Assembly: GCF_964033635.1 (NCBI RefSeq)
Contig: NZ_OZ035533.1
Span: 62,001-126,000 of the forward strand
Length of the DNA stretch: 64,000 nucleotides
Direction: 5' to 3'
DNA from: Chitinophaga sp. MM2321
GTDB lineage: Bacteria > Bacteroidota > Bacteroidia > Chitinophagales > Chitinophagaceae
Shown here: piece after piece, positions 1 through 64,000 of the stretch
How positions within the stretch are numbered: the first letter of the stretch is position 1
Layout of the letters: the number at the start of each line of letters is the position of its first letter
Made by a program: the position numbers and the translations under genes
Notes under the pieces: generated by a model
What the model saw: the letters and a program-made list of their open reading frames with translations, nothing else
Told to the model about the DNA's origin: nothing
The model's database searches: none

Positions 1-2514
1 GATAACTGGATCTATGCTGCGCATGAAGGGGTGGTGAAAACCAGGGATTATATGGAAGAATTTGGGGACGAAGGAACAGCTATTTATTATCCGGCTGATT
101 CTAATGCTGTCCGGCTGCCGCAAAATGCCGGTGGGCGGTCTATCCGTTTTCGTCCTGACCGTACCAAACTCGAAATGCTTTCCAGCCGTTGCCAGTTTGG
201 TCAAACCTTTGATCAGTGGGGCCACCTGTTTGGTTGCAACAACTCCAACCAGGGTTACCAGGAAGTGATTGCAAACCGTTATTTTGAACGCAATCCCAAC
301 CTGTTGGTATCAGATGCCACCCAATCCATGTCCGATCACCTGGATGCTGCGGAAGTATTTCCGACAACAACAAATCCTGACCGCCAGTTGCTCACGAATG
401 TAGGTGTAATGACTTCCGCCTGCGGACTTACAGACTACATGGGAGATGCTTTTCCGGCGCCCTTCAATCAACATGTCACTTTCGTTGCGGAACCCGTAAG
501 TAACCTGGTCCACGTGGATGTGCTGAAAGACAGCGGTGCAAGTTTTGTAGCCAGCAGAATTTTTCCTAACAAAGAATTTCTTACTTCTACGGATGCGTGG
601 TCACGGCCGGTAAATATGTATGTTGGACCGGACGGCGCATTGTACGTACTTGATTATTACAGACGGGTCATTGAATCTCCTGAGTGGTTGTCTGCGGAAG
701 TAGTGGCCGCCGGCGGATTGTATGACGGCGTTGAACAGGGAAGGATATATCGCATTACACCCACAAACGGCGCTACAGCAGCCTGGATGAAGGGACTTAA
801 ACTGGGTGATGCGAAAAGCGAAGAACTGGTAGCCTATCTTTCCAACAAAAACGCCTGGTGGAGAACAAATGCACAGCGTTTATTAGTAGACCGCTCAGAT
901 AAATCGGCCATTCCTGCTCTTGTTGCTATGACGCAGAACCCCTCATCTGATCTGGGCCGCCTGCATGCATTGTGGACACTGGAAGGAATGGGAGAACTCA
1001 GACCGGAACAAATTATAGCTGCTTTAAAAGATACAGTAGCGGGAGTACGGGAAAATGCGGTGAAGCTCGCGGAACTGCACCTCGATGCAGCACCGGAATT
1101 AGCCAAAACATTATTGTCCTTACAGGCAGATCCCAACCATAAAGTGCGGCTTCAATTGCTGCTGACATTGGGATTCTTAAATACACCTGAAGCAGCGCAG
1201 GCCAGGAATAAACTATTATTTACCGATATAAATGATAAGTGGGTACAGATCGCGGCGCTATCTGCCGGTTCATCGCAAACAGGATCTTTGTTGCAGGTAA
1301 TCCTTAACAAGTATCAGCAGGATGTTCCTGCGTATGCTTCATTGGTACAGCGATTGACCACCATGATGGGCGGTAGCGACAGTGCGACAGTTATTCATGA
1401 ACTGATCCGGAAATCTACAGGAACGCCATCTCCTAAAACAGAAGCGTGGCAGTCCGCCATCATGAAAGGACTGGCCCAGGGAATGAAAAACAGGAAGTCA
1501 CCGCTGACCGTTGCAGAACCCGATCAGCAACTGCTTATTCACACGTTTTTTACCAGTCCGTCAAATGACTTGCGGCACGCGTCTTTTCAACTGTTGAAAT
1601 CAACCGGTATATCAGATGACCTGGTGAAAGCGGCGGCTATTGCCCAGGCGCTAACCATTGCAGGTGATACAAAGTTGCCCGATGAAAAAAGAGCGGATGC
1701 AATAGATTTTATATCCTTGGGAGATGCTACTCCGCATCTGTCATTTCTCGAAAAATTAATCGTTCCCCAGGAACAGCCACGGGTGCAGCTTGCAGCGTTA
1801 CGAACCATCAACACCATTCCATCTACAGAAGGTGCGCAATACTTGATACGTCAATGGCCGGTGATGACTACTGAAATAAGAGAGGCTGCCATCAGCGTAT
1901 TTCTGCACAACCAGGAAAGGATCGCACTGTTGATAGACGCAATGGAGAAAAACCAGATACTCACCAGCAGTGTGAGCTTTAACACCAGTGTAGGGCTGAT
2001 GCAGGTGCGGGATGAAAAGCTGCGGGAGCGTACCAGGAAATTATTTACAAGAAACCAGGAACAGGCAAAAACAATCAACAAAGAATACCAGGCTGCGCTT
2101 GAAATGAAAGGAGATCCGTTAAAAGGTAAAGAAGTGTACATGCAGAACTGTGCTATTTGTCACCAGGTAAAAGGAGGATCAGGCGTGTCTTTCGGACCGG
2201 ATCTTGGAACCATTCACAATTGGAAAAAAGAAGATATCCTGGCCAATATACTGGACCCGAACCTGTCCATATTAGCAGGCTATGACCTTTGGCAGATTGA
2301 GTTGAATAATGGCGAATCTGTTCAGGGAATTATTGCTACCGAAACAGCTACCGCTATCACCGTGAAAAGTAATGGAAAGATGGACCGGCTTATTAACCGG
2401 CAGGATGTTAAGTCATTAAAATCACTGAGCATTTCGCCTATGCCGCAGGGGCTGGAAAAAAATATTGATAAGCAGGCAATGGCAGACCTGTTGACTTTTT
2501 TAAGACAGAACTAA
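1..2514 (+). CDS. PVC-type haem-binding / HEAT-repeat cytochrome protein (5' partial)
   Basis: The reading frame is open from base 1, so the true start lies left of the window and about 837 residues are visible. The N-terminal part resembles the beta-propeller sugar-dehydrogenase-like domain of PVC-type membrane-bound dehydrogenases. The middle is helical and HEAT-like (repeated Leu/Ala-rich helices, visible residues 260-640). The C-terminus is a c-type cytochrome domain with the haem motif CAICH near visible residue 717. Such proteins are exported and thought to pass electrons during oxidation of sugars or alcohols in the cell envelope. The ceramidase-like gene follows on the same strand after 56 bp. 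The family call is good, the substrate unknown. Confidence 0.85.
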   Translation, partial: DNWIYAAHEGVVKTRDYMEEFGDEGTAIYYPADSNAVRLPQNAGGRSIRFRPDRTKLEMLSSRCQFGQTFDQWGHLFGCNNSNQGYQEVIANRYFERNPNLLVSDATQSMSDHLDAAEVFPTTTNPDRQLLTNVGVMTSACGLTDYMGDAFPAPFNQHVTFVAEPVSNLVHVDVLKDSGASFVASRIFPNKEFLTSTDAWSRPVNMYVGPDGALYVLDYYRRVIESPEWLSAEVVAAGGLYDGVEQGRIYRITPTNGATAAWMKGLKLGDAKSEELVAYLSNKNAWWRTNAQRLLVDRSDKSAIPALVAMTQNPSSDLGRLHALWTLEGMGELRPEQIIAALKDTVAGVRENAVKLAELHLDAAPELAKTLLSLQADPNHKVRLQLLLTLGFLNTPEAAQARNKLLFTDINDKWVQIAALSAGSSQTGSLLQVILNKYQQDVPAYASLVQRLTTMMGGSDSATVIHELIRKSTGTPSPKTEAWQSAIMKGLAQGMKNRKSPLTVAEPDQQLLIHTFFTSPSNDLRHASFQLLKSTGISDDLVKAAAIAQALTIAGDTKLPDEKRADAIDFISLGDATPHLSFLEKLIVPQEQPRVQLAALRTINTIPSTEGAQYLIRQWPVMTTEIREAAISVFLHNQERIALLIDAMEKNQILTSSVSFNTSVGLMQVRDEKLRERTRKLFTRNQEQAKTINKEYQAALEMKGDPLKGKEVYMQNCAICHQVKGGSGVSFGPDLGTIHNWKKEDILANILDPNLSILAGYDLWQIELNNGESVQGIIATETATAITVKSNGKMDRLINRQDVKSLKSLSISPMPQGLEKNIDKQAMADLLTFLRQN

Positions 2515-2570
2515 TGTATAGCACCCGTAAGGGAGAATTCCAATAATTGTATTTCAAAGACATACTATTT

Positions 2571-3953
2571 ATGAAAATGCACGCTAAATTAACAGCCGTT
2601 CCACCTACCAGGCATCAACCAGAAACGGGTATTTTTTGCAGACTGATGATGATGCTGGTTTTTCTACTGGCAACCGAAGGGCTGTCTGCGGAAACGCCTG
2701 GCAGCAAAGCCCCGGGCGTTTTCCGAGCCGCTGTGGTAAAAGTTGATATTACACCGGATAGTCCAAAAATGTTGTTGGGTTATCAGGCGAGGCAGTCCAC
2801 TGGTATCCATGACCGCATCTATCACCGGATCATTGCGCTGGATGATGGTGTAAACCAGTTCTTTTTAGTGTCATCCGATATCTGTGTTATATCACCTTCA
2901 GAGTATGATCATGTGGCATCGCTGTTGCAGCGGCAGCTGGGCATCAACCCGTTGAATTTCTGGTGGTCGCTCACGCATACACACTCTGCGCCTGAAGTGG
3001 GCGTTCCGGGGTTGCCGGCTGTGTTTATGGGAGAACGTTACAAACATGATGTAGATACTGCATATACCAAAGAGGTGGAGCAAAAATTAATTAACGGGAT
3101 TATTGAAGCCCGCAAAAATCTTGTTGCAGCAAAATTGGGCATTGGCTGGGGATTTTCGCAAGCTAACATGAATCGCCGTGCAATTGATGTAGATGGTAAA
3201 GCATCTTTGGGCATGAATCCGGATGGACCGGTAGATCGCCGCATCGGTTTAATGCGGATTGATAAAGCAGATGGTACGCCGTTGGTGCTGATTTCAAATT
3301 ATGCGATACATGGAACGGTGTTGGGTGGCACAAACCTGGATATCAGCGCAGATGTACCGGGACTGGTGTCTGAATATGTAGAAGAAAAAACCGGTGTTCC
3401 GCTTCTTTTTATAAACGGTGCTGCCGGTAACCTGGCGCCTATATACAGTACATATCCCAGTATTCAGTCGAGTCACCTGGGAGAGTTCCGCGTGCTGCTG
3501 GGCGACAAGATCCTGGACGCAAACAAGCAGATTACTTCTACTACAGCTGCAGTGAAATTAAACACGGGTTCAGTGACGGTGGAAACACCCCGGAAAGAAA
3601 AGCTGGGCTGGCCGGATGATATGGGTAAATACACCCGTACTTCCCAGGCAGGTGATCATACCATCCTGTTACCCATACGGTTTTTGAAGATCAATGAAGA
3701 TATCGCTATATGGAGTGCGCCGGTTGAATTATTTTGCGAGATCTCCAATGATATACGCGATAAGTCACCGTTTCCATATACCTTCTATTTCGGCTATACC
3801 AACGGGTGGTTGGGATATCTTCCCAGCGAGGACCAGTTCAAACATGGCGGCTATGAAGTAGAAACGGTCAGCCCGTTTACCCCGTCCATACAAAAAGATC
3901 TGACGGAATCAGTGGTCGGGTACCTGTTTGGTGAAATGAAATCGACCCGTTAA
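2571..3953 (+). CDS. Neutral/alkaline ceramidase-like secreted protein
   Basis: The protein resembles the N-terminal domain of neutral/alkaline non-lysosomal ceramidases, with the N-terminal AAVVKVDITP and the conserved THTHSAPEVG segment carrying metal-binding histidines. It has about 460 residues against 650-750 for full ceramidases, so the C-terminal domain appears absent, as in many Bacteroidota paralogues annotated only by this domain. I chose the ATG at 2571, which has MKM at its start, over an in-frame TTG at 2547. A hydrophobic stretch near residues 25-40 looks like an export signal. Many such short homologues sit in glycan-catabolic clusters and may not cleave ceramide at all. Neighbours are a cytochrome protein upstream and an esterase-like protein downstream. 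Confidence 0.75.
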   Translation: MKMHAKLTAVPPTRHQPETGIFCRLMMMLVFLLATEGLSAETPGSKAPGVFRAAVVKVDITPDSPKMLLGYQARQSTGIHDRIYHRIIALDDGVNQFFLVSSDICVISPSEYDHVASLLQRQLGINPLNFWWSLTHTHSAPEVGVPGLPAVFMGERYKHDVDTAYTKEVEQKLINGIIEARKNLVAAKLGIGWGFSQANMNRRAIDVDGKASLGMNPDGPVDRRIGLMRIDKADGTPLVLISNYAIHGTVLGGTNLDISADVPGLVSEYVEEKTGVPLLFINGAAGNLAPIYSTYPSIQSSHLGEFRVLLGDKILDANKQITSTTAAVKLNTGSVTVETPRKEKLGWPDDMGKYTRTSQAGDHTILLPIRFLKINEDIAIWSAPVELFCEISNDIRDKSPFPYTFYFGYTNGWLGYLPSEDQFKHGGYEVETVSPFTPSIQKDLTESVVGYLFGEMKSTR

Positions 3954-3954
3954 T

Positions 3955-4059
3955 AATATTTTTGGATTTATTTATTTTCTTATTTAGATATTTAGTTTCA
4001 GAAGAAGATATACTGCTGAAACTAAATATCTAAATAAGAAAAAATAAATCTAAAATATT
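3955..4059. repeat. Long AT-rich inverted repeat between co-directional genes
   Basis: Arms of about 46 and 43 nt (3955-4000 and 4017-4059) are near-perfect inverted copies around a 16-nt loop. Both arms contain TTATTTAGATATTTAG or its complement. The repeat starts 2 bp after the ceramidase-like stop codon and ends 5 bp before the hydrolase start codon, so as RNA it would form a stem of about 43 bp covering the ribosome-binding region of the next gene. It could act as a terminator, an RNA-processing signal or a dispersed repeat. Confidence 0.85.
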
Positions 4060-4064
4060 ATGCC

Positions 4065-5252
4065 ATGATGACAAAACATGCTACCACTACTTTTGCGGTT
4101 TGTTTCATTACAATGTTGCTCTTATTCAACAGGGATGCGTATGCGCAGGTAGATAAGAGCCAGCTTTGCCAGGGTAAATACTGGACGGAAGCAGAAGGGA
4201 AAGAAAAATTGCAGGAATTTGCCACCAGCTATCATGATAAAGAGAGCTGGGAAACGAGGAAAGATAAGATCCGGCAAAATATTTTGCAGGGCGCCGGACT
4301 GAATCCGATGCCTGCAAAAACACCGCTTAACCCGATAATCCGGGATAAGAAAATAATGGATGGCTACACCGTTGAAAATGTAGCCTTTGAAAGCAGACCT
4401 GGTTTTTGGGTAACGGGCAATCTGTACAGGCCAGCGAAAGCGACCGGCAAAGTCCCCGGCATTTTGTGCCCGCATGGCCATTGGGACGATGGCCGTTTCC
4501 GGGATGACATGCAGTTCCGTTGTGCTGCGATGGCCAGGATGGGAGCAGTGGTGTTTGCATACGATATGGTGGGCTATGGGGAATCCACCCAAAGCGATCA
4601 TAAGAACCCTGTTTTGGTAAAGCTACAAACCTGGAATAGTATCAGGGCGGTTGATTTTTTAGTTTCATTAAAAGATGTTGATGCAAAACGTATAGCCGTT
4701 ACCGGTGCTTCCGGAGGAGGAACCCAATCGTTTGTATTAACTGCTATCGATAACAGGATTGCTGTTTCGGCGCCTGTAGTCATGGTGGCTGCTCATTTCT
4801 TTGGTGGCTGTGTTTGTGAAAGCGGTATGCCCATTCATAAGGCGCCCGGTTTTCAGACGAATAATGTGGAGATTGCTGCCTGTGCGGCGCCACGGCCTAT
4901 GCTGCTCGTTTCCGACGGGGACGATTGGACAAAGAATACCCCGGAGGTTGAATACCCGTATATCAGGGATATCTATGCATTTTACAAGGCAGCTAACCAG
5001 GTGGAGAATGTGCATTTACCCAATGAAAAACATGACTATGGCATCTCAAAAAGAGAGGCGGTGTATCATTTCTTTGCCAGACACCTGGGATTAAACCTCA
5101 GCAAGGTGGAAGATAAAAATGGCAGTATTGACGAGTCATTTGTAAAAATTATCCCTAAAGAAAAGTTATGCGTATTTAATGCAGATCATCCCAGGCCGGC
5201 GAAGGCCATTACTGGTAATGAAGCGGTGGCAGCGTTGTTCGCAGGGAAGTAA
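4065..5252 (+). CDS. Secreted alpha/beta hydrolase (acetyl-xylan-esterase-like)
   Basis: This is a 395-residue exported serine hydrolase. The signal peptide ends near AYAQ (about residue 28). The oxyanion region CPHGHWDDG, nucleophile elbow GASGGG, an acid region SDGDDW and the C-terminal KHDYG histidine make a plausible Ser-Asp-His triad. It resembles the Abhydrolase_7 / carbohydrate-esterase-like families common beside PUL genes, where they remove acyl groups from glycans or process sugar esters. The substrate cannot be read from sequence. It is preceded by a long inverted repeat and followed by a clear terminator. Confidence 0.8.
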   Translation: MMTKHATTTFAVCFITMLLLFNRDAYAQVDKSQLCQGKYWTEAEGKEKLQEFATSYHDKESWETRKDKIRQNILQGAGLNPMPAKTPLNPIIRDKKIMDGYTVENVAFESRPGFWVTGNLYRPAKATGKVPGILCPHGHWDDGRFRDDMQFRCAAMARMGAVVFAYDMVGYGESTQSDHKNPVLVKLQTWNSIRAVDFLVSLKDVDAKRIAVTGASGGGTQSFVLTAIDNRIAVSAPVVMVAAHFFGGCVCESGMPIHKAPGFQTNNVEIAACAAPRPMLLVSDGDDWTKNTPEVEYPYIRDIYAFYKAANQVENVHLPNEKHDYGISKREAVYHFFARHLGLNLSKVEDKNGSIDESFVKIIPKEKLCVFNADHPRPAKAITGNEAVAALFAGK

Positions 5253-5281
5253 TACGATGTATAATTAAGTGCATAATAAAG

Positions 5282-5313
5282 AAAGCCGTCTCAGGGAATG
5301 AGACGGCTTTTTT
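5282..5313. terminator. Bidirectional rho-independent terminator
   Basis: AAAGCCGTCTC and GAGACGGCTTT form a perfect 11-bp stem with an 8-nt loop, followed by TTT. It lies between the convergent hydrolase (+) and the end of PUL 1 (-) and can serve both. Confidence 0.93.
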
Positions 5314-5372
5314 GTTGACTACTTCAGATTGGCGGAAGTAGATAATTTTGGATGCGCTTTCAACGTTGCCAG

Positions 5373-6167
5373 CTATGGAATGGTTACCGTAGCATCCATT
5401 GTTGATTTATTTTCTTCTCCTGTAATACCTGTTACGGTGAGCTTCACCGTGTATGTGCCGGCAGTAGTATAGGTATGCGCAGGTGACGGAACATCAGCTT
5501 TCCCTCCATCTCCGAAATCCCAGGAATACTCAAGAGCATACGCGGAAGTGTTGGTAAACTGAATAGTATTGGGATCATCCTCCACGGGAGTACTTGTAAA
5601 ACCCGCTACCGGTAAAGTGATTTTCGGATCAATAATTATAATTGTTTTACAGTTCGCAGGATTGACTTCCTTCTGCGGACTGCTAACCCCCACGCACAAT
5701 GCATACAGCTGACCCGGATTGTTGCGCAGGAAATCGAGATCAACGCTCAGGGTAAAAGGAGCCCACTCTTTGCCACCTGCCATATCAACGGCAGATTCAA
5801 TCGTGTATTTGTCGGCAGGCAAAAGCAGCGTGCCGGTTAATATGCTGGCATCAATCATCCGCGTAATGGTATCCGTATCCACTTTTATATCTACCGTAAA
5901 TCCTCCGTTGTTGTTAATACCGGACCGGTACACGCTTAAAGGAACATTGAATTTTTTAGCAGCCATATCTACCACATACCTGAAAGGTTTGTTAGCCGGC
6001 GAAACACCGGCTATTATATAGTTGCCATTAACGGCGGCGGGCATGTAAATTTTTTGATCGGGATAGTCTGCATCTACTATCTCTTTATAACTACAGGAAG
6101 CCAGCGTAATAACAAATCCCGATAAGGCTACCAGTATTTTTATGTTGTTGACGAAACTATTTCTCAT
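5373..6167 (-). CDS. DUF1735/PKD-domain surface lipoprotein
   Basis: This 264-residue protein has a lipobox-like LASC (Cys near residue 25), so it is probably a lipoprotein. Residues about 40-170 resemble DUF1735 (BT_3987-like N-terminal domain). The C-terminal 80 residues are a PKD domain with the signature YSWDFGDGG and a TYTVKLTV strand. Proteins of this kind are PUL-encoded surface glycan-binding proteins (SusE/F-like position) that hold polysaccharide near the SusCD transporter. It is the last gene of PUL 1, 33 bp after the second SusD. Confidence 0.85.
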   Translation of the reverse strand: MRNSFVNNIKILVALSGFVITLASCSYKEIVDADYPDQKIYMPAAVNGNYIIAGVSPANKPFRYVVDMAAKKFNVPLSVYRSGINNNGGFTVDIKVDTDTITRMIDASILTGTLLLPADKYTIESAVDMAGGKEWAPFTLSVDLDFLRNNPGQLYALCVGVSSPQKEVNPANCKTIIIIDPKITLPVAGFTSTPVEDDPNTIQFTNTSAYALEYSWDFGDGGKADVPSPAHTYTTAGTYTVKLTVTGITGEENKSTMDATVTIP

Positions 6168-6200
6168 GATGTAATATTTGGTATGTTAAGATATAAACCA

Positions 6201-7901
6201 TTACCACAGCGGGTTCTGTACCAGTTCTGTTGAAATGGTCAGCTCTCCCTGGGGAATAGGATACAAATACATTTTAGGATCAAACACGCGGTTCTCAACA
6301 ACGATGGGTACATATTTGAATGAGCCATCCGTATTTTTAGTGATGTCTACACCGCGGAGTGGCACACCCAGGTAGGCAGGTCCCTGCATCCATCTGCGTA
6401 CATCCCAGCTACGGTGATCTTCAAATGCAAATTCAACCCTGCGTTCATTGCGAATCCTTTCCCGCATAGCCGCCTGTGAGAGGTTGGAAGGCACTCCCGG
6501 CATATCAATGCCAGGTCTGGAGCGCACCATATCTACATAGGTTTTGATATCCGCATTGCCGGGGCTGTATTCATTCAGTGCTTCAGCATAATTCAGGTAC
6601 ATCTCCGGTAAGCGGATCAGTATCCAGCTGTGTACACTCGTATTGTTTAACAAGATGTTGGTATACTCACTCAGGTATTTTTTGAGATAATACCCGGTTT
6701 TAGTAGCGTTGGCGATGCCTTTGCCATCTTGTCCGCCGGCCCATATTTCCACGCCGCGGCTTTTATACCAGGTATTGTTGGTGATGATATTCAGATCCAG
6801 ACGTGGGTCACGGTTGGCATAGGGATTGGCGGCTTGTACCGGATTTTCCCAGTTGAAAGGTGTACCGTCTTTCATTTCATAGGCATCTACCAGGTTTTGT
6901 GATGGCGTTGTTCCGCTTTCTCCCAGATCAAAACCAATCGGATAGTTGGCTTTTTCAAACTCGTTGCTACCACCATTGCGGCGGGTAAGAATGATTTCCG
7001 GGATGTTGTAGTTATTGAAAATGCTTCTGTAATCGTAATGCAGCCAATAGCTGGAACCTGCAAGATCAATAACAGCCTTTGCTGCTGCCGCTGCGGCCTG
7101 CCAGCGGGCCTGCCGGTCGCCGGTGAGGGAGATCAGTTCAGGATGGCCATAGCCACCGGCCCAGGAGGGCGTATTGAATAAATCGCTGGCGGCATACAAT
7201 AGTACCCGGCTTTTCAGGGCGAGTGCCGCACCTTTGGTAGCCCTTCCCAGGTCAATGTCTGCATAAACAACCGGCAACGCTGCTGCGGCAGAATCACATT
7301 CATCCGTTACAAACTTGATACAATCTGCAAGTGTATTGCGTTTTATGCTTTTGAAATCGTCTGTCAGGGATAGTGCTTCTGTAAAAATAGGTACACCACC
7401 ATAACGCTTTATCAATTCGGAATAGAAAAACGCCCTTAAAAAACGTGCTTCGTATTTCCACCTGCGTATTTCTGCGATCCGGGTATTATAAACACTCTGT
7501 TGTGAAGGACTTGGATCAAGCCTGTATACTTCCAGGTCAATACTATCGGATGATACGAGGAACTGGTTTACTTTGCGTATCGCTTTATAATACCTGCTCC
7601 AGGCATTATCCGGATTGTCAAATGCATTCCAGGAACCGTTATTAAACTTTTGTATGGCAGCTGTTTCGTTTGTATGTTCCGCTTCATCAGTAGCAGATGC
7701 CATCATGGCCCTGTCTATATACAGAAACCCTTCCGGAAGATCCGTATATAACGATGCCTGCCTGTAACCGGTTTGTTGATAGGAAGAAGTAATCTGCTTT
7801 TCACTCTTGTTGGTCAGTACTTCCCGGTCCAGTTTTTCACAGGCGCTTACGCTTAACAGGATGAGCGCGATGAAAGGAAAGATGAAAATATTGTTTTTCA
7901 T
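6201..7901 (-). CDS. SusD/RagB-type outer-membrane nutrient-binding lipoprotein (PUL 1, second)
   Basis: This 566-residue SusD-family protein has a lipoprotein signal (SVSAC near residue 21) and the RagB/SusD architecture: TPR-like helices with YYKAIRKVN, RWKYEARFLRAFFYSEL and KRYGGVPI, and the C-terminal MRERIRNERRVEFAFEDHR block followed by WDVRRW. It binds oligosaccharide at the cell surface as the lid of its SusC partner, which is the gene immediately upstream (22 bp gap). Confidence 0.95.
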   Translation of the reverse strand: MKNNIFIFPFIALILLSVSACEKLDREVLTNKSEKQITSSYQQTGYRQASLYTDLPEGFLYIDRAMMASATDEAEHTNETAAIQKFNNGSWNAFDNPDNAWSRYYKAIRKVNQFLVSSDSIDLEVYRLDPSPSQQSVYNTRIAEIRRWKYEARFLRAFFYSELIKRYGGVPIFTEALSLTDDFKSIKRNTLADCIKFVTDECDSAAAALPVVYADIDLGRATKGAALALKSRVLLYAASDLFNTPSWAGGYGHPELISLTGDRQARWQAAAAAAKAVIDLAGSSYWLHYDYRSIFNNYNIPEIILTRRNGGSNEFEKANYPIGFDLGESGTTPSQNLVDAYEMKDGTPFNWENPVQAANPYANRDPRLDLNIITNNTWYKSRGVEIWAGGQDGKGIANATKTGYYLKKYLSEYTNILLNNTSVHSWILIRLPEMYLNYAEALNEYSPGNADIKTYVDMVRSRPGIDMPGVPSNLSQAAMRERIRNERRVEFAFEDHRSWDVRRWMQGPAYLGVPLRGVDITKNTDGSFKYVPIVVENRVFDPKMYLYPIPQGELTISTELVQNPLW

Positions 7902-7923
7902 TTTTTTTGTATTAAATGTTCAG

Positions 7924-10722
7924 TTAAAACCGGATCCTAGTTCCTGCAGACAGTGTTCTTACTGCCGGATAACCAACTGAAAGTGTTTCAGGATCTATGT
8001 TGCCATCTATACCGTCAATTGAAAACAGGTTAGTACCGTTGATAAATACCCGCAGCATGTTAATATGAATTTTGCTGAGCGTGTTGGGAGGAAGCGTATA
8101 ACCTACTTCCAGGCTGCGCAATTTTATAAAGCTGCCATTCCGCTGCCAGAAAGAAGAGTAACGGTAATTATTCAGATTATTCTGAGATGATAATCTGGGA
8201 TAAGTAGCCGTTGCCGCTGTTTCCGGTGTCCATCTTCCAAGTGCCATGGGACTAACGGGTCCGTTATTCTGAAAGGCCTGGTAGTTTGCACCCAGGTAAA
8301 TGGTATTGCCGCTTACGCCCTGAAACAGTGCATCCAGGTCAAATCCTTTGAACTGAAAACCGGTGTGCAGGGTGTAAGTAAGCGTGGGAAGCGCCGTTTT
8401 GCCAATCGGGTAAGCATCATTCTGATCAATTACATTATCTCCATTCTGATCTTTATATTTTATATCTCCCGGTTGAACAGGTGTGAAAATTTGTTTGGGA
8501 CTGGCAGTAATATCCTGCTCATCTTTAAAGAAGCCAATGGCTTCCAGGCCAAAAGGCTGATTCACAGCGCGGCCTGTCTGGTATAAGTAGGTGTTTAACT
8601 GCACACTTTCGGAGTTGTACACTATTTTGTTTTTAGCATACCATGCACCGGTTTCCACAAACCATTGCAGGTTTTTAGCCGGGTTGCTGTTGTAACGCAG
8701 CATAGCTTCGAATCCCTGGTTGTTTACTTTTCCCACGTTCGTGGTAGGCAAATCAACGCCTACATATTGCGGTACCGTGAGGTTAGGCTGTGCCAGTATG
8801 TGATACCTGTCCTGTTTGAAGATGTCCAATGTTACCTGTAAACGCTTGGCAATAGTGGCTTCCAGGCCGAAGTTCATTTTCTTTTCTTTCTCCCAGGTAA
8901 CACCGGTATTTGCAGGCGTTCCTTCTGCGAGCCCGGCTGTTCCTGTATTCCCGGTACCAAAATGTGGAGAAGCACCAAAGGGATATAGCTGATCAAACAT
9001 AAACCGTTGTCCGCCTATCTTATCATTTCCAACTAATCCATAGGAGGCCCTTATTTTTAAATAGCTGAACACTGTACTCTCCTTCAGGAAAGCTTCTTCA
9101 GAAGCGATCCAGCCTGCTGATACAGCGGGGAAATAACCGAAGCGGTTGCCTTTGGGGAAATTCTCAGAGCCCATGTATGACAATGATAATTCCGCGATGT
9201 ACTTGCGACTGTTGGCATAGGTAAACCGGCCACCTGCATTTATATGTTTGTAGGGAAGATTATTTCCGCTGATTTCATAAACATCCTGGTTGTACATGAG
9301 CATGGTGCTTATATCATGCTGTCCGAAGCTCCTGTTATAATCAAGAAAACCCTGTAGTGCATAGTTGCGCCATTGGTCCGACTGGCTTTCATCGCCTGTC
9401 AGGGATGTTTCCTGTCCGAATTTGGTATACACCGTATCGTTGCCTTGTTTTGAAATGGAGAACCTTTCATACTGCTTGCTTTTATTGGAGTAGCTGGTAA
9501 AAAAGTTATTCGAAGAGAAGGCAAGCGAAGCACTCAAACCAGGCGTCACCATGTCCAGTTGTTGGGTAAGCTTTATCGCGGACTGAAGGGATCTGCCGTT
9601 AGAAGTATAGGAGCCTGTTTGCAGCATATTGCCCAGCGGATTGGTAAATCGTGCATTGCCACCAAAACTTCCGTCAGGGTTATATACCGGGAAAGCGTTA
9701 GGCGGAATAGCTGCCATCAGGTCAAATAACCCTCCCGTGGTATTGCCCGCCGGATTGGCTTTGTCCTCTACCGTACCACCCAGTGTTACATACGCTGTGA
9801 GCCTTTTCGTTATGTTGATATCAACATTGGAACGGAAATTATACCGGCTGAATTTTGAATTGGTACTTTCTTCATTTTCGTTACCGGCCTTGATATACAA
9901 ACCCTGGCTATTCATGGCATTTAATGCTACAAAATACCGGACGGTGCTGCTTCCACCATTGAAATTTAAATTGTAGTTGGAGATAGGCGCCGTATTTCTT
10001 AATGTTTGTTTATACCAGTTTACATCCGGATGAAAGTAAGGATCACTACCTGTTTTGTAGGCCTGCAAATCATTTTCCGTGTATAAAGCGGTTTTGCCAT
10101 CGTTTACCAATGCTTCATTATAAAGCCGGGCATAGTCATATGAATTTGAAAATTTTGGAAGACCAATTGCATTGGTAAAACCCTGTTGCGTGCTGAAGGT
10201 TACTTCCAGCGGGCCTTCTTTACCTCTTTTCGTAGTGATCAGCAATACGCCGTTAGCTGCTCTGCTGCCATACAGGGCGGTTGCGGAAGCATCTTTCAGA
10301 AATGATACGGATTCAATTTCATCCGTAGTCAGTTGTTCAAAAGTGCTTTCATAACCATCTACGATGACTAAAAGATTGTGGCCGGCAGCGCCGAAAGTAT
10401 TAACACCGCGTCCGTACAATGCGGGCGAATTGGCGCCTGGTTCACTGCTGCCTTGCATTACCGTCAAACCTGGTAATCTGCCAAACAGCGTGTTGGCCAG
10501 ATTGGTGTTAAAGGATTTCTGCAATTCGGTTCCCTTTACCGTAGAAAGGGCGCCTGTTACCATCCAGGCGGGTTGTGAGCCGTATGCAATATGCACGGCT
10601 GCGTCTTTATTATTCACCTGTATGGCAGAATCGCCGGAAGGTGTTTGGGCGGTAGAAATTTTACTCCACCCGGTACTGAAAAGCAGGATTAAAAAGATAC
10701 CCTGGTAATATGTAGATTTCAT
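7924..10722 (-). CDS. SusC-like TonB-dependent transporter, short form without the N-terminal carboxypeptidase-like domain (PUL 1, second)
   Basis: This 932-residue SusC-family outer-membrane transporter has a plug (NTLFGRLPGLTVMQG, then IESVSFLKDASATALYGSRA) and a 22-strand-type barrel ending in a C-terminal aromatic (RIRF). Unlike usual SusC proteins it lacks the roughly 80-residue carboxypeptidase-D-like regulatory domain. Only some 30 residues separate the signal peptide (cut near STAQ) from a TonB-box-like AAVHIAYGSQ. The partner SusD follows after 22 bp. It lies downstream of a full-length SusCD pair in the same operon. Confidence 0.93.
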   Translation of the reverse strand: MKSTYYQGIFLILLFSTGWSKISTAQTPSGDSAIQVNNKDAAVHIAYGSQPAWMVTGALSTVKGTELQKSFNTNLANTLFGRLPGLTVMQGSSEPGANSPALYGRGVNTFGAAGHNLLVIVDGYESTFEQLTTDEIESVSFLKDASATALYGSRAANGVLLITTKRGKEGPLEVTFSTQQGFTNAIGLPKFSNSYDYARLYNEALVNDGKTALYTENDLQAYKTGSDPYFHPDVNWYKQTLRNTAPISNYNLNFNGGSSTVRYFVALNAMNSQGLYIKAGNENEESTNSKFSRYNFRSNVDINITKRLTAYVTLGGTVEDKANPAGNTTGGLFDLMAAIPPNAFPVYNPDGSFGGNARFTNPLGNMLQTGSYTSNGRSLQSAIKLTQQLDMVTPGLSASLAFSSNNFFTSYSNKSKQYERFSISKQGNDTVYTKFGQETSLTGDESQSDQWRNYALQGFLDYNRSFGQHDISTMLMYNQDVYEISGNNLPYKHINAGGRFTYANSRKYIAELSLSYMGSENFPKGNRFGYFPAVSAGWIASEEAFLKESTVFSYLKIRASYGLVGNDKIGGQRFMFDQLYPFGASPHFGTGNTGTAGLAEGTPANTGVTWEKEKKMNFGLEATIAKRLQVTLDIFKQDRYHILAQPNLTVPQYVGVDLPTTNVGKVNNQGFEAMLRYNSNPAKNLQWFVETGAWYAKNKIVYNSESVQLNTYLYQTGRAVNQPFGLEAIGFFKDEQDITASPKQIFTPVQPGDIKYKDQNGDNVIDQNDAYPIGKTALPTLTYTLHTGFQFKGFDLDALFQGVSGNTIYLGANYQAFQNNGPVSPMALGRWTPETAATATYPRLSSQNNLNNYRYSSFWQRNGSFIKLRSLEVGYTLPPNTLSKIHINMLRVFINGTNLFSIDGIDGNIDPETLSVGYPAVRTLSAGTRIRF

Positions 10723-10765
10723 AAAGTTTCTTTTTTACTGTAGAAAATGCGGATGTCATTACACC

Positions 10766-12469
10766 TTACCAACCCGGGTTTTGTACCAGGTCACCTTTGT
10801 TTACTTCCGATGTTATAAAAGGATGTAAATACATTTTACGCAGGAAGGTGCGCACTTCATACACATAAGGTACATAGCGGATCTCCGTGCTGTTAGGAAC
10901 TTCAGAGAGTTTTAGTCCCCAGAAATTTCCTTTCATGACACCATCATTTTCTGCAATCATCCAGCGTCTGATATCCCAGAAGCGTTGATCTTCATAGGCT
11001 AGTTCAATGTCACGTTCATTTCTTACCCGCAGTCTGAATTGGTCCTGATTGAGTCCGGTAGGAAGATCGGGCATACCGGAACGCTTTCTGATGATATTTA
11101 CCGCGTCGTATGCCGCTGGTAACGGTCCTTGTGCTTCATTCAATGCTTCTGCATAGTTCAGATAAGCTTCTGCCAGGCGGAAGATCTGCCAGCTGGGTAT
11201 TTGTGGAGAACCGTTGTCCAGGGTTTCCGGAATTAATTTGTGCATCCAGGAACCAATACTGTTTCCATTGATACAATCCATCACAGGTGTTTCCCTGTTC
11301 CAGTAGGAGCCATGATACGCGATTGTTTGTTTGAAACGGGGATCGAGTTCATCGTACTTTTTCATGAGATCATTACCGCCTGTTGCGCTCCAGGTTTGTG
11401 GGGTACCATCTTTCTTTTCATACTTACGTACAAAGTTATGTGTGGCCCATAAACCTCCCCATCCGGGGTTGACGATTTCATTCGGCTTCATTACTGCCCA
11501 GGGTAATTCCCAGGGGCTTCTCGGGCCAAATGATTTGTTGGCGAAAATTACTTCAGCGTTGTCAGGAGTGGACCATTCGTATTTATAGTTGAGATTCACA
11601 CCTTTGTCAGTGATCAGGATAACACCGGCGGCAGGGGCCCAGTCGATAACGGCTTTGGCGGCATCTGCTGCCAGTTGCCAGCGGTTTTTATCTTCATTAC
11701 CATAACATATCAGTTTGTTATTCTCGCCAAAATTCAAATAAGGCTGTGCGGTATTAAAGAGCGGACTGGCAGCGTATAGCAAGGCTCTCGCTTTCAACAT
11801 CATCGCTGCACCTTTGGTGGCCCTGCCTCTCATGGTAGAAGGGTAGGTAGAAGGCAAAAGTGCTATTGCATCCGTACAATCGTTGACAATAAAATTGAAG
11901 CAATCTTCTATACTGCTTCTTGGAACTTTGAGGTCGTCTGTCAATTGGAAACGCTTGTCCACGATCGGAACGCCACCATAACGTTTCACCATTTCCATAT
12001 AGTTTAACGCCCGTACGAACTTCGCTTCTCCCAACACCTGGTTTCTGTATGCATCATCCAGGCCGGGAACTTCACCCGTGCGTTCCAGGATAATGTTGCT
12101 CATGCGGATAGCAGTCCAGCGGAGATAAAACCGGTAATCTTCCAGGTTTACAATATCATTCGCATCTATATTTCCGGAGTTCCACCGCTGTGAAACCAGC
12201 CAGGATACAGCATATTCGGCTTCATCTGTGGCGCCCGCAGAGATATCGTAGGAGGCCGCATTGGTGAGGCTCCTGTCTTCCGTACAGTAACCGTGGTGGA
12301 TACCATGCCGGTAAAGACTGGTCACATAGATTTCCAATTCGCTTTTGGAAGAGAAAAGTGTGTTTTCTGTAACATCTATCCCCGGTGCTTTATCCAGGAA
12401 TGCCTTTTTACAGGACAGGATAGAAACACAGAGCAGTGCACAGATATAATAAGTTGTTATTTTTTTCAT
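10766..12469 (-). CDS. SusD/RagB-type nutrient-binding lipoprotein (PUL 1, first)
   Basis: This 567-residue SusD-family lipoprotein has a lipobox near residue 20 (SILSCKK). It carries the helix EAKFVRALNYMEM, KRYGGVPI, and the C-terminal LRVRNERDIELAYEDQRFWDIRRW block. It pairs with the SusC encoded 11 bp upstream. It is clearly diverged from the second SusD of the locus, so the two pairs probably recognise different oligosaccharides or different ends of one polymer. Confidence 0.95.
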   Translation of the reverse strand: MKKITTYYICALLCVSILSCKKAFLDKAPGIDVTENTLFSSKSELEIYVTSLYRHGIHHGYCTEDRSLTNAASYDISAGATDEAEYAVSWLVSQRWNSGNIDANDIVNLEDYRFYLRWTAIRMSNIILERTGEVPGLDDAYRNQVLGEAKFVRALNYMEMVKRYGGVPIVDKRFQLTDDLKVPRSSIEDCFNFIVNDCTDAIALLPSTYPSTMRGRATKGAAMMLKARALLYAASPLFNTAQPYLNFGENNKLICYGNEDKNRWQLAADAAKAVIDWAPAAGVILITDKGVNLNYKYEWSTPDNAEVIFANKSFGPRSPWELPWAVMKPNEIVNPGWGGLWATHNFVRKYEKKDGTPQTWSATGGNDLMKKYDELDPRFKQTIAYHGSYWNRETPVMDCINGNSIGSWMHKLIPETLDNGSPQIPSWQIFRLAEAYLNYAEALNEAQGPLPAAYDAVNIIRKRSGMPDLPTGLNQDQFRLRVRNERDIELAYEDQRFWDIRRWMIAENDGVMKGNFWGLKLSEVPNSTEIRYVPYVYEVRTFLRKMYLHPFITSEVNKGDLVQNPGW

Positions 12470-12480
12470 AATCGCCCTTA

Positions 12481-15400
12481 TTAAAATTTAATATTAACAC
12501 CAACGTTAACCGTCCTTGTTAATGGGTAAGGTTCGGTTCCATCAATCTCGCTGGGACTTTCAGGATCTATTCCGGGGTCCATATCGCTCCAGGTAAGGAG
12601 GTTATTGGCATTCAGGTAGAAGCGCGCGGAGCTGATGCCCACTCTCTTCAACATATTACCGGGTAATGTATAACCCACTTCCATGTTTTTTAAACGGACA
12701 TAACTGGCATCCCTGATCCAATAGGTCGATTCTTTATAGTTGTGTTGTTGTGTTTCATAACCTATAGATAAATGCGGGAAATTAATGGGCAGCCCCTGAT
12801 CATAACGCTCCTGGCTCCAGCTGCTCAGCAGGTTGTTGATAGCACCGCTATTGAGCGGAAAACCGATCATGGCAAGTCTTGGCATGTGTACCGATACATT
12901 GGTGGCGCCCAGGAACAAGACAGAGAAGTCGAATCCTTTGAAACTTCCACCGAAGGATAAACCGCCCATTTTTTCAGGGAAGTTGGAATAACCGATAGGC
13001 ACTCTGTCATCATCCGTAATTCTTCCATCTCCGTTTACATCTTTATACCTGATGTCGCCGGGTTGAATTTTATTATTATTCCATTGTGATACCGGTCTGT
13101 TGGCATCATTTACTTCAGCCCAGGAATTATACAAACCTTCTGCTATTAACCCGAAGTACTGACCGAGGCGTTGTCCGCTGCGGTTCTGATAGGGCATAGG
13201 TTGCGGTATTTCATCCATGAATACAATCTTGTTGCGTGCAAAAGTGACATTGGCTTTTACCCAGTAGCGGAAGCTATTCACCTCGCTGTTAAATGCGATG
13301 TCGGCATCAAAACCTTTGTTCACCATCTTCCCAAAATTGTATGCCGGAAGAATAGCGCCTGTAATAGCAGGAATATTTTGTTTGGAAGCAAGGATATTAT
13401 CCCTGTTTTCATTAAACCAGTCGGCAGTGATGGTAATTTTATCTTTCCAGAAAGAGAGTTCTATACCCAGATCCTTTTTCAGTGCACGTTCCCAGGTAAG
13501 ATCCCCGTTGCCTAACGCACCTTCTACGGCAGTGTTATATTGGGTGAAATTGCTACCGGCTTCTCCGAAATAGTAACCGGGGTTGTTGGAATAAGTAAAG
13601 GAGGTAGGTCTGTAAAGGAACCTGGCGCCTCCGATCTTATCGTTTCCGACTTCACCATAGGAACCTCTTATTTTTATAAATGTCAGCACATCATTTTTAG
13701 GAAAGAAGGCTTCCTGGGAAGGCACCCAGCCCAGTGAGTATGCAGGGAAAAAGCCAAAGCGTTTGCCTTCGGCAAAGTTTTCCGTACCATTGTAGCCGAT
13801 GTTAAATTCTGCGAGGTAACGGCCTTTGTAATCATAAGTGGCACGCCCTACAACGCCCTGGTAACCGTTGGGTACAAGGAAAGCCAGGTTAGGATCGAAT
13901 AGTTTGCTCTGGTTGTACAGCAATAAGCCGGTAACGGTATGACTGCCAAAAGTTCTGTTGTAGTCCAGTCCGATTTCAGAATAAGTTCTCCTGTTTTTAC
14001 CAATTACTTCATCAAACCCGAAAGCATCATCCAGGCTTTGTGGAATATAAACAATGTTGCCATCCGGTAATCTTTTAGCCAGGTAGTCAACCAGTCCTTT
14101 AGAATAGATATCGTTTTTATTATTAAAGTTCTGGTATGATATTTTTCCGTGGATAGAAAAGCCTTTGGTAATCATGTCCAGGTCGTAGTCCATTCTTACC
14201 GCACCATTGAGGTAGTTGCGGTATTCTTTTTTGTAACCGGCGCCCAGCATAATATTAATGGGATTTACCGGACCGGGCATGCCCAGCTGTACTACCTTAC
14301 CATCTACTACACCGGGAGAATACAAAGGATTACCGTCTCCAAGGCCCTGGAAAACCCGGTTGGTATTCCAGTTGGCGCCTCTTCTGTTTTCTGTTTGCAG
14401 TGACAGATCGAGGGAAGCTTTCAACCGTTTGGTAATATCAAAATTGAAATTGGACCGGAGGTTATACCGTTTAAATTTCACCTGTGCATCGAAATCCGGT
14501 GACAGGGTAGTGTTCTTAAACAGGGCTTCCTGGGTAAACAATCCGCCGGAAACGAAGTATTTTACTTTTTCCGTTCCTCCGCTGATAGAGATATTATTTT
14601 GTGTTTGCAGGGAAGATTTTTTCAATAGCAGGTCGTACCAGTTGGTATTAGGATAAAATATAGGATCTTCTCCTGACCTGTATTTGGAAATAGCCTCATC
14701 ACTATAAGTAGGCGTGTATACACTTCCCGTTATATAGGAATCGTATTTTTTAGCGGCGTTGTAAGACGTGGCATAATCCGCACTGTTCATCGGTGTCCTC
14801 ACTGAGGTAAAGCTGGTTTGCGCCACATTGGAGGTGAAACTGAGTTGTGGTTTTCCCAGTTTACCCCTTTGGGTGGTGATCAGCAATACGCCATTAGCGC
14901 CTCTTACACCATAAATGGCGGTGGAGGAGGCATCTTTTAAAATAGTGACGCTGGCAATTTCGTTTGGATCAATGTTATTATAGTTGGCTACTTCTATACC
15001 ATCTACCATAATCAAAGGGTCCTGTGATCCGGTAAATGTTCCGACACCCCTGATCCTTAGTTTTGACTGGTCATTGCCGGGTTCACCACTGGACTGTGTG
15101 GCCAGCAGACCCGACATGCGTCCTACCAGTGAGTTACTGATATTAGCTACGGGCGATTGCAGCAGGTCTTTGGTAGTAACAGTAGCAATAGCACCGGTTA
15201 CGGATACTTTTTTCTGCGTACCATAACCTACCACCACTACTTCATTGAGTTTTTCCAGTTGTTCCAGCAAAGTAATATGTAATACGGTAGCATTACCTAC
15301 TTTGCGCTCCTGTGTGATGTAGCCCATGTAGGTGAATATCAGCACGGCTTCTTCATCAGGCACTTTAATAGTGTATTTGCCCATGTCGTTGCTGACGGTA

Positions 15401-15630
15401 GCTGATTTTCCACCTTTTACCTGAATGCTTACACCAGGCAGGTTCTCGCCTTTTTCGCTTCTTACAGTACCTGTAATAATTACCTCAGCCGGTTTACTCC
15501 TGACTGAAAATGCAGTGTGATTTGTGCGGGGTGTGCCGGTCATCATGTCTTCCGGTGCTTTGCCATTGTCAGCAAGGGCACTCCCGGGAAGACAGAAAAC
15601 TATAAATAGCGGCAGTACAATTTTTTTCAT
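12481..15630 (-). CDS. SusC/RagA-type TonB-dependent transporter (PUL 1, first)
   Basis: This 1049-residue outer-membrane transporter has a signal peptide (MKKIVLPLFIVFCLPGSALA), a carboxypeptidase-D-like regulatory domain at about residues 48-125, a TonB box LNEVVVVGYG near 130, a plug with the IASVTILKDASSTAIYGVRGANG signature split around residue 230, and a beta barrel ending in NIKF. It imports glycan fragments with the following SusD. It lies 66 bp downstream of the glycoside hydrolase gene, consistent with one operon. Confidence 0.96.
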   Translation of the reverse strand: MKKIVLPLFIVFCLPGSALADNGKAPEDMMTGTPRTNHTAFSVRSKPAEVIITGTVRSEKGENLPGVSIQVKGGKSATVSNDMGKYTIKVPDEEAVLIFTYMGYITQERKVGNATVLHITLLEQLEKLNEVVVVGYGTQKKVSVTGAIATVTTKDLLQSPVANISNSLVGRMSGLLATQSSGEPGNDQSKLRIRGVGTFTGSQDPLIMVDGIEVANYNNIDPNEIASVTILKDASSTAIYGVRGANGVLLITTQRGKLGKPQLSFTSNVAQTSFTSVRTPMNSADYATSYNAAKKYDSYITGSVYTPTYSDEAISKYRSGEDPIFYPNTNWYDLLLKKSSLQTQNNISISGGTEKVKYFVSGGLFTQEALFKNTTLSPDFDAQVKFKRYNLRSNFNFDITKRLKASLDLSLQTENRRGANWNTNRVFQGLGDGNPLYSPGVVDGKVVQLGMPGPVNPINIMLGAGYKKEYRNYLNGAVRMDYDLDMITKGFSIHGKISYQNFNNKNDIYSKGLVDYLAKRLPDGNIVYIPQSLDDAFGFDEVIGKNRRTYSEIGLDYNRTFGSHTVTGLLLYNQSKLFDPNLAFLVPNGYQGVVGRATYDYKGRYLAEFNIGYNGTENFAEGKRFGFFPAYSLGWVPSQEAFFPKNDVLTFIKIRGSYGEVGNDKIGGARFLYRPTSFTYSNNPGYYFGEAGSNFTQYNTAVEGALGNGDLTWERALKKDLGIELSFWKDKITITADWFNENRDNILASKQNIPAITGAILPAYNFGKMVNKGFDADIAFNSEVNSFRYWVKANVTFARNKIVFMDEIPQPMPYQNRSGQRLGQYFGLIAEGLYNSWAEVNDANRPVSQWNNNKIQPGDIRYKDVNGDGRITDDDRVPIGYSNFPEKMGGLSFGGSFKGFDFSVLFLGATNVSVHMPRLAMIGFPLNSGAINNLLSSWSQERYDQGLPINFPHLSIGYETQQHNYKESTYWIRDASYVRLKNMEVGYTLPGNMLKRVGISSARFYLNANNLLTWSDMDPGIDPESPSEIDGTEPYPLTRTVNVGVNIKF

Positions 15631-15696
15631 AAATAAATGGAATTTAGGATGCTGTTCATATTTATGATCTTTGGTTGACGGTCATTTAATATTTCG

Positions 15697-17133
15697 TTAC
15701 TTCTTCATTATAATATAAGTAGGACGTTCGCTTACCGTAAGTGTGATGGCAGACTTGCCAGCCTTTTTCCATGCAGCCTGTGGTGCTTTCCCGTCGGCGG
15801 TGGCCATGCCTGCTACTTCAGTAGGTGTGCCTGGAAGATCTTTCAATGTGGTTTTGATTTCACGGGCTACATAAGTATCTTTTTCAAAGGTTTTAGCTCC
15901 GGTTGGTGACCAGGCCATCCAGATTACACGTGTAGGGTCTGTATCATGCTCAAATTCATATACGAACAAATCCCCGATATCTTTTTTCACAACGCGTTTG
16001 AAGCGGTAATCGCCCAGTGTTTTGTACAGCTGTTTCACTGCCCAGAAAGACATTTTTGGTTTAAATTCCCGTGTTAATCCGGAAGCCGCATGGAAAGATG
16101 CTTCATCATTGTCGTCATAGTAGTAGAGGTAGGCGCGGCTGATATCACGCTCCGCAAAAACGAGGAAAGAACGAACAAGGTATTGCGCCTGCTGTAAATC
16201 GGTAGCACCCTGCCAGTTGAGCTTCAGCGCCCAGTCCTTGCGGTATTTCATGGCTTCCGGTGTACAGGCGTCATAACCAAATTCGGTCACCCATATCTCT
16301 TTATCTGTCGCGTTTTTATTGCGCCATTCAACGGTTTCGTCGATCACTTTCAGGTAAGCGATGGAAGTATCTTCGGGATAGCTGCGATGCCAGTTGTTTT
16401 GTGTGGCCTCCGTTTTATCCATCGTGGAATACGTGTGTACATTGATCACATCATACAGGGGCAGAATATCTTTTTCAGCATACATACCACGTAAATCCTG
16501 CGAGTAGTCATCTCCGTTACGCGCCTGTGCGGTAGGGGTGAGGATCTTTGCTGCAGGGTCGCCATCACGGATACCCTGGGCCATTTGTTTGAAAACGGTT
16601 CTGAACAGGGCCGGATTAAACCGGGTGCCAGGTTCATTATCTATCTCAAAAGAGGTAGCCAGCTTATGTCTGCCCGAAGGGCCATAATAAGCGGCCATGG
16701 CTTTACCATAGTTATATGTCCACCGCTCCTGTCCTGCCCAGGCAGCTTCATAGCTGGGGGAGTTGGTACCGAAAGCGCCGAACTGGATACAGATATCCGT
16801 TTCAAAGCCCGCTTTTTTCCACGGACCATATACATCTTCCTTCCAGTTTACATGATTCGCACTTTCCGGTATGGTAACCGGTGCACCCAGTTTCTTTACA
16901 TCCCAGTCTATATTATGGTAGTTGCGGACAAGCCGGCATACCTGGTTGTACAGTTCCGGTTTGAAGGTATAGTGGCCATTAATGCCCATGAAGTCTTTAA
17001 ACAATGGCCTGGCTACAGGAGGAGATGTTTTTATTTTTCCAACTCCGGGCGCCGCTTTTTCTGCAGATTGCGAAAAGACAATCTGGCTTCCGATAATACT
17101 GATACAAGAAATCAGCAGTAAAATTTTCTTCAC
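15697..17133 (-). CDS. Secreted clan GH-A glycoside hydrolase
   Basis: This 478-residue protein has a signal peptide (cut near FSQS, about residue 22) and a TIM-barrel glycosidase pattern. FEIDNEPG places the acid/base Glu at residue 167 and EIWVTEFGYD places the nucleophile Glu at 284, the clan GH-A arrangement (strands 4 and 7) seen in GH39- and GH5-like enzymes. I cannot assign a numbered family. The start is GTG at 17133 (MKKILLL); no better upstream ATG was seen. It is first in the PUL 1 operon and is its only recognisable hydrolase. Confidence 0.85.
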   Translation of the reverse strand: MKKILLLISCISIIGSQIVFSQSAEKAAPGVGKIKTSPPVARPLFKDFMGINGHYTFKPELYNQVCRLVRNYHNIDWDVKKLGAPVTIPESANHVNWKEDVYGPWKKAGFETDICIQFGAFGTNSPSYEAAWAGQERWTYNYGKAMAAYYGPSGRHKLATSFEIDNEPGTRFNPALFRTVFKQMAQGIRDGDPAAKILTPTAQARNGDDYSQDLRGMYAEKDILPLYDVINVHTYSTMDKTEATQNNWHRSYPEDTSIAYLKVIDETVEWRNKNATDKEIWVTEFGYDACTPEAMKYRKDWALKLNWQGATDLQQAQYLVRSFLVFAERDISRAYLYYYDDNDEASFHAASGLTREFKPKMSFWAVKQLYKTLGDYRFKRVVKKDIGDLFVYEFEHDTDPTRVIWMAWSPTGAKTFEKDTYVAREIKTTLKDLPGTPTEVAGMATADGKAPQAAWKKAGKSAITLTVSERPTYIIMKK

Positions 17134-17494
17134 AGACGTAAAATTTTATTGGTAAAAAGATTGAGTGTACTAAAGAATGTTTTGTTGAACCGGACATAGG
17201 TAATGCGCATAGCTCCGCCACCACCCCGATGATGAGGGTGTTATCCAATGAATACCAGCTACAACCTTGTTGTTATGGATGCCTGGGCTGATGATTTATG
17301 CCTGTCTTTTTTTATTGAGTAGTCCCGGTCCTATCTGATCCGGAACGCATATAATGGAATTTGTCTGACTTATACCGACGTATACATTTGTGCCGGCTAA
17401 TATGCTGTATACAGAATTTTATTTTTTTTGATTGAAAATAACGATGGAATTAATCTCTGAAAAGATGATGTTTACTAGCTGTTTATTTGTTTAT

Positions 17495-17515
17495 TAATTG
17501 TATAATTAACAATTA
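17495..17515. promoter_or_regulatory. Candidate operator, copy 1 (TAATTGT-N7-ACAATTA)
   Basis: This is a perfect inverted repeat with 7-bp arms and a 7-bp spacer, 362 bp upstream of the PUL 1 start codon. It belongs to a roughly 32-bp direct repeat (beginning ATTTGTTT) that recurs at 17568-17601. Centre-to-centre spacing to copy 2 is 85 bp, about eight helical turns, which would allow cooperative binding or looping. Confidence 0.6.
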
Positions 17516-17578
17516 TTTTTTTAAACGTGAAAATCCGTAAAAAGGGCCTTTCATACACAATGTAGTAATTTGTTTTTA

Positions 17579-17601
17579 ATAATTGTATGATTAACAATTA
17601 T
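17579..17601. promoter_or_regulatory. Candidate operator, copy 2 (ATAATTGT-N7-ACAATTAT)
   Basis: This is a perfect inverted repeat with 8-bp arms and a 7-bp spacer (ATGATTA), the same design as copy 1. The flanking ATTTGTTT is also shared. It is a likely binding site for a dimeric regulator of the PUL; the regulator is not encoded next to it. Confidence 0.6.
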
Positions 17602-17803
17602 AATCCACATTAAAAAATGTAAATCATTTACTGTAAAGGATTTTGAGCTGTTTTTTATCCGGTCGGACCATATTTTTTTTATCTTGATAGGAAAATCAGG
17701 GATACCGGCGTGGGATAAGCGGTAAAGGAAGCCCTTGTGCGGTTATGCTTCCAATATATGTATGGTTTGTGTGTATAACAGGGCCTTTTTTTTGGTTGCA
17801 TTA

Positions 17804-17858
17804 TTTCATCATCCGGTTATTGGATCATGTTTATGATCTTAATAACCGGATGATGAAA
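17804..17858 (-). terminator. Strong hairpin after the PrcB-like gene
   Basis: The 15-bp arms TTTCATCATCCGGTT and AACCGGATGATGAAA enclose further pairing (ATCAT/ATGAT). The hairpin sits 12 bp past the stop codon of the minus-strand PrcB-like gene. No long T tract follows on that strand, so it may be an RNA-end protecting hairpin rather than a classical terminator. Confidence 0.7.
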
Positions 17859-17870
17859 GCACAGACTTTT

Positions 17871-18737
17871 TTACTCTTTTTCCAGGGTAATGTGGTAGGC
17901 AGATGATACAAAAGTAACGGCAGTGGGTTCCGTGATCATCTGTAGATAGGACTTGTCCGGAGCAGGATCTGTAAGTTTATAATAGATCACAGCCTCGCCG
18001 TTTTCTGAAAAAACAATACGGGTGATAGCAACCTGGTAACCGGAATTTGGTTTGCTTCCTCTTGAAATAGTAATGGTGTTAACACTGTCGTTTACAGGAA
18101 CCGATGTAAAAGTAACCTCGTCCTGCGGCTTTGCAGCTTCGGCATTCGCCGTTTTATGGGATTGTATAAAGGTGGCGGCATTTTCTACCATCTTTGCTGC
18201 CTCTTCCGGCGTGATATAGGCTTTGGGGCGGAACTTTTCATTTTCCAGCGATACTACATTGAATTTAATCAACGTTTGTACGGCGGACAATGTTTCTTCC
18301 GAAAAGCTGGCTTCATCACCTACGTGCAGCCACATCATATTGGTAGGGTATTGCCCCGTAGTCTGAATACCCTGCAACAGGCTCAATGCAAATTGCTCCC
18401 TGGTCATCGCTGCTTCCGGTTTGATGGTCCGGTTTAGTTTTATACCGTTGTTGGCAGCTATAATAAGCGAATGTGCATAGGATGCCTTATTATTTGCATA
18501 GACGAAATAATCAGTTGCTTTGGGTTCTTTAATAAACCTGATATTGTCTATATTCAGCCCAAGCCCTCTTACAATGAGGTCAATACCCTGGCCAAAAGAG
18601 ACGCGGTTTTTGGGTTTAGGGGCAGCTGTTATCTCTTTAATTATTTCAGTATTGCCCCCTTTACCTTCCCCATAAACTGTTGGAGCCTGAAACGTCAGGA
18701 GAAATACCGGTAATGCTAATGCAGTGTAGAAATTCAT
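17871..18737 (-). CDS. PrcB-type protein with SLH-like helices
   Basis: This 288-residue exported protein has a signal peptide (cut near VYGEGK, about residue 24). Residues about 70-190 resemble S-layer-homology repeats (MTREQFALSLLQGI, then ITPEEAAKMVENA). The C-terminal 90 residues match the PrcB C-terminal domain pattern, with SKPNSGYQVAITRIVFSENG. In Treponema, PrcB stabilises the protease PrcA; whether a partner exists here is unknown, as no subtilase is nearby. It is a single-gene unit, with a hairpin downstream. Confidence 0.7.
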   Translation of the reverse strand: MNFYTALALPVFLLTFQAPTVYGEGKGGNTEIIKEITAAPKPKNRVSFGQGIDLIVRGLGLNIDNIRFIKEPKATDYFVYANNKASYAHSLIIAANNGIKLNRTIKPEAAMTREQFALSLLQGIQTTGQYPTNMMWLHVGDEASFSEETLSAVQTLIKFNVVSLENEKFRPKAYITPEEAAKMVENAATFIQSHKTANAEAAKPQDEVTFTSVPVNDSVNTITISRGSKPNSGYQVAITRIVFSENGEAVIYYKLTDPAPDKSYLQMITEPTAVTFVSSAYHITLEKE

Positions 18738-18997
18738 AGGAAATGTACTTTGCTATGCAGCGAATGTAGCAATTTTACCAGAAATCCCGCCAGGGAGCTA
18801 CTCCTTTTGATAGCAGCCGTTGATGTTGGTCTATGCGCTGTTAAGCATGAAATGAATGAAATTTTGCTAACTTAGTTTGATAGATCCATGCGGCCTTGCG
18901 GCCATTACCGCTTTGTATGACCCAAAAAATAAAAATATTTTGTCCCCTTCCTGAGCTTTCAATCGTCATTAAGACGAAACAATAAAATTTTAAAACG

Positions 18998-19342
18998 ATG
19001 AAAGAGTTCGTATTAATTTTCAGAAACAGCAGCAATCCTCATGCTAATCCATCTCCTGAACAATTGCAGGAAAGGATGAACTGGTTAGGAAGCGTTGCCG
19101 CTCAAAACAAATTGGCCGACAAAGGTAACAGGCTGTCTGTTAGCCAAGCGAAAACCCTGAAGCCCGGCAATGTAATAACGGATGGCCCTTACACGGAAAT
19201 CAAGGAATTTATCAGTGGTTATATGATTGTAAAAACAGCGACCATTGAAGAAGCTATTGAACTGGCTAAAAGTAACCCTATTCTCCAGGCTGGGGGGAAT
19301 ATTGAAGTAAGAGCCATATTAACACCAGGCGATAACAGTTAA
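18998..19342 (+). CDS. YCII/DGPF-domain protein
   Basis: This 114-residue protein has the YCII-related fold and the variant signature TDGPYTEIKEFISGY that gives DGPF proteins their name. It lies 5 bp before an ECF42-type sigma factor, the standard arrangement for that sigma class, where the DGPF protein is the usual target or partner. The function is unsettled. The start ATG at 18998 fits family length. Confidence 0.92.
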   Translation: MKEFVLIFRNSSNPHANPSPEQLQERMNWLGSVAAQNKLADKGNRLSVSQAKTLKPGNVITDGPYTEIKEFISGYMIVKTATIEEAIELAKSNPILQAGGNIEVRAILTPGDNS

Positions 19343-19347
19343 AGCTA

Positions 19348-20604
19348 ATGGAAGAAAAGGTGACATCGCATCAGGAGCTTTTACCTCACTTATTCAGGTT
19401 GGAGTATGCTAAAATGACGGCAGTATTATGCCGTCATTTTGGCCTGAAGCATATTGAAATAGCGGAAGACATTGCCAGCGAAACATTTTTAAAAGCAACC
19501 GAAACATGGAGTGTACAAGGCATTCCTGTAAACCCTACGGCCTGGCTTTATACCGTGGCTAAAAACAAAACGAAAGACTACCTCAAACGGCTTACCCTTT
19601 TTGAAACACATATAAAAGGGGCTATTAAAACAAATGAATTTCAGGCTGAAGAGGACTTTGATTTTACACTGCAAACAATTGCCGATAGTCAATTGGCTAT
19701 GATCTTTGCTGTTTGTAATCCAACCAACCCGAAGGAGGCACAAATCTGCCTGGCGCTTCAAATCCTTTGTGGGTTCAGTGTGGAAGAAATTGGCAATGCA
19801 TTCCTCACAAAAAAAGCCACCATAAAAAAACGGTTGCAGCGGGCAAGGACAAACCTCCGCAACGATAATTTTCAAATCGGGCTATTACAGGAAGCCACCA
19901 TACACGTAAGGCTTGATACGGTTTTAAGAACTTTATACCTGTTGTTTAATGAAGGCTATTTTTCTATTTCCGGCAATCATCTGATCCGGAAAGATCTTTG
20001 TTCTGAAGCCATCAGACTGGCACTTATCCTGACCGAAAATCCATTGACGAATACCACTGAATGCAATGCCCTGCTTGCCCTGATGTGTTTTCAAAGTTCG
20101 AGACTCGATGCCAGGGCGGATGACGCAGGAGAAACTATTCTGTATGAACAGCAGGATAAAAATTTGTGGAGCAAAGAACTGATCGAAAAAGGTAATTATT
20201 ATTTGGTGAATGCCTGCTCAGGAAATGAAATTTCAAAATACCATTTGGAAGCAGGCATTGCATATTGGCATACAACCCCCACAGATAACAATAAATGGGA
20301 ACATATTTTACAACTGTACAACCAGCTTATCCTTATAGAATATTCTCCCATGACAGCACTAAACAGGACATTTGCCTTTGCCAAAGTGTATGGAAATGAA
20401 CAGGGAATAAAAGAAGCGGAGAAACTGCACCTGGTTGAGAGCAACTATTATCATTCTTTACTGGCCTATTTATTTGCCGACACCCATATTGACAAAGCTA
20501 TCGGCTATTATAACAAAGCCATCGCCCTGACAAAATCTGAAACAGAAAAGAAAACCCTGCTGAAAGAAATTGAACGGCTCTGCAAGAAGAAAGATATCCC
20601 TTAA
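19348..20604 (+). CDS. ECF42-type RNA polymerase sigma factor with C-terminal TPR extension
   Basis: This 418-residue protein has region 2 near residues 15-80 (IAEDIASETFLKA), region 4 near 120-165 (GFSVEEIGNAFLTKKATIKKRLQRA) and a helical C-terminal extension of about 240 residues ending in TPR-like helices (IDKAIGYYNKAIAL). This is the architecture of ECF42 factors, which have no membrane anti-sigma and depend on the C-terminal extension for activity. It is co-transcribed with the DGPF gene just upstream. It probably directs its own operon; no matching promoter was identified. Confidence 0.92.
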   Translation: MEEKVTSHQELLPHLFRLEYAKMTAVLCRHFGLKHIEIAEDIASETFLKATETWSVQGIPVNPTAWLYTVAKNKTKDYLKRLTLFETHIKGAIKTNEFQAEEDFDFTLQTIADSQLAMIFAVCNPTNPKEAQICLALQILCGFSVEEIGNAFLTKKATIKKRLQRARTNLRNDNFQIGLLQEATIHVRLDTVLRTLYLLFNEGYFSISGNHLIRKDLCSEAIRLALILTENPLTNTTECNALLALMCFQSSRLDARADDAGETILYEQQDKNLWSKELIEKGNYYLVNACSGNEISKYHLEAGIAYWHTTPTDNNKWEHILQLYNQLILIEYSPMTALNRTFAFAKVYGNEQGIKEAEKLHLVESNYYHSLLAYLFADTHIDKAIGYYNKAIALTKSETEKKTLLKEIERLCKKKDIP

Positions 20605-20653
20605 CAGCGGCAACCTTCGGTACTGTAATGGGAAGAAAAAATTAACTTTAGTT

Positions 20654-21817
20654 ATGAACTTCCCGCTTTTCAGCATCCTGATTGCCGGCTGCTTTTCCTT
20701 CGGCCTCCTGGAAAAAGTGTCCTGCCAGTCGTTGCGTATACATATGCCCGTACCTGGCAAAAGTATTCCGCAGGTAGATGAGGTAGTAGACAGCTTTATG
20801 GCCCGGTACCAGGTACCAGGTATGTCGGTGGCCATCACCCGCAATGGCAAACTCGTATACGCCAGCGGCTACGGTACCGCTGATAAGGCTACCGGTGAGA
20901 AAGTATCACCGGCCAGCCTGTTTCGTATTGCCAGCGTATCCAAGTCAATAACGGCAACGGCCATACTAAAACTGGTGGAAGCAAAAAAACTTTCACTGGA
21001 TGATAACGTGTTTGGTCCCGGTGCAATACTGGGTACCAGCTACGGTACACGGCCTTACAGCAACTGGTTAAAAGCCATCACCATCAGGGAACTGCTGCAA
21101 CACACCGGCGGCGGCTGGAGTAATAACGGTGAAGATCCTATGTTCAGTAATCCCGGCATGACTGCTCCCGCCCTCATTGCCTGGACGCTCGATCACATTT
21201 CCCTGAAATATGCCCCCGGTACAGTTTACGCCTATTCCAATTTCGGATACTGTGTATTGGGGAGAGTAATTGAAAAGGTAACCGGCCTGTCCTATGAGCA
21301 ATATGTAAAGTCGGCTATCCTGGCGCCGTTGGGCATTACCACTATGCAAACGGGTGGCAATACTATGGCCGACAGGAAAAAGAAGGAAGTGAAATATTAT
21401 GGTCAGCATGGGGAAAACCCATACGACTTTGATGTGGCCCGGATGGATGCGCATGGTGGATGGATCGCTTCTGCTACTGATCTGGCGCGGTTCCTGGCTG
21501 GTGTAGATGGATTTCCCACCAGGCCTGATGTATTGAGCAAGGCTTCTATAATGGCCATGACTACACCTTCCACAGCCAACCCGAATTATGCATTGGGCTG
21601 GCTGGTAAATGTGTATCATAACTGGTGGCATTCAGGCTCGTTGCCGGGTACCGCCAGCGAAATTGTACGTGCCGGGAATGGGTTCAGTTGGGTGTTGTTG
21701 TGCAATACCCGCGCAGAAGAAGGTTTTTTTAATGATCTCGATGGCCTGATATGGAAAGCGGTGAATGATAAAACAACGCGCTGGCCGGATGTGGATTTGT
21801 TTCAGGCAGTTCCATGA
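20654..21817 (+). CDS. Class C beta-lactamase-like serine hydrolase
   Basis: This 387-residue exported hydrolase of the beta-lactamase/D-Ala-D-Ala peptidase superfamily has an SxxK motif SVSK (Ser94, Lys97) and the second motif YSN in VYAYSNFGY. A hydrophobic N-terminal segment contains AGC near residue 13 and ends at VSCQS near 24. I chose the ATG at 20654 because a longer frame from 20570 overlaps the sigma gene and lacks a signal. Family members are often peptidases or esterases, so resistance should not be assumed. Its 3' end overlaps the convergent membrane-protein gene by 16 bp. Confidence 0.88.
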   Translation: MNFPLFSILIAGCFSFGLLEKVSCQSLRIHMPVPGKSIPQVDEVVDSFMARYQVPGMSVAITRNGKLVYASGYGTADKATGEKVSPASLFRIASVSKSITATAILKLVEAKKLSLDDNVFGPGAILGTSYGTRPYSNWLKAITIRELLQHTGGGWSNNGEDPMFSNPGMTAPALIAWTLDHISLKYAPGTVYAYSNFGYCVLGRVIEKVTGLSYEQYVKSAILAPLGITTMQTGGNTMADRKKKEVKYYGQHGENPYDFDVARMDAHGGWIASATDLARFLAGVDGFPTRPDVLSKASIMAMTTPSTANPNYALGWLVNVYHNWWHSGSLPGTASEIVRAGNGFSWVLLCNTRAEEGFFNDLDGLIWKAVNDKTTRWPDVDLFQAVP

Positions 21818-22359
21818 TTGCCTAATTCCGCTACAGTGTTGCTGATTTTTTGGATCCGGCGGGTCCATATTCTTCTCAGCAGGAAGAGCTGTACGCCAAG
21901 GATCAGTACTACCGCAGCCAGGGTCCAGTAGGTGCCGGTTGTCCAGCGGATGTTGATTAAAAAGAACGCTATCATTCCGGCGAAACCCAATCCACGGGAG
22001 GTGACAGATACCGTGGCGTATTGCTTCAACCGGGATAGCTGCACTTTGAGCGATTGGATCAGGTCACTGCCGGCGGCCGGCCGTTTGGCCACGATGTAGC
22101 CTGCGAGGTTGTGCAGCAACATAAAAGAAAAAGAAGCTACCAGCAATATATTGGCATAAAGCGGTTTGGTATCGCCATCAAAAAAGTCATAGTACACCAG
22201 CAGAAAAACGACATAGCTGATGCTTTCAATCGTCAGCTGTGTTTTGATGTCTTTCAGTACGGGATAACTTTTTTTATCCACAATGGCTTGCAGTGCTGTC
22301 AGTTCCCTGGATGGCGTGGTGGCGCTGTCCCAGGCTGATTTTAAAGGATCTTGTGTCAT
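21802..22359 (-). CDS. Membrane protein, possible partner of the adjacent ECF sigma factor
   Basis: This 185-residue protein has about four hydrophobic segments (near residues 48-60, 70-90, 123-137 and 143-162) after a soluble N-terminus of about 45 residues (MTQDPLKSAWDSA). It starts 3 bp after the sigma factor stop. The arrangement, soluble N-terminus then membrane part directly downstream of an ECF sigma factor, suggests an anti-sigma-like role, but no known anti-sigma domain is recognisable. Confidence 0.65.
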   Translation of the reverse strand: MTQDPLKSAWDSATTPSRELTALQAIVDKKSYPVLKDIKTQLTIESISYVVFLLVYYDFFDGDTKPLYANILLVASFSFMLLHNLAGYIVAKRPAAGSDLIQSLKVQLSRLKQYATVSVTSRGLGFAGMIAFFLINIRWTTGTYWTLAAVVLILGVQLFLLRRIWTRRIQKISNTVAELGNHGTA

Positions 22360-22362
22360 GAT

Positions 22363-22839
22363 TTATAATTTCAGGATGTTTTTGATCTTTGTTTTGATCC
22401 GGTTTAGTTTTACGCCCACATAATTTTCATCTATGCCGGTGATACCGGCTATTTCCTGGTAGGTCATATCTTCCAGGTAAAGTGCGATGATCGCTTTTTC
22501 AGCGTCGCTTAACTGCCGCAGTGCTGCAAAAAGTTGTTCCTGTTGTAATGCATGCGGCGGGTCCGGCGTGGTGGCTACCTGCTCGGGTAGTGTATCCGTA
22601 TACGTTATGTCCGGCGTTCGCTTCCGGAAGGCTGCCAGGGCGGTATTCAACGCAATGCGGTACATCCACGTGGTGATTTTCGACTGTCCCTGGAAAGCAG
22701 GGAAGGATTTCCACAGCTGATAGATCATCTCCTGGAAAAGATCTTCCCGGTCTTCCGGCGTATCGCGGTACAGGCGGCAGATCTTGTGCAGGATACCCTG
22801 ATGCTCCCCGATGATGAACAGAAATTCTTCCTTACTCAT
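22363..22839 (-). CDS. ECF-family RNA polymerase sigma-70 factor
   Basis: This 158-residue sigma factor has region 2 at about residues 10-80 (DLFQEMIYQLW, then ITTWMYRIALNTAL) and region 4 at about 105-155 (YLEDMTYQEIAGITGIDENYVGVKLNRIK). Length and domain order are standard for ECF factors. It is in an operon with the downstream membrane protein. The signal sensed is unknown. Confidence 0.93.
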   Translation of the reverse strand: MSKEEFLFIIGEHQGILHKICRLYRDTPEDREDLFQEMIYQLWKSFPAFQGQSKITTWMYRIALNTALAAFRKRTPDITYTDTLPEQVATTPDPPHALQQEQLFAALRQLSDAEKAIIALYLEDMTYQEIAGITGIDENYVGVKLNRIKTKIKNILKL

Positions 22840-22963
22840 TTGCGTGTATTAAATTGGATATGCTGAAAAAACATACACTTGCTATTTGCAGGGATTAGTT
22901 GCAGGATAACAAACAAAACTTACAGATCAGGGGAATTTTTTTTGAAAAGATACCGGCGTCCTC

Positions 22964-23494
22964 TTATAACAGCACTTTGCCTACAGTGGCCAGGTTCCTT
23001 GTGGTGCTGACTACGCCCAGTTTTTTCTCCAGGTAATTGTTGGAAAACGGCGTCTTCATCAGGGTTTTGCGCGACAGGATATATACTTCGCGTCCATTGA
23101 TATGGTAAGTTTCTGCTGCGCTTTGCAGGGAGGTGAGGATTTCCTGCGCATTTGCACCGGGTACTGTTTGTAAAAACGCCACATAGATCTGTATCTCTTT
23201 GTCCGGAACAATCCCGGGGAATGGGTTATTTTTCAAAATGGCATCCATCTCCTTAAAACTTCTAACGCAGGCGGGTATTTCAAATCCCAGTGCTTTCAGC
23301 ATTTGCTTTTCAATTTTAGCTTCAATGGCAGCCGTGTCCGTGGAGGCACTTTCAAAAATGACATTACCACTTTGAATATAGGTGGTAATATTTTTAAATC
23401 CTGCTTTGGCGAAGAGTTCCCGCAGTACCTCCATTTTTACCATCCTGTTTCCACCCACATTGATAGCCCGGAGAAACGCAACATATCGTGTCAT
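22964..23494 (-). CDS. DUF1697 family protein
   Basis: This 176-residue protein matches DUF1697, with the conserved start YVAFLRAINVGG and the GFKNITTYIQSGNVIF segment, and normal family length. It is a cytosolic protein of unknown function, widespread in bacteria. Its start codon overlaps the stop of the upstream DUF4184 gene by 4 bp, so the two are translationally coupled. Confidence 0.9.
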   Translation of the reverse strand: MTRYVAFLRAINVGGNRMVKMEVLRELFAKAGFKNITTYIQSGNVIFESASTDTAAIEAKIEKQMLKALGFEIPACVRSFKEMDAILKNNPFPGIVPDKEIQIYVAFLQTVPGANAQEILTSLQSAAETYHINGREVYILSRKTLMKTPFSNNYLEKKLGVVSTTRNLATVGKVLL

Positions 23495-24261
23495 TGTAAA
23501 AAACTTTTTTTATTGATAGTTGAAGGGGAAGTTAGTTTTTTTACGCTCATCATCACTACAAAATAACTATAAAAAAAGCCGCCCATGATCACGGCGAGGT
23601 AATCTGCCCCTTCACATTTTATATAATGGAATTGATGATTGAACAGCAGGATAATTACAGTAAATACGGCCACCAATAGCCAGTAGCCCAGTTTCCGGAG
23701 GATGCCGCTTTTACTGCTGTTATGTTTTGCCGGTATTTTCAGGAAGAAGTAAAGAATGATCAGCAGTCCGGCGATGGAGCTGATGTATTGCAGGAGATAC
23801 CACATTTTCATTGGATGGGCAAACAGGCTGACATCCTGCTGCAAAAATGGAAGCAGCCCTACAAAGTATCCATCGCCATGGGTAAAGGCATCGAGGAAGA
23901 AGTGCGATAGCACGCCCAGGATGACCGAAGCGATAACCACGAGGTAGTGGCGTTGGAAATAATGGTCCCAGTTGAATGACCGGAAATGGCCGATCCGGTT
24001 ACCGGCCCAGGCCGGTAGCTGGCTGATCAGTGCCGGCTTTACCCCGTTATGATACAGAAAGGCCAGCAGCAGGGATAACGGGATGTCATATACGAAAATG
24101 CCCCACCATTGATGTCCTCCGTTGAAGTAGGGATTTAGTAAGATGAAATACAGGAAATCCGGTACCATACTGCCTATGATGAGTCCTGTGGCCGACAGGT
24201 ATTTGTGTGGCCGGCAGGTGAAAGGGACTACTATTGCTATGTGTGAAATCGTAAATGGCAT
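23491..24261 (-). CDS. DUF4184 family membrane protein
   Basis: This 256-residue integral membrane protein starts MPFTISHIAIVVPF, the typical DUF4184 N-terminus, and has several transmembrane segments and conserved histidines (ISH near residue 7, HFFLDAFTHGDG near 130). The His/Asp pattern resembles metal-dependent membrane hydrolases of the YdjM/LexA-binding type, but the function is not established. It is first in a two-gene operon with DUF1697. Confidence 0.85.
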   Translation of the reverse strand: MPFTISHIAIVVPFTCRPHKYLSATGLIIGSMVPDFLYFILLNPYFNGGHQWWGIFVYDIPLSLLLAFLYHNGVKPALISQLPAWAGNRIGHFRSFNWDHYFQRHYLVVIASVILGVLSHFFLDAFTHGDGYFVGLLPFLQQDVSLFAHPMKMWYLLQYISSIAGLLIILYFFLKIPAKHNSSKSGILRKLGYWLLVAVFTVIILLFNHQFHYIKCEGADYLAVIMGGFFYSYFVVMMSVKKLTSPSTINKKSFLQ

Positions 24262-24403
24262 GTACGCTCTATTGGAGTTAAATTTAATTTATTTCTAATG
24301 AATTATAGTTGCACTGTGATGCGCCCCCTGATTTTTATTCGTCATGTGCAAATCGTCCATCATTTCCGGTATATTATCCAACAGCTGCTGCTGTTACAAC
24401 ACT

Positions 24404-24411
24404 TATGTTTG
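24404..24411 (+). promoter_or_regulatory. Bacteroidota -7 element before yceI
   Basis: TATGTTTG matches TAnnTTTG and lies 30 bp before the chosen ATG at 24442. No clear TTTG at the -33 position was seen. It supports the shorter start for this gene. Confidence 0.5.
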
Positions 24412-24441
24412 TATGGTCTTTACAAACAAAAAAAATGTGTT

Positions 24442-24966
24442 ATGGCAAACTGGAAAATTGATGAATCACACAGCGAAATCGGCTTTAAAGTAAAACACCT
24501 CATGATTACAAACGTGAGTGGCTATTTTACACGTTTTACCGGCAGTATTCAAACTGAAAGCGACGATTTTCATGATGCTTCCATTTCCTTTGAAGCGGCG
24601 GCAGACAGCATCAACACACAGAATCAGCAGCGGGATGAGCATCTGCGGAACGGTGATTTTTTTGATGCGGCCAATTTTCCGAAGATCAGTTTTGTATCCA
24701 GGAAAGTGAAGAAAATAGATGAAGAGCAGTACAAACTGCTGGGCGATCTGACCATCAAGGATCAAACGCATCCTATTGAACTGGAAGTGATCCATAATGG
24801 TGTTACGGTAGACCCCAGGGGACAGCACAAAGCAGGCTTTGCACTGAAAGGGCGTATCCACCGGGCAGACTACGGCCTGCGCTGGAATGCCAGCACAGAA
24901 GCAGGGGGTATTGTACTCAGCGATGAAGTGAAGCTCAATATGGAAATACAACTCGTGAAGTCATAG
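24442..24966 (+). CDS. YceI family lipid-binding-like protein, cytosolic form
   Basis: This 174-residue YceI-fold protein starts MANWKIDESHSEIGFKVKHL, the usual first strand, and has the family segment YKLLGDLTIKDQTHPIELEV. A longer frame to 24298 exists, but a -7 promoter element at 24404 and the family alignment favour ATG at 24442. No signal peptide is present, unlike the second YceI protein at 26329. YceI proteins bind isoprenoid-like lipids in a beta-barrel pocket; this one probably acts in the cytosol. Confidence 0.9.
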   Translation: MANWKIDESHSEIGFKVKHLMITNVSGYFTRFTGSIQTESDDFHDASISFEAAADSINTQNQQRDEHLRNGDFFDAANFPKISFVSRKVKKIDEEQYKLLGDLTIKDQTHPIELEVIHNGVTVDPRGQHKAGFALKGRIHRADYGLRWNASTEAGGIVLSDEVKLNMEIQLVKS

Positions 24967-24976
24967 GGCAAAGTTC

Positions 24977-24984
24977 TATCTTTG
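24977..24984 (+). promoter_or_regulatory. Bacteroidota -7 element before the DEAD helicase
   Basis: TATCTTTG matches TAnnTTTG exactly and lies 35 bp before the start codon, which gives a leader of about 30 nt. The -33 element is poor. Confidence 0.55.
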
Positions 24985-25019
24985 TGACCCGGCACATCGC
25001 CGATGATCAATGACCGAAC

Positions 25020-26273
25020 ATGAAATTTGAACAGTATAGTATTTCTTCCGAGATAAAGGACAGTTTGGCTGAACTGGGCTTCAAACGCCCTACAGACATT
25101 CAGTTTAAGGCTATTCCCTCTATCCTGAAAGGAGATGACGTAATGGCGATTGCCCAGACAGGAACGGGTAAAACGGCTGCTTTTGCCATACCCATCCTGC
25201 ACCGCCTCCAGCAACAGGACCGGAGATACCGCAAAGGAAAATATGAGGTGAAATGCCTGGTAATGGTACCCACCAGGGAACTGGCGATACAGATTGCAGA
25301 AGTATTTCAGCAGATAGGACAATACACCGATCTCAGCATCCTCGCGCTGGTAGGCGGGGTAGACCAGGGCCCGCAGATCAAGGTACTGGAAAAGGGCGTG
25401 GATGTACTCATCGCCACACCCGGCCGTATGTTTGATCAGATTAACCAGGATCATATTGATCTCAGTAAGGTACAAACACTCATCCTCGACGAAGCAGATC
25501 ATATGCTGGATCTTGGTTTTATCCGCGATATCCGGGATGTGATCAAACATATCCCCCGTAATCACCAGACCCTGTTCTTCTCCGCTACGCTGGACAAGGA
25601 TATTAAAGACCTGGCTTACTCAGTGGTAAATAACCCGATCCGTATTCAGATCTCCCCGCAGGACCCCGTTTCTAAAAACGTAAGCCACGCCGTTGCCTAC
25701 GTGGAAATGGATGATAAGCGTTTCTTCCTTGAACGCCTCCTGAAAGAATTTCCCGACAGCAAAATACTGATCTTCGTACGCACCAAAGTGCGCGCAGAAC
25801 GTGTGGCTGCCGCTATGGAACGGGTCGGCGTAAAAAGTCTTACTATGCACGGAGGCAAAGTACAGGACGACCGCCTGCAGGTAATGGACGAATTCAAAAA
25901 AGGAGAGATCAAAGTGCTCATCACAACAGATGTGAATGCCCGTGGTATAGATATTCCCAATGTGGATTACGTGGTCAACTATGACCTGCCGGATGTCCCC
26001 GAAAACTATGTACACCGTGTAGGTCGTACAGGTCGTGGCGTACATAAAGGCCAGGCCGTATCTTTCTGTAGTACAGAGGAAAAACCGATACTGGATGAAA
26101 TCCAGCAGTTCCTGGGAAAGGATATTACAGAGATGAAGATCAATAAAGATGATTACCGGGAAACGGTCAGTTTCTCCGAAGATATTCCGAATGATAACTG
26201 GCAGCTATTGCTGGATGAACATAATAAGGAGATGGAGAACGTGACGAAGAAGAAGAAAAAGAAGAAGAAGTAA
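25020..26273 (+). CDS. DEAD-box RNA helicase, RhlE-like
   Basis: This 417-residue helicase has a Q motif (FKRPTDIQFKAIPSIL), Walker A AQTGTGKT, PTRELAIQ, the DEAD motif in LDEADHML, motif III SAT, and motif VI HRVGRTGRG, then a short basic tail ending in about ten lysines. It unwinds RNA duplexes, typically in ribosome assembly or cold adaptation. The lysine tail is encoded by an AAG/AAA repeat that runs into the terminator, a common site for length variation. Confidence 0.96.
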   Translation: MKFEQYSISSEIKDSLAELGFKRPTDIQFKAIPSILKGDDVMAIAQTGTGKTAAFAIPILHRLQQQDRRYRKGKYEVKCLVMVPTRELAIQIAEVFQQIGQYTDLSILALVGGVDQGPQIKVLEKGVDVLIATPGRMFDQINQDHIDLSKVQTLILDEADHMLDLGFIRDIRDVIKHIPRNHQTLFFSATLDKDIKDLAYSVVNNPIRIQISPQDPVSKNVSHAVAYVEMDDKRFFLERLLKEFPDSKILIFVRTKVRAERVAAAMERVGVKSLTMHGGKVQDDRLQVMDEFKKGEIKVLITTDVNARGIDIPNVDYVVNYDLPDVPENYVHRVGRTGRGVHKGQAVSFCSTEEKPILDEIQQFLGKDITEMKINKDDYRETVSFSEDIPNDNWQLLLDEHNKEMENVTKKKKKKKK

Positions 26274-26307
26274 AAAAAGGTTCCGGCTTACACCGGAACC
26301 TTTTTTT
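26274..26307. terminator. Bidirectional rho-independent terminator
   Basis: An A-run, GGTTCCGG, a 6-nt loop, CCGGAACC and seven Ts form a textbook terminator between the convergent helicase and yceI genes. Confidence 0.96.
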
Positions 26308-26328
26308 ATATAAAATATAAGCAGTTGA

Positions 26329-26916
26329 TTATTGTTTAACTATTTCTGCATTTACCAGGATCTCCACGGTAGGCGCTACTGCATAAACACCGGAAGGTAA
26401 TTTGTCGGCATATTTCACACCAAAGTCGAAACGGTTAATCGTTGCTTTAGCCGTAAAACCTGCTCTCCACAAACCCCATGGGTCTCTTACAACACCGTTG
26501 TAATTAACGTCGAAGGCTACACGTTTTGTAGTGTTCCGGATCGTTACATCCGCTAACATTACATATTTGCTACCAGCTACTTTTTTGAAGGAAACGCTTT
26601 TTACTTTGATTTCAGAAAATTCGGCTGCATTGAAGAAGTCATCTGTTTTCAGGTGACCATCACGCTGTTCAACACCGGTACTGATACTGTTTACATCGGC
26701 AGAAAAATCTACTTTGGCATTCTGAAAGCTGGTGCTGTCGGTAGTTTCAATAGCACCGGTGAATTTTGCAAAATGTCCCTGAACATAGTTGATGCCCAGA
26801 TGTTTTACGCTGAAACCAATGGAGGTATGTGCAGGATCTGCGCTCCATTTTACTTGTGCAAAAGTGGCAAGGCCGGCTAATACCAGCAGGGCTGTAGAGA
26901 ATAACGATTTTTTCAT
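26329..26916 (-). CDS. YceI family protein, periplasmic form
   Basis: This 195-residue YceI protein has a signal peptide (MKKSLFSTALLVLAGLATFA, cut before QVKW). It has the conserved start DPAHTSIGFSVKHLGINYVQG and ends in a strand EILVNAEIVKQ. It probably binds a lipid or quinone-like molecule in the periplasm. It is co-transcribed with the DoxX gene (32 bp gap), and both are probably repressed by the adjacent MarR protein, since the operon promoter carries the MarR-type palindrome. Confidence 0.93.
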   Translation of the reverse strand: MKKSLFSTALLVLAGLATFAQVKWSADPAHTSIGFSVKHLGINYVQGHFAKFTGAIETTDSTSFQNAKVDFSADVNSISTGVEQRDGHLKTDDFFNAAEFSEIKVKSVSFKKVAGSKYVMLADVTIRNTTKRVAFDVNYNGVVRDPWGLWRAGFTAKATINRFDFGVKYADKLPSGVYAVAPTVEILVNAEIVKQ

Positions 26917-26948
26917 TTTTGTTTTTTGTGTTGTATTAAACTGATAAA

Positions 26949-27383
26949 TTATTTAGTGAGTTGACGGTCTACAGACCAGCGGCCTGCACCTTTTATGATC
27001 AGGGCAATGTTGATACCGATGACCAGTAAATGATATTCGAATCCTTCACCTTGCTGTGCGCCTGTCCAGTTCATAAAAAAGCCGTTGGCAGCATGCATGG
27101 AAATGGCTACCATCATGATGGCAGTACTCATGATCGCCCAGATTCGGGTAGTGAAGCCAATAAGGATCAGGAGTGCGCCGATGCTCTCGGTAAATATAAC
27201 CAGGAATGCCAGTATGGCCGGTGTGCCTCCTTGTGTGAAATAATCCATGGTGGCTTTAAAACCGTGGCCGCCAAACATGCCCAGTAATTTCTGTGCGCCA
27301 TGTGGTAATATGACCAATGCTACCGTTATGCGCACTATAAAGGCGGTGAGACTGTTGTCTGTTTGTAATAAACGTTTTAACAT
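26949..27383 (-). CDS. DoxX family membrane protein
   Basis: This 144-residue protein has four hydrophobic segments and the DoxX family pattern (LTAFIVRITVALVILPHGAQKLLG near the N-terminus, split by charged turns). I chose the ATG at 27383 (MLKRLLQ); the longer frame from 27425 would run through the promoter and operator. DoxX proteins are linked to quinone and thiol redox homeostasis in the membrane. It is the first gene of an operon with periplasmic yceI. Confidence 0.9.
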   Translation of the reverse strand: MLKRLLQTDNSLTAFIVRITVALVILPHGAQKLLGMFGGHGFKATMDYFTQGGTPAILAFLVIFTESIGALLILIGFTTRIWAIMSTAIMMVAISMHAANGFFMNWTGAQQGEGFEYHLLVIGINIALIIKGAGRWSVDRQLTK

Positions 27384-27407
27384 GTGTGTTGGATATGTAA
27401 GTGTGTA

Positions 27408-27438
27408 CAAATATTGTCTATACAAGTATTAAGGCAAA
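27408..27438 (-). promoter_or_regulatory. Promoter of the doxX-yceI operon
   Basis: On the minus strand, TTTG (27435-27438), a 19-nt spacer and AATATTTG (27408-27415) match the Bacteroidota consensus except for the first T of TAnnTTTG. The start codon is 25 bp downstream. The operator at 27414-27425 lies within the spacer and -7 element, so a bound repressor would block polymerase. Confidence 0.75.
27414..27425. promoter_or_regulatory. MarR-type operator in the doxX promoter
   Basis: TTGTCTATACAA differs by one base from the perfect palindrome TTGTATATACAA found in the marR promoter 500 bp away. Its position over the -7/spacer region argues for repression. Confidence 0.7.
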
Positions 27439-27443
27439 AAAAA

Positions 27444-27896
27444 TCAATCACGCAGTTTATCCAGTAATTCGTTCAGCATGCTCACTTCTTCTTTGGTAAT
27501 TTTTTTAGTGAGACGCTTATGATTTTTGTCGATTATAGGTTCCAGTTCTGTTAAAAGCGCCTTTCCCTTATCGGTGATCTCGATTTCTACCTTGCGCCGG
27601 TTCGATTCACACTGGTTGCGTGTAAGGAGTCCTTTCTGGCGCAGCTTTTCCACCAGCCGGGTAGCATTGCTCATTTTATCCATCATGCGCTCCTGGATGT
27701 CCAGTAGGTTTAATGGTTTTGGGCTGCTGCCGCGGAGGATTCTTAATACGTTGAATTGCTGGGAAGAGATATCATACGGTTTTAATACATGTGATATGCC
27801 TACTTCCAGCCAGTTAGCTGTAAATACAATGTTCAGCATGGCACGTTGGTATTCATCTTTGAATCTTGTTTGTTTTATTTCATCTTCCAGTTTCAT
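27444..27896 (-). CDS. MarR family transcriptional regulator
   Basis: This 150-residue winged-helix regulator has MarR features: recognition region LNLLDIQERMMDKMSNATRLVEKL, wing ESNRRKVEIEITDKGKALL and terminal dimerisation helices. MarR proteins are dimers that leave DNA upon binding phenolics, quinones or oxidants. A perfect palindrome overlaps its own promoter and a near copy overlaps the doxX promoter, so it probably represses itself and the doxX-yceI operon downstream. Confidence 0.94.
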   Translation of the reverse strand: MKLEDEIKQTRFKDEYQRAMLNIVFTANWLEVGISHVLKPYDISSQQFNVLRILRGSSPKPLNLLDIQERMMDKMSNATRLVEKLRQKGLLTRNQCESNRRKVEIEITDKGKALLTELEPIIDKNHKRLTKKITKEEVSMLNELLDKLRD

Positions 27897-27913
27897 AATT
27901 ACAAATACAACTG

Positions 27914-27925
27914 TTGTATATACAA
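27914..27925. promoter_or_regulatory. MarR autoregulatory operator
   Basis: TTGTATATACAA is a perfect palindrome (extended to 14 bp, GTTGTATATACAAC, 27913-27926). It sits directly after the -7 element at the expected transcription start, 17 bp before the marR start codon. Confidence 0.8.
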
Positions 27926-27956
27926 CAAAGGTAAGTGTATTTTTAATACCGGCAAA
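27926..27956 (-). promoter_or_regulatory. Promoter of marR
   Basis: On the minus strand, TTTG (27953-27956), 19 nt and TACCTTTG (27926-27933) are a perfect match to the Bacteroidota primary-sigma consensus. Confidence 0.85.
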
Positions 27957-27966
27957 TTATTTTCAT

Positions 27967-28003
27967 AAAAAAGGGGAGGAATTGCGAATTCCTCCCCTTT
28001 TTT
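27967..28003 (-). terminator. Rho-independent terminator of the SDR gene
   Basis: Runs of A and T flank GGGGAGGAATT and AATTCCTCCCC, a perfect 17-bp stem with the 3-nt loop gcg. It follows the stop of the minus-strand SDR gene by 16 bp. Confidence 0.95.
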
Positions 28004-28019
28004 ATGGCTTTTCCCTTTC

Positions 28020-28760
28020 TTAACTGTTATATCCTCCATCTATTGTGATAGCAGTACCGGTAATGTGGCCTCCTTCGGGAGAGGCGAGGAAAGCCACCAG
28101 GGAGGCAACATCCTCCACATCGCCATAATGCCCCAGCGAAATACCCTGCCGCTGCATAGCTGCATGGGGGCCATCAGCCGGATTCATCTCGGTATCGATA
28201 GGACCGGGCTGCACCAGGTTGACAGTAATACCACGTGATCCCAGATCGCGTGACAGCCCTTTGTTGAAGGCAGTAAGCGCCGATTTACTCATGGAGTAAA
28301 GGGTGCCTGTGGGGGCAGTGACCCTGTCGGCCATGCTACTGCCTATCGTGATAATGCTGTTGCCCTTTTCCATATGACGCGCCGCCGCCTGTGAAGCCAC
28401 AAACACAGCGCGGGTATTCACGGCCATGGTAAGATCATAGTCTTCCAGCGTATAATCATCAAATGGTTTCATCACCGCCATACCGGCATTATTAACGAGT
28501 ATGTCTATACGGCCAAATGTTTTGATGGTTTGATCTACTGCTGCAATCACAGCCTGGGAGTCAGCACTGTCGGCTGCCACCGCTAATGCGCGCTGCCCTT
28601 TTTCTTTCAGTTCAGTGACCAGTGCCGTAGCTTTCTCTGTGCTTTTTGTGTAGGTAAATGCTACCATAGCACCTTCTGCTGCAAGACGTTTAACGATGGC
28701 GGCACCCATACCGCGACTACCTCCTGTTACCAGGGCTATCTTATTTTCCAGACGTTTCAT
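28020..28760 (-). CDS. SDR family NAD(P)-dependent oxidoreductase
   Basis: This 246-residue classical short-chain dehydrogenase has the cofactor motif TGGSRGMG, NNAG near residue 90, a catalytic Ser in GSSMADR and YSMSK carrying Tyr and Lys. It is cytosolic. It resembles FabG-like 3-oxoacyl reductases but also many xenobiotic carbonyl reductases, so the substrate is unknown. It is a single-gene unit with a -7 element at 28781 and an inverted repeat upstream that suggests a dedicated repressor. Confidence 0.93.
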   Translation of the reverse strand: MKRLENKIALVTGGSRGMGAAIVKRLAAEGAMVAFTYTKSTEKATALVTELKEKGQRALAVAADSADSQAVIAAVDQTIKTFGRIDILVNNAGMAVMKPFDDYTLEDYDLTMAVNTRAVFVASQAAARHMEKGNSIITIGSSMADRVTAPTGTLYSMSKSALTAFNKGLSRDLGSRGITVNLVQPGPIDTEMNPADGPHAAMQRQGISLGHYGDVEDVASLVAFLASPEGGHITGTAITIDGGYNS

Positions 28761-28780
28761 AAAAATAGTTTTTATGCCTG

Positions 28781-28849
28781 CAAAGCTAGACTGGTAGCCT
28801 GGATAAAAGAAGAGGGGTGTTAATTGTTAACTACTAACAAAAATGTTAG
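28781..28849 (-). promoter_or_regulatory. -7 element and operator-like inverted repeat before the SDR gene
   Basis: On the minus strand TAGCTTTG (28781-28788) fits TAnnTTTG, 21 bp before the start codon. At 28834-28849, CTAACA-AAAA-TGTTAG is a perfect inverted repeat about 50 bp upstream of the -7 element. No good TTTG at -33 is present, so activator control is possible. Confidence 0.5.
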
Positions 28850-28931
28850 CGGGTATCAGTAGGGGGTTGTTAAAATGCATTTTTTAGTGAGATAAATAAA
28901 ATGGCATTCTCATCTGAAAGAACATTGACTT

Positions 28932-29441
28932 TTACAGGTATTTTTCTTTGATGATTTGCAAATGATGGAGCTGGTGCCCCGCAATGGTAAAGCCCATTGC
29001 GAGGATACTCATTTCATATTTCCAGTTCATGCCTGTTCTCAGGAGGGTGTCATCGGAAAAACTTTTAAACAGCGCGATGGTGGAAATCCGTACGGCGATC
29101 AGCTCATCCAGTACATCCTGCAGGCTGCGGTTATCGATGAAGGTGTTGTCGGCAAACAGGTCCTGATCAAATCCAGGTGGTGATGTTTTATCGTGGCGTG
29201 CAAACAGTAAGGTGCGGTAGGCGAATACCCTTTCTGTATCCGTGATATGCTGGAATACATTTTTCAGCGTCCATTTGCCGGGTGCATAGGCATAATTGCC
29301 CTGTGGCTCCAGTTGTGCAATATTGAGTGCCTGTAGTGCCTGTAATGATTCATCCAGCGCAACGGAGAGGTCAATGTCCGGCACGTGGTCTACATAGCGG
29401 TCATAATATTCAAGAGCGGGGGATATAGCGGCCTTTTTCAT
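28932..29441 (-). CDS. DinB family protein
   Basis: This 169-residue four-helix-bundle protein of the DinB/YfiT-like group has metal-ligand histidines in KNVFQHITDTERVF and the C-terminal GHQLHHLQII. Family members include thiol-dependent transferases and damage-induced proteins of unknown function. It is monocistronic in context, with 171 bp to the SDR start upstream in coordinates. Confidence 0.9.
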   Translation of the reverse strand: MKKAAISPALEYYDRYVDHVPDIDLSVALDESLQALQALNIAQLEPQGNYAYAPGKWTLKNVFQHITDTERVFAYRTLLFARHDKTSPPGFDQDLFADNTFIDNRSLQDVLDELIAVRISTIALFKSFSDDTLLRTGMNWKYEMSILAMGFTIAGHQLHHLQIIKEKYL

Positions 29442-29629
29442 GTGTGAAATTTTGTGGTAAATAAATGTACGAACATTTTTTCACGCCGTTGCTACGGGTA
29501 AATATCAGCCATATGTGCTTTGATTTCGTTTAGTCGTGTTCGTTATACAATCTCCCTGGGTGAGGCCTTTCTCTGGAAAACTAAATAGCCATATTACAAA
29601 ATCTCCTTATTCTCATTAAATATATTTTA

Positions 29630-29637
29630 TATATTTG
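29630..29637 (+). promoter_or_regulatory. -7 element before the rhamnosidase
   Basis: TATATTTG matches TAnnTTTG and lies 17 bp before the start codon, implying a very short leader. The -33 position (TTAT) is weak. Confidence 0.5.
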
Positions 29638-29654
29638 TATACAACCTCCCTACT

Positions 29655-31904
29655 ATGAAATATCTGCAACGATGTATAGCAGCGTTCCTGCTGCCGTTAT
29701 CAGGCGCAATGTGGCCGGTACAGGCACAATCGCAGCAAGTGGCTGGTGAAACGCCTGCGCAATGGGATGCCCGCTGGATCACCAGTACAGAAGCGGCCCC
29801 TGCCTTATATGGGGTCTATCTTTTCCGTAAAACATTTACACTCACCAATTATTCCGGTCCGTTCCTCATTCACCTCACTGCGGATAACCGTTACCGTTTG
29901 TATGTCAACGGCCGCTTTGTGGCCATGGGACCCGCCCGGTCGGACCTGGCCAATTGGTACTACGAAACCCTCGATCTCAGTGCTTACCTTAAATACGGGA
30001 CGAATGTAATCGCCGCGGAAGTGATCAATTACGGCCCGGATAAACCACGTGGACAACTTACACAGGCTACCGGTCTGCTGATACAGGGGCATACCGCCCG
30101 TGAGGCAGCCATCATCAATACCGGCAGCACACCCTGGCAGACCATGGAAGATGGTGCGGTGTACTGTAAGCCGGTAATAACCGCTCCCGGCGCTTTTTAC
30201 GGCGCCTATCCCGGCGATAGTATCGTAGCGGAATACCATCCCTGGGACTGGCAGGAGGCTACCTATAACGACTCCTGCTGGGACAAGGCTGCAGTAGCTG
30301 CCCCCGTTACCCTGCAAGGCACCAGTGCGCTGGGCTGGCGTATGTTGTCGCCACGGCCGGTCGGACCACTCCAACATCAGCGCGAAAACTTTACCCGGAT
30401 CGCAGAACAGGAAGGAGTCACTGTGCCGGCTGACTTTTTAAAAGGAATCAAGCCACTAACGATACCGGCTCAACGAAAAATAAGATTGCTGCTGGACCGT
30501 GGCCAACTGACTACCGGTTTCCCCGAACTACTGCTGAGTGGAGGACTGGACGCTTCGGTACGGATAACCTACCGGGCGCCTTACAACAATGAAACCATCG
30601 TGCAGGATGTAATCCGCCCCGATGGCGGTAACCGCCGAAAATTTACACCTGTTGGCTACCGCACCTTCAGGTATGTACAACTGGACATTGAAACCGGAAA
30701 ATCGTCCCTCACCCTGGAAGATTACTACAACGTATATACGCAGTATGGACTGACGGAGAAAGCCGCCTTTTCCGCCTCGCCTGAAACAGATACGATCTGG
30801 CAGACGGCCCGGCGCATCGCCTTCGCCGGGGCTCAGGACAACCTGTATAATGATCTCTGGCAGGAACAGCTGCAATATATACAGGACGCGCATATTCACG
30901 GCCTGGGTATCCTGTATTTTTCGGGAGACGGTCAATTGTTGCGGAATGCACTGCGGCAATTCGACCAGTCACGCATTCCCGAAGGGTTGATCCGTACACG
31001 GTATCCTGCCGATGATATGCAGGTATCCGTTGCAGCTGCATTTGACTGGATCGTTGCCATCCAGGATTACCTGCTTTTTAAAGAAGATAAGGCGCTGGCA
31101 AAACAGCTATATCCCGGTGTTCGTAATATCCTCGACTGGTTTGCCCGCTACAGGGATGCGGCGACAGGACTACCGGGGAATATGCCTTACCGCGACAGCG
31201 CGGCTATTGCGCCCCTTACTTTCCAGTACCTGTATTCGCTGCGGCAGGCGGCCGCCATTGCCGGTTACTGCGATAAGCCCGCCGATTCTACGGCATATGT
31301 GCGTATAGCCGATAAGTTAAGAGAAGTGGTGTACAGGTATTGTTTTGATGCAGGTAAAGGATTGTATGCAGAAACAGCCGGTAAAAAAACGTTCTCCCGC
31401 TACACCAATGCCATGGCTGTACTGGCAGAGGCAGTACCGCCCAGGCAGGTGAAAAATGTAATGCAGCGGATGGTAAAAGAAAAAGCATTGCCGGAAGAAT
31501 CACTCCGTGATAAGTTTTATATTTTCAGGGCCATGCAGGAAACAGGCACTACCGGCACCTTCCAGTCAGAACTGGCGCCCTGGCACCCGGTGCAGGAAGA
31601 AAATAGCAGCCTGTATCAATCTGTTACCTGCGTCGCCAATATATATCTGTTGGGCATAACCGCCGGTATCCAGTCAACTTCCTATGGCTTTAAAACAGCA
31701 TTGATAGCGCCCGCTCCAGGCAACCTGAAACAGGTAAACGCTGCTATGCCCCATCCTGATGGTGGCATGATAGAAGTAGCACTCAACTTTGATGATAATC
31801 GTGTATCCGGTACCGTTACACTGCCCTTTGGCATCACCGGCAAATTCAGATGGAGAGGAAAAGAGACGGTGTTGCATGGAGGGCCCCAACACATAGAGAT
31901 GTGA
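29655..31904 (+). CDS. GH78-like alpha-L-rhamnosidase
   Basis: This 749-residue exported protein has a signal peptide ending near VQAQ (about residue 24). An N-terminal jelly-roll (LFRKTFTL, LTADNRYRLYVNGRFVAMGPARSDLANWYYETLDLS, interrupted) matches the rhamnosidase N-terminal domain. It is followed by a six-hairpin catalytic domain with the acidic segment AGAQDNLYNDLWQEQLQYIQDAHI, where catalytic acids of GH78 lie, and a C-terminal beta domain. It would release terminal L-rhamnose from plant or bacterial glycans in the periplasm. It stands alone, not in a PUL. Confidence 0.85.
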   Translation: MKYLQRCIAAFLLPLSGAMWPVQAQSQQVAGETPAQWDARWITSTEAAPALYGVYLFRKTFTLTNYSGPFLIHLTADNRYRLYVNGRFVAMGPARSDLANWYYETLDLSAYLKYGTNVIAAEVINYGPDKPRGQLTQATGLLIQGHTAREAAIINTGSTPWQTMEDGAVYCKPVITAPGAFYGAYPGDSIVAEYHPWDWQEATYNDSCWDKAAVAAPVTLQGTSALGWRMLSPRPVGPLQHQRENFTRIAEQEGVTVPADFLKGIKPLTIPAQRKIRLLLDRGQLTTGFPELLLSGGLDASVRITYRAPYNNETIVQDVIRPDGGNRRKFTPVGYRTFRYVQLDIETGKSSLTLEDYYNVYTQYGLTEKAAFSASPETDTIWQTARRIAFAGAQDNLYNDLWQEQLQYIQDAHIHGLGILYFSGDGQLLRNALRQFDQSRIPEGLIRTRYPADDMQVSVAAAFDWIVAIQDYLLFKEDKALAKQLYPGVRNILDWFARYRDAATGLPGNMPYRDSAAIAPLTFQYLYSLRQAAAIAGYCDKPADSTAYVRIADKLREVVYRYCFDAGKGLYAETAGKKTFSRYTNAMAVLAEAVPPRQVKNVMQRMVKEKALPEESLRDKFYIFRAMQETGTTGTFQSELAPWHPVQEENSSLYQSVTCVANIYLLGITAGIQSTSYGFKTALIAPAPGNLKQVNAAMPHPDGGMIEVALNFDDNRVSGTVTLPFGITGKFRWRGKETVLHGGPQHIEM

Positions 31905-32008
31905 TTTACGAATTTTTTGATTTTTTGATTTTGAGATTTATAGAAAGATATTTCCCGAAGATCTTCGCTTTAAATCCCAAAATCTCAAAATCAAAAAATT
32001 CGTAAATC
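31903..32008. repeat. Modular palindromic element, copy A
   Basis: GATTTACGAATTTTTTGATTT at the left (31903 on) is inverted at the right end (to 32008). The inner parts pair in more than one register. The core includes the palindrome GAAGATCTTC and CGCTTTAAAT, also found in the element at 42896. It fills the gap between the convergent rhamnosidase and TMEM220 genes and overlaps the rhamnosidase stop codon. Confidence 0.85.
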
Positions 32009-32009
32009 C

Positions 32010-32390
32010 CTAAATATTTCTTTTCCTTCTTTTTGAATAGACATAATTAATCCCCAGCACCGCAATACATATAAACAGGCCAAAGAATTCCCTGGTATCT
32101 TCTATCCATGGCTTGGTGGCCTTCATGCTTTGGGCAATATTTTCTGCCTGATGCTGCTGCATCCAATCTACAACGCCATCTTTTGTAAAAAATAAATAGA
32201 CTGCATAGGCGAGGTACACCAGTATACCACCGATATACCAGCTGCGGTAAAAACGGTGACGGGCTGCCAATGCGCAGAAAGTGGCAGCATAGAGATAGAT
32301 AGGCATCCATACATACGGATCGGGATCGTTATATTGTAAACCCGCAAAAATGATAAACACCACACAAAAGAAAATATTAAACACTTTCAT
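32010..32390 (-). CDS. TMEM220-like transmembrane protein
   Basis: This 126-residue membrane protein has about four hydrophobic segments and the conserved LQYNDPDPYVWMPIYLY loop after the first helix, typical of the TMEM220 family shared by bacteria and animals. No function is established. It has its own transcription unit, with a 628-bp intergenic region upstream. Confidence 0.88.
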   Translation of the reverse strand: MKVFNIFFCVVFIIFAGLQYNDPDPYVWMPIYLYAATFCALAARHRFYRSWYIGGILVYLAYAVYLFFTKDGVVDWMQQHQAENIAQSMKATKPWIEDTREFFGLFICIAVLGINYVYSKRRKRNI

Positions 32391-33018
32391 GAAACAGAAA
32401 TTAGATCTTAAACATACATAAAAGAAGGACTTCCTGTACTATTTTATATATGGAAGGTCCCATTCTTTCTTTTTCAGGTGCGGCCTGCGAAAAGAAAGCA
32501 GGAAAAAACACCGTTGTATTTTAAAAAAATGTTAAAACAACACTTGTTTGAGCTAAAATATTGTTATATATTCGGCCTGTAATACTCATAATTCCACTTG
32601 AGAACCAAAATTTGAATTATTAACCAAAATCTGAATTATAGTTTAAGAACTACAAAAATGTGTTTCTCACTATTAATTTATTGACATTAAAACTCTTTTC
32701 AGTTAAGCGATCTTAAACGCTATTCGTCATGAGATGAGCTTTCTTTGGGGCAATCATACTGAACGTATGAACTCCATTCTGGTAGTTATGTTTTAACTGC
32801 TGCACAGTCACGTTTACTTTATTTGATCACACGTAGCGCATCATGCGTGTGTATTGAGTGAATTATGCTTTACATATTAACATGAAATTACTTTGCTACA
32901 AACATGCGTGGCACGGAACAGGATTTCTATGTAAAAAAAGTGCTGATCAGTGGTGAGATATATGATAGGTACTCTATTTCTTAACAAGTTTTCTTAAACG
33001 TTAGCCTTAAACCACGTT
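32391..33018. other. 628-bp intergenic region upstream of PUL 2
   Basis: No credible gene is seen. The region contains a tandem direct repeat at 32603-32639 and is otherwise AT-rich. No exact TTTG/TAnnTTTG promoter was found for the SusC gene; TATATTCG at 32567 with TTTG 16 nt upstream is a weak candidate. Confidence 0.6.
32603..32639. repeat. Tandem 18-bp direct repeat (candidate regulator site)
   Basis: AACCAAAATTTGAATTAT and AACCAAAATCTGAATTAT occur in tandem with 19-bp period and one mismatch, 380 bp before the SusC start. Tandem direct repeats of this size suit binding of AraC-type or response-regulator proteins, as in PUL hybrid two-component systems. No such regulator gene is adjacent. 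Confidence 0.6.
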
Positions 33019-36000
33019 ATGAAAAAACATTTTTACCAAGCACTAGCCGTGCTCTGCGGAATTCTGCTGTTACTGTCAGGCAGTAACGCATTTGCACAAA
33101 CGAACGTTACGGGGAAAGTGTCTGATAAAGCATCAGGCAATGCGCTGCCGGGAGTTACAGTTTATATTAAAGGTACCAACCGGGGCACCGCTACTGACCC
33201 TAGTGGAAATTTTAGTTTGCAGGCTAAATCGGGTCAAACACTGATCTTCTCCTTTGTGGGATATGATCCACAGGAAGTCATTGTAAGCAGTGGCCCGATC
33301 AATATTTTAATGGCAGAAAAAGTCGGCTCCCTCGAAGAAGTAGTCGTAACCGGTTATGCCAGTCAGAAAAAGAAAGACCTGACTGGTGCCGTATCCATTG
33401 TAAAAGTGGAGAATCTTACCAAACAACCAACTTCACAAATCGCCAGCCAGTTGCAGGGACAGGTATCAGGCGTTACCGTGTTGGGAGGTGGACAACCAGG
33501 AGAGCAACCCCAGGTAAAAATCAGGGGGATCAATACTTTTGGTAACAACACGCCTTTGTATGTTATTGATGGCGTACCCGTATCTAACCTTACGGATGTG
33601 AATCCTAATGACGTACAAACCATGCAGGTGTTGAAAGATGCCGGCGCCGCTTCTATTTATGGTGCGCGTGCTGCCAATGGCGTAATTGTGATCACTACCA
33701 AAAGAGGTACCGGTAAAGTAAAGGTAACCTATGATGGTTATTATGGTACACAAAGGCCCCATAGCGGAAATCCATGGGGTATCCTGAACCCCCAGGAACA
33801 GGGTGACCTGAAATGGCTGGCACTTTCCAATTCAGGTTTAGCACTTAGTGATAAGCAATATGGTAATGGCGCTACACCGGTAGTACCTGATTATATTGCT
33901 CCGGCAGGATTGAAAGAAGGAGACCCGCTTACAAATCCTGATCTGTATTTTGTAAACCCGGAATATAAATCAGCTGGTGATCCCGCTACCTTTTACCGCA
34001 TATCTAAAGCTAACAAACAAGGTACGGACTGGTTTCATGAAATCTTTAAACCAGCTCCTATTACCAGTCACAATATTTCTGTTTCCGGTGGTGGTGATAT
34101 TGGTAGTTACTTCTTCTCCTTCTATTATTTCAATCAGCAGGGTACGCTCACCAATACCTACAACAAGCGGTATGCAATCCGTTCCAACAGTACTTTCAAT
34201 ATAACAGATCATATCCGGATAGGCGAGAATATGGAATACTCCCTGATCAACAATCCGCAGATCGCTGCCCTTACAGAAGGTAGCGGTATTGGTATGGCTT
34301 TCCGTGAACTGTCTATCATCCCGGTGTATGATATCAAAGGTAACTATGCGGGTTCCAGTGGTTCCGATCTTGGTAATGCCCGTAACCCGGTTGCTATACA
34401 GGATCGCTTTGGCAGAACCAAAGCACAGGCAAGCAGGTTACTGGGAAATGTATTTGCAGAAGCAGATATCCTCAAAAACTTTACACTGAGAACCAGTTTT
34501 GGTGGTGAAATATATTCATTCGATAACTACAATTTTGTTCTGCCGGAATATGAAAATGCGGAAAATAATACCGTGAATTCATTTACAGAAGGTGCGGGGA
34601 ATGGTTATGACTGGACGTGGACCAACACGTTAACTTATCATAAGAATTTTAATCAGCAGCACGATCTGAAAGTACTGATAGGTACGGAAGCATTTGATAA
34701 CCACTATCGCAATGTGACCGGAACAACCACTGATTATTTTTCGTTCGATCCAAACTTTGCGAACCTGTCCACCGGTACCGGTACACCTACCAATGGTAGT
34801 AGCTTTGGCTCAGATGGATTATTCTCCTTATTTGCAAGAGCGGATTACGCTTTCAAAGACCGCTATCTCCTCGGTGCCTTGATCCGTCGGGATGGTTCCA
34901 GCCGCTTTGGTAGCGCCAACAGGTATGGTAACTTCCCCGCGGTGAGTGCTGCATGGCGTATTTCCCAGGAAGAATTCATGAAAGGGATCAGCTGGATCTC
35001 AGATCTGAAGATCCGTGGTGGTTATGGTATTATGGGTAACCAGATTAACGTAGCGCCCGGCAATCAGTTCATTGCTTATGGCTTTAACAGAAGGTCCTCT
35101 TTTTACAGTATCAATGGTGCAGCTACTACCAGCCAGGGTTTCATGCTTACCCAACTGGGTAACCCCGCTGCTAAATGGGAAAGTAACGTAAACTCCAACA
35201 TTGGTATCGATGCAACCTTATTTAAAGGCGCATTGGAATTTACAATAGACTACTATCAGAAAGAAGTAAGGGATCTGTTGTATAATCCTGAGTTGCCCGG
35301 TGTATACGGTGCTGCTACTGTTCCTTTCTCTAACGTAGCTAAAATGAAGAACAAAGGATGGGATGTGTCCATCACCAGTGTAAACAATCTTACCAAAGAT
35401 CTCAAACTGGAATTAACCGGAACTTTAACCACTTATAAAAATACGATTCTCGCAATTTCTGAATCCGCTCCTTATTTCGACCTAGAAGGCCGCCGCTTCG
35501 GATCTCCTATTATCCGAAACGCTATCGGACAATCTATCAGTGAATTCTATGGTTATAAGGTTGTAGGTTTCTGGGATAGCAAGGAAGAGGTAGATGCTGC
35601 CAATGCTGCTGCTAAAGCCAAACATCCGGGCCTGGTAGAGTACCAGCTGGAGGCAGCGATGGGCCGCTTCAAATATGCAGATACGAATGGCGATGGTAAA
35701 GTAGATGCGGATGACCGAACCTATCTTGGCAATCCAAATCCTAAATTTTCTTATGGGCTTAATGTTGGTTTAACGTATAAGAATTTCGACTTCAGCGCAT
35801 TTTTCTATGGAGTGCAGGGTAACAAAATATGGAACCAGGTACTTTGGTGGACTGATTTTTATCCTTCCTTCGTGGGGGCTAAAGGTAAAACAGCCTTATA
35901 TGATTCCTGGACACCTACACACAAGAATGCCAAAGCTCCTATCCAGGAAATAGCATCCCATGCCAGTGCATCTGGTTCTCCTAATTCTTATTTCGTTGAA

Positions 36001-36240
36001 AACGGTTCTTATCTCCGTGCAAAGAATATGCTGATCGGGTATACACTCCCGAAGTATATGCTGGAACACATCGGGATTGAAAAATTCAGGGTATACGTAC
36101 AGGCAGCAAATGTATTTACTATCACCAAGTATTCAGGTATTGATCCTGAAGTAGCTGGTAACTCACAGGCTTTCGGATTAGATGAAGGTGCTTATCCTAA
36201 CCAACGTCAATACCTGGTAGGTGTGAATGTTACATTTTGA
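33019..36240 (+). CDS. SusC/RagA-type TonB-dependent transporter (PUL 2)
   Basis: This 1073-residue protein has a signal peptide cut near AFAQ (about residue 27), a carboxypeptidase-D-like domain (GKVSDKASGNALPGVTVYIKG, split by turns, residues 30-100), a TonB box LEEVVVTGYA near 112, a plug with MQVLKDAGAASIYGARAANG near 205 and a barrel ending in VNVTF. It imports a glycan or oligosaccharide with the SusD encoded 35 bp downstream. Confidence 0.96.
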   Translation: MKKHFYQALAVLCGILLLLSGSNAFAQTNVTGKVSDKASGNALPGVTVYIKGTNRGTATDPSGNFSLQAKSGQTLIFSFVGYDPQEVIVSSGPINILMAEKVGSLEEVVVTGYASQKKKDLTGAVSIVKVENLTKQPTSQIASQLQGQVSGVTVLGGGQPGEQPQVKIRGINTFGNNTPLYVIDGVPVSNLTDVNPNDVQTMQVLKDAGAASIYGARAANGVIVITTKRGTGKVKVTYDGYYGTQRPHSGNPWGILNPQEQGDLKWLALSNSGLALSDKQYGNGATPVVPDYIAPAGLKEGDPLTNPDLYFVNPEYKSAGDPATFYRISKANKQGTDWFHEIFKPAPITSHNISVSGGGDIGSYFFSFYYFNQQGTLTNTYNKRYAIRSNSTFNITDHIRIGENMEYSLINNPQIAALTEGSGIGMAFRELSIIPVYDIKGNYAGSSGSDLGNARNPVAIQDRFGRTKAQASRLLGNVFAEADILKNFTLRTSFGGEIYSFDNYNFVLPEYENAENNTVNSFTEGAGNGYDWTWTNTLTYHKNFNQQHDLKVLIGTEAFDNHYRNVTGTTTDYFSFDPNFANLSTGTGTPTNGSSFGSDGLFSLFARADYAFKDRYLLGALIRRDGSSRFGSANRYGNFPAVSAAWRISQEEFMKGISWISDLKIRGGYGIMGNQINVAPGNQFIAYGFNRRSSFYSINGAATTSQGFMLTQLGNPAAKWESNVNSNIGIDATLFKGALEFTIDYYQKEVRDLLYNPELPGVYGAATVPFSNVAKMKNKGWDVSITSVNNLTKDLKLELTGTLTTYKNTILAISESAPYFDLEGRRFGSPIIRNAIGQSISEFYGYKVVGFWDSKEEVDAANAAAKAKHPGLVEYQLEAAMGRFKYADTNGDGKVDADDRTYLGNPNPKFSYGLNVGLTYKNFDFSAFFYGVQGNKIWNQVLWWTDFYPSFVGAKGKTALYDSWTPTHKNAKAPIQEIASHASASGSPNSYFVENGSYLRAKNMLIGYTLPKYMLEHIGIEKFRVYVQAANVFTITKYSGIDPEVAGNSQAFGLDEGAYPNQRQYLVGVNVTF

Positions 36241-36275
36241 TCTGGATCTTTTGTTGAACTGTAAAAATTAAACAA

Positions 36276-38054
36276 ATGAAAGCATTAAGATATTCAAGTC
36301 TGATTCTAATTATAGGAATGCTCGCAGGCTTTTTCGCCGCATGTAAAAAGAGCTTCCTGGAACGTGCTCCGCAAGGCTCACTTTCTGAAGAGATCGTGGC
36401 AAATAAAGCAGGGGTTACTTATTTATTAATAGGTGCTTATGCTGCACTGGATGGCCAGGGAGATGGAGCCGCACTTGGTGGTGGTGATCCATGGCGGGCA
36501 GCGCCCACCAATTGGGTATATGGTAGTGTTGTGGGCGGTGAAGCACATAAAGGTAGTAATGCCGGTGACCAGGAACCGATCAATTCCATTGCTGCCAGCA
36601 CGTATAATGCCAGTAACGATTTCTTTAATACCAAATGGAAAGCCGTATACGAAGGCGTTAACCGCTGTAACCTGACACTCAAAGAAATGCATCTGGCCAC
36701 CGACATGAGCGATGCTGAAAAAACACAGGTAGAAGCAGAAGCCCGTTTCCTCCGTGGCCATTATTATTTTGAACTGAAGAAGTTCTTTAACAATGTGCCT
36801 TATATTTCAGATACAACCAGTAATGTAAAAGTGTCAAATGAAGTTGATATCTGGCCATTTATTGAGGCCGACTTTAAATTTGCCATGGATAACCTGCCGG
36901 AAACACAGGGTGGAGACGTAGCCAGGGTAAATAAATGGGCCGCACAAATCTACCTGGCTAAATCTTATCTCTATGAGAAAAAATATCAGGAAGCATTTAC
37001 CTTGTTCCAGGACGCTATCGTAAAAGGTAAAACCAGTGCCGGTGTTGGATATAACCTGTCAACGAGATTTGAGAATAATTTCGATGCTGCCGCCAAACTG
37101 GGTAACCCGGAAGCTGTATTCTATATTGAAATGACAGCCAATGATGGTACAGGTAGTATTGCGAATGCCAATCCGGGCGAAATGCTGAACTTCCCTTATG
37201 GTGGCCCTACCACCTGCTGCGGATTTTTCCAGCCATCACAGGATCTTGTTAACTCTTACAGGGTGGATGCGGCTGGCTTGCCTTACCTGGACGATTATAA
37301 TTCACACGCTGTAAAATCTGATATGAATATCAGCAGTTCAGACGCCTTTACACCAGATGCTGGTTTGCTGGACCCACGCCTGGACTGGACCGTAGGCCGT
37401 CGTGGATTGCCTTATCATGACTGGGGATATCATGCCGGTGCTTCCTGGCAGCGTGATCAGGCTTATAGCGGCCCTTATTCTCCCAAGAAAATGATGTACT
37501 GGAAAGCTACCCAGGATAAGTATCATGACGCACATTCCTGGGCGCCTGGTACAGCTATCAACGTTAATCTTATCCGCTTCGCGGACGTATTGCTGATGAA
37601 CGCAGAATGCGCCGCCCAGATAGGAAATATGCCGGTGGCTACTGCGATGGTAAACAGGGTGCGCGACAGGATGAAGAATAATCCTGCAGAATGGCTGCAT
37701 AAATATGTTCCCGGCACCACAAGTTTTGATCCTGCCGTGATGGCCGCGAATTATAAAATTGGTGATTATCCGGAGTTTTCAGATAAAACGCTCGCATTAA
37801 AAGCCATTTATTTTGAACGTAAACTGGAACTCGCTGAAGAAGGTCATCGTTTCTTTGATCTCTCCCGTTGGGGAATTGCTGACCAGGTGTTGAATGCATT
37901 TTATGCATACGAAGTAGGGACTGCTAAAATTCCTGATCTGACCGGTGCAGTATTTACCAAAGGTAAAAATGAATATTTCCCGATTCCACAACGTCAGATC
38001 GATCTGACTTTAAATGGAAGTGAACGCGTGCTGAAACAGAATGCAGGCTACTAG
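36276..38054 (+). CDS. SusD/RagB-type nutrient-binding lipoprotein (PUL 2)
   Basis: This 592-residue lipoprotein has Cys near residue 23 (FFAACKK). SusD signatures are EAEARFLRGHYYFEL and the C-terminal IYFERKLELAEEGHRFFDLSRW. It is the surface partner of the preceding SusC. The sequence differs in type from the PUL 1 SusD proteins. Confidence 0.95.
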   Translation: MKALRYSSLILIIGMLAGFFAACKKSFLERAPQGSLSEEIVANKAGVTYLLIGAYAALDGQGDGAALGGGDPWRAAPTNWVYGSVVGGEAHKGSNAGDQEPINSIAASTYNASNDFFNTKWKAVYEGVNRCNLTLKEMHLATDMSDAEKTQVEAEARFLRGHYYFELKKFFNNVPYISDTTSNVKVSNEVDIWPFIEADFKFAMDNLPETQGGDVARVNKWAAQIYLAKSYLYEKKYQEAFTLFQDAIVKGKTSAGVGYNLSTRFENNFDAAAKLGNPEAVFYIEMTANDGTGSIANANPGEMLNFPYGGPTTCCGFFQPSQDLVNSYRVDAAGLPYLDDYNSHAVKSDMNISSSDAFTPDAGLLDPRLDWTVGRRGLPYHDWGYHAGASWQRDQAYSGPYSPKKMMYWKATQDKYHDAHSWAPGTAINVNLIRFADVLLMNAECAAQIGNMPVATAMVNRVRDRMKNNPAEWLHKYVPGTTSFDPAVMAANYKIGDYPEFSDKTLALKAIYFERKLELAEEGHRFFDLSRWGIADQVLNAFYAYEVGTAKIPDLTGAVFTKGKNEYFPIPQRQIDLTLNGSERVLKQNAGY

Positions 38055-38072
38055 CATAATTATAAATTACTG

Positions 38073-38138
38073 ATTACGGAGTTGTAGATAGATAGATGCG
38101 AAGATTATTCGCTACCATCTTCCTGCAACTCCGTAATT
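38073..38138 (+). terminator. Hairpin after PUL 2 susD
   Basis: GATTACGGAGTTG pairs with CAACTCCGTAATT around an inner GCGAA/TTCGC stem, followed by TTTGTATTTCTTT. It probably terminates or attenuates transcription between susD and the VCBS gene, giving the last gene lower expression. Confidence 0.7.
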
Positions 38139-38177
38139 TGTATTTCTTTATATTGTGTTTGCCTGAAAACAGAACCC

Positions 38178-39716
38178 ATGCCCAATCAACCAACAATAAA
38201 GCAACTAAGTACCGCTGCTTTATTCCTGATGGCTTCCTGCCTGGTCATTAGCAGCGGATGTCATACAACCGTAAAAGAAGAGAAAGGAAAAACACTGGCA
38301 GATAAATATTGTGGAAGTTGTCATTTGCCCGTATCCCCTGCAATGCTTGATAAAGAAACCTGGACGAAGCATGTTTTGCCGGCAATGGCGCTCAAATTAG
38401 GTATCAGGGTGTGGAGCGGGGATCAGTATTACCCACCAATGCCAGGCGAAAAGCCTGCCCTTGTAACCATGAATGAATGGACGGAACTCGTGGCATATTA
38501 TGAGCAGCATGCACCGGAGAAACTGGCCTCCGCCAAACCACCAGTTAAGTTACAGCATGATTGGGCTGTTTTCTCCCTGAAAACGCCTGAAATCAAGGAT
38601 AGCCTCTTCGTGGCCGCTACCACCATGGTGGCTTTTAATCCTGCAAACAGTGATTTGCTGACCAGCGATGGCAACAATACGCTTACCCGCTGGGATAGGG
38701 ATCTCCGCGTGATAGATAGCCGCAAACTGCCTTCCCCTGCTGTTGATATACTGTTTACAAAAGATACGGCCGGTCAGCAACAAGCTATCCTCACCGAAAT
38801 CGGTAACATGCGTGCATTGGATGTGTCCGCCGGTATTATTACCCGCCTCAATCTGAATGATCCGCAAAGCAAACAGTCCGATCTGATGCCTTTTCTCAAA
38901 CGTCCTGTACAAACGGTGGAAGCAGATATTAATAAAGATGGTCTCATGGACCTGGTAGTATGCGCTTTTGGTCATAATCAGGGCGGCCTTTACTGGTTGA
39001 AACAACTCCCTGATCACAAGTATGAACAACAAACCATCTGGGAAGTGCCCGGCGCTATTCATGCAGTAACAGGTGACTTTAATCACGACGGCTGGACAGA
39101 CCTCATGGTACTCTTTGCTGCCGGTGATGAAGGAATATGGTTGTTTGAAAATGATCATAAAGGTGGATTTAAATCATCCAACCTGCTGAGATTCCCTCCT
39201 ATGAATGGTTCTACCAGTTTTCAACTGGCCGATTTCAATGGAGACGGCTTACTGGATATCCTGTATACCTGCGGAGATAATGCAGATTTTTCTATGATCC
39301 TTAAACCTTATCATGGTTTATACGTCTACGTAAATGAAGGAAATTCCCGATACCGGCAGGCCTGGTTTTATCCTATAAATGGTTGTACGAAAGCTGTAGC
39401 AGCAGATTTTAACCAGGACGGAAAAATTGATATCGCCACCATCGCTTTTTTTGCAGATATGAAAAATAATCCCGGTGAGAAATTTATTTTCTTTGAAGGA
39501 GCAGGTACACCATTTAACTTTGTACCGCATGCACCACCCATTGAAAAAGAAGGGCACTGGATTTGTATGGATGTGAAAGATTATGATCAGGATGGGGACC
39601 TCGATATCATACTAGGAAACTATGCCAGGGGTTTTATTATACAGGATGACTATAAACCGGAGTGGAAAGAATATCAACCGTTTATAGTCTTGCTAAACAA
39701 TGCAAAACATCCGTAG
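38178..39716 (+). CDS. VCBS/FG-GAP repeat lipoprotein with a c-type haem motif
   Basis: This 512-residue exported protein has a possible lipobox (ISSGC, about residue 28) followed by a haem-binding CGSCH near residue 46. The remainder is a VCBS/FG-GAP beta-propeller with repeated calcium-type loops (DINKDGLMDLVVC, DFNHDGWTDLMVL, DFNGDGLLDILYT, DFNQDGKIDIATI, DYDQDGDLDIILG). The fusion of a short cytochrome-like segment with a propeller suggests an envelope redox or glycan-binding role. It follows a SusCD pair and may be part of that locus. Confidence 0.85.
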   Translation: MPNQPTIKQLSTAALFLMASCLVISSGCHTTVKEEKGKTLADKYCGSCHLPVSPAMLDKETWTKHVLPAMALKLGIRVWSGDQYYPPMPGEKPALVTMNEWTELVAYYEQHAPEKLASAKPPVKLQHDWAVFSLKTPEIKDSLFVAATTMVAFNPANSDLLTSDGNNTLTRWDRDLRVIDSRKLPSPAVDILFTKDTAGQQQAILTEIGNMRALDVSAGIITRLNLNDPQSKQSDLMPFLKRPVQTVEADINKDGLMDLVVCAFGHNQGGLYWLKQLPDHKYEQQTIWEVPGAIHAVTGDFNHDGWTDLMVLFAAGDEGIWLFENDHKGGFKSSNLLRFPPMNGSTSFQLADFNGDGLLDILYTCGDNADFSMILKPYHGLYVYVNEGNSRYRQAWFYPINGCTKAVAADFNQDGKIDIATIAFFADMKNNPGEKFIFFEGAGTPFNFVPHAPPIEKEGHWICMDVKDYDQDGDLDIILGNYARGFIIQDDYKPEWKEYQPFIVLLNNAKHP

Positions 39717-39731
39717 CAACGACAAAAAACC

Positions 39732-39900
39732 GCTGTTTATTTGGAAGAGAAGTAGAATAATATGTATATTACAGGCGTCCAAATAATACAGCAATTAACA
39801 CCTTGCAGACCGCCGTTAGCAAGGTGATAGAAAGATATCCTGATGAACAGTCAGGTTTTAGAATGGCGGAAGGAGAGGCAGCAATGCCTCTCTTTTATTT
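39732..39900 (+). ncRNA. Candidate structured non-coding RNA upstream of eboA
   Basis: Four consecutive hairpins occur in 170 nt. GCTGTTTATTTGGA (39732) pairs with TCCAAATAATACAGC (39778), enclosing TAATAT-GT-ATATTA. CACCTTGC pairs with GCAAGGTG (39799-39826). CCTGA pairs with TCAGG (39839-39855). The terminator at 39873-39900 follows. No coding frame is credible. It may be a small RNA, a leader remnant or stacked 3' hairpins of the VCBS gene. Confidence 0.4.
39873..39900 (+). terminator. Rho-independent terminator before eboA
   Basis: GAGAGGCA-gcaa-TGCCTCTC is a perfect 8-bp stem with a 4-nt loop, followed by TTTTATTT. It separates the PUL 2/VCBS transcript from the ebo genes. Confidence 0.88.
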
Positions 39901-40004
39901 TTATGACCACCTATCAAATATTATCCTGAAAATGCGCGCAATCTGAGTAATCATGGCTATTTTTATTCAAAAATCGGCATTCTCATTTTAAACGGGATAT
40001 ATCA

Positions 40005-40898
40005 GTGGGGGAATATGTATACGATCAGGATAAAGTGAGCAGGCTGCTTGGAACGATCCTGGAAAATAACAGTAGTGAAAAAGCAACTGCGTGGTTGCAA
40101 CAACGATTGCAACTCTTGCAACAAACCGGGGCTATACCGCAGTTTAATCAAACCTTTACTGCCATTCCGCGCTTTACAGGTAAAGAGATCATTGCAATAA
40201 CAACAACTACACATCAGTTGCTGCAACAGGAAGTGCCCGGTCTTTTCGTACAGGGATGGACGTTAGATCGCCTCGCCAGGGTATGGTGGCTCCTGCAATT
40301 GCCTGTCAATAATAAAGAGGTATACCTGAACACCCTGGAAAACCTGTTCAACGCCGCTGAAATGAATGAACTGGCGGCATTATACAGCGCATTACCGCTA
40401 CTGGCCTGGCCGGAAGAATGGAAGCTGCGCACCGCTGAAGGCATCCGTTCCAACATCGGCATCGTACAGGAAGCGATCATGCTGCACAACCCTTACCCGG
40501 CAAAATATCTCGACGAACCCGCATGGAATCAGCTGATTATGAAGGCTATCTTTACAGATAAGCCGATACACCAGGTAATAGGATTAGATGAACGCACCAA
40601 CGCAGTACTCGCACAGATCCTGACCGATTTTGCACACGAACGCTGGGCTGCCGGAAGATCAGTATCTCCCATGCAATGGCGGATGCTGACAAACTTTATC
40701 CAGGCAGATAATATGGCAGACATCACCCGTATCTGGCATTCCGTAGATCCGGCAGAGAAAGGCGCCGCTGCACTGGTATGTGCAAAATCAACTTATCTTC
40801 CCGCAAAACAATTATTGGAACAATCACCGGCGATAGCCGCTGAAATAGCAGATGGCAGCCTTTCCTGGGAAGTCATCGCTAACAGGATAACAAAATAA
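40005..40898 (+). CDS. eboA: EboA domain protein
   Basis: This 297-residue, helical, soluble protein resembles EboA. The family has no known catalytic activity. The assignment rests on sequence pattern plus position: it is first of six genes in the order known for ebo clusters. The start is a GTG at 40005; the in-frame region between an upstream TAA at 39948 and this codon has no ATG. Next is eboB after 32 bp. Its role is inferred to be in making or moving an unidentified small molecule across the inner membrane. Confidence 0.8.
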   Translation: MGEYVYDQDKVSRLLGTILENNSSEKATAWLQQRLQLLQQTGAIPQFNQTFTAIPRFTGKEIIAITTTTHQLLQQEVPGLFVQGWTLDRLARVWWLLQLPVNNKEVYLNTLENLFNAAEMNELAALYSALPLLAWPEEWKLRTAEGIRSNIGIVQEAIMLHNPYPAKYLDEPAWNQLIMKAIFTDKPIHQVIGLDERTNAVLAQILTDFAHERWAAGRSVSPMQWRMLTNFIQADNMADITRIWHSVDPAEKGAAALVCAKSTYLPAKQLLEQSPAIAAEIADGSLSWEVIANRITK

Positions 40899-40930
40899 CA
40901 AAATCAGAAAATTCAAAAATATTTGATGAT

Positions 40931-41917
40931 ATGTGTGGTATTCATGAATTAACAGAAAAAGATCTTCAACCCCTTACTTATAGTCCTGCATACCTCGATA
41001 AAATAAAAGGAATGCGCTTTTTTGATCCGCATGTACACATGACCGCCCGCACTACGGACGATTATCAGGCCATGGCGGATGCCGGTGTAGTAGGTATTAT
41101 TGAACCCGCTTTCTGGCTGGGACAGCCACGTACCGGCGTTGATACCTTCCGCGATTATTTCAGCAGCCTCGTTGGATGGGAGCGTTTCCGCGCTTCTCAA
41201 TTCGGGATCAGGCATTACTGCACCATCGGCCTCAATTCAAAAGAAGCCAACAACGAAAAGCTGGCAGAAGCTGTCATGGAAATATTACCACAGTTTATTT
41301 ATAAAGAAGGCGTAGTAGGTATCGGTGAAATCGGATTTGATGACCAGACGCCGCTGGAAGAAAAATATTACCGCGCACAACTGGAGCTGGCAAAAGAAGC
41401 CGGATTGCCGGTACAGATCCATACTCCGCACCGCGACAAGAAAAAAGGTACCCAGCGTAGCATGGATATCGCACTGGAACATGGATTGGAGCCTCACATG
41501 ATCATTGTAGACCATAATAACGAGGAAACCGTGAAAGAAGTGCTGGATCGTGGCTTCTGGGCTGCGTTTACCATCTATCCCTTTACCAAAATGGGTAATG
41601 AGCGCATGGTAGCCGTTGTAAAACAGTACGGAAGCGGGCGTATCATGGTCAACTCCGCTGCAGACTGGGGTATCAGCGATCCACTGGCCGTTCCTAAGAC
41701 GGCTGCTTTGATGCACGAAAGTGGTATTGACTTGAATGACATTCATTTGGTAACTTACACCAATGCCGTGAAAGCATTTGCACAGAGCGGACAACTGAAC
41801 GAAGCTGATTTTGACATCGCCGGAAATATTGATCAGAGTGAAAAATATAATGGAAGCAGCGTTTTACGTGGTGGTCAGCAACCCAGAATTGATAAAAATA
41901 CAACCATCATCCGGTAA
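40931..41917 (+). CDS. eboB: EboB, TatD-like metal-dependent hydrolase
   Basis: This 328-residue amidohydrolase-fold protein has the metal set seen in TatD-type enzymes: HVH (His34, His36), Glu133 in GIGEIGFDD, His164 in VQIHTPH, His195 in VDHNN and Asp245 in NSAADWG. All expected ligands are present, so it should be active; the substrate is unknown. It lies between eboA (32 bp) and eboC (55 bp). Confidence 0.88.
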   Translation: MCGIHELTEKDLQPLTYSPAYLDKIKGMRFFDPHVHMTARTTDDYQAMADAGVVGIIEPAFWLGQPRTGVDTFRDYFSSLVGWERFRASQFGIRHYCTIGLNSKEANNEKLAEAVMEILPQFIYKEGVVGIGEIGFDDQTPLEEKYYRAQLELAKEAGLPVQIHTPHRDKKKGTQRSMDIALEHGLEPHMIIVDHNNEETVKEVLDRGFWAAFTIYPFTKMGNERMVAVVKQYGSGRIMVNSAADWGISDPLAVPKTAALMHESGIDLNDIHLVTYTNAVKAFAQSGQLNEADFDIAGNIDQSEKYNGSSVLRGGQQPRIDKNTTIIR

Positions 41918-41972
41918 TGCCTGGCAGTTTCGTTACTGCTGGCAATTAACCAAATGAAAACCTGTTTACACG

Positions 41973-42893
41973 GTGAGTTACATTGTTAGCAAAGTGATTG
42001 GATACCTACGCCTGATGCGCCCGGCAAATATTATAACTGCGATTGCAGATATCTTAGCTGGTGTGGCCATTTCCGGCTATTTTTTACATGTAACCTTCCA
42101 TACATGTACCCTGGACCTTATCCTTCCTGTTGTATGCCTCTGCCTGGCCACTATCGGCTTATACGGCGGCGGTGTAGTATTTAACGACGTATTTGATGCA
42201 ACGCTCGACGCCGTGGAACGTCCGGAAAGACCCATTCCCAGCGGCGTGATCTCAAAAACACAGGCAATTATCCTGGGCAGCTACCTGCTCCTTGTGGGCA
42301 TCCTTGCGGCCTTTTCCGTAGGGCGGCTCAATGGATATGCCGGCTGGCTGGCCCTCGCCACAGCTGCATCTGCCCTGAGCTATAATAAATGGGGGAAACA
42401 TCACCCTGTATGGGGACCGCTGAATATGGGCCTCTGCCGCGGATTGAACCTGCTACTGGGTATCAGCATCGTACCCGCTGCTATTGAAACCTACTGGTGG
42501 ATGGGCTTCATCCCCATCATATATATCGCTGCGGTCACCAATATCAGCCGCGGTGAAGTTCATGGTGGTAGTCAGCGAAGTTTGCAGATCACTGCTGCCT
42601 GTTATGCGGCAGTATTCATCACCATGGGCGTATTAGCTGCCATGCACCAGCAATTCCTGACCGCACTGCCCTTTATCCTGCTATTTGCATACATGATCAT
42701 GAAACCACTGCTGAATGCCAGGAAGGACCCTTCAGGCCCCAACATCGGCAAAGCAGTGAAAGCAGGCATCGTAGCATTGGTGGTCATGAATGCCGCATGG
42801 GTAGCCGCTTTCGCCACCCTGCCTTTTGCATTAGCCGTATTGATCCTGTTACCCATCTCCATGTTACTAGGCAAGATGTTTTCCATAACATGA
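41973..42893 (+). CDS. eboC: EboC, UbiA-like membrane prenyltransferase homologue
   Basis: This 306-residue integral membrane protein of the UbiA superfamily has about eight hydrophobic segments. The first aspartate-rich motif is intact (NDVFDATLD, residues 71-79). At the place of the second motif the sequence reads NISRGEVHGG (190-199), which lacks the usual aspartate pair. It starts with GTG at 41973; a nearby ATG is out of frame. It is the last gene before the interruption of the ebo set and may handle an isoprenoid substrate or carrier. Confidence 0.88.
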   Translation: MSYIVSKVIGYLRLMRPANIITAIADILAGVAISGYFLHVTFHTCTLDLILPVVCLCLATIGLYGGGVVFNDVFDATLDAVERPERPIPSGVISKTQAIILGSYLLLVGILAAFSVGRLNGYAGWLALATAASALSYNKWGKHHPVWGPLNMGLCRGLNLLLGISIVPAAIETYWWMGFIPIIYIAAVTNISRGEVHGGSQRSLQITAACYAAVFITMGVLAAMHQQFLTALPFILLFAYMIMKPLLNARKDPSGPNIGKAVKAGIVALVVMNAAWVAAFATLPFALAVLILLPISMLLGKMFSIT

Positions 42894-42895
42894 AT

Positions 42896-43015
42896 ATTTA
42901 GGAATTTTTTGATTTACGAATTTTTTGATTTTGAGATTTAAAGAAAAATATCCTCCGAAGATCTTCGCTTTAAATCTCAAAATCAAAAAATTCGTAAATC
43001 AAAAAATCCCTAAAT
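42896..43015. repeat. Modular palindromic element, copy B
   Basis: A 120-bp inverted repeat has arms of about 47 bp with a single mismatch (ATTTAGGAATTTTTTGATTT outward, then ACGAATTTTTTGATTTTGAG) and a core with GAAGATCTTCGCTTTAAAT, identical to the core of the 31903 element. It occupies the gap between convergent eboC and the response regulator gene. Confidence 0.9.
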
Positions 43016-43026
43016 GAAAAGCCTCC

Positions 43027-43665
43027 TCAATCAATCAACCCCCGCTTTATCGCTTCTTTCACCAGCCCCGCTGTATTTTTTACGGCTAGTTTCTGTGTGA
43101 GGTTAAGCCGGTGTGTTTCTACGGTGCGCAAACTGATATAGAGCATTTCCGCTATTTGCTGGTTGGAATGTTCTTCTGCAATCAGCGTCAGGATTTCCTT
43201 CTCCCGGCGGGTCAGCGGAATATCGTACCCGGAAGATTTCTGGCCGGTGATCATTTCATGCAATAGTTGATGTTTGATGCTCGCATCAAGGAATTGTTCT
43301 CCCGCATTTACTTTTTCGATGGCCTCTACCAGCGTGTCCTGGTCTGTGTTTTTAAGTAAATAACCGGTAGCGCCATTACGCAGCATTTGCTTGATATAAT
43401 GGGACTCCGTAAAATTGGTGAGCGCAATAATTTTCACCTGCGGATGTTTTTTATGTACCAGTTTACATAGTTCCAGGCCGTCTATTTCGGGCATCTGTAT
43501 ATCCAGTAACAATACATCGGGTTGCGCCAGGGGTAAAGCGGCCATCAGTGCGGAGGCGGCATTGCTTTCATACACCACGGAAATGTGGGAGAAGGGCGCC
43601 AGCATGGCTTTTAATCCGTTAATAACCAGCAGATGGTCATCTGTAATGGCTAATTTAATTTGCAT
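43027..43665 (-). CDS. NarL/FixJ-family response regulator
   Basis: This 212-residue protein has a receiver domain with phospho-acceptor Asp55 (DVLLLDIQMPEIDG) and acidic pocket ITDDH, then a LuxR-type helix-turn-helix near residues 150-205 (LTRREKEILTLIAEEHSNQQIAEML). It is the partner of the histidine kinase encoded 22 bp upstream. Both lie opposite to and inside the ebo gene set, so control of ebo genes is possible but unproven. Confidence 0.95.
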   Translation of the reverse strand: MQIKLAITDDHLLVINGLKAMLAPFSHISVVYESNAASALMAALPLAQPDVLLLDIQMPEIDGLELCKLVHKKHPQVKIIALTNFTESHYIKQMLRNGATGYLLKNTDQDTLVEAIEKVNAGEQFLDASIKHQLLHEMITGQKSSGYDIPLTRREKEILTLIAEEHSNQQIAEMLYISLRTVETHRLNLTQKLAVKNTAGLVKEAIKRGLID

Positions 43666-43687
43666 GTAGGTAGCTGTTAAAATAAAA

Positions 43688-45664
43688 TTATACTTCCATC
43701 AGTTGCATGATGGCGATATTAAATTCAATATAGGCAGTCGTGCCGCGTCCTGTGGAAGCGTCAAGTTCCAGGTGGCCGTTTAATGCTTTTATCCTTGATT
43801 GTAAATTGTTTAGTCCCATGCCGGAATTGAGTGCTGCTGCGTGCTGAAAGCCGATGCCGTTATCTTCTACTGTAATCGTCAGCAACTGATCATGCTGTGT
43901 AAGTTGCACCAGTGCTTCTGTAGCGTGGGAATGCTTGATAATATTGTTGATCAGTTCCTGCACAATACGGTAAACAGACAACTCGAAATTTCCTTTGAAA
44001 CGTTGCATGTTACCGGAAGTATAAAAGTTGATGCTCAGCTTTTTTGAGTGGCTCACATTCCGGCAGTAATAGTGCAACGCCTCTGCCAGTCCCATTCTGG
44101 CGAGGAGTTCGGGCATAAGGTTATGCGCTGTTTTTCTTACTTCCCCAATGGCATCATCCAGCATGCCCAGTGCGTGATTAAAACCGGTATCACTTTGTAA
44201 GAAAGTGCGTTCATGTTTTAAGGCGCCGAAATGCATTTTTACGGCAGATAATAAACCGCCTACACCATCATGAAGATCTTTGGATAAACGGGTACGTTCT
44301 TTTTCTTCGCCCTGCATCATGGCTTCCAGCACCTGCACGGTTTTTTCTATTTCCAGTGTTTGCAGTTGCTGCTGTTGCAGGTGGTGCCGGTGTTTTAGCC
44401 GTTGCCATCCGTAAAAGATCAATACCAGCGACAGTACAACACTGACGAGGAAGATGACGATCCACATATTTTTTTGTTGTAGTTGCAGGTCTTTTTGGGT
44501 GAGCTGCAATTTTTTTTCCGTGAGGTCGCGGTCCTTCTTTTCTGATTGGTATTGCATTTCCATTTGCTGTACATTCCTGCGGGTGGTATTTCCTACGAGG
44601 GAATCATTCAGGGCCTCATACGATTTTCTAAGATCAAAAGCGCGCTGGTATTGCCCTTGCTCGGCCTGGATATCGGAGGCTGTGAGGTAGGCGAGCCGTA
44701 GTTCGTCGCCCGCCTGGTTTTGCTTTGCCAGTGTAATAGCTTTTTTGATAAAGGTATCTGCGGCAGCATATTTTTTTGTCTTAAATAATTCCTGTCCGTA
44801 GCCCAGGTATATATAAGTGAGATAATCAGGTGCAGGGAATTTTTGTGAGACAGTTAATGCTGTTTCATATTGCGATAGCGCCAGGTCATGTTTATCCTGA
44901 TCGGAATAGATGCTGGCGGTATTTATCAACCCATCGAGTACATAAGTACTGTCGCCGATTTGTCTGCCCAGTTGCATGGCCTTTTTAAAATAACCTTCTC
45001 CTTCCTCATAACGTTTCAGACGGCTGGCGCTGGTGCCCATGTTTACCAGTGCGGAGGCCATGCGTCGTTTGCTGTTGATGCGGACACCGTGCTGATAGGC
45101 CCTGTTGGCATATTCAAATCCTTTTTTATAATCTTCCAGGGTGATAAAAACAGACGCCAGGTTGTTGGTCATGATGCCGGCAAACAGGCTGTCACCCGCA
45201 GCATCCGCCAGTTTCAGCGCCTCCAGGTAACGCTCTGCTGCCGCCGGGAAATTGCTGACCTGCTGGTATTCATTGCCGCAATAGCTGATAGCACGCATCT
45301 GGTTAGTGGTATCACGCAAAGATTTGTAGATAATAACAGCTTGTTCCACCATGTACAACGACTGCAAATATTCCCCGCGCATATCCTGGATATACATGTA
45401 ATAACAGGCGAAATCGGCTTTCCCTTTTGGGTAGTTCAGCTGCTGACTGAGCTTTAAGGCATGCTTAAAGATCTTGTCCGATTTCTCCAGGCTGTCTGGC
45501 AGAAAGGTGCAGGCATATACAATGAGCGTACTCACAAGACTGGTATCGGGCTTTTTCTGTTGGATCACTTTCAGCAGACTATCCTGCTCCGGGGTATGAC
45601 TGGCCTGACTTTGCATACAAACGCAGCTAATAAAACAACAAAAGGCTACAACTTTTTTTAACAT
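43688..45664 (-). CDS. TPR-containing sensor histidine kinase (HisKA_3 type)
   Basis: This roughly 658-residue membrane kinase starts at ATG 45664 (MLKKVVAFCC), preferred over a GTG 12 bp upstream. It has a signal peptide, a periplasmic TPR array (residues about 80-330), a coiled coil rich in Lys/Gln, one transmembrane helix (MWIVIFLVSVVLSLVLIFYGW near residue 400, split here), the HisKA_3 box DLHDGVGG with the phospho-accepting His, and an HATPase domain (EDNGIGF, then GMGLNNLQSRI). It phosphorylates the NarL-type regulator just downstream. The periplasmic TPR suggests sensing through a protein or peptide. Confidence 0.94.
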   Translation of the reverse strand: MLKKVVAFCCFISCVCMQSQASHTPEQDSLLKVIQQKKPDTSLVSTLIVYACTFLPDSLEKSDKIFKHALKLSQQLNYPKGKADFACYYMYIQDMRGEYLQSLYMVEQAVIIYKSLRDTTNQMRAISYCGNEYQQVSNFPAAAERYLEALKLADAAGDSLFAGIMTNNLASVFITLEDYKKGFEYANRAYQHGVRINSKRRMASALVNMGTSASRLKRYEEGEGYFKKAMQLGRQIGDSTYVLDGLINTASIYSDQDKHDLALSQYETALTVSQKFPAPDYLTYIYLGYGQELFKTKKYAAADTFIKKAITLAKQNQAGDELRLAYLTASDIQAEQGQYQRAFDLRKSYEALNDSLVGNTTRRNVQQMEMQYQSEKKDRDLTEKKLQLTQKDLQLQQKNMWIVIFLVSVVLSLVLIFYGWQRLKHRHHLQQQQLQTLEIEKTVQVLEAMMQGEEKERTRLSKDLHDGVGGLLSAVKMHFGALKHERTFLQSDTGFNHALGMLDDAIGEVRKTAHNLMPELLARMGLAEALHYYCRNVSHSKKLSINFYTSGNMQRFKGNFELSVYRIVQELINNIIKHSHATEALVQLTQHDQLLTITVEDNGIGFQHAAALNSGMGLNNLQSRIKALNGHLELDASTGRGTTAYIEFNIAIMQLMEV

Positions 45665-45910
45665 GGCATAATACACTTACTCAGCCTTGTGGCTGATCAG
45701 TTAATAATGAACGATTACCGGGTCGCATACACAATGAACAATCCACAGCAGGGGATAAATAAACATCTCCGGCCAGGCTCAGTGCTTGACATTTACGCAG
45801 CAATGCAACAAAAGAAGTACGATAAACAACCGATGTTACAGGGTTAACAATATGGGGCTCCTATATTCATCATCCGGACAAACAACTATCCTATTCTGGT
45901 AGTGCTACGA

Positions 45911-45933
45911 ATGATTGTACAGACGACAATCAT
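45911..45933. promoter_or_regulatory. Candidate operator ATGATTGT-N7-ACAATCAT
   Basis: This is a perfect inverted repeat with 8-bp arms and a 7-bp spacer in the divergent region. It shares the design ATTGT-N7-ACAAT with the two palindromes upstream of PUL 1. It could bind the same regulator, perhaps the adjacent NarL-type protein. Confidence 0.45.
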
Positions 45934-46009
45934 CAGGTAGACGCGTAAAGTTCTTTATTTCTGTTGTAATACACAATAGGTTATTGGATAAACGGAAGGA
46001 GGGGGATTA

Positions 46010-46096
46010 CGTACTTTTCCCGGGTTGCTGCCGGAATGCCTTACCGGCGCGTATTCCAGACCGGGCACCCGGCATCCGTAGAAGTACGCAATTTTT
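46010..46096 (+). ncRNA. Candidate structured RNA upstream of eboD
   Basis: The outer stem CGTACTT/AAGTACG (46010-46016 with 46082-46088) encloses a second stem TGCCGG/CCGGCA (46029-46034 with 46069-46074) and GCC/GGC. The outer stem is followed by CAATTTTTT, as at an RNA 3' end. The segment is more GC-rich than its surroundings. No known riboswitch signature was recognised. Confidence 0.3.
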
Positions 46097-46215
46097 TAAA
46101 TAATGGTTTGTACCGTCAAACAGGGCTTCGAAATAAGGTTTCTTTGTGTCCGGTTAACGAATGAACCATGCTTTATTTGCATACCGATAACAACAACAGG
46201 TAGAACCCCAAAAAT

Positions 46216-46240
46216 AGGCTCCGTTCCCGGAGCCTTATTC
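46216..46240. terminator. Terminator-like hairpin upstream of eboD
   Basis: AGGCTCC-gttccc-GGAGCCT is a perfect 7-bp stem followed by TATTC on the plus strand and ATTTTT on the minus strand. It lies 77 bp before eboD, so eboDEF must have its own promoter downstream of it or be controlled by read-through. Confidence 0.6.
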
Positions 46241-46316
46241 TTTGTATGATTTCACATTATTTCTATGTACTTTTAAAGGCTATATATTTTTAAGACAGAT
46301 TGTTCGCGGATAAGCC

Positions 46317-47471
46317 ATGGAGTACATTCAACAAAATTTTAACGTCAACTTTTCTTTCGGGGTTTTCTTTACCAGTCAGCTATTTGATCTTTCCAATACC
46401 TGTTTGTCAGCGTTCCTGGAATCCAGGGCGGAAGATGCTTTTCAGAAAAAATTACTGGTTATCCTGGATGGGGGTGTGGTAGCGCATCATCCGGACCTGC
46501 CCCGGCAAATCAGCGGCTACCTCAGTCAGGTACGCGGCTTTCAGCTGGCGCCTGAAATGATCACCATCACCGGTGGTGAAAGTGTGAAGAATGACCTGCC
46601 ACTCCTGTTCAGACTGGTGGATGCTATTGATCAATACGGAATTGACCGGCATTCCTATGTAATAGGGATTGGCGGCGGTTCCCTGCTGGACCTGGTAGGG
46701 TTTGCAGCAGCCATTTCACACCGGGGTGTAAAACATATCCGGGTGCCTACCACCGTGCTATCACAAAACGACTCCGGCGTAGGCGTTAAAAACGGCGTAA
46801 ACTATAAGGGGAAAAAGAATTTCCTGGGTTCCTTTGCGCCGCCTGCGGCTGTATTCAATGATGCCACCTTTTTACCAACCCTTGATCCCCGCGACTGGCG
46901 CTCCGGTATGGTGGAAGCCGTGAAGGTGGCCCTGATCCGCGACGCCCCCTTCTTTGAATGGATGGAGGAGCATGCCGTGGCCATGACTGCAGGCGATATA
47001 CCGGCTATGCAGGAGCTGATCTACCGTTGCGCCGAACTGCATATGGCGCATATAGGCAGTGGCGGTGATCCGTTTGAAAGCGGCTCTTCCCGTCCGTTGG
47101 ACTTCGGCCACTGGAGTGCGCATAAGCTGGAACAACTCACCAACTTTTCCTTGCGTCATGGAGAGGCGGTAGCTATCGGTATTGCTTTAGATAGCGTATA
47201 TTCGTGCCTGTTAGGTTGGCTCGATGAACCTTCCATGCAACGCATCATTTCAGTACTCAAAAATATGCAATTACCTATCTGGCATCCGTTGCTGGAAAGA
47301 CAGGATACCGAACCATCTCCCGTGGTGATAGGATTGGAAGAATTTCGCGAACACCTGGGAGGACGCCTGACCATTTCGCTCCTGCGTGCCATCGGCAAAG
47401 GAGAAGAAACGCATCATATGGACCTGGATTTGTTATACAAAGCAGTAGATATCTGCAAAAAATTACAATAA
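46317..47471 (+). CDS. eboD: EboD, 3-dehydroquinate-synthase-like protein
   Basis: This 384-residue sugar-phosphate-cyclase family protein has the NAD loop GIGGGSLLDLVG (residues 117-128), the substrate segment SQNDSGVGVKNGVN (149-162) and metal ligands Glu200, His265 and His281, all in place. Ebo-cluster members form a separate branch whose product is unknown, so shikimate-pathway function should not be assumed. The stop codon overlaps the eboE start (TAATG), showing translational coupling. Confidence 0.88.
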   Translation: MEYIQQNFNVNFSFGVFFTSQLFDLSNTCLSAFLESRAEDAFQKKLLVILDGGVVAHHPDLPRQISGYLSQVRGFQLAPEMITITGGESVKNDLPLLFRLVDAIDQYGIDRHSYVIGIGGGSLLDLVGFAAAISHRGVKHIRVPTTVLSQNDSGVGVKNGVNYKGKKNFLGSFAPPAAVFNDATFLPTLDPRDWRSGMVEAVKVALIRDAPFFEWMEEHAVAMTAGDIPAMQELIYRCAELHMAHIGSGGDPFESGSSRPLDFGHWSAHKLEQLTNFSLRHGEAVAIGIALDSVYSCLLGWLDEPSMQRIISVLKNMQLPIWHPLLERQDTEPSPVVIGLEEFREHLGGRLTISLLRAIGKGEETHHMDLDLLYKAVDICKKLQ

Positions 47472-48709
47472 TGCAAACACCTTACGGACATCTCACATAT
47501 TGCACAAATATTCATCCCGGCGAAAACTGGCCGGATCATTTTGCACAGCTCAAAAAATTTATACCTGCTATCAAACAGCAGGTAAGCCCTGACCAGCCTT
47601 TTGGTATCGGGCTACGGGTTGCCAATTCCGCCAGCCTGGAACTGGCCAAGGAAGCCAATCTGAATGCTTTTAAGGAGTGGCTGAAACAGGAAGATTGTTA
47701 TGTATTTACCATGAACGGTTTTCCTTACGGCGGCTTTCATAATGTAGTGGTAAAAGACCAGGTACATACACCTGACTGGACACAGGCAGACCGCGTAGCC
47801 TACACGATCCGCCTGTTCAGGATCCTGGCGGCCTTGCTGCCAGCCGGTATGGAAGGAGGTATTTCTACTTCACCGCTCTCTTACAAATACTGGTGCAACC
47901 GTTGCGAAGAAGAGAAAAATTCCTTTACAGAAAGTGCTACGCTCAATATGCTGCTGGTAGTGGAACAACTGGCACGTATCCACCGTAGTGGCGGGCCTTT
48001 GCTACACCTGGATGTAGAACCGGAACCGGATGGCCTCCTGGAAAATACCAGCGAATATATCAGCTGGTATTTTGAAGAGTTGTTGCCCTACGGTATTCCG
48101 TTTATGAAAGATAAATTTGATGTAGATGACCAAACAGCAGCAGACATGATTAAAACGCATGTGCAACTCTGCTATGATGTTTGTCATTTTGCCCTGGTAT
48201 ATGAAGCGCCGCAACGCGTGCTGGAACGCCTGCAACACCACGGTCTCAAAATAGGGAAGCTACAGATCAGTGCAGCACTGAAAGCAGACCTGCCAACGGG
48301 TACGGACCAACGCAAAGAAGTGATCGATGCTTTCCGCAAATTTAACGAGCCCACTTACCTGCATCAGGTAATAGCCAGGAAGAAGTCAGGCGGATTTACG
48401 CACTACCCCGATTTGCCGGAAGCATTGGCTGATGCTGCAAATGAAGAGATTGTTGAATGGCGTTCCCATTTTCATGTACCGGTGTTTTTAGACAGGTTTG
48501 ATGTATTGCAATCCACCCAGGATGATATTGTGCAGACGTTGGCATTGCAGCGGGAAAAGCCCTTTACCAGCCATATGGAAGTGGAAACATATACCTGGGA
48601 TGTGCTGCCGGCAGCGTATAGGCAGGAAATGTCGCTGTCCGTTTCCCGCGAGCTGAACTGGATAAAGCAACAGCTCAACACAGGAACAGTTGGAATTGTG
48701 ACGATGTAA
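47471..48709 (+). CDS. eboE: EboE, metabolite traffic protein
   Basis: This 412-residue soluble protein with a predicted TIM-barrel (sugar-isomerase-like) pattern matches EboE. It contains FTMNGFPYGGFH near residue 79, Cys pairs CNRCEEEK near 139 and the acidic LDVEPEPDG near 179. It has no signal peptide. Its enzymatic role is unknown. It begins on the last base of eboD and is followed by eboF after 38 bp. Confidence 0.85.
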   Translation: MQTPYGHLTYCTNIHPGENWPDHFAQLKKFIPAIKQQVSPDQPFGIGLRVANSASLELAKEANLNAFKEWLKQEDCYVFTMNGFPYGGFHNVVVKDQVHTPDWTQADRVAYTIRLFRILAALLPAGMEGGISTSPLSYKYWCNRCEEEKNSFTESATLNMLLVVEQLARIHRSGGPLLHLDVEPEPDGLLENTSEYISWYFEELLPYGIPFMKDKFDVDDQTAADMIKTHVQLCYDVCHFALVYEAPQRVLERLQHHGLKIGKLQISAALKADLPTGTDQRKEVIDAFRKFNEPTYLHQVIARKKSGGFTHYPDLPEALADAANEEIVEWRSHFHVPVFLDRFDVLQSTQDDIVQTLALQREKPFTSHMEVETYTWDVLPAAYRQEMSLSVSRELNWIKQQLNTGTVGIVTM

Positions 48710-48747
48710 TTATAGCTTTATACCGGAAATGTAACGGTGAAGAATCT

Positions 48748-50115
48748 ATGAGAAAGACAGTAGTAATTGATGTGGTTGGGCTATCCTCCTCTATTCTGGA
48801 GCACATGCCTTTTTTGCAGGCTTATACGCGGGAAAGGCATCTGGCTACGGTCACGCCTATGTTACCCGCGCTCACAACATCCGTGCAAAGCACCTATCTC
48901 ACCGGGCAGTGGCCCAGTGAGCATGGCATCGTTGGCAATGGCTGGTATGACCGTACAGATAGCGAGATCAAATTCTGGAAGCAGTCCAACAAGCTGGTGG
49001 ATGCTCCCAAGATCTGGGATAAAGCCCGCAAACTGGATCCTTCTTTTACCTGCTCACAGATGTGCTGGTGGTACAACATGTACGCGAATGTGGATTATTC
49101 CCTGACCCCACGCCCCAACTATCTTTCTGATGGCCGTAAAGTACCCGATTGCTATACATCGCCGGATACGCTGCGTGATTACCTGACAAAGGAACTCGGC
49201 CAGTTTCCCCTGTTCAATTACTGGGGGCCAACTGCCAGTATCAAGTCATCACAATGGATTGCGGATGCCGCCATTCTCACAGATAAACAACACGATCCTA
49301 CGCTTACTTTTATCTATCTCCCGCACCTGGATTACTGTTTACAGAAATTTGGGCAGGATGTGGTTCATAATGCAAAAGAGATCAAAGAAATTGATGACGT
49401 CTGCAAACAGCTGATCACCTACTATCAGCAGAAAGGGTGCGATCCCATTGTATTATCTGAATATGGGATTACCAATGTAAATAATCCGATTCACCTGAAC
49501 CGGCTATTAAGACAGGAAGGACTACTGTCTGTTCGTGTGGAAAGAGGATTGGAACTGCTGGACCCTGGTGCTTCCAAAGCCTTTGCAGTGGCCGATCATC
49601 AGATTGCGCACATTTATATCAACGATCCTTCCTGTTATAAAAAAGTACGTTCCATCCTCGAAAATGTTCCCGGTGTACAGCTGGTGCTCGACCGGGAAGG
49701 TAAGCGGCAAAATCACCTGTACCACGAGCGTAGCGGTGATCTCATCGCAGTAGCGGATGCCGACAGCTGGTTTACCTATTACTATTGGCTGGATGATCAG
49801 AAAGCACCCGATTTCGCCCGTATCGTGGATATTTTCCGTAAGCCGGGGTATGATCCGGTGGAGATGTTTATGAATCCTGCCGACCCGCTGATCAAGCTCA
49901 AGGCTGCCGGCAAACTCCTCAAAAAGAAACTGGGATTCCGCTACCTGATGAATGTAATTCCGCTGGATGCCACGCTCATCAAAGGCTCACATGGCAGGGT
50001 GGAAGAAAACCCGGTGTATCATCCGGTGGTGATCAGCAGCGAACCATTTTCCAAAACCCGGTTACAGGCAACTGATGTATATGAAGTGATATGGAATCAT
50101 TTAGTGCATAAATAA
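48748..50115 (+). CDS. eboF: EboF, type I phosphodiesterase/nucleotide-pyrophosphatase family protein
   Basis: This 455-residue alkaline-phosphatase-superfamily protein aligns with nucleotide pyrophosphatases: metal ligand Asp8 in VIDVVG, nucleophile Thr43 in LPALTTSVQ, then YLTGQWPSEHGIVGN, LPHLDYC, VLSEYG and the C-terminal ligands in ADHQ and KGSHGR. No signal peptide is evident, so it probably acts in the cytosol on a phosphoester or pyrophosphate intermediate. It is the last gene of the ebo set. Confidence 0.87.
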   Translation: MRKTVVIDVVGLSSSILEHMPFLQAYTRERHLATVTPMLPALTTSVQSTYLTGQWPSEHGIVGNGWYDRTDSEIKFWKQSNKLVDAPKIWDKARKLDPSFTCSQMCWWYNMYANVDYSLTPRPNYLSDGRKVPDCYTSPDTLRDYLTKELGQFPLFNYWGPTASIKSSQWIADAAILTDKQHDPTLTFIYLPHLDYCLQKFGQDVVHNAKEIKEIDDVCKQLITYYQQKGCDPIVLSEYGITNVNNPIHLNRLLRQEGLLSVRVERGLELLDPGASKAFAVADHQIAHIYINDPSCYKKVRSILENVPGVQLVLDREGKRQNHLYHERSGDLIAVADADSWFTYYYWLDDQKAPDFARIVDIFRKPGYDPVEMFMNPADPLIKLKAAGKLLKKKLGFRYLMNVIPLDATLIKGSHGRVEENPVYHPVVISSEPFSKTRLQATDVYEVIWNHLVHK

Positions 50116-50279
50116 CCCGCGGGCTAACAATATTGCTAACGTGTAGCCATTTCCGTTATTTCATTTATCAAAAAAACGCCCGGACTCCGGATTATTTTTC
50201 TATTTTCATGCAACCGATTGCTTTTTTGATCAACGCCTTTATAAATAAACGCATTAACCAATAAATCAACAAGTCCGTT

Positions 50280-51617
50280 ATGAAAAGAAGAGATTTTATT
50301 AAAACCGGTTCTGTAGCCGGTTTAGGAGCAGGGCTAACCATTCTCAACTTCCCTGTATTCGGGAAAAATGCACCCAGCAACAAATTGGTATTAGGGGTGA
50401 TGGGCGTTAACTCCCGTGGCAACTGGCTGGCACAGGTGGCGGCTAAATTACCCGGCGCCGAAATAGGCTATATCTGCGATGTGGAAGACGGCGCCATCCA
50501 GAAAGGGTTGAAAGCTGTTGCGGGCGCTCAGCAGCGCAAGCCCACCGTTATTAAAGATATCCGCAAGCTGCTGGAACGGAAAGACTTTGATGCCCTCATC
50601 ATCGCTGCACCCGACCACTGGCATGCACCAGCAGCCATTATGGCCACCGCTGCAGGCAAACATGTATACGTAGAAAAGCCCTGTGCACATAATCCGGAGG
50701 AAGGCGAACTGCTGATAGCAGCCGCCAAAAAATACAACCGGCTGGTGCAAATGGGCAACCAGCGCCGTTCCTGGCCTAATATGCAACAGGCCATCAAAGA
50801 AGTGAAAGAAGAAGGCATTATCGGCAAAGTGCATTACGGAAGGGGTTGGTATGTAAATGACCGCAAACCAATCGGCATCGGCAAAAAAATACCCGTGCCG
50901 GCTACACTGGACTGGGATCTGTGGCAGGGACCAGCTCCACGGCAGGAATACCAGGATAACGTTGTTCATTACGACTGGCATTGGCGCTGGAAATGGGGTA
51001 CCTCCGAAACCTGCAACAACGCTACACACGAACTGGATTGCTTACGCTGGTTCATGGATGTGGAATTTCCTACGAAAGTAACTTCTGCCGGCGGTCGCTA
51101 TGCCTACCCACCCGACGATTGGGAAACACCGGACACACAAACGCTCAACTTCGAATTTGAAGGCAACAAAGCCATCGCCTGGGAAGGCCGCAGCTGCGAT
51201 CCTTTTAACCTGGAGGGCAGCGGTCGCGGATTTGCCCTCTTTGGCGAAAATGGCAGTCTATATAACTCAGGAGGCGACAGCTACCGGATTCTCGACAAAA
51301 AAAATAAAGTGGTGAAAGACGTGAAACAGGCTGCTAATCCTAATCAGAGTGTAACCAACACCGTTAGTCCGGCAGGCGAGTTTTATGATGCTATTCATAT
51401 CAACAACTTCCTGGAAAGTATCCGTGGTAAAGCTACCCTGAATTCTGAAGTCGGCGTTGGCTACCGCAGCATCCTGTTATGCCTGCTGGGCAACATCGCA
51501 CATCGCACCGGCCGCATCCTGCACACCGATCCGCAAAACGGTCATATCCTCCACGATGAGGAAGCCATGAAAATGTGGAAACGGGAATATGAGAAGGGAT
51601 GGATGCCTAAAGTGTAA
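50280..51617 (+). CDS. Tat-exported Gfo/Idh/MocA family oxidoreductase
   Basis: This 445-residue NAD(P)-dependent oxidoreductase has a twin-arginine-type leader (KRRDFIKTGSVAGLGAG), which implies folded export with bound cofactor. It carries the Rossmann start LVLGVMGVNSRGN, AAPDHWHAP and the family motif EKPCAHN near residue 138. The ATG at 50280 keeps the Tat motif at residues 2-4. Such proteins often act on sugars or glycosides in the periplasm. It follows eboF by 164 bp and may or may not belong with the ebo genes. Confidence 0.92.
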   Translation: MKRRDFIKTGSVAGLGAGLTILNFPVFGKNAPSNKLVLGVMGVNSRGNWLAQVAAKLPGAEIGYICDVEDGAIQKGLKAVAGAQQRKPTVIKDIRKLLERKDFDALIIAAPDHWHAPAAIMATAAGKHVYVEKPCAHNPEEGELLIAAAKKYNRLVQMGNQRRSWPNMQQAIKEVKEEGIIGKVHYGRGWYVNDRKPIGIGKKIPVPATLDWDLWQGPAPRQEYQDNVVHYDWHWRWKWGTSETCNNATHELDCLRWFMDVEFPTKVTSAGGRYAYPPDDWETPDTQTLNFEFEGNKAIAWEGRSCDPFNLEGSGRGFALFGENGSLYNSGGDSYRILDKKNKVVKDVKQAANPNQSVTNTVSPAGEFYDAIHINNFLESIRGKATLNSEVGVGYRSILLCLLGNIAHRTGRILHTDPQNGHILHDEEAMKMWKREYEKGWMPKV

Positions 51618-51618
51618 T

Positions 51619-51738
51619 AATATTTTGAGATTTTTTGATTTACGAATTTAGGGATTTGAAATGCAGCGGAGACCTACACGGTTATCTTCACTGCATTTCA
51701 AATATCTAAATTCGTAAATCAAAAAATCTCAAAATATT
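51619..51738. repeat. Modular palindromic element, copy C
   Basis: A 120-bp inverted repeat has near-perfect arms of about 50 bp. The left arm reads AATATTTTGAGATTTTTTGA, then TTTACGAATTTAGGGATTTG, then AAATGCAG; the right arm is its inverse. It uses the same words as the elements at 31.9 and 42.9 kb in a different order, with a different core. It exactly fills the convergent gap. Confidence 0.9.
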
Positions 51739-52431
51739 TTATCGTTTTGGCGGCAAAAAGTATTTCGCAATATCAAAAGAGGGTGGTGGTGGATCTTCGC
51801 TGTAGGAGCGTTCCAGCACTTCCCTGGATGGGTATAGTTTAAAACCCCGCTGCCACATGGGAGTGGCTCTGGCAATATCGTTAGGGCCGGGATATACGCC
51901 GATATTTGTTTTATTGTAGATGTTCAGCAGACATTTTTCCAGCCGGGGCGCATTCATTTCCGCCAGTTCTATTTGCCATACATAGCGGTAAGAAGTATCG
52001 ATAGCAATAGGTATCCAGATGCTTTTGTCGGTGGAGATAAGAAAGCTCCGTTCGGAGAAGTTGAAGTCTTTGATTAAAATAAGTCCTTCCTGTAGCGCCG
52101 GAGAAGCACCGGGCATATCCACGAAACCATATCCGCAGATATCTATCTTCCCCATGATCCTTCTTGTTCCCACCAATAATTTGATTTCCTCCATGATCTG
52201 ATCGAGGTCGGTACCGGGACTGGAAAGCTCGTATTTGACAGGCGTCATTAGATGTGTGGGAAATAATAAGCGGGTATCCATACAGTTCATCAGCACGATG
52301 CGCATATCCTCAAAAATGCGCTCATCGGGGATGCCCGTCACATTATAGTCTTTGTAAAGATGGTCATCTGCGTCTTTAAATACCCAATTCACCGAATAAC
52401 CTGCATATGGAAAATCAACTGTATGCATCAT
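51739..52431 (-). CDS. Conserved-looking hypothetical protein
   Basis: This 230-residue protein belongs to no family I recognise. It has no signal peptide or membrane segment, mixed alpha/beta composition, acidic N-terminal half and a C-terminal SEDPPPPSF stretch. It reads as a real gene: good codon pattern, flanked by a palindromic element at its 3' end and the divergent TauE gene 211 bp from its start. Confidence 0.6.
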   Translation of the reverse strand: MMHTVDFPYAGYSVNWVFKDADDHLYKDYNVTGIPDERIFEDMRIVLMNCMDTRLLFPTHLMTPVKYELSSPGTDLDQIMEEIKLLVGTRRIMGKIDICGYGFVDMPGASPALQEGLILIKDFNFSERSFLISTDKSIWIPIAIDTSYRYVWQIELAEMNAPRLEKCLLNIYNKTNIGVYPGPNDIARATPMWQRGFKLYPSREVLERSYSEDPPPPSFDIAKYFLPPKR

Positions 52432-52547
52432 ACAACAATATAACTAGGTTTTGCAAGAATGAAAATAACCATTATTTCAGTAGCTTTATAGACTAGCAAT
52501 AAATATAATATATTGTTATCTCCCATAACTTATAGTTATTGTTATTA

Positions 52548-52579
52548 TTTGTCTGCCGGTAGCAGTTCGCTTAATTTTG
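52548..52579 (+). promoter_or_regulatory. Promoter of the TauE/SafE gene
   Basis: TTTG (52548-52551), 20 nt and TAATTTTG (52572-52579) fit the Bacteroidota consensus exactly. The leader is about 57 nt and contains an unusually strong Shine-Dalgarno GGAGGG (52633-52638) for this phylum. Confidence 0.8.
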
Positions 52580-52642
52580 GCCCACCTGTAATTTTATACC
52601 TAACCCACACCACACACCATAGTGAACGTTCCGGAGGGATGA

Positions 52643-53434
52643 ATGAGAATGGAGTATTTACAACAATCTGATTACCTGTCAGTACTAATGATAGGAGTAG
52701 TAGTCGGTTATTTATCGGGCCTGCTGGGTAAGGGCGGCAGTGCTATCAGTACACCTGCTTTGCAGATCTTTGCGGGGGTGAATCCTTTTTTTGCGCTGGC
52801 ATCACCGTTACCGGCATCTATTTCCAGTACTTTATCTGCTACAGCGGTATATAGCCGGGAAAAATTGTTTAACAAGCGGGTAATATTGCTGGGCGCAGCT
52901 TTGGGGGTACCTGCCACCATTGCAGGGTCCTGTTTGAGTAGTTATCTTCCCGGAAAATCGCTGATGATCATGACGGCCGTATTTATTATGTGCGTGGGTG
53001 TATCGTTGATGTATACTTTTTGGCGCAATAAGGACGCATCGGTAGAAAAGCTGGTGAGCAGTGCGGATATTCCTGTCCGTAGACTAATCGGGGCTGCGTT
53101 GGTTATCGGCTTATTGTCAGGACTCCTCGCGAATGCAGGAGGTGTATTATTCAGTTCCTTTTTTATCAGGCGGTTGAAAATGCCGGTTAAACAGGCATTG
53201 GCCTGTGCGGTCGTTTTATCTGCGCTCTTATCTATACCTGGTGCATTGACGCATTGGTGGCTGGGACATATAGACTGGAATATTGCGTTGTTGTTATCGC
53301 TCACTGCTTTCCCTGCTTCTTACCTGGGCGCTAAAACAGCGGTGAAAATGAATACGCCGCTGCTGGAGAAGATCTTTGCGCTGACACTGATTATTTTTGG
53401 GTTATACGATATTTACTTTACGCTGGGGGCGTAA
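52643..53434 (+). CDS. TauE/SafE family permease
   Basis: This 263-residue inner-membrane protein has about eight hydrophobic segments in two related halves, with the family motif GLLGKGGSAISTPAL near residue 25 and its echo LSGLLANAGGVLFSSFF in the second half. The family exports sulfite, sulfoacetate or related organic anions. ATG 52643 is chosen for its 4-nt distance from GGAGGG; ATG 52649 is an alternative. It is monocistronic. Confidence 0.92.
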   Translation: MRMEYLQQSDYLSVLMIGVVVGYLSGLLGKGGSAISTPALQIFAGVNPFFALASPLPASISSTLSATAVYSREKLFNKRVILLGAALGVPATIAGSCLSSYLPGKSLMIMTAVFIMCVGVSLMYTFWRNKDASVEKLVSSADIPVRRLIGAALVIGLLSGLLANAGGVLFSSFFIRRLKMPVKQALACAVVLSALLSIPGALTHWWLGHIDWNIALLLSLTAFPASYLGAKTAVKMNTPLLEKIFALTLIIFGLYDIYFTLGA

Positions 53435-53458
53435 ATAAAGCGTTTGTTCAATGATCAC

Positions 53459-53839
53459 TTATGCATTCACTTTCGTCTTGTTGATGGCTTCCTGCTCTAT
53501 CAGCGGGAGACTGCTTACAATCAGTTCGTATGCATTATGGAGGTAGCTTTCCAGTTCCGGCGCAGGCAGTATATCTTCCTTTACCACCTGTACCCAGTGA
53601 TACCTCGCCAGATGTGGCGCCGGTACAATTCCAGGTCTTGAGATCAGCTGATGATACTGCGGCTGACTACATTTAAAGGATACGCGATGGGGAGGATCCA
53701 GGGATATCATGCAAAATAATTTCTCTCCTACAAAGAACCGTAGTTCATTGTCCCATTTTTTTTGTGTGGTAACAGCCGGTAATGACTGGCATAAATTAAG
53801 GGTGTGGTCAAACATAGCAGCAGGTTTAAAAGCGTCCAT
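53459..53839 (-). CDS. MmcQ/YjbR family DNA-binding-like protein
   Basis: This 126-residue protein matches the MmcQ/YjbR (CyaY-like fold) family: LNLCQSLPAVTTQ at the start, KWDNELRFFVGEKLFCMI and the C-terminal HWVQVV. The function is unsettled despite the DNA-binding label. It has its own well-formed promoter with a hairpin at the transcript start. Confidence 0.88.
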   Translation of the reverse strand: MDAFKPAAMFDHTLNLCQSLPAVTTQKKWDNELRFFVGEKLFCMISLDPPHRVSFKCSQPQYHQLISRPGIVPAPHLARYHWVQVVKEDILPAPELESYLHNAYELIVSSLPLIEQEAINKTKVNA

Positions 53840-53844
53840 TATTA

Positions 53845-53866
53845 ATACCGTTTTCCCGAACGGTAT
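53845..53866 (-). promoter_or_regulatory. Leader hairpin/operator of the MmcQ gene
   Basis: ATACCGTT-N6-AACGGTAT is a perfect inverted repeat with 8-bp arms, located between the -7 element and the start codon (6 bp away). As DNA it suits a repressor at the transcription start; as RNA it forms a 5' hairpin next to the start codon. Confidence 0.65.
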
Positions 53867-53870
53867 GTGT

Positions 53871-53901
53871 CAAAGCTATTACCCACCTCTTAACATATAA
53901 A
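53871..53901 (-). promoter_or_regulatory. Promoter of the MmcQ gene
   Basis: On the minus strand, TTTA (53898-53901), 19 nt and TAGCTTTG (53871-53878) fit the Bacteroidota consensus with one mismatch at -33. Confidence 0.75.
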
Positions 53902-54208
53902 TATATGTCAATACGTGGTTAGGTTCATCGTGCTGTAAATAGTGTATGAAAACTGCTATATAAAATTAGCGAATAAAATGGATAAAAAATCGGGTCAGAT
54001 TGTTTTCCCCGTGAAGAGGCCGATGGTATTGATGTCGTTATTTTTTTTTAATAGAAATTTAACAGGATTCCCGCCCTACCATGCTATGAAGCGAAGGATT
54101 TAACAAAACGGAACATTCCCCCGGGTGATCATTTACGGAGTTGCCATGCAGTACCATTATTGTGTTTTAATATTAATTTAGCTATTTTGGTGTTTTCAGG
54201 GCTAAACA

Positions 54209-54856
54209 GTGAACCAAAATATGCTGCCAGGGGGACAGGCTTTCCGGGGAATGCTGGATCATATCAACCATAACGAAAATGCACTGCTGACCGGGTTTGC
54301 TAATAAAGAAACTACGGCTTTTACAACTATTTACAACCGCTACTATATCGGGCTCCTGTCTTTTGCCCGGCGATTTGTTGTGTTGGAAATTGCGGAAGAT
54401 ATTATAGCGGAATCTTTTGTAAAGCTCTGGCAAACGCCGCATACCTTTGAAAGCCTTGCACAGATCCATCAATGGTTAAGGATTACCGTTCGCAATACCT
54501 GCCTGAATCATTTGCGCCAGCAAAAAAGCATGACAAGAAAACAGCAGGAAATGTTTGCATTGAATGAACTGGAATACGAGGATCAGTATTTCCGGGACAA
54601 AGTATATGCGGACCTTCACCACAGGATTATCGCTGAGATCGGAAAAATGCCACCCCAACAACAACATATTCTTAAAATGTTTTTCCTGGAAGAAATGAAT
54701 AATGCTGCTATTGCCGATCATTTAAAGATATCTGTACAGGCGGTTAAAAATCAGAAAGTCACTGCGCTGAAAGCCCTGAGAAGGCTATTCAGTAAGGATG
54801 AACTGATCATTTGTATGGGCATGCTCTCCACTTTTTTCCCCTGGTTTTCAAAATAG
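54209..54856 (+). CDS. ECF-family RNA polymerase sigma factor (PUL 3)
   Basis: This ECF sigma factor of up to 215 residues has region 2 (FTTIYNRYYIGLLSF, then AEDIIAESFVKLW) and region 4 (LEEMNNAAIADHLKISVQAVKNQKVTALKAL). The start is uncertain: GTG 54209, ATG 54221 or ATG 54251 (MLDHIN). It is followed by FecR and an STN-bearing SusC, the standard trans-envelope signalling set: ligand at SusC, FecR relays, sigma factor activates the PUL. Confidence 0.93.
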   Translation: MNQNMLPGGQAFRGMLDHINHNENALLTGFANKETTAFTTIYNRYYIGLLSFARRFVVLEIAEDIIAESFVKLWQTPHTFESLAQIHQWLRITVRNTCLNHLRQQKSMTRKQQEMFALNELEYEDQYFRDKVYADLHHRIIAEIGKMPPQQQHILKMFFLEEMNNAAIADHLKISVQAVKNQKVTALKALRRLFSKDELIICMGMLSTFFPWFSK

Positions 54857-54926
54857 ATACAAATTGGGCTTGTACGATTGTATTGTTTGTGTGTTCCTTT
54901 TAAGGACATCACCGGAATAATTCATT

Positions 54927-56150
54927 ATGACAGAAAAATCGGAGCGAATAAGCGAACTGATATTCCGCTTCCTCAATGAGGAGCTTTTGCCGGCAGAAGC
55001 GCAGGAGCTGGAAGAATGGCTGCAGGCGGATCTGCAAAACAGGCAATACTTTCTCTCGTTGGTGGAACCGGACAGCCTCCGGGAGGGTATTCAGCAGGCG
55101 TATACGTTGGAATCATCGCGTATTTCCGTGCAGGAACGGATATTGAAGACGATTGCGGAGGAAGCTGTACCCAAAAGGATACCGGTCCGCCGGATGGTTT
55201 TCCATCCTTACGGCTGGTGGGCTGCTGCTGCGGTGATCGCGGTATTGCTTTCTGTAGGATTATTCTTCTGGCCACAACGTACACATATCCCGCAACAGGG
55301 GCAAAGTCATGTGCCGGTCGCAGACGTGCTCCCTGCCAGCAACAAGGCGGTACTCACATTAGCAGACGGTGCTACCGTTACCCTGGATAGCACAGGGCAG
55401 CAGGTGATCAGGCAGGGCAATACTGCTATTCGTCAAAATAACGGGCAATTGGAATATGCGCCCCAGGGAGGGGAAGCTGTTGTTAGTTATAATGTGCTGA
55501 CCACCCCCCGTGGCGGCCAGTTTGCCATCACACTGCCTGATGGTAGTAAAGTATGGCTTAATTCTGCCTCTTCGTTAAGATATCCCACTGCCTTTAAGGG
55601 GAAGGATAGAGTGGTGGAGTTAAAGGGACAAGGATACTTTGAAATTGCAGCGAATGCCAGCCAGCCATTTATTGTAAAGATTCCCGGCCGGCAAAACCTC
55701 CAGGGGGAAGTACATGACCTGGAAGTACAGGTACTGGGAACAAGCTTTGATATCATGGCATATCCGGATGAAACAGCCGTCAATACCACCTTGCTGGATG
55801 GTGCGGTGAAAGTCAGGAAGGGAGCAGTAGCTCAAGTGCTGCAACCGGGCCAGCAGGCTGTTTTGAATGATAAGGACACCAATATAGCCGTATCGCTGGT
55901 GGATGTCAGTAAAGTAGTGGCATGGAAGAACGGATTTTTTGTATTCAACAACATGAATCTGCCCGCTATTCTCCGGGAGATCTCACGATGGTATGATGTT
56001 GAAATCGTGTACAATGCACCACCCAATGGAAGGCTGTATGGTGGCGGCATCAGCAGGAAAAAGAGCCTGTCCGGTATATTACGTTTCCTGGAAGCAGGAG
56101 GAACCAATCATTTCAGGATCGAAGGCAGGCAGGTAATTGTAATGCCTTAA
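54927..56150 (+). CDS. FecR-type anti-sigma factor
   Basis: This 407-residue membrane protein has a cytosolic N-terminal helical domain (residues 1-80, LIFRFLNEELLPAEAQELEEWL), one transmembrane helix near residues 92-112 (WWAAAAVIAVLLSVGLFF) and a periplasmic FecR domain (TTPRGGQFAITLPDGSKVWLNSASSLRYP, split by turns; then EVQVLGTSFDI) with a C-terminal DUF4974-like part. It holds the preceding sigma factor until signalled by the STN domain of the SusC at 56383. Confidence 0.95.
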   Translation: MTEKSERISELIFRFLNEELLPAEAQELEEWLQADLQNRQYFLSLVEPDSLREGIQQAYTLESSRISVQERILKTIAEEAVPKRIPVRRMVFHPYGWWAAAAVIAVLLSVGLFFWPQRTHIPQQGQSHVPVADVLPASNKAVLTLADGATVTLDSTGQQVIRQGNTAIRQNNGQLEYAPQGGEAVVSYNVLTTPRGGQFAITLPDGSKVWLNSASSLRYPTAFKGKDRVVELKGQGYFEIAANASQPFIVKIPGRQNLQGEVHDLEVQVLGTSFDIMAYPDETAVNTTLLDGAVKVRKGAVAQVLQPGQQAVLNDKDTNIAVSLVDVSKVVAWKNGFFVFNNMNLPAILREISRWYDVEIVYNAPPNGRLYGGGISRKKSLSGILRFLEAGGTNHFRIEGRQVIVMP

Positions 56151-56251
56151 ATCGTAGTTAATTTAAAAATATCTCTGTTCCTATATAAGGGAAAGGGCGT
56201 GCTATGCGCATCACCGAAGCTACCTCATTGTTCTATTTAAAACACACATAT

Positions 56252-56318
56252 ATGAAACCAAAAAACAAATAAGCGCCAACAAAAAAAACCGGGTCCTGAT
56301 TCGTGGTCAGGATCCGGT
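56252..56318 (+). other. Mini-ORF and hairpin between fecR and susC
   Basis: A six-codon frame (MKPKNK, 56252-56272) is followed by an A-run and a hairpin ACCGGGTCCTGA/TCAGGATCCGGT (56288-56318) with one mismatch. The T-run needed for termination lies on the minus strand. It may be a leader-control device or an antisense-direction terminator for transcripts entering from susC. Confidence 0.4.
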
Positions 56319-56382
56319 AAAAATCTGGTAAACCTGATAATCTCAGTCAGACTATTTAAGTATCACCAAACATCGCAAAAGT

Positions 56383-59300
56383 ATGTATTTAAAATTTAAA
56401 GAAAAGGTCCTATGCCCGCATAGGATATCAACCAAAATATGTCGAGTTATGAAAATGACCGCATTCATTATCCTTATTACATGTCTTCATGTGAGCGCCA
56501 CCGGGTTCGCGCAGAAAGTCACGCTATCAGTGAAGAACACCCCCCTGAAACAGGTTTTTTCCACACTACTCATGCGAACCGGTGTTTCCATTATCTATGA
56601 TGAAAGCTGGTTAGTGCATACAACGCCGGTCACGATTGATGTAAAAGATGCTACACTATTGCAGGTGCTGGACATCTGTGTCAAAAACCAGCCTATCACC
56701 TATGCCGTTGAAGACAATGATATCGTTATCATGCCTATAGTGGTAAAGCAATCATCCCTTCCCGCAGACACCATGAACAGGGTAACAGGATATGTATCTG
56801 ATGAAAAAGGTCAGCCGTTGCCCAACGTGAGCATTACCATCAAGGGTACAAGAAGAGGGACGACTTCCGATCCCGGTGGACATTTTACCATCCAGGTACC
56901 CAACCGGAAATCCATCCTGTTGTTTTCATTCATCGGTTTTGAATCAAGAGAACTTCCGGTGACATCCAATATGGATGCCGTAAATATTTTGCTCGTTCAG
57001 GCGAATGCCGGTTTAAACGAAGTAGTGGTGACTGGTTATGCCACGCAGAAAAAATCGAACTTAACCGGCGCCGTGGAAGCTATCAGCGGCAAAGTGATTG
57101 CTTCCCGTCCGCAAGGCAACGTGGGACAAATGCTGCAGGGCGTTTCTCCCGGACTAAATATCTCCACTAATAATTCCGGTGGAGAGCCGGATGCTACGAT
57201 GAATTTTAATATCCGCGGAATGGGTTCTCCTTTTATCCTGGTAGATGGGATGCCCATGAATATTAACCAGCTCAATCCAAACGATATAGAATCCATATCA
57301 GTATTGAAAGATGCCTCCTCTGCGGCTATCTATGGTGCTTATGCCCCCTATGGTGTGATCCTTATCACTACCAAAAAAGGTGGCTCCACGGATGGTAAAC
57401 CGAACCTGAGCTATAACTCCAACGTAGAATGGGCTACTCCCATCAGGCTACCCAAACCTGCTAACGGACTGGAGTTTGCCAATGCCTGGAACGATGCCAC
57501 CCGCAATTCCGATATGCCGCCTTTCTTCTCCGATGATATTGTTGAGAAGATCAAACAATACATGAACGATCCGGAGAATACGCCGGGAACTGCCCCCGAT
57601 CCGCTCGATCCAAGCAAATGGGGAAAACATGAATACGCCAACGCCAGCACAGACTGGTACAAGGCACTCATCAAAAAATGGTCATTCCGCCAGAAACATA
57701 ACCTCACCGTAGATGGAGGAAAAGATGGCCTTACTTATTATCTCTCCGCAGGATTGTATGATCACGGTGGACAAATGAAATATGGCAACGAACAGTACCA
57801 GCGATATAATATAGATGCCAAGATAAATACGAAAATCACCAAGTGGATGCAGGTGAATTTCCTTACCAAATACGCCAGGTCTAAATCAGATTATCCCAAT
57901 GATGGCTATGGGCTTAACCGCACGGTTATGTGGCATGATCTCACGCGCAGGTATGCTACGGATCCGCTGAAATATCCGAATGGCGAGTATAGTGAGATGT
58001 CGCGCGTAAACGTGTATGAGCAAGGTGGCCGCGATGTTCAGCTCAACAATGAATTGTGGTTAAGACTTGAAAGTGTGCTGGAACCGGTAAAGAACTGGCT
58101 GATCAAAGGAGACTATTCCTGGAAAAATGCCAATCTTACCAACACCGCGCATCATGCCCTGGTACAGGCTACAGGCCCGGATGGTGGCCGCTATGTGGCG
58201 TTTGATACCCGGACACCTAACGATATTGCGCAGACCAGTGATGTAGATAATTACTGGACTTACAATATCTCCACTTCTTACGAAAAAAAGTTAAATGATC
58301 ACAACGTCAAAGTATTGTTGGGGTATCAGCGGGAGTACCAGTATTATGGTGGTGTATATGGTTTGAAGAATAAACTGATTACAGATAATGTACCAGCCAT
58401 CTCTACTGCCACCGGCGATATGACCACACGGGATTATATGTCCCACTGGGCTACTGAAGGTGCTTTCTTCCGCGTCAATTATGATTACAAAGAAAAATAC
58501 CTGCTTGAAATGAATGCGCGCAGGAATGGAACATCCAGATTCGAGGATGGAAAACGTTCCGGTTTCTTTCCTTCCGTATCCAGCGGATACCGCATATCAG
58601 CCGAACCTTTCTGGCAGCCAATAAAGCCCTATATCAATTACCTGAAGCTCCGGGCGTCGTATGGTTCCCTGGGCAATCAGAATGTAGCCAATTACCTGTA
58701 TATGCCAATAATGCCCATTACGCAACAGGTGTACTGGATCAATGGGGAAACAAGTCCGGTCGGTGTGGGTGCACCGGGCATTGCCAGCGCAGGATTAACC
58801 TGGGAAACCGTTAGAACAATGGATGTCGGATTGGATGCAACGCTCTTTAATAACCGGCTGGATGTAAGTTTTGACTATTTCAAAAGACGTGTTTTCAACA
58901 TGCTGGGGACTTCCTATCCACTGCCTGCGGTGCTGGGCACTTCTGTACCGTTGGAAAACAATGCCGAAAAACTGAATACCGGCTGGGAAACTTCCCTTGG
59001 ATGGAACGATGCTATCGGAGAGTGGAAATATAATGTCAGGTTCACCATTTCAGATTACAAAGTACAGATCACGAAATGGAATAACCCCAACAAAACCTTG
59101 TCCAGCAATTACGAAGGACAGCGGGAGGGAGATATATGGGGGTATACATCCAATGGATTATTTCAGTCCCAGGACGAAATCGCCAAACATGCCAGTCAAT
59201 CGCTCTTTTACGCAAACTGGCATCCGGGAGATGTGCGGTATGAAGACCTGAACGGCGACGGCGTAATCAATTATGGCGACAGAACGCTCAATGATCATGG

Positions 59301-59823
59301 TGACCTGAGTGTGATCGGCAACGCCACACCGAGATACTCCTATGCCGTGAATCTTGGCCTGGCCTGGAAAGGCATAGACATGTCCATGTTCTGGATGGGT
59401 GTGGGAAAACGCGATGTATGGTTTAACGGCAATGTTTTCTGGGGACAACTGGGAGATGTATGGCAAAACAGCACTTTTAAGGAGCACCTGGATTACTGGA
59501 GTGAAAGCAATACCGGCGGCTATTATCCACGTCCTTATTTCAGCGGCGAAGGTGCAAAAAACAGGGAAGTGTCTTCGCTGTATCTGCAAAACGCTGCTTT
59601 CCTGCGGCTTAAATCACTGCAGGTGGGATACACCTTTCCTGACAGACTGCTCAGTAAAGCTTCCATTAAAAAAGTACGGGTATACTTCACCGGTGAAAAC
59701 CTGTTAACCTTTTCAAAGATCAAAGGCATGTTTGATCCGGAGGGTATTTTCGGCACCTATGGACAGGGTAAAATCTATCCCTTGTCTTCCATTGTTTCAT
59801 TCGGTGTAAATATTAATCTCTAA
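56383..59823 (+). CDS. STN-domain SusC/RagA-type TonB-dependent transducer (PUL 3)
   Basis: This 1146-residue protein has an extended leader typical of STN-SusC proteins (signal core MKMTAFIILITCL, cut near GFAQ, residue 44), a secretin/TonB short N-terminal domain at about 45-118, a carboxypeptidase-D-like domain at about 133-205, a TonB box NEVVVTGYA near 213, a plug (ISVLKDASSAAIYGAYAPYG) and a barrel ending VNINL. The STN domain touches FecR in the periplasm, so this protein is both importer and sensor for PUL 3. Confidence 0.95.
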   Translation: MYLKFKEKVLCPHRISTKICRVMKMTAFIILITCLHVSATGFAQKVTLSVKNTPLKQVFSTLLMRTGVSIIYDESWLVHTTPVTIDVKDATLLQVLDICVKNQPITYAVEDNDIVIMPIVVKQSSLPADTMNRVTGYVSDEKGQPLPNVSITIKGTRRGTTSDPGGHFTIQVPNRKSILLFSFIGFESRELPVTSNMDAVNILLVQANAGLNEVVVTGYATQKKSNLTGAVEAISGKVIASRPQGNVGQMLQGVSPGLNISTNNSGGEPDATMNFNIRGMGSPFILVDGMPMNINQLNPNDIESISVLKDASSAAIYGAYAPYGVILITTKKGGSTDGKPNLSYNSNVEWATPIRLPKPANGLEFANAWNDATRNSDMPPFFSDDIVEKIKQYMNDPENTPGTAPDPLDPSKWGKHEYANASTDWYKALIKKWSFRQKHNLTVDGGKDGLTYYLSAGLYDHGGQMKYGNEQYQRYNIDAKINTKITKWMQVNFLTKYARSKSDYPNDGYGLNRTVMWHDLTRRYATDPLKYPNGEYSEMSRVNVYEQGGRDVQLNNELWLRLESVLEPVKNWLIKGDYSWKNANLTNTAHHALVQATGPDGGRYVAFDTRTPNDIAQTSDVDNYWTYNISTSYEKKLNDHNVKVLLGYQREYQYYGGVYGLKNKLITDNVPAISTATGDMTTRDYMSHWATEGAFFRVNYDYKEKYLLEMNARRNGTSRFEDGKRSGFFPSVSSGYRISAEPFWQPIKPYINYLKLRASYGSLGNQNVANYLYMPIMPITQQVYWINGETSPVGVGAPGIASAGLTWETVRTMDVGLDATLFNNRLDVSFDYFKRRVFNMLGTSYPLPAVLGTSVPLENNAEKLNTGWETSLGWNDAIGEWKYNVRFTISDYKVQITKWNNPNKTLSSNYEGQREGDIWGYTSNGLFQSQDEIAKHASQSLFYANWHPGDVRYEDLNGDGVINYGDRTLNDHGDLSVIGNATPRYSYAVNLGLAWKGIDMSMFWMGVGKRDVWFNGNVFWGQLGDVWQNSTFKEHLDYWSESNTGGYYPRPYFSGEGAKNREVSSLYLQNAAFLRLKSLQVGYTFPDRLLSKASIKKVRVYFTGENLLTFSKIKGMFDPEGIFGTYGQGKIYPLSSIVSFGVNINL

Positions 59824-59833
59824 ACTTTTTGAA

Positions 59834-61564
59834 ATGAAAATAAGGTCATCATACTATATCTTTTTAATAGCAGGATTATTATTTACGGCTTGCCAGAAAG
59901 GCTTCCTGGATCAACGTCCTATGGATCAGATCTCCGAACCTGAATTCTGGAAAACAACCAGCGACCTGGAAGTTTACCTGAATAATTTTTATGCTTCCCT
60001 GCCCGACTGGGGCTCCCATAATGCGGGACCATACTGGGTAGATAACAATAGTGATAATATGGCCCCTGGCCTGTTTAATACCAGGCTGGCGGGTTTAACA
60101 ACACTCCCCAACACCGATGGTGGCTGGGGTTGGAGTAATATCCGTTCTGTTAATCTCTTTCTTGAAAAGGCCCCGCAGGCAAGTGGCGGCACAGAGAAAG
60201 ATCATTACATGGGCGAAGGATATTTTTTCAGGGCCTGGTATTATTTTGATCTGTTGCAACGCTTCGGAAACCTTCCCTGGATCGACAAAGCACTGACCAC
60301 TAATTCGGAAGAATTATACCAGGAAAGACAATCGAGAAGCGTCATTGCAGATCATATACTTGAAGATCTCGATAAGGCGATCAGTTTATTGAAAGACAAA
60401 GAGAGTGCGCCACTTTTTCGTATCAACCGTTCTGTTGCCCTGGCTTTCAAATCACGCGTGGCGCTTTTTGAAGGAACCTGGGAAAAATACCACCAGGGAA
60501 CTGCTTTTGGTGTGGAAGGCGCCAACCCCGCAAAATACCTGGAACAAGCTGCCAGCGCAGCTAAAACGTTGATGGACGGTAGAAAATTCGCCATCTTCAA
60601 TAATGGAAATCCTGATAAAGATTATTCCCTGTTATTTAATCAATCTGATTTGTCTGGCAACAGCGAGATTATTTTCTGGCGGAAATACAAGCTGGGTATA
60701 TCATCTCATAACGGTCAGCGTTATCTGGCTATCATTGCGGGTAATACAGGCATTACCCGGTCGCTGGTGCAGAGCTACCTCTGTACAGACGGACAGCCTG
60801 TTGCAGCCAGTCCACTTTACCAGGGCGATAACGGATTATTAAACGTAGTAAAGAACCGGGATGCCAGACTGAGGCAACTGATTTTTGTACCCGGCGATCC
60901 GATTACGATTGATTACAGCGGTGGTGGTGATACCTTATCAAAATTTCAAAAAGCAGCCGTCAACCTCGGCGGCGATTCCAGGGATGTTACCGGTTACCAG
61001 ATAAAGAAAGGGTGCTATCCCGATAAAACATTGCAACAGGGCGACTTCATGTCTACCACTGCACCGATCATCTTCCGGCTGGGCGAAGTATTACTGAATT
61101 ATGCAGAAGCAAAAGCTGAATTGGGTGTATTAACCCAGGCCGACCTGGATATCAGCATCAATTTATTAAGAGACAGAGCCGGCATGCCGCATCTCCTGCT
61201 CACAAAAATAGTAGCTGATCCTAACTGGGACTTCCCCGGTTTAACAGGTATCGTGAATGAAGTACGCAGGGAAAGAAGAGTGGAATTAGCCTGTGAAGGA
61301 TTCCGGCTCAATGACCTGTTACGCTGGAAAGCAGATCAGCTGATCGTGAACAGGCGCCCTAAAGGTGCGAAGTTCGTACCCGGCGATTATCCTCCCAACA
61401 CCAGTATCAGCCTGGATGCTCAGGGATACCTTGATCCTTACAAGGCTGCATTGCCCAATGGATACCAGTTCAAGCCGGAAAGAGATTACCTGAATCCGCT
61501 TCCTGCGTATGAACTTTCATTGAATGAAAAGCTGATGCAGAATCCGGGCTGGCCAAGAAAATAA
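59834..61564 (+). CDS. SusD/RagB-type nutrient-binding lipoprotein (PUL 3)
   Basis: This 576-residue SusD lipoprotein has Cys near residue 20 (LLFTACQKGFLDQRP). Signatures are GYFFRAWYYFDLL, RFGNLPW and the C-terminal NEVRRERRVELACEGFRLNDLLRW. It starts 10 bp after the susC stop and forms the lid of that transporter. Confidence 0.95.
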   Translation: MKIRSSYYIFLIAGLLFTACQKGFLDQRPMDQISEPEFWKTTSDLEVYLNNFYASLPDWGSHNAGPYWVDNNSDNMAPGLFNTRLAGLTTLPNTDGGWGWSNIRSVNLFLEKAPQASGGTEKDHYMGEGYFFRAWYYFDLLQRFGNLPWIDKALTTNSEELYQERQSRSVIADHILEDLDKAISLLKDKESAPLFRINRSVALAFKSRVALFEGTWEKYHQGTAFGVEGANPAKYLEQAASAAKTLMDGRKFAIFNNGNPDKDYSLLFNQSDLSGNSEIIFWRKYKLGISSHNGQRYLAIIAGNTGITRSLVQSYLCTDGQPVAASPLYQGDNGLLNVVKNRDARLRQLIFVPGDPITIDYSGGGDTLSKFQKAAVNLGGDSRDVTGYQIKKGCYPDKTLQQGDFMSTTAPIIFRLGEVLLNYAEAKAELGVLTQADLDISINLLRDRAGMPHLLLTKIVADPNWDFPGLTGIVNEVRRERRVELACEGFRLNDLLRWKADQLIVNRRPKGAKFVPGDYPPNTSISLDAQGYLDPYKAALPNGYQFKPERDYLNPLPAYELSLNEKLMQNPGWPRK

Positions 61565-61598
61565 TGCAGATTTCTTTTCATCCGATAAACAAAAATAT

Positions 61599-62294
61599 AT
61601 GCTCGCCTGGTTATTTTCATGTCTCTGTTATTTTCATAGCGATACTTTTTTTATCAAGGATTTACAGCCTGCAGACAGCCTTCTTTCCTACAAGGTTCGT
61701 TTGATAGCGGATAACACCATGAACATTCACCAGGCAGCTGAAGCGGTGTGGGCGCAATGCGCGGAAATCAGTCCGCTGTATGAACCGTGGCAACACATGA
61801 ATGGCGGCACTTCATTCCGGGCTTGTTATGACAGCCAGCACTTTTATTTCAGGTTCATGGTGAAGGATACCACACCGGTGAGTTTTGAGGTTGAAAACGA
61901 ATTGGCGGTGGCCGATGGAGACCGGGTAGAAATGTTTTTTTCAAAAGACAATACCCTGCAGGATTATTATTGCCTGGAAATGTCTCCCAATGGAAAGGTG
62001 CTGGATTATCAGGCTGCTTACTACCGGATATTCAATAATACCTGGAACTTAAAAGGGCTGGTCATTTCCGCATCCGCTCATGACCGCGGGTACCAGGTAT
62101 CCGGCAGTATTCCCCTTCGTTTTTTCAGGGACCTCGTTGGTGCCGGAGGATCACTGAAAGGCAGCAAAATAAGGGTGGGTGTTTTCAGGGCGGATAAAAC
62201 AGCCACAGATTTTAACTGGTTTTCCTGGATCAACCCCGGCGTACCGGAACCTGATTTTCACATCCCTGCTGCTTTGGGATTATTTGAATTCTGA
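61599..62294 (+). CDS. CBM9-like carbohydrate-binding protein
   Basis: This 231-residue protein has a short hydrophobic N-terminus (MLAWLFSCLCYF) and a beta-sandwich pattern of the CBM9-like family: ADNTMNIHQAAEAVWAQ, FRACYDSQHFYFRFMVKD, DRVEMFFSKDN, YYCLEMSPNGKVLDYQA and a C-terminal FNWFSWINPG. Members bind sugar ends or act as accessory domains in PULs. No catalytic domain is attached. It is encoded 34 bp after susD in the PUL 3 operon. Confidence 0.82.
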   Translation: MLAWLFSCLCYFHSDTFFIKDLQPADSLLSYKVRLIADNTMNIHQAAEAVWAQCAEISPLYEPWQHMNGGTSFRACYDSQHFYFRFMVKDTTPVSFEVENELAVADGDRVEMFFSKDNTLQDYYCLEMSPNGKVLDYQAAYYRIFNNTWNLKGLVISASAHDRGYQVSGSIPLRFFRDLVGAGGSLKGSKIRVGVFRADKTATDFNWFSWINPGVPEPDFHIPAALGLFEF

Positions 62295-62342
62295 TCATCC
62301 ATTTTAACATACAAATTATTTACACGTTAAAACGAACAGGCA

Positions 62343-63455
62343 ATGAACACAACAAATCATTTATTCAATCGCAGGACATTTTTAACCCGTACAACGCCGG
62401 CATTAGGTGCGTTATTGATACCAGGATTGTTTAGTAATGTATTCTCTGCTACAGCAGCATTTGAAAAACTTAAAACAAGAGGGGTAGTACTGGCTGTAGA
62501 AGACCTGGAGTCACTGGATTGGCCGTTGCTGGCCCATAAAGCGGGATTAACAACCATTGGTACGCATATCACGCCATCACAGGTATCTGCCTTTATCACA
62601 TCACCAAAGGGGCAGCAATTCCTGGCCGATTGCAGGAAATATAAAATTGAAGTAGAGCATGAACTGCATGCGATGCGGGATTTATTGCCCCGCAATCTTT
62701 TTGAAAAGAAACCCGACATGTTCAGGATGAATGAACAGGGTGTCAGGGTACCGGATTTTAATTGCTGCGTGAGTTCAAAAGATGCATTGGATATCATTGC
62801 GGAAAATGCCGTAAAGTATGCGGAAGTACTCACCCCTACTACGGGCAGGTATTTTTACTGGATCGATGATGCGGTGCCTATGTGCAAATGCAGTTCCTGC
62901 AAAGACCTGAGCGATTCAGAGCAGGCCCTTATCATCGAGAATGCCATGATCAGGGCATTACGGAGGAAAGATCCAAATGCTACATTGGCGCATCTGGCCT
63001 ATGTAAATACAATGCCTCCTCCGCAAAAAGTTAAACCGGAGCCCGGCATCTTCCTGGAATTTGCACCCATCTACCGGCAATGGGACAAACCATTGTCAGA
63101 TAGCGCCGCAGGCATTGTTGCCCCCAAGCAGGGAAGTGGCGGCATGCTGACACATGGCCAAACGATGGAACTGCTGAAAGAAAACCTGCAGGTTTTCCCT
63201 GCCGACACTGCGCAGGTGCTGGAATACTGGCTGGATGTATCGTTACAAAGCAAATGGAAAAAGCCCGCGGTGAAAGTAGACTGGCATCCCGATGTATGCA
63301 GCAGTGATATCCGTACTTACGAACAGGCCGGTATCAGGCATGTCACTACTTTTGCCGTGTACATTGATGGCGCTTATAAGAACAGGTATAAAGACCTCGA
63401 TTTTATCAATGAGTATGGGAATATTTTGAAGACAGGTAGGGTGAGAAAGAAATAA
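62343..63455 (+). CDS. Tat-exported DUF4838-like putative glycoside-processing protein
   Basis: This 370-residue protein has a twin-arginine-type leader (NRRTFLTRTTPALGA) and a TIM-barrel pattern like DUF4838 proteins. The hallmark segment YFYWIDDAVPMCKCSSCKDLS has an Asp pair and a CxCxxC cluster (residues about 174-194) that may bind metal. DUF4838 proteins relate distantly to GH20/GH67-type barrels and occur in PULs. It is probably the only enzyme of PUL 3. Tat export agrees with a metal or cofactor inserted in the cytosol. Confidence 0.75.
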   Translation: MNTTNHLFNRRTFLTRTTPALGALLIPGLFSNVFSATAAFEKLKTRGVVLAVEDLESLDWPLLAHKAGLTTIGTHITPSQVSAFITSPKGQQFLADCRKYKIEVEHELHAMRDLLPRNLFEKKPDMFRMNEQGVRVPDFNCCVSSKDALDIIAENAVKYAEVLTPTTGRYFYWIDDAVPMCKCSSCKDLSDSEQALIIENAMIRALRRKDPNATLAHLAYVNTMPPPQKVKPEPGIFLEFAPIYRQWDKPLSDSAAGIVAPKQGSGGMLTHGQTMELLKENLQVFPADTAQVLEYWLDVSLQSKWKKPAVKVDWHPDVCSSDIRTYEQAGIRHVTTFAVYIDGAYKNRYKDLDFINEYGNILKTGRVRKK

Positions 63456-63523
63456 GTTGATGCCATCAGCCCCGTTCTTCCCCGCAAAGGGGGCCTGATC
63501 TCAGTAGACACCATGACGAAATC

Positions 63524-63557
63524 AAAGCCGCATACATCGCAGGATGTAGGCGGCTTT
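63524..63557 (+). terminator. Terminator-like hairpin after PUL 3
   Basis: AAAGCCGC-a-TACATC pairs with GATGTA-g-GCGGCTTT around a 4-nt loop, giving a 14-bp stem with one mismatch. The U-tail is short. A weaker GC-rich hairpin precedes it near 63467-63501. Confidence 0.8.
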
Positions 63558-63608
63558 GTCGTTAGTTGCCGCAATTATTAATTATCTTACCTGGCAAGAA
63601 TCCGTACC

Positions 63609-64000
63609 ATGAGAAAAAAGAAAAAAGCAAAACTTGAGGAGGAGTTATATTGGTCAAACTTTTTCTATTTTAATGTCCCTGCTCACTTGAATGAAATTCC
63701 CACCCACATGGAGCGCCTAAATTTCAGAAGATACCATGTGGATGATGAAGGGATTTTAAAGATGGTCGGAGTTGTCAGATCTGTTTATCAGATGGACCTT
63801 GATGGAACAGATATTACCAATGAGGGGATCAGGCATTTGACGCAGCTTGAAAAGATACAGGAACTGAGGCTGAAAAACTGCAAAGGAATAGATAATGGTT
63901 GCCTGGAATTTCTGTATCAGATTAAAGGCCTGGAGTTGCTCTACCTGGGAGGATCGGGTATCACAGTGGATGGGCTTTCCGGTATTTCCTGCCTCAAAGA
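63609..64000 (+). CDS. Leucine-rich-repeat protein (3' partial)
   Basis: The frame is open from ATG 63609 to the window edge, about 130 residues. It starts with a lysine-rich MRKKKKAKLEEELYWSNFF and continues with LRR-like units (MDLDGTDITNEGIRHLTQLEKI, ELRLKNCKGIDNGCLEFLYQI and LELLYLGGSGITVDGL, each split from the next by turns). No signal peptide is seen, so it is probably cytosolic. The function and full length are unknown. Confidence 0.7.
   Translation, partial: MRKKKKAKLEEELYWSNFFYFNVPAHLNEIPTHMERLNFRRYHVDDEGILKMVGVVRSVYQMDLDGTDITNEGIRHLTQLEKIQELRLKNCKGIDNGCLEFLYQIKGLELLYLGGSGITVDGLSGISCLK

Follow-up and report, generated by a model that had tools for sequence, protein, structure and literature searches.

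The ebo operon is a known gene system, and several described examples stand close to the locus analysed here. The gene order ABCDEF is apparently ancestral for Bacteroidetes (Yurchenko et al. 2016, PMC5133447), and that paper gives the ebo product as unknown in 2016. No later paper naming the product was found. In Nostoc punctiforme the genes serve scytonemin; eboD lies outside the cluster proper, and deletions of eboA, B, C, E and F, but not D, established that losing any one of these five keeps the scytonemin monomer from the periplasm (Klicki et al. 2018, PMC6282210). The same paper credits the EDB cluster of Pseudomonas fluorescens NZI7 with a complete ebo cluster; in the portion of the literature available, EDB yields nematode-repelling indole compounds on heterologous expression. 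The EboC enzymes of Bacteroidota ebo clusters form the Ubi-297 group (PMC9235831), for which acceptors are described in vitro only. In the accessible part of that study, the Maribacter enzyme, offered 14 acceptors, favours 8-hydroxyquinoline-2-carboxylic acid and quinaldic acid; the first of these is farnesylated by the Zobellia and Algoriphagus enzymes as well; the working in vitro acceptors are aromatic, and no cyclitol is among those named.

The window, a stretch of 64,000 nucleotides from a Chitinophaga sp. chromosome, carries the same six families as the ABCDEF type, in the same order. All six open reading frames were verified at the positions in table 1. Pfam and NCBIfam matches agree with the sequence-only reading of a complete set, and profile searches leave EboA (by its domain model), EboC and EboE within their ebo families, as had been proposed. 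The locus differs from the ABCDEF type in the minus-strand two-component system (43027-45676) that splits eboABC from eboDEF, and in the upstream TMEM220 gene and SusC/SusD/FG-GAP block; the accessible text of PMC5133447 names neither TMEM220 nor an altered EboF site. EboA, B, C, E and F are shared with Nostoc, whereas no pigment genes were recognised beside them in the scanned reading frames of the window. Since the ebo system is already known, the locus by itself is ordinary.

Table 1. Features of the ebo region, in window positions.
Feature	Position	Strand	Remarks
TMEM220-family membrane protein	32010..32390	-	126 aa; PF15071, 84.4 bits; proposed ebo partner
SusC-like TonB receptor	33019-36240	+	Pfam; between TMEM220 and eboA
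SusD-like lipoprotein	36276-38054	+	Pfam; between TMEM220 and eboA
FG-GAP repeat protein	38178..39716	+	Pfam; directly upstream of eboA
eboABC	40005-42893	+	block of eboA, eboB and eboC
eboA	40005..40898	+	GTG start; NF035938 above, NF035937 below cut-off; all-helical, solenoid-like (predicted)
eboB	40931..41917	+	PF01026; TatD/amidohydrolase-like metal enzyme
eboC	41973..42893	+	GTG start; UbiA-like prenyltransferase; PF01040, NF035940
inverted repeat	42896..43015	.	48 bp, arms 98% complementary; between convergent eboC and response regulator
NarL/LuxR-type response regulator	43027..43665	-	PF00072 and PF00196; between eboC and eboD
TPR/HisKA_3 sensor histidine kinase	43688..45676	-	Pfam; presumed partner of the regulator
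eboDEF	46317-50115	+	block of eboD, eboE and eboF
eboD	46317..47471	+	PF01761 and PF24621; sugar phosphate cyclase, not dehydroquinate synthase
eboE	47471..48709	+	xylose-isomerase-like TIM barrel; NF035939
eboF	48748..50115	+	PF01663; alkaline-phosphatase-superfamily protein, altered metal site
Gfo/Idh/MocA oxidoreductase	50280..51617	+	Pfam; follows eboF

EboB keeps H34, H36, E133, H164, H195 and D245 in 191 of 192 aligned rows, the other row being gapped or misaligned there, and across EboB, EboD and EboE the residues of the metal site, or those resembling one, are unchanged in nearly every row. EboE scores 504.6 bits against NF035939 (cut-off 250) and is predicted to adopt a metal-dependent isomerase/epimerase fold. 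EboA reaches 171.6 bits for domain model NF035938 (cut-off 50) and 235.5 bits for the family model NF035937, under its cut-off of 320; its predicted structure is a helical solenoid (pLDDT 97.3). EboC scores 400.3 bits against NF035940 (cut-off 250). Its first aspartate motif, NDxxDxxxD, is kept (the Asn and first Asp in 186 of 187 rows, the other two Asp in all 187); the second UbiA motif, DxxxD, occurs in 0/187 rows. DxxxD is present in five of seven paralogues of EboC in the same genome, so that EboC without it is not excluded from the UbiA superfamily. By analogy EboC is a working prenyltransferase, because membrane fractions with its orthologues transfer farnesyl groups to quinolines (PMC9235831).

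EboD has the zinc ligands E, H and H intact in 194/194 rows, as the sequence-only reading held. The positions that we take to be the AroB active-site residues K250, R264 and N268 are altered: His replaces K250 and Asp replaces N268 in all 194 rows, and the R264 position is Ser (163), Ala (29), Asn (1) or Gly (1). The loss of these AroB-marking residues, together with a separate PF01761 gene elsewhere in the genome (G000:C1:4715378-4715716) that has AroB-type residues at the diagnostic positions, rules out that EboD is AroB and bears out the earlier distinction between the two. The NCBIfam model NF004852 names EboD 3-dehydroquinate synthase all the same. EboD shares the motif DFGH with structure 4p53, listed as ‘Cyclase’, which we take to be valiolone synthase. 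Among 11 plasmid-borne ebo loci, seven have eboD; the four without it all encode an inositol-phosphate-synthase-like (MIPS-like) cyclase, which is found in none of the seven. A carbocycle-forming step therefore fits the eboD slot.

EboF departs from its family. It matches PF01663 over the full profile (189 bits, positions 1-342 of 342), which places it by sequence with the type I phosphodiesterase/NPP family (2gsn, 1ei6), but where the two-zinc site of type I phosphodiesterases and NPPs reads D, T, D, H, D, H, H, EboF has V10, T43, D195, Q199, E238, Y239 and H415 in 202/202 rows from 13 phyla. Four of the six zinc ligands are thus replaced, by V, Q, E and Y. The claim of intact metal ligands consequently stands for EboB and EboD and falls for EboF, and EboF gives no ground for expecting an active pathway.

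Several neighbours recur in the genus. Homologues of the SusD protein and of the FG-GAP protein, which has an N-terminal, haem c-like CxxCH motif, lie upstream of eboA in 53/78 other Chitinophaga loci each. The Gfo/Idh/MocA gene has a homologue on the same strand no more than 1.5 kb after eboF in 30/78, and response-regulator homologues (at least 68% identity) occur in 28/79 genomes, 27 of them within about 5 kb on the eboE contig. The 48-bp inverted repeat is likely to act as a two-way terminator. The Pfam scan of the window covered 35 of the 45 non-overlapping reading frames of at least 130 aa and two of 126 aa. No pigment enzyme family was recognised among them, so the earlier statement that pigment genes are absent nearby holds for these frames, at the resolution of Pfam. 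The set itself is fixed in the genus: eboE is present in 79/79 Chitinophaga genomes (22/244 sampled Chitinophagaceae; 31/395 sampled genomes of the phylum), and the six genes stand in order A to F in 77 of 78 other loci, the last being interrupted by a contig end. Because eboE is universal in Chitinophaga, a general role beyond pigment export, proposed from the sequence, is likely.

The TMEM220 gene, absent from the sequence-only reading, lies 7.6 kb upstream of eboA, and its product far exceeds the PF15071 gathering score of 27. It is present in one copy in 78/79 Chitinophaga genomes and is divergent, upstream of eboE, in 75/75 same-contig cases. In the family it occurs in 22/22 eboE-positive and 40/222 eboE-negative genomes (Fisher 3e-15), and in the phylum in 24/31 and 26/364 (1e-18); these tests take no account of phylogeny, and there is slight overlap between the two draws. 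By genus, it accompanies eboE in 13/13 eboE-positive genera, where 33/101 sampled genera have it (7e-8), and in 16/19, where 31/171 do (2e-11). Seven of the 31 eboE-positive phylum genomes are without TMEM220 by profile. In the available sequence of the 11 plasmid loci and of the named loci outside Bacteroidota, no TMEM220 gene turned up near ebo; TMEM220 is therefore no universal ebo part.

The analysis shows which genes are present, which sites are conserved, how EboA and EboE are predicted to fold, and that TMEM220 co-occurs with ebo and can adjoin it; from this we infer substrates, step order, lipid product, the TMEM220 role and regulation. The favoured reading, given a probability of about 0.5, is that the genus-wide ebo locus encodes a membrane-bound pathway whose product, a prenylated cyclitol, serves the traffic of small molecules, and that TMEM220 is a candidate for its partner in the membrane. 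(i) EboD would form a cyclitol from a sugar phosphate, for which sedoheptulose 7-phosphate is the likeliest candidate. (ii) EboE, with its isomerase/epimerase fold, and the amidohydrolase-type EboB would modify it. (iii) EboC would attach a prenyl chain at the inner membrane. (iv) The EboA solenoid may hold the enzymes together. (v) EboF may bind or turn over a phosphate-bearing intermediate, by means other than the usual two-zinc hydrolysis; its altered site sits poorly with plain hydrolysis. (vi) The lipid product would help small molecules to cross the inner membrane, with the TMEM220-family protein as anchor or translocator. The local two-component system may adjust eboDEF, separated as it is from eboABC. 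Counting against the favoured reading are the aromatic in vitro acceptors of EboC, the altered EboF site, the incomplete match between TMEM220 and eboE, and an EboF that has no other ebo genes beside it in the available sequence of four loci (L227, L231, L238, L262).

Other products, or none, have to be weighed. The aromatic preference of the Maribacter EboC, the farnesylation of the same quinoline acid by the Zobellia and Algoriphagus enzymes and the indole compounds of the EDB cluster would suit a prenylated, quinoline-type metabolite made by EboC from an aromatic acid, the traffic phenotypes being secondary. This is unlikely: the sugar phosphate cyclase EboD and its MIPS-like counterpart point to a cyclitol, and no aromatic-acid pathway gene was recognised among the 35 of 45 window frames scanned. 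Somewhat less probable is a transport machine lacking any distinct small-molecule product, in which an EboABC-based complex carries metabolites and enzyme folds have been turned to binding. The cytoplasmic retention of scytonemin monomer common to the five Nostoc deletions, the eroded EboF site and the predicted EboA solenoid agree with such a machine; the invariant sites of EboB, EboD and EboE and the catalytic activity of EboC orthologues (PMC9235831) speak against it.

That EboF is still an active phosphoesterase, working with one metal only or with a non-standard site made of T43, D195, Q199, E238 and H415, is a serious contender, if not quite the better bet. The family T, D and H are kept and the four replacements are fixed rather than drifting, and several eukaryotes acquired EboF without the rest of the ebo set (PMC5133447). 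Yet its second zinc site retains only T, plus E in place of D, and seven relatives in the same genome have the family's usual D, D, H, D, H. As for TMEM220, its link to ebo could be an artefact of lineage or gene order and the protein unrelated: Chitinophaga genomes inherit their gene order, so that 75/75 does not amount to 75 events, and TMEM220 occurs without eboE in the 40 family genomes counted above and persists in eboE-negative members of g7, g77, g81 and g98, four genera. Such an artefact is improbable, since TMEM220 adjoins ebo in five arrangements, is present although more than 1 Mb away or on another contig in 11/17 eboE-positive family genomes outside Chitinophaga, and is missing together with eboE from a sampled member in each of five genera; the control family PF13781 has no such association (5/22 eboE-positive and 36/222 eboE-negative genomes, p 0.39).

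The MIPS-like stand-in for EboD speaks for a cyclitol as the product, and the TMEM220 co-occurrence supplies a concrete membrane candidate for the traffic model. The altered EboF site is a warning against assaying EboF as an ordinary phosphodiesterase. For gene deletions and lipid analysis, Chitinophaga is a non-photosynthetic host with a fixed ebo set. A bolder version, speculative and rather doubtful, makes TMEM220 the membrane part that the ebo set of Bacteroidota has lacked so far; it would bind or flip the prenylated cyclitol of EboA-E, and EboF would be a pseudo-phosphodiesterase subunit that does not hydrolyse. Human TMEM220, poorly understood, is reported in the accessible part of one study at the Golgi and as required for glycoprotein secretion (PMC6979480). 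If the bolder version were true, the human protein would have a bacterial counterpart, and ebo would serve generally as a lipid-carrier system by which small molecules cross the inner membrane.

The six ebo genes lie at the coordinates proposed in the sequence-only reading, as an ORF check confirms, and are parted by a regulator and a kinase on the other strand (ORFs, Pfam). Assignment to ebo families is upheld by NCBIfam models above cut-off for EboC, EboE and the EboA domain; the longer EboA family model scores 235.5 bits, under its cut-off of 320. Loci for comparison were found via EboE, EboF or, on plasmids, EboB, and the sample is confined to ebo loci carrying these; named loci are the best 80 of 590 matches in the named scan, and gene starts in script-derived loci were chosen mechanically.

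Features of the ebo region and other neighbours in the window
Feature	Position	Strand	Evidence or context
PF00144 protein (serine beta-lactamase family)	20570-21814		overlaps sigma-70 region 2 + DUF6596 gene; unrelated to ebo
TMEM220-family protein	32010-32390	minus	PF15071, 84.4 bits; 7.6 kb upstream of eboA
SusC/SusD/FG-GAP block	33019-39716		between TMEM220 and eboA; FG-GAP protein with CxxCH
eboA	40005-40898		ORF; NCBIfam EboA domain, 171.6 bits (cut-off 50)
eboB	40931-41917		ORF; PF01026
eboC	41973-42893		ORF; NCBIfam 400.3 bits (cut-off 250); PF01040
48-bp inverted repeat, 98% complementary	42896-43015		between convergent eboC and regulator
NarL/LuxR-type response regulator	43027-43665	opposite to ebo	between eboC and eboD
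TPR-containing HisKA_3 kinase	43688-45676	opposite to ebo	between eboC and eboD
eboD	46317-47471		ORF; PF01761/PF24621
eboE	47471-48709		ORF; NCBIfam 504.6 bits (cut-off 250)
eboF	48748-50115		ORF; PF01663
Gfo/Idh/MocA oxidoreductase	50280-51617		beside ebo

The metal ligands of EboF had been read as intact; four are in fact replaced in every aligned sequence. Solved NPP enzymes bind zinc through D54, T90 (the nucleophile), D210, H214, D257, H258 and H363. The ligand positions coincide when the EboF profile is aligned with 2gsn, and most do with 1ei6; EboF has V10, T43, D195, Q199, E238, Y239 and H415 there. All 202 of 202 rows show this combination. They span 13 phyla, and the 193 distinct ones divide into 158 of Bacteroidota, 11 of Cyanobacteriota, 8 of Pseudomonadota, 4 of Acidobacteriota, 3 of Actinomycetota and 9 spread over eight other phyla. 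The rows represent the window and 206 loci, minus five: L154 is cut, L158 and L159 are broken, L206 has no eboF in the stretch, and the L219 ORF was rejected by the script. The genome holds 26 further PF01663 matches, and D, D, H, D and H are conserved in all seven taken for comparison; one of these has S instead of T, and two have a gap at the final H. Thus EboF has lost four zinc ligands, one fixed residue substituting for each; it is under strong constraint, yet no normal two-zinc hydrolase. In four loci (L227, L231, L238, L262), eboF is the sole ebo gene of the stretch examined.

NCBIfam labels EboD a 3-dehydroquinate synthase. Identity with AroB is ruled out by diagnostic residues and by a separate PF01761 gene, found by profile search elsewhere in the 6.78 Mb genome (4715378-4715716). 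The positions compared with that gene are K250, R264 and N268, with numbering and roles as in the fungal enzyme: EboD has H at K250 and D at N268 in 194/194 rows, and S, A, N or G at R264. Its DFGH motif has the same D as 4p53, a valiolone synthase whose entry reads 'Cyclase'. Among 11 plasmid ebo loci, seven have eboD, the remaining four (L210 Streptomyces, L213 Embleya, L214 Nonomuraea, L211 Gemmatirosa) a MIPS-like cyclase, and none both. In L210 the cyclase gene is contiguous with prenyltransferase, isomerase, eboA, eboB, eboE and eboF, and the cluster adjoins a ScyD/ScyE family gene. Since the cyclase matches the mycothiol INO1 model weakly (39.6 bits, cut-off 638), it counts as a remote relative of MIPS. 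None turned up among the 80 named loci (best 80 of 590 matches), although five of these (L227, L231, L234, L238, L262) have no eboD in the stretch examined either. The swap of one cyclase for another supports a cyclitol product of ebo. All four plasmid loci lacking eboD also carry an extra sugar isomerase-like gene, and three plasmids from different phyla (L206, L209, L212) have an annotated ferritin-like protein beside ebo genes. Two Gfo/Idh/MocA oxidoreductases adjoin ebo in Ketogulonicigenium (L215:602-2648); a homologue follows eboF within 1.5 kb in 30/78 other Chitinophaga loci.

Gene order is ABCDEF in 77 of the 78 other Chitinophaga loci, the remaining one (L154) ending at a contig end. 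Regulator and/or kinase stand between eboC and eboD in 32/78, scattered over separate parts of the genus in a FastTree of joined Ebo protein columns, without branch support; because of this scatter, the pair was probably either acquired early and then lost in places, or acquired more than once. Regulator homologues of at least 68% identity occur in 28/79 Chitinophaga genomes, one apiece (39 candidates scored per genome, E 1e-60 or better); 27 share a contig with eboE, at a distance of about 5 kb or less, and that of genome G072 is on a contig with TMEM220. The regulator is a candidate for control of ebo. Insertion is not the only kind of break between ABC and DEF, since in L177, L179, L183, L190, L191 and L232 the two halves are divergent transcription units.

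Clustering of ebo-neighbour genes places a small membrane protein beside ebo in 45 loci of 21 genera. The TMEM220 family is single-copy in 78/79 Chitinophaga genomes; G065 has a remnant, visible only in the ebo-neighbourhood analysis. Wherever TMEM220 and eboE share a Chitinophaga contig (75/75), it lies upstream, divergent, 4.7-25 kb off. A SusD homologue precedes eboA in 53/78 other loci and is missing in a lineage where TMEM220 directly faces eboA. In 20 loci without SusD homologue TMEM220 faces the ebo genes within the stretch, with gaps to eboA of 0.4-0.6 kb in 17 (stop-to-stop frames); in a further three without it (L129, L134, L148), TMEM220 is about 18 kb away. TMEM220 occurs in 22/22 eboE-positive versus 40/222 eboE-negative genomes of the family draw, and in 24/31 versus 26/364 of the phylum draw (Fisher tests); by genus, in 13/13 eboE-positive versus 33/101 sampled genera overall, and 16/19 versus 31/171. 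Kinship enters only through genus counts and contrasts, and profile thresholds may overlook diverged TMEM220. Genera g5, g22, g25, g30 and g35 have a sampled eboE-negative member also lacking TMEM220; g7, g77, g81 and g98 retain it without eboE. The one control, PF13781, another small membrane family, gave 5/22 versus 36/222 (p 0.39, family draw only). In 17 eboE-positive family genomes outside Chitinophaga, TMEM220 and eboE are at most 10 kb apart in six, and in 11 on separate contigs (some short) or more than 1 Mb apart. Twenty-nine non-Chitinophaga loci have TMEM220 near ebo (5/17 family, 4/20 phylum, 20/80 named; a few genomes twice): 14 have it directly 3' of eboF and co-oriented, and 12 have it at the start of eboA, also co-oriented (overlapping in L163). 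The other three arrangements occur once each: 3' of eboF but convergent in Hymenobacter, upstream of eboA and divergent in L282, and ahead of eboE within the rearranged cluster of L182. The stretches examined of the 11 plasmid loci contain no TMEM220. Human TMEM220 knock-down is reported to disturb Golgi and secretion (PMC6979480), a distant lead for the bacterial protein.

As far as literature searches reach, four points are new, namely the association of TMEM220 with ebo, the altered site of EboF, the MIPS-like cyclase in place of EboD, and fixation of ebo across the genus: searches including TMEM220 and PF15071 with further terms returned no paper naming TMEM220, and selected sections and a term search of PMC5133447 gave no mention of the altered EboF site. 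The favoured mechanism is a membrane-bound ebo pathway that would make a prenylated cyclitol serving small-molecule traffic, with EboA as putative scaffold and TMEM220 as candidate membrane partner in Bacteroidota. It draws on the genome comparisons here, published Nostoc mutants (PMC6282210; eboD is not among the genes tested) and EboC assays (PMC9235831). PMC5133447 is the source of the prenylated cyclitol idea and PMC6282210 that of the lipid-carrier idea. By profile search, eboE is present in 79/79 Chitinophaga genomes (78 above cut-off), its frame broken in G047 (completeness 80) and G065 (completeness 65). Placement of the window in this genus draws on how the closest EboE proteins are named and on this same-genus set. 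Even draws find it in 22/244 Chitinophagaceae genomes (13/101 genera) and 31/395 Bacteroidota genomes (19/171 genera). Because ebo is fixed in Chitinophaga though patchy elsewhere, a general cell function fits better than a specialised pigment.
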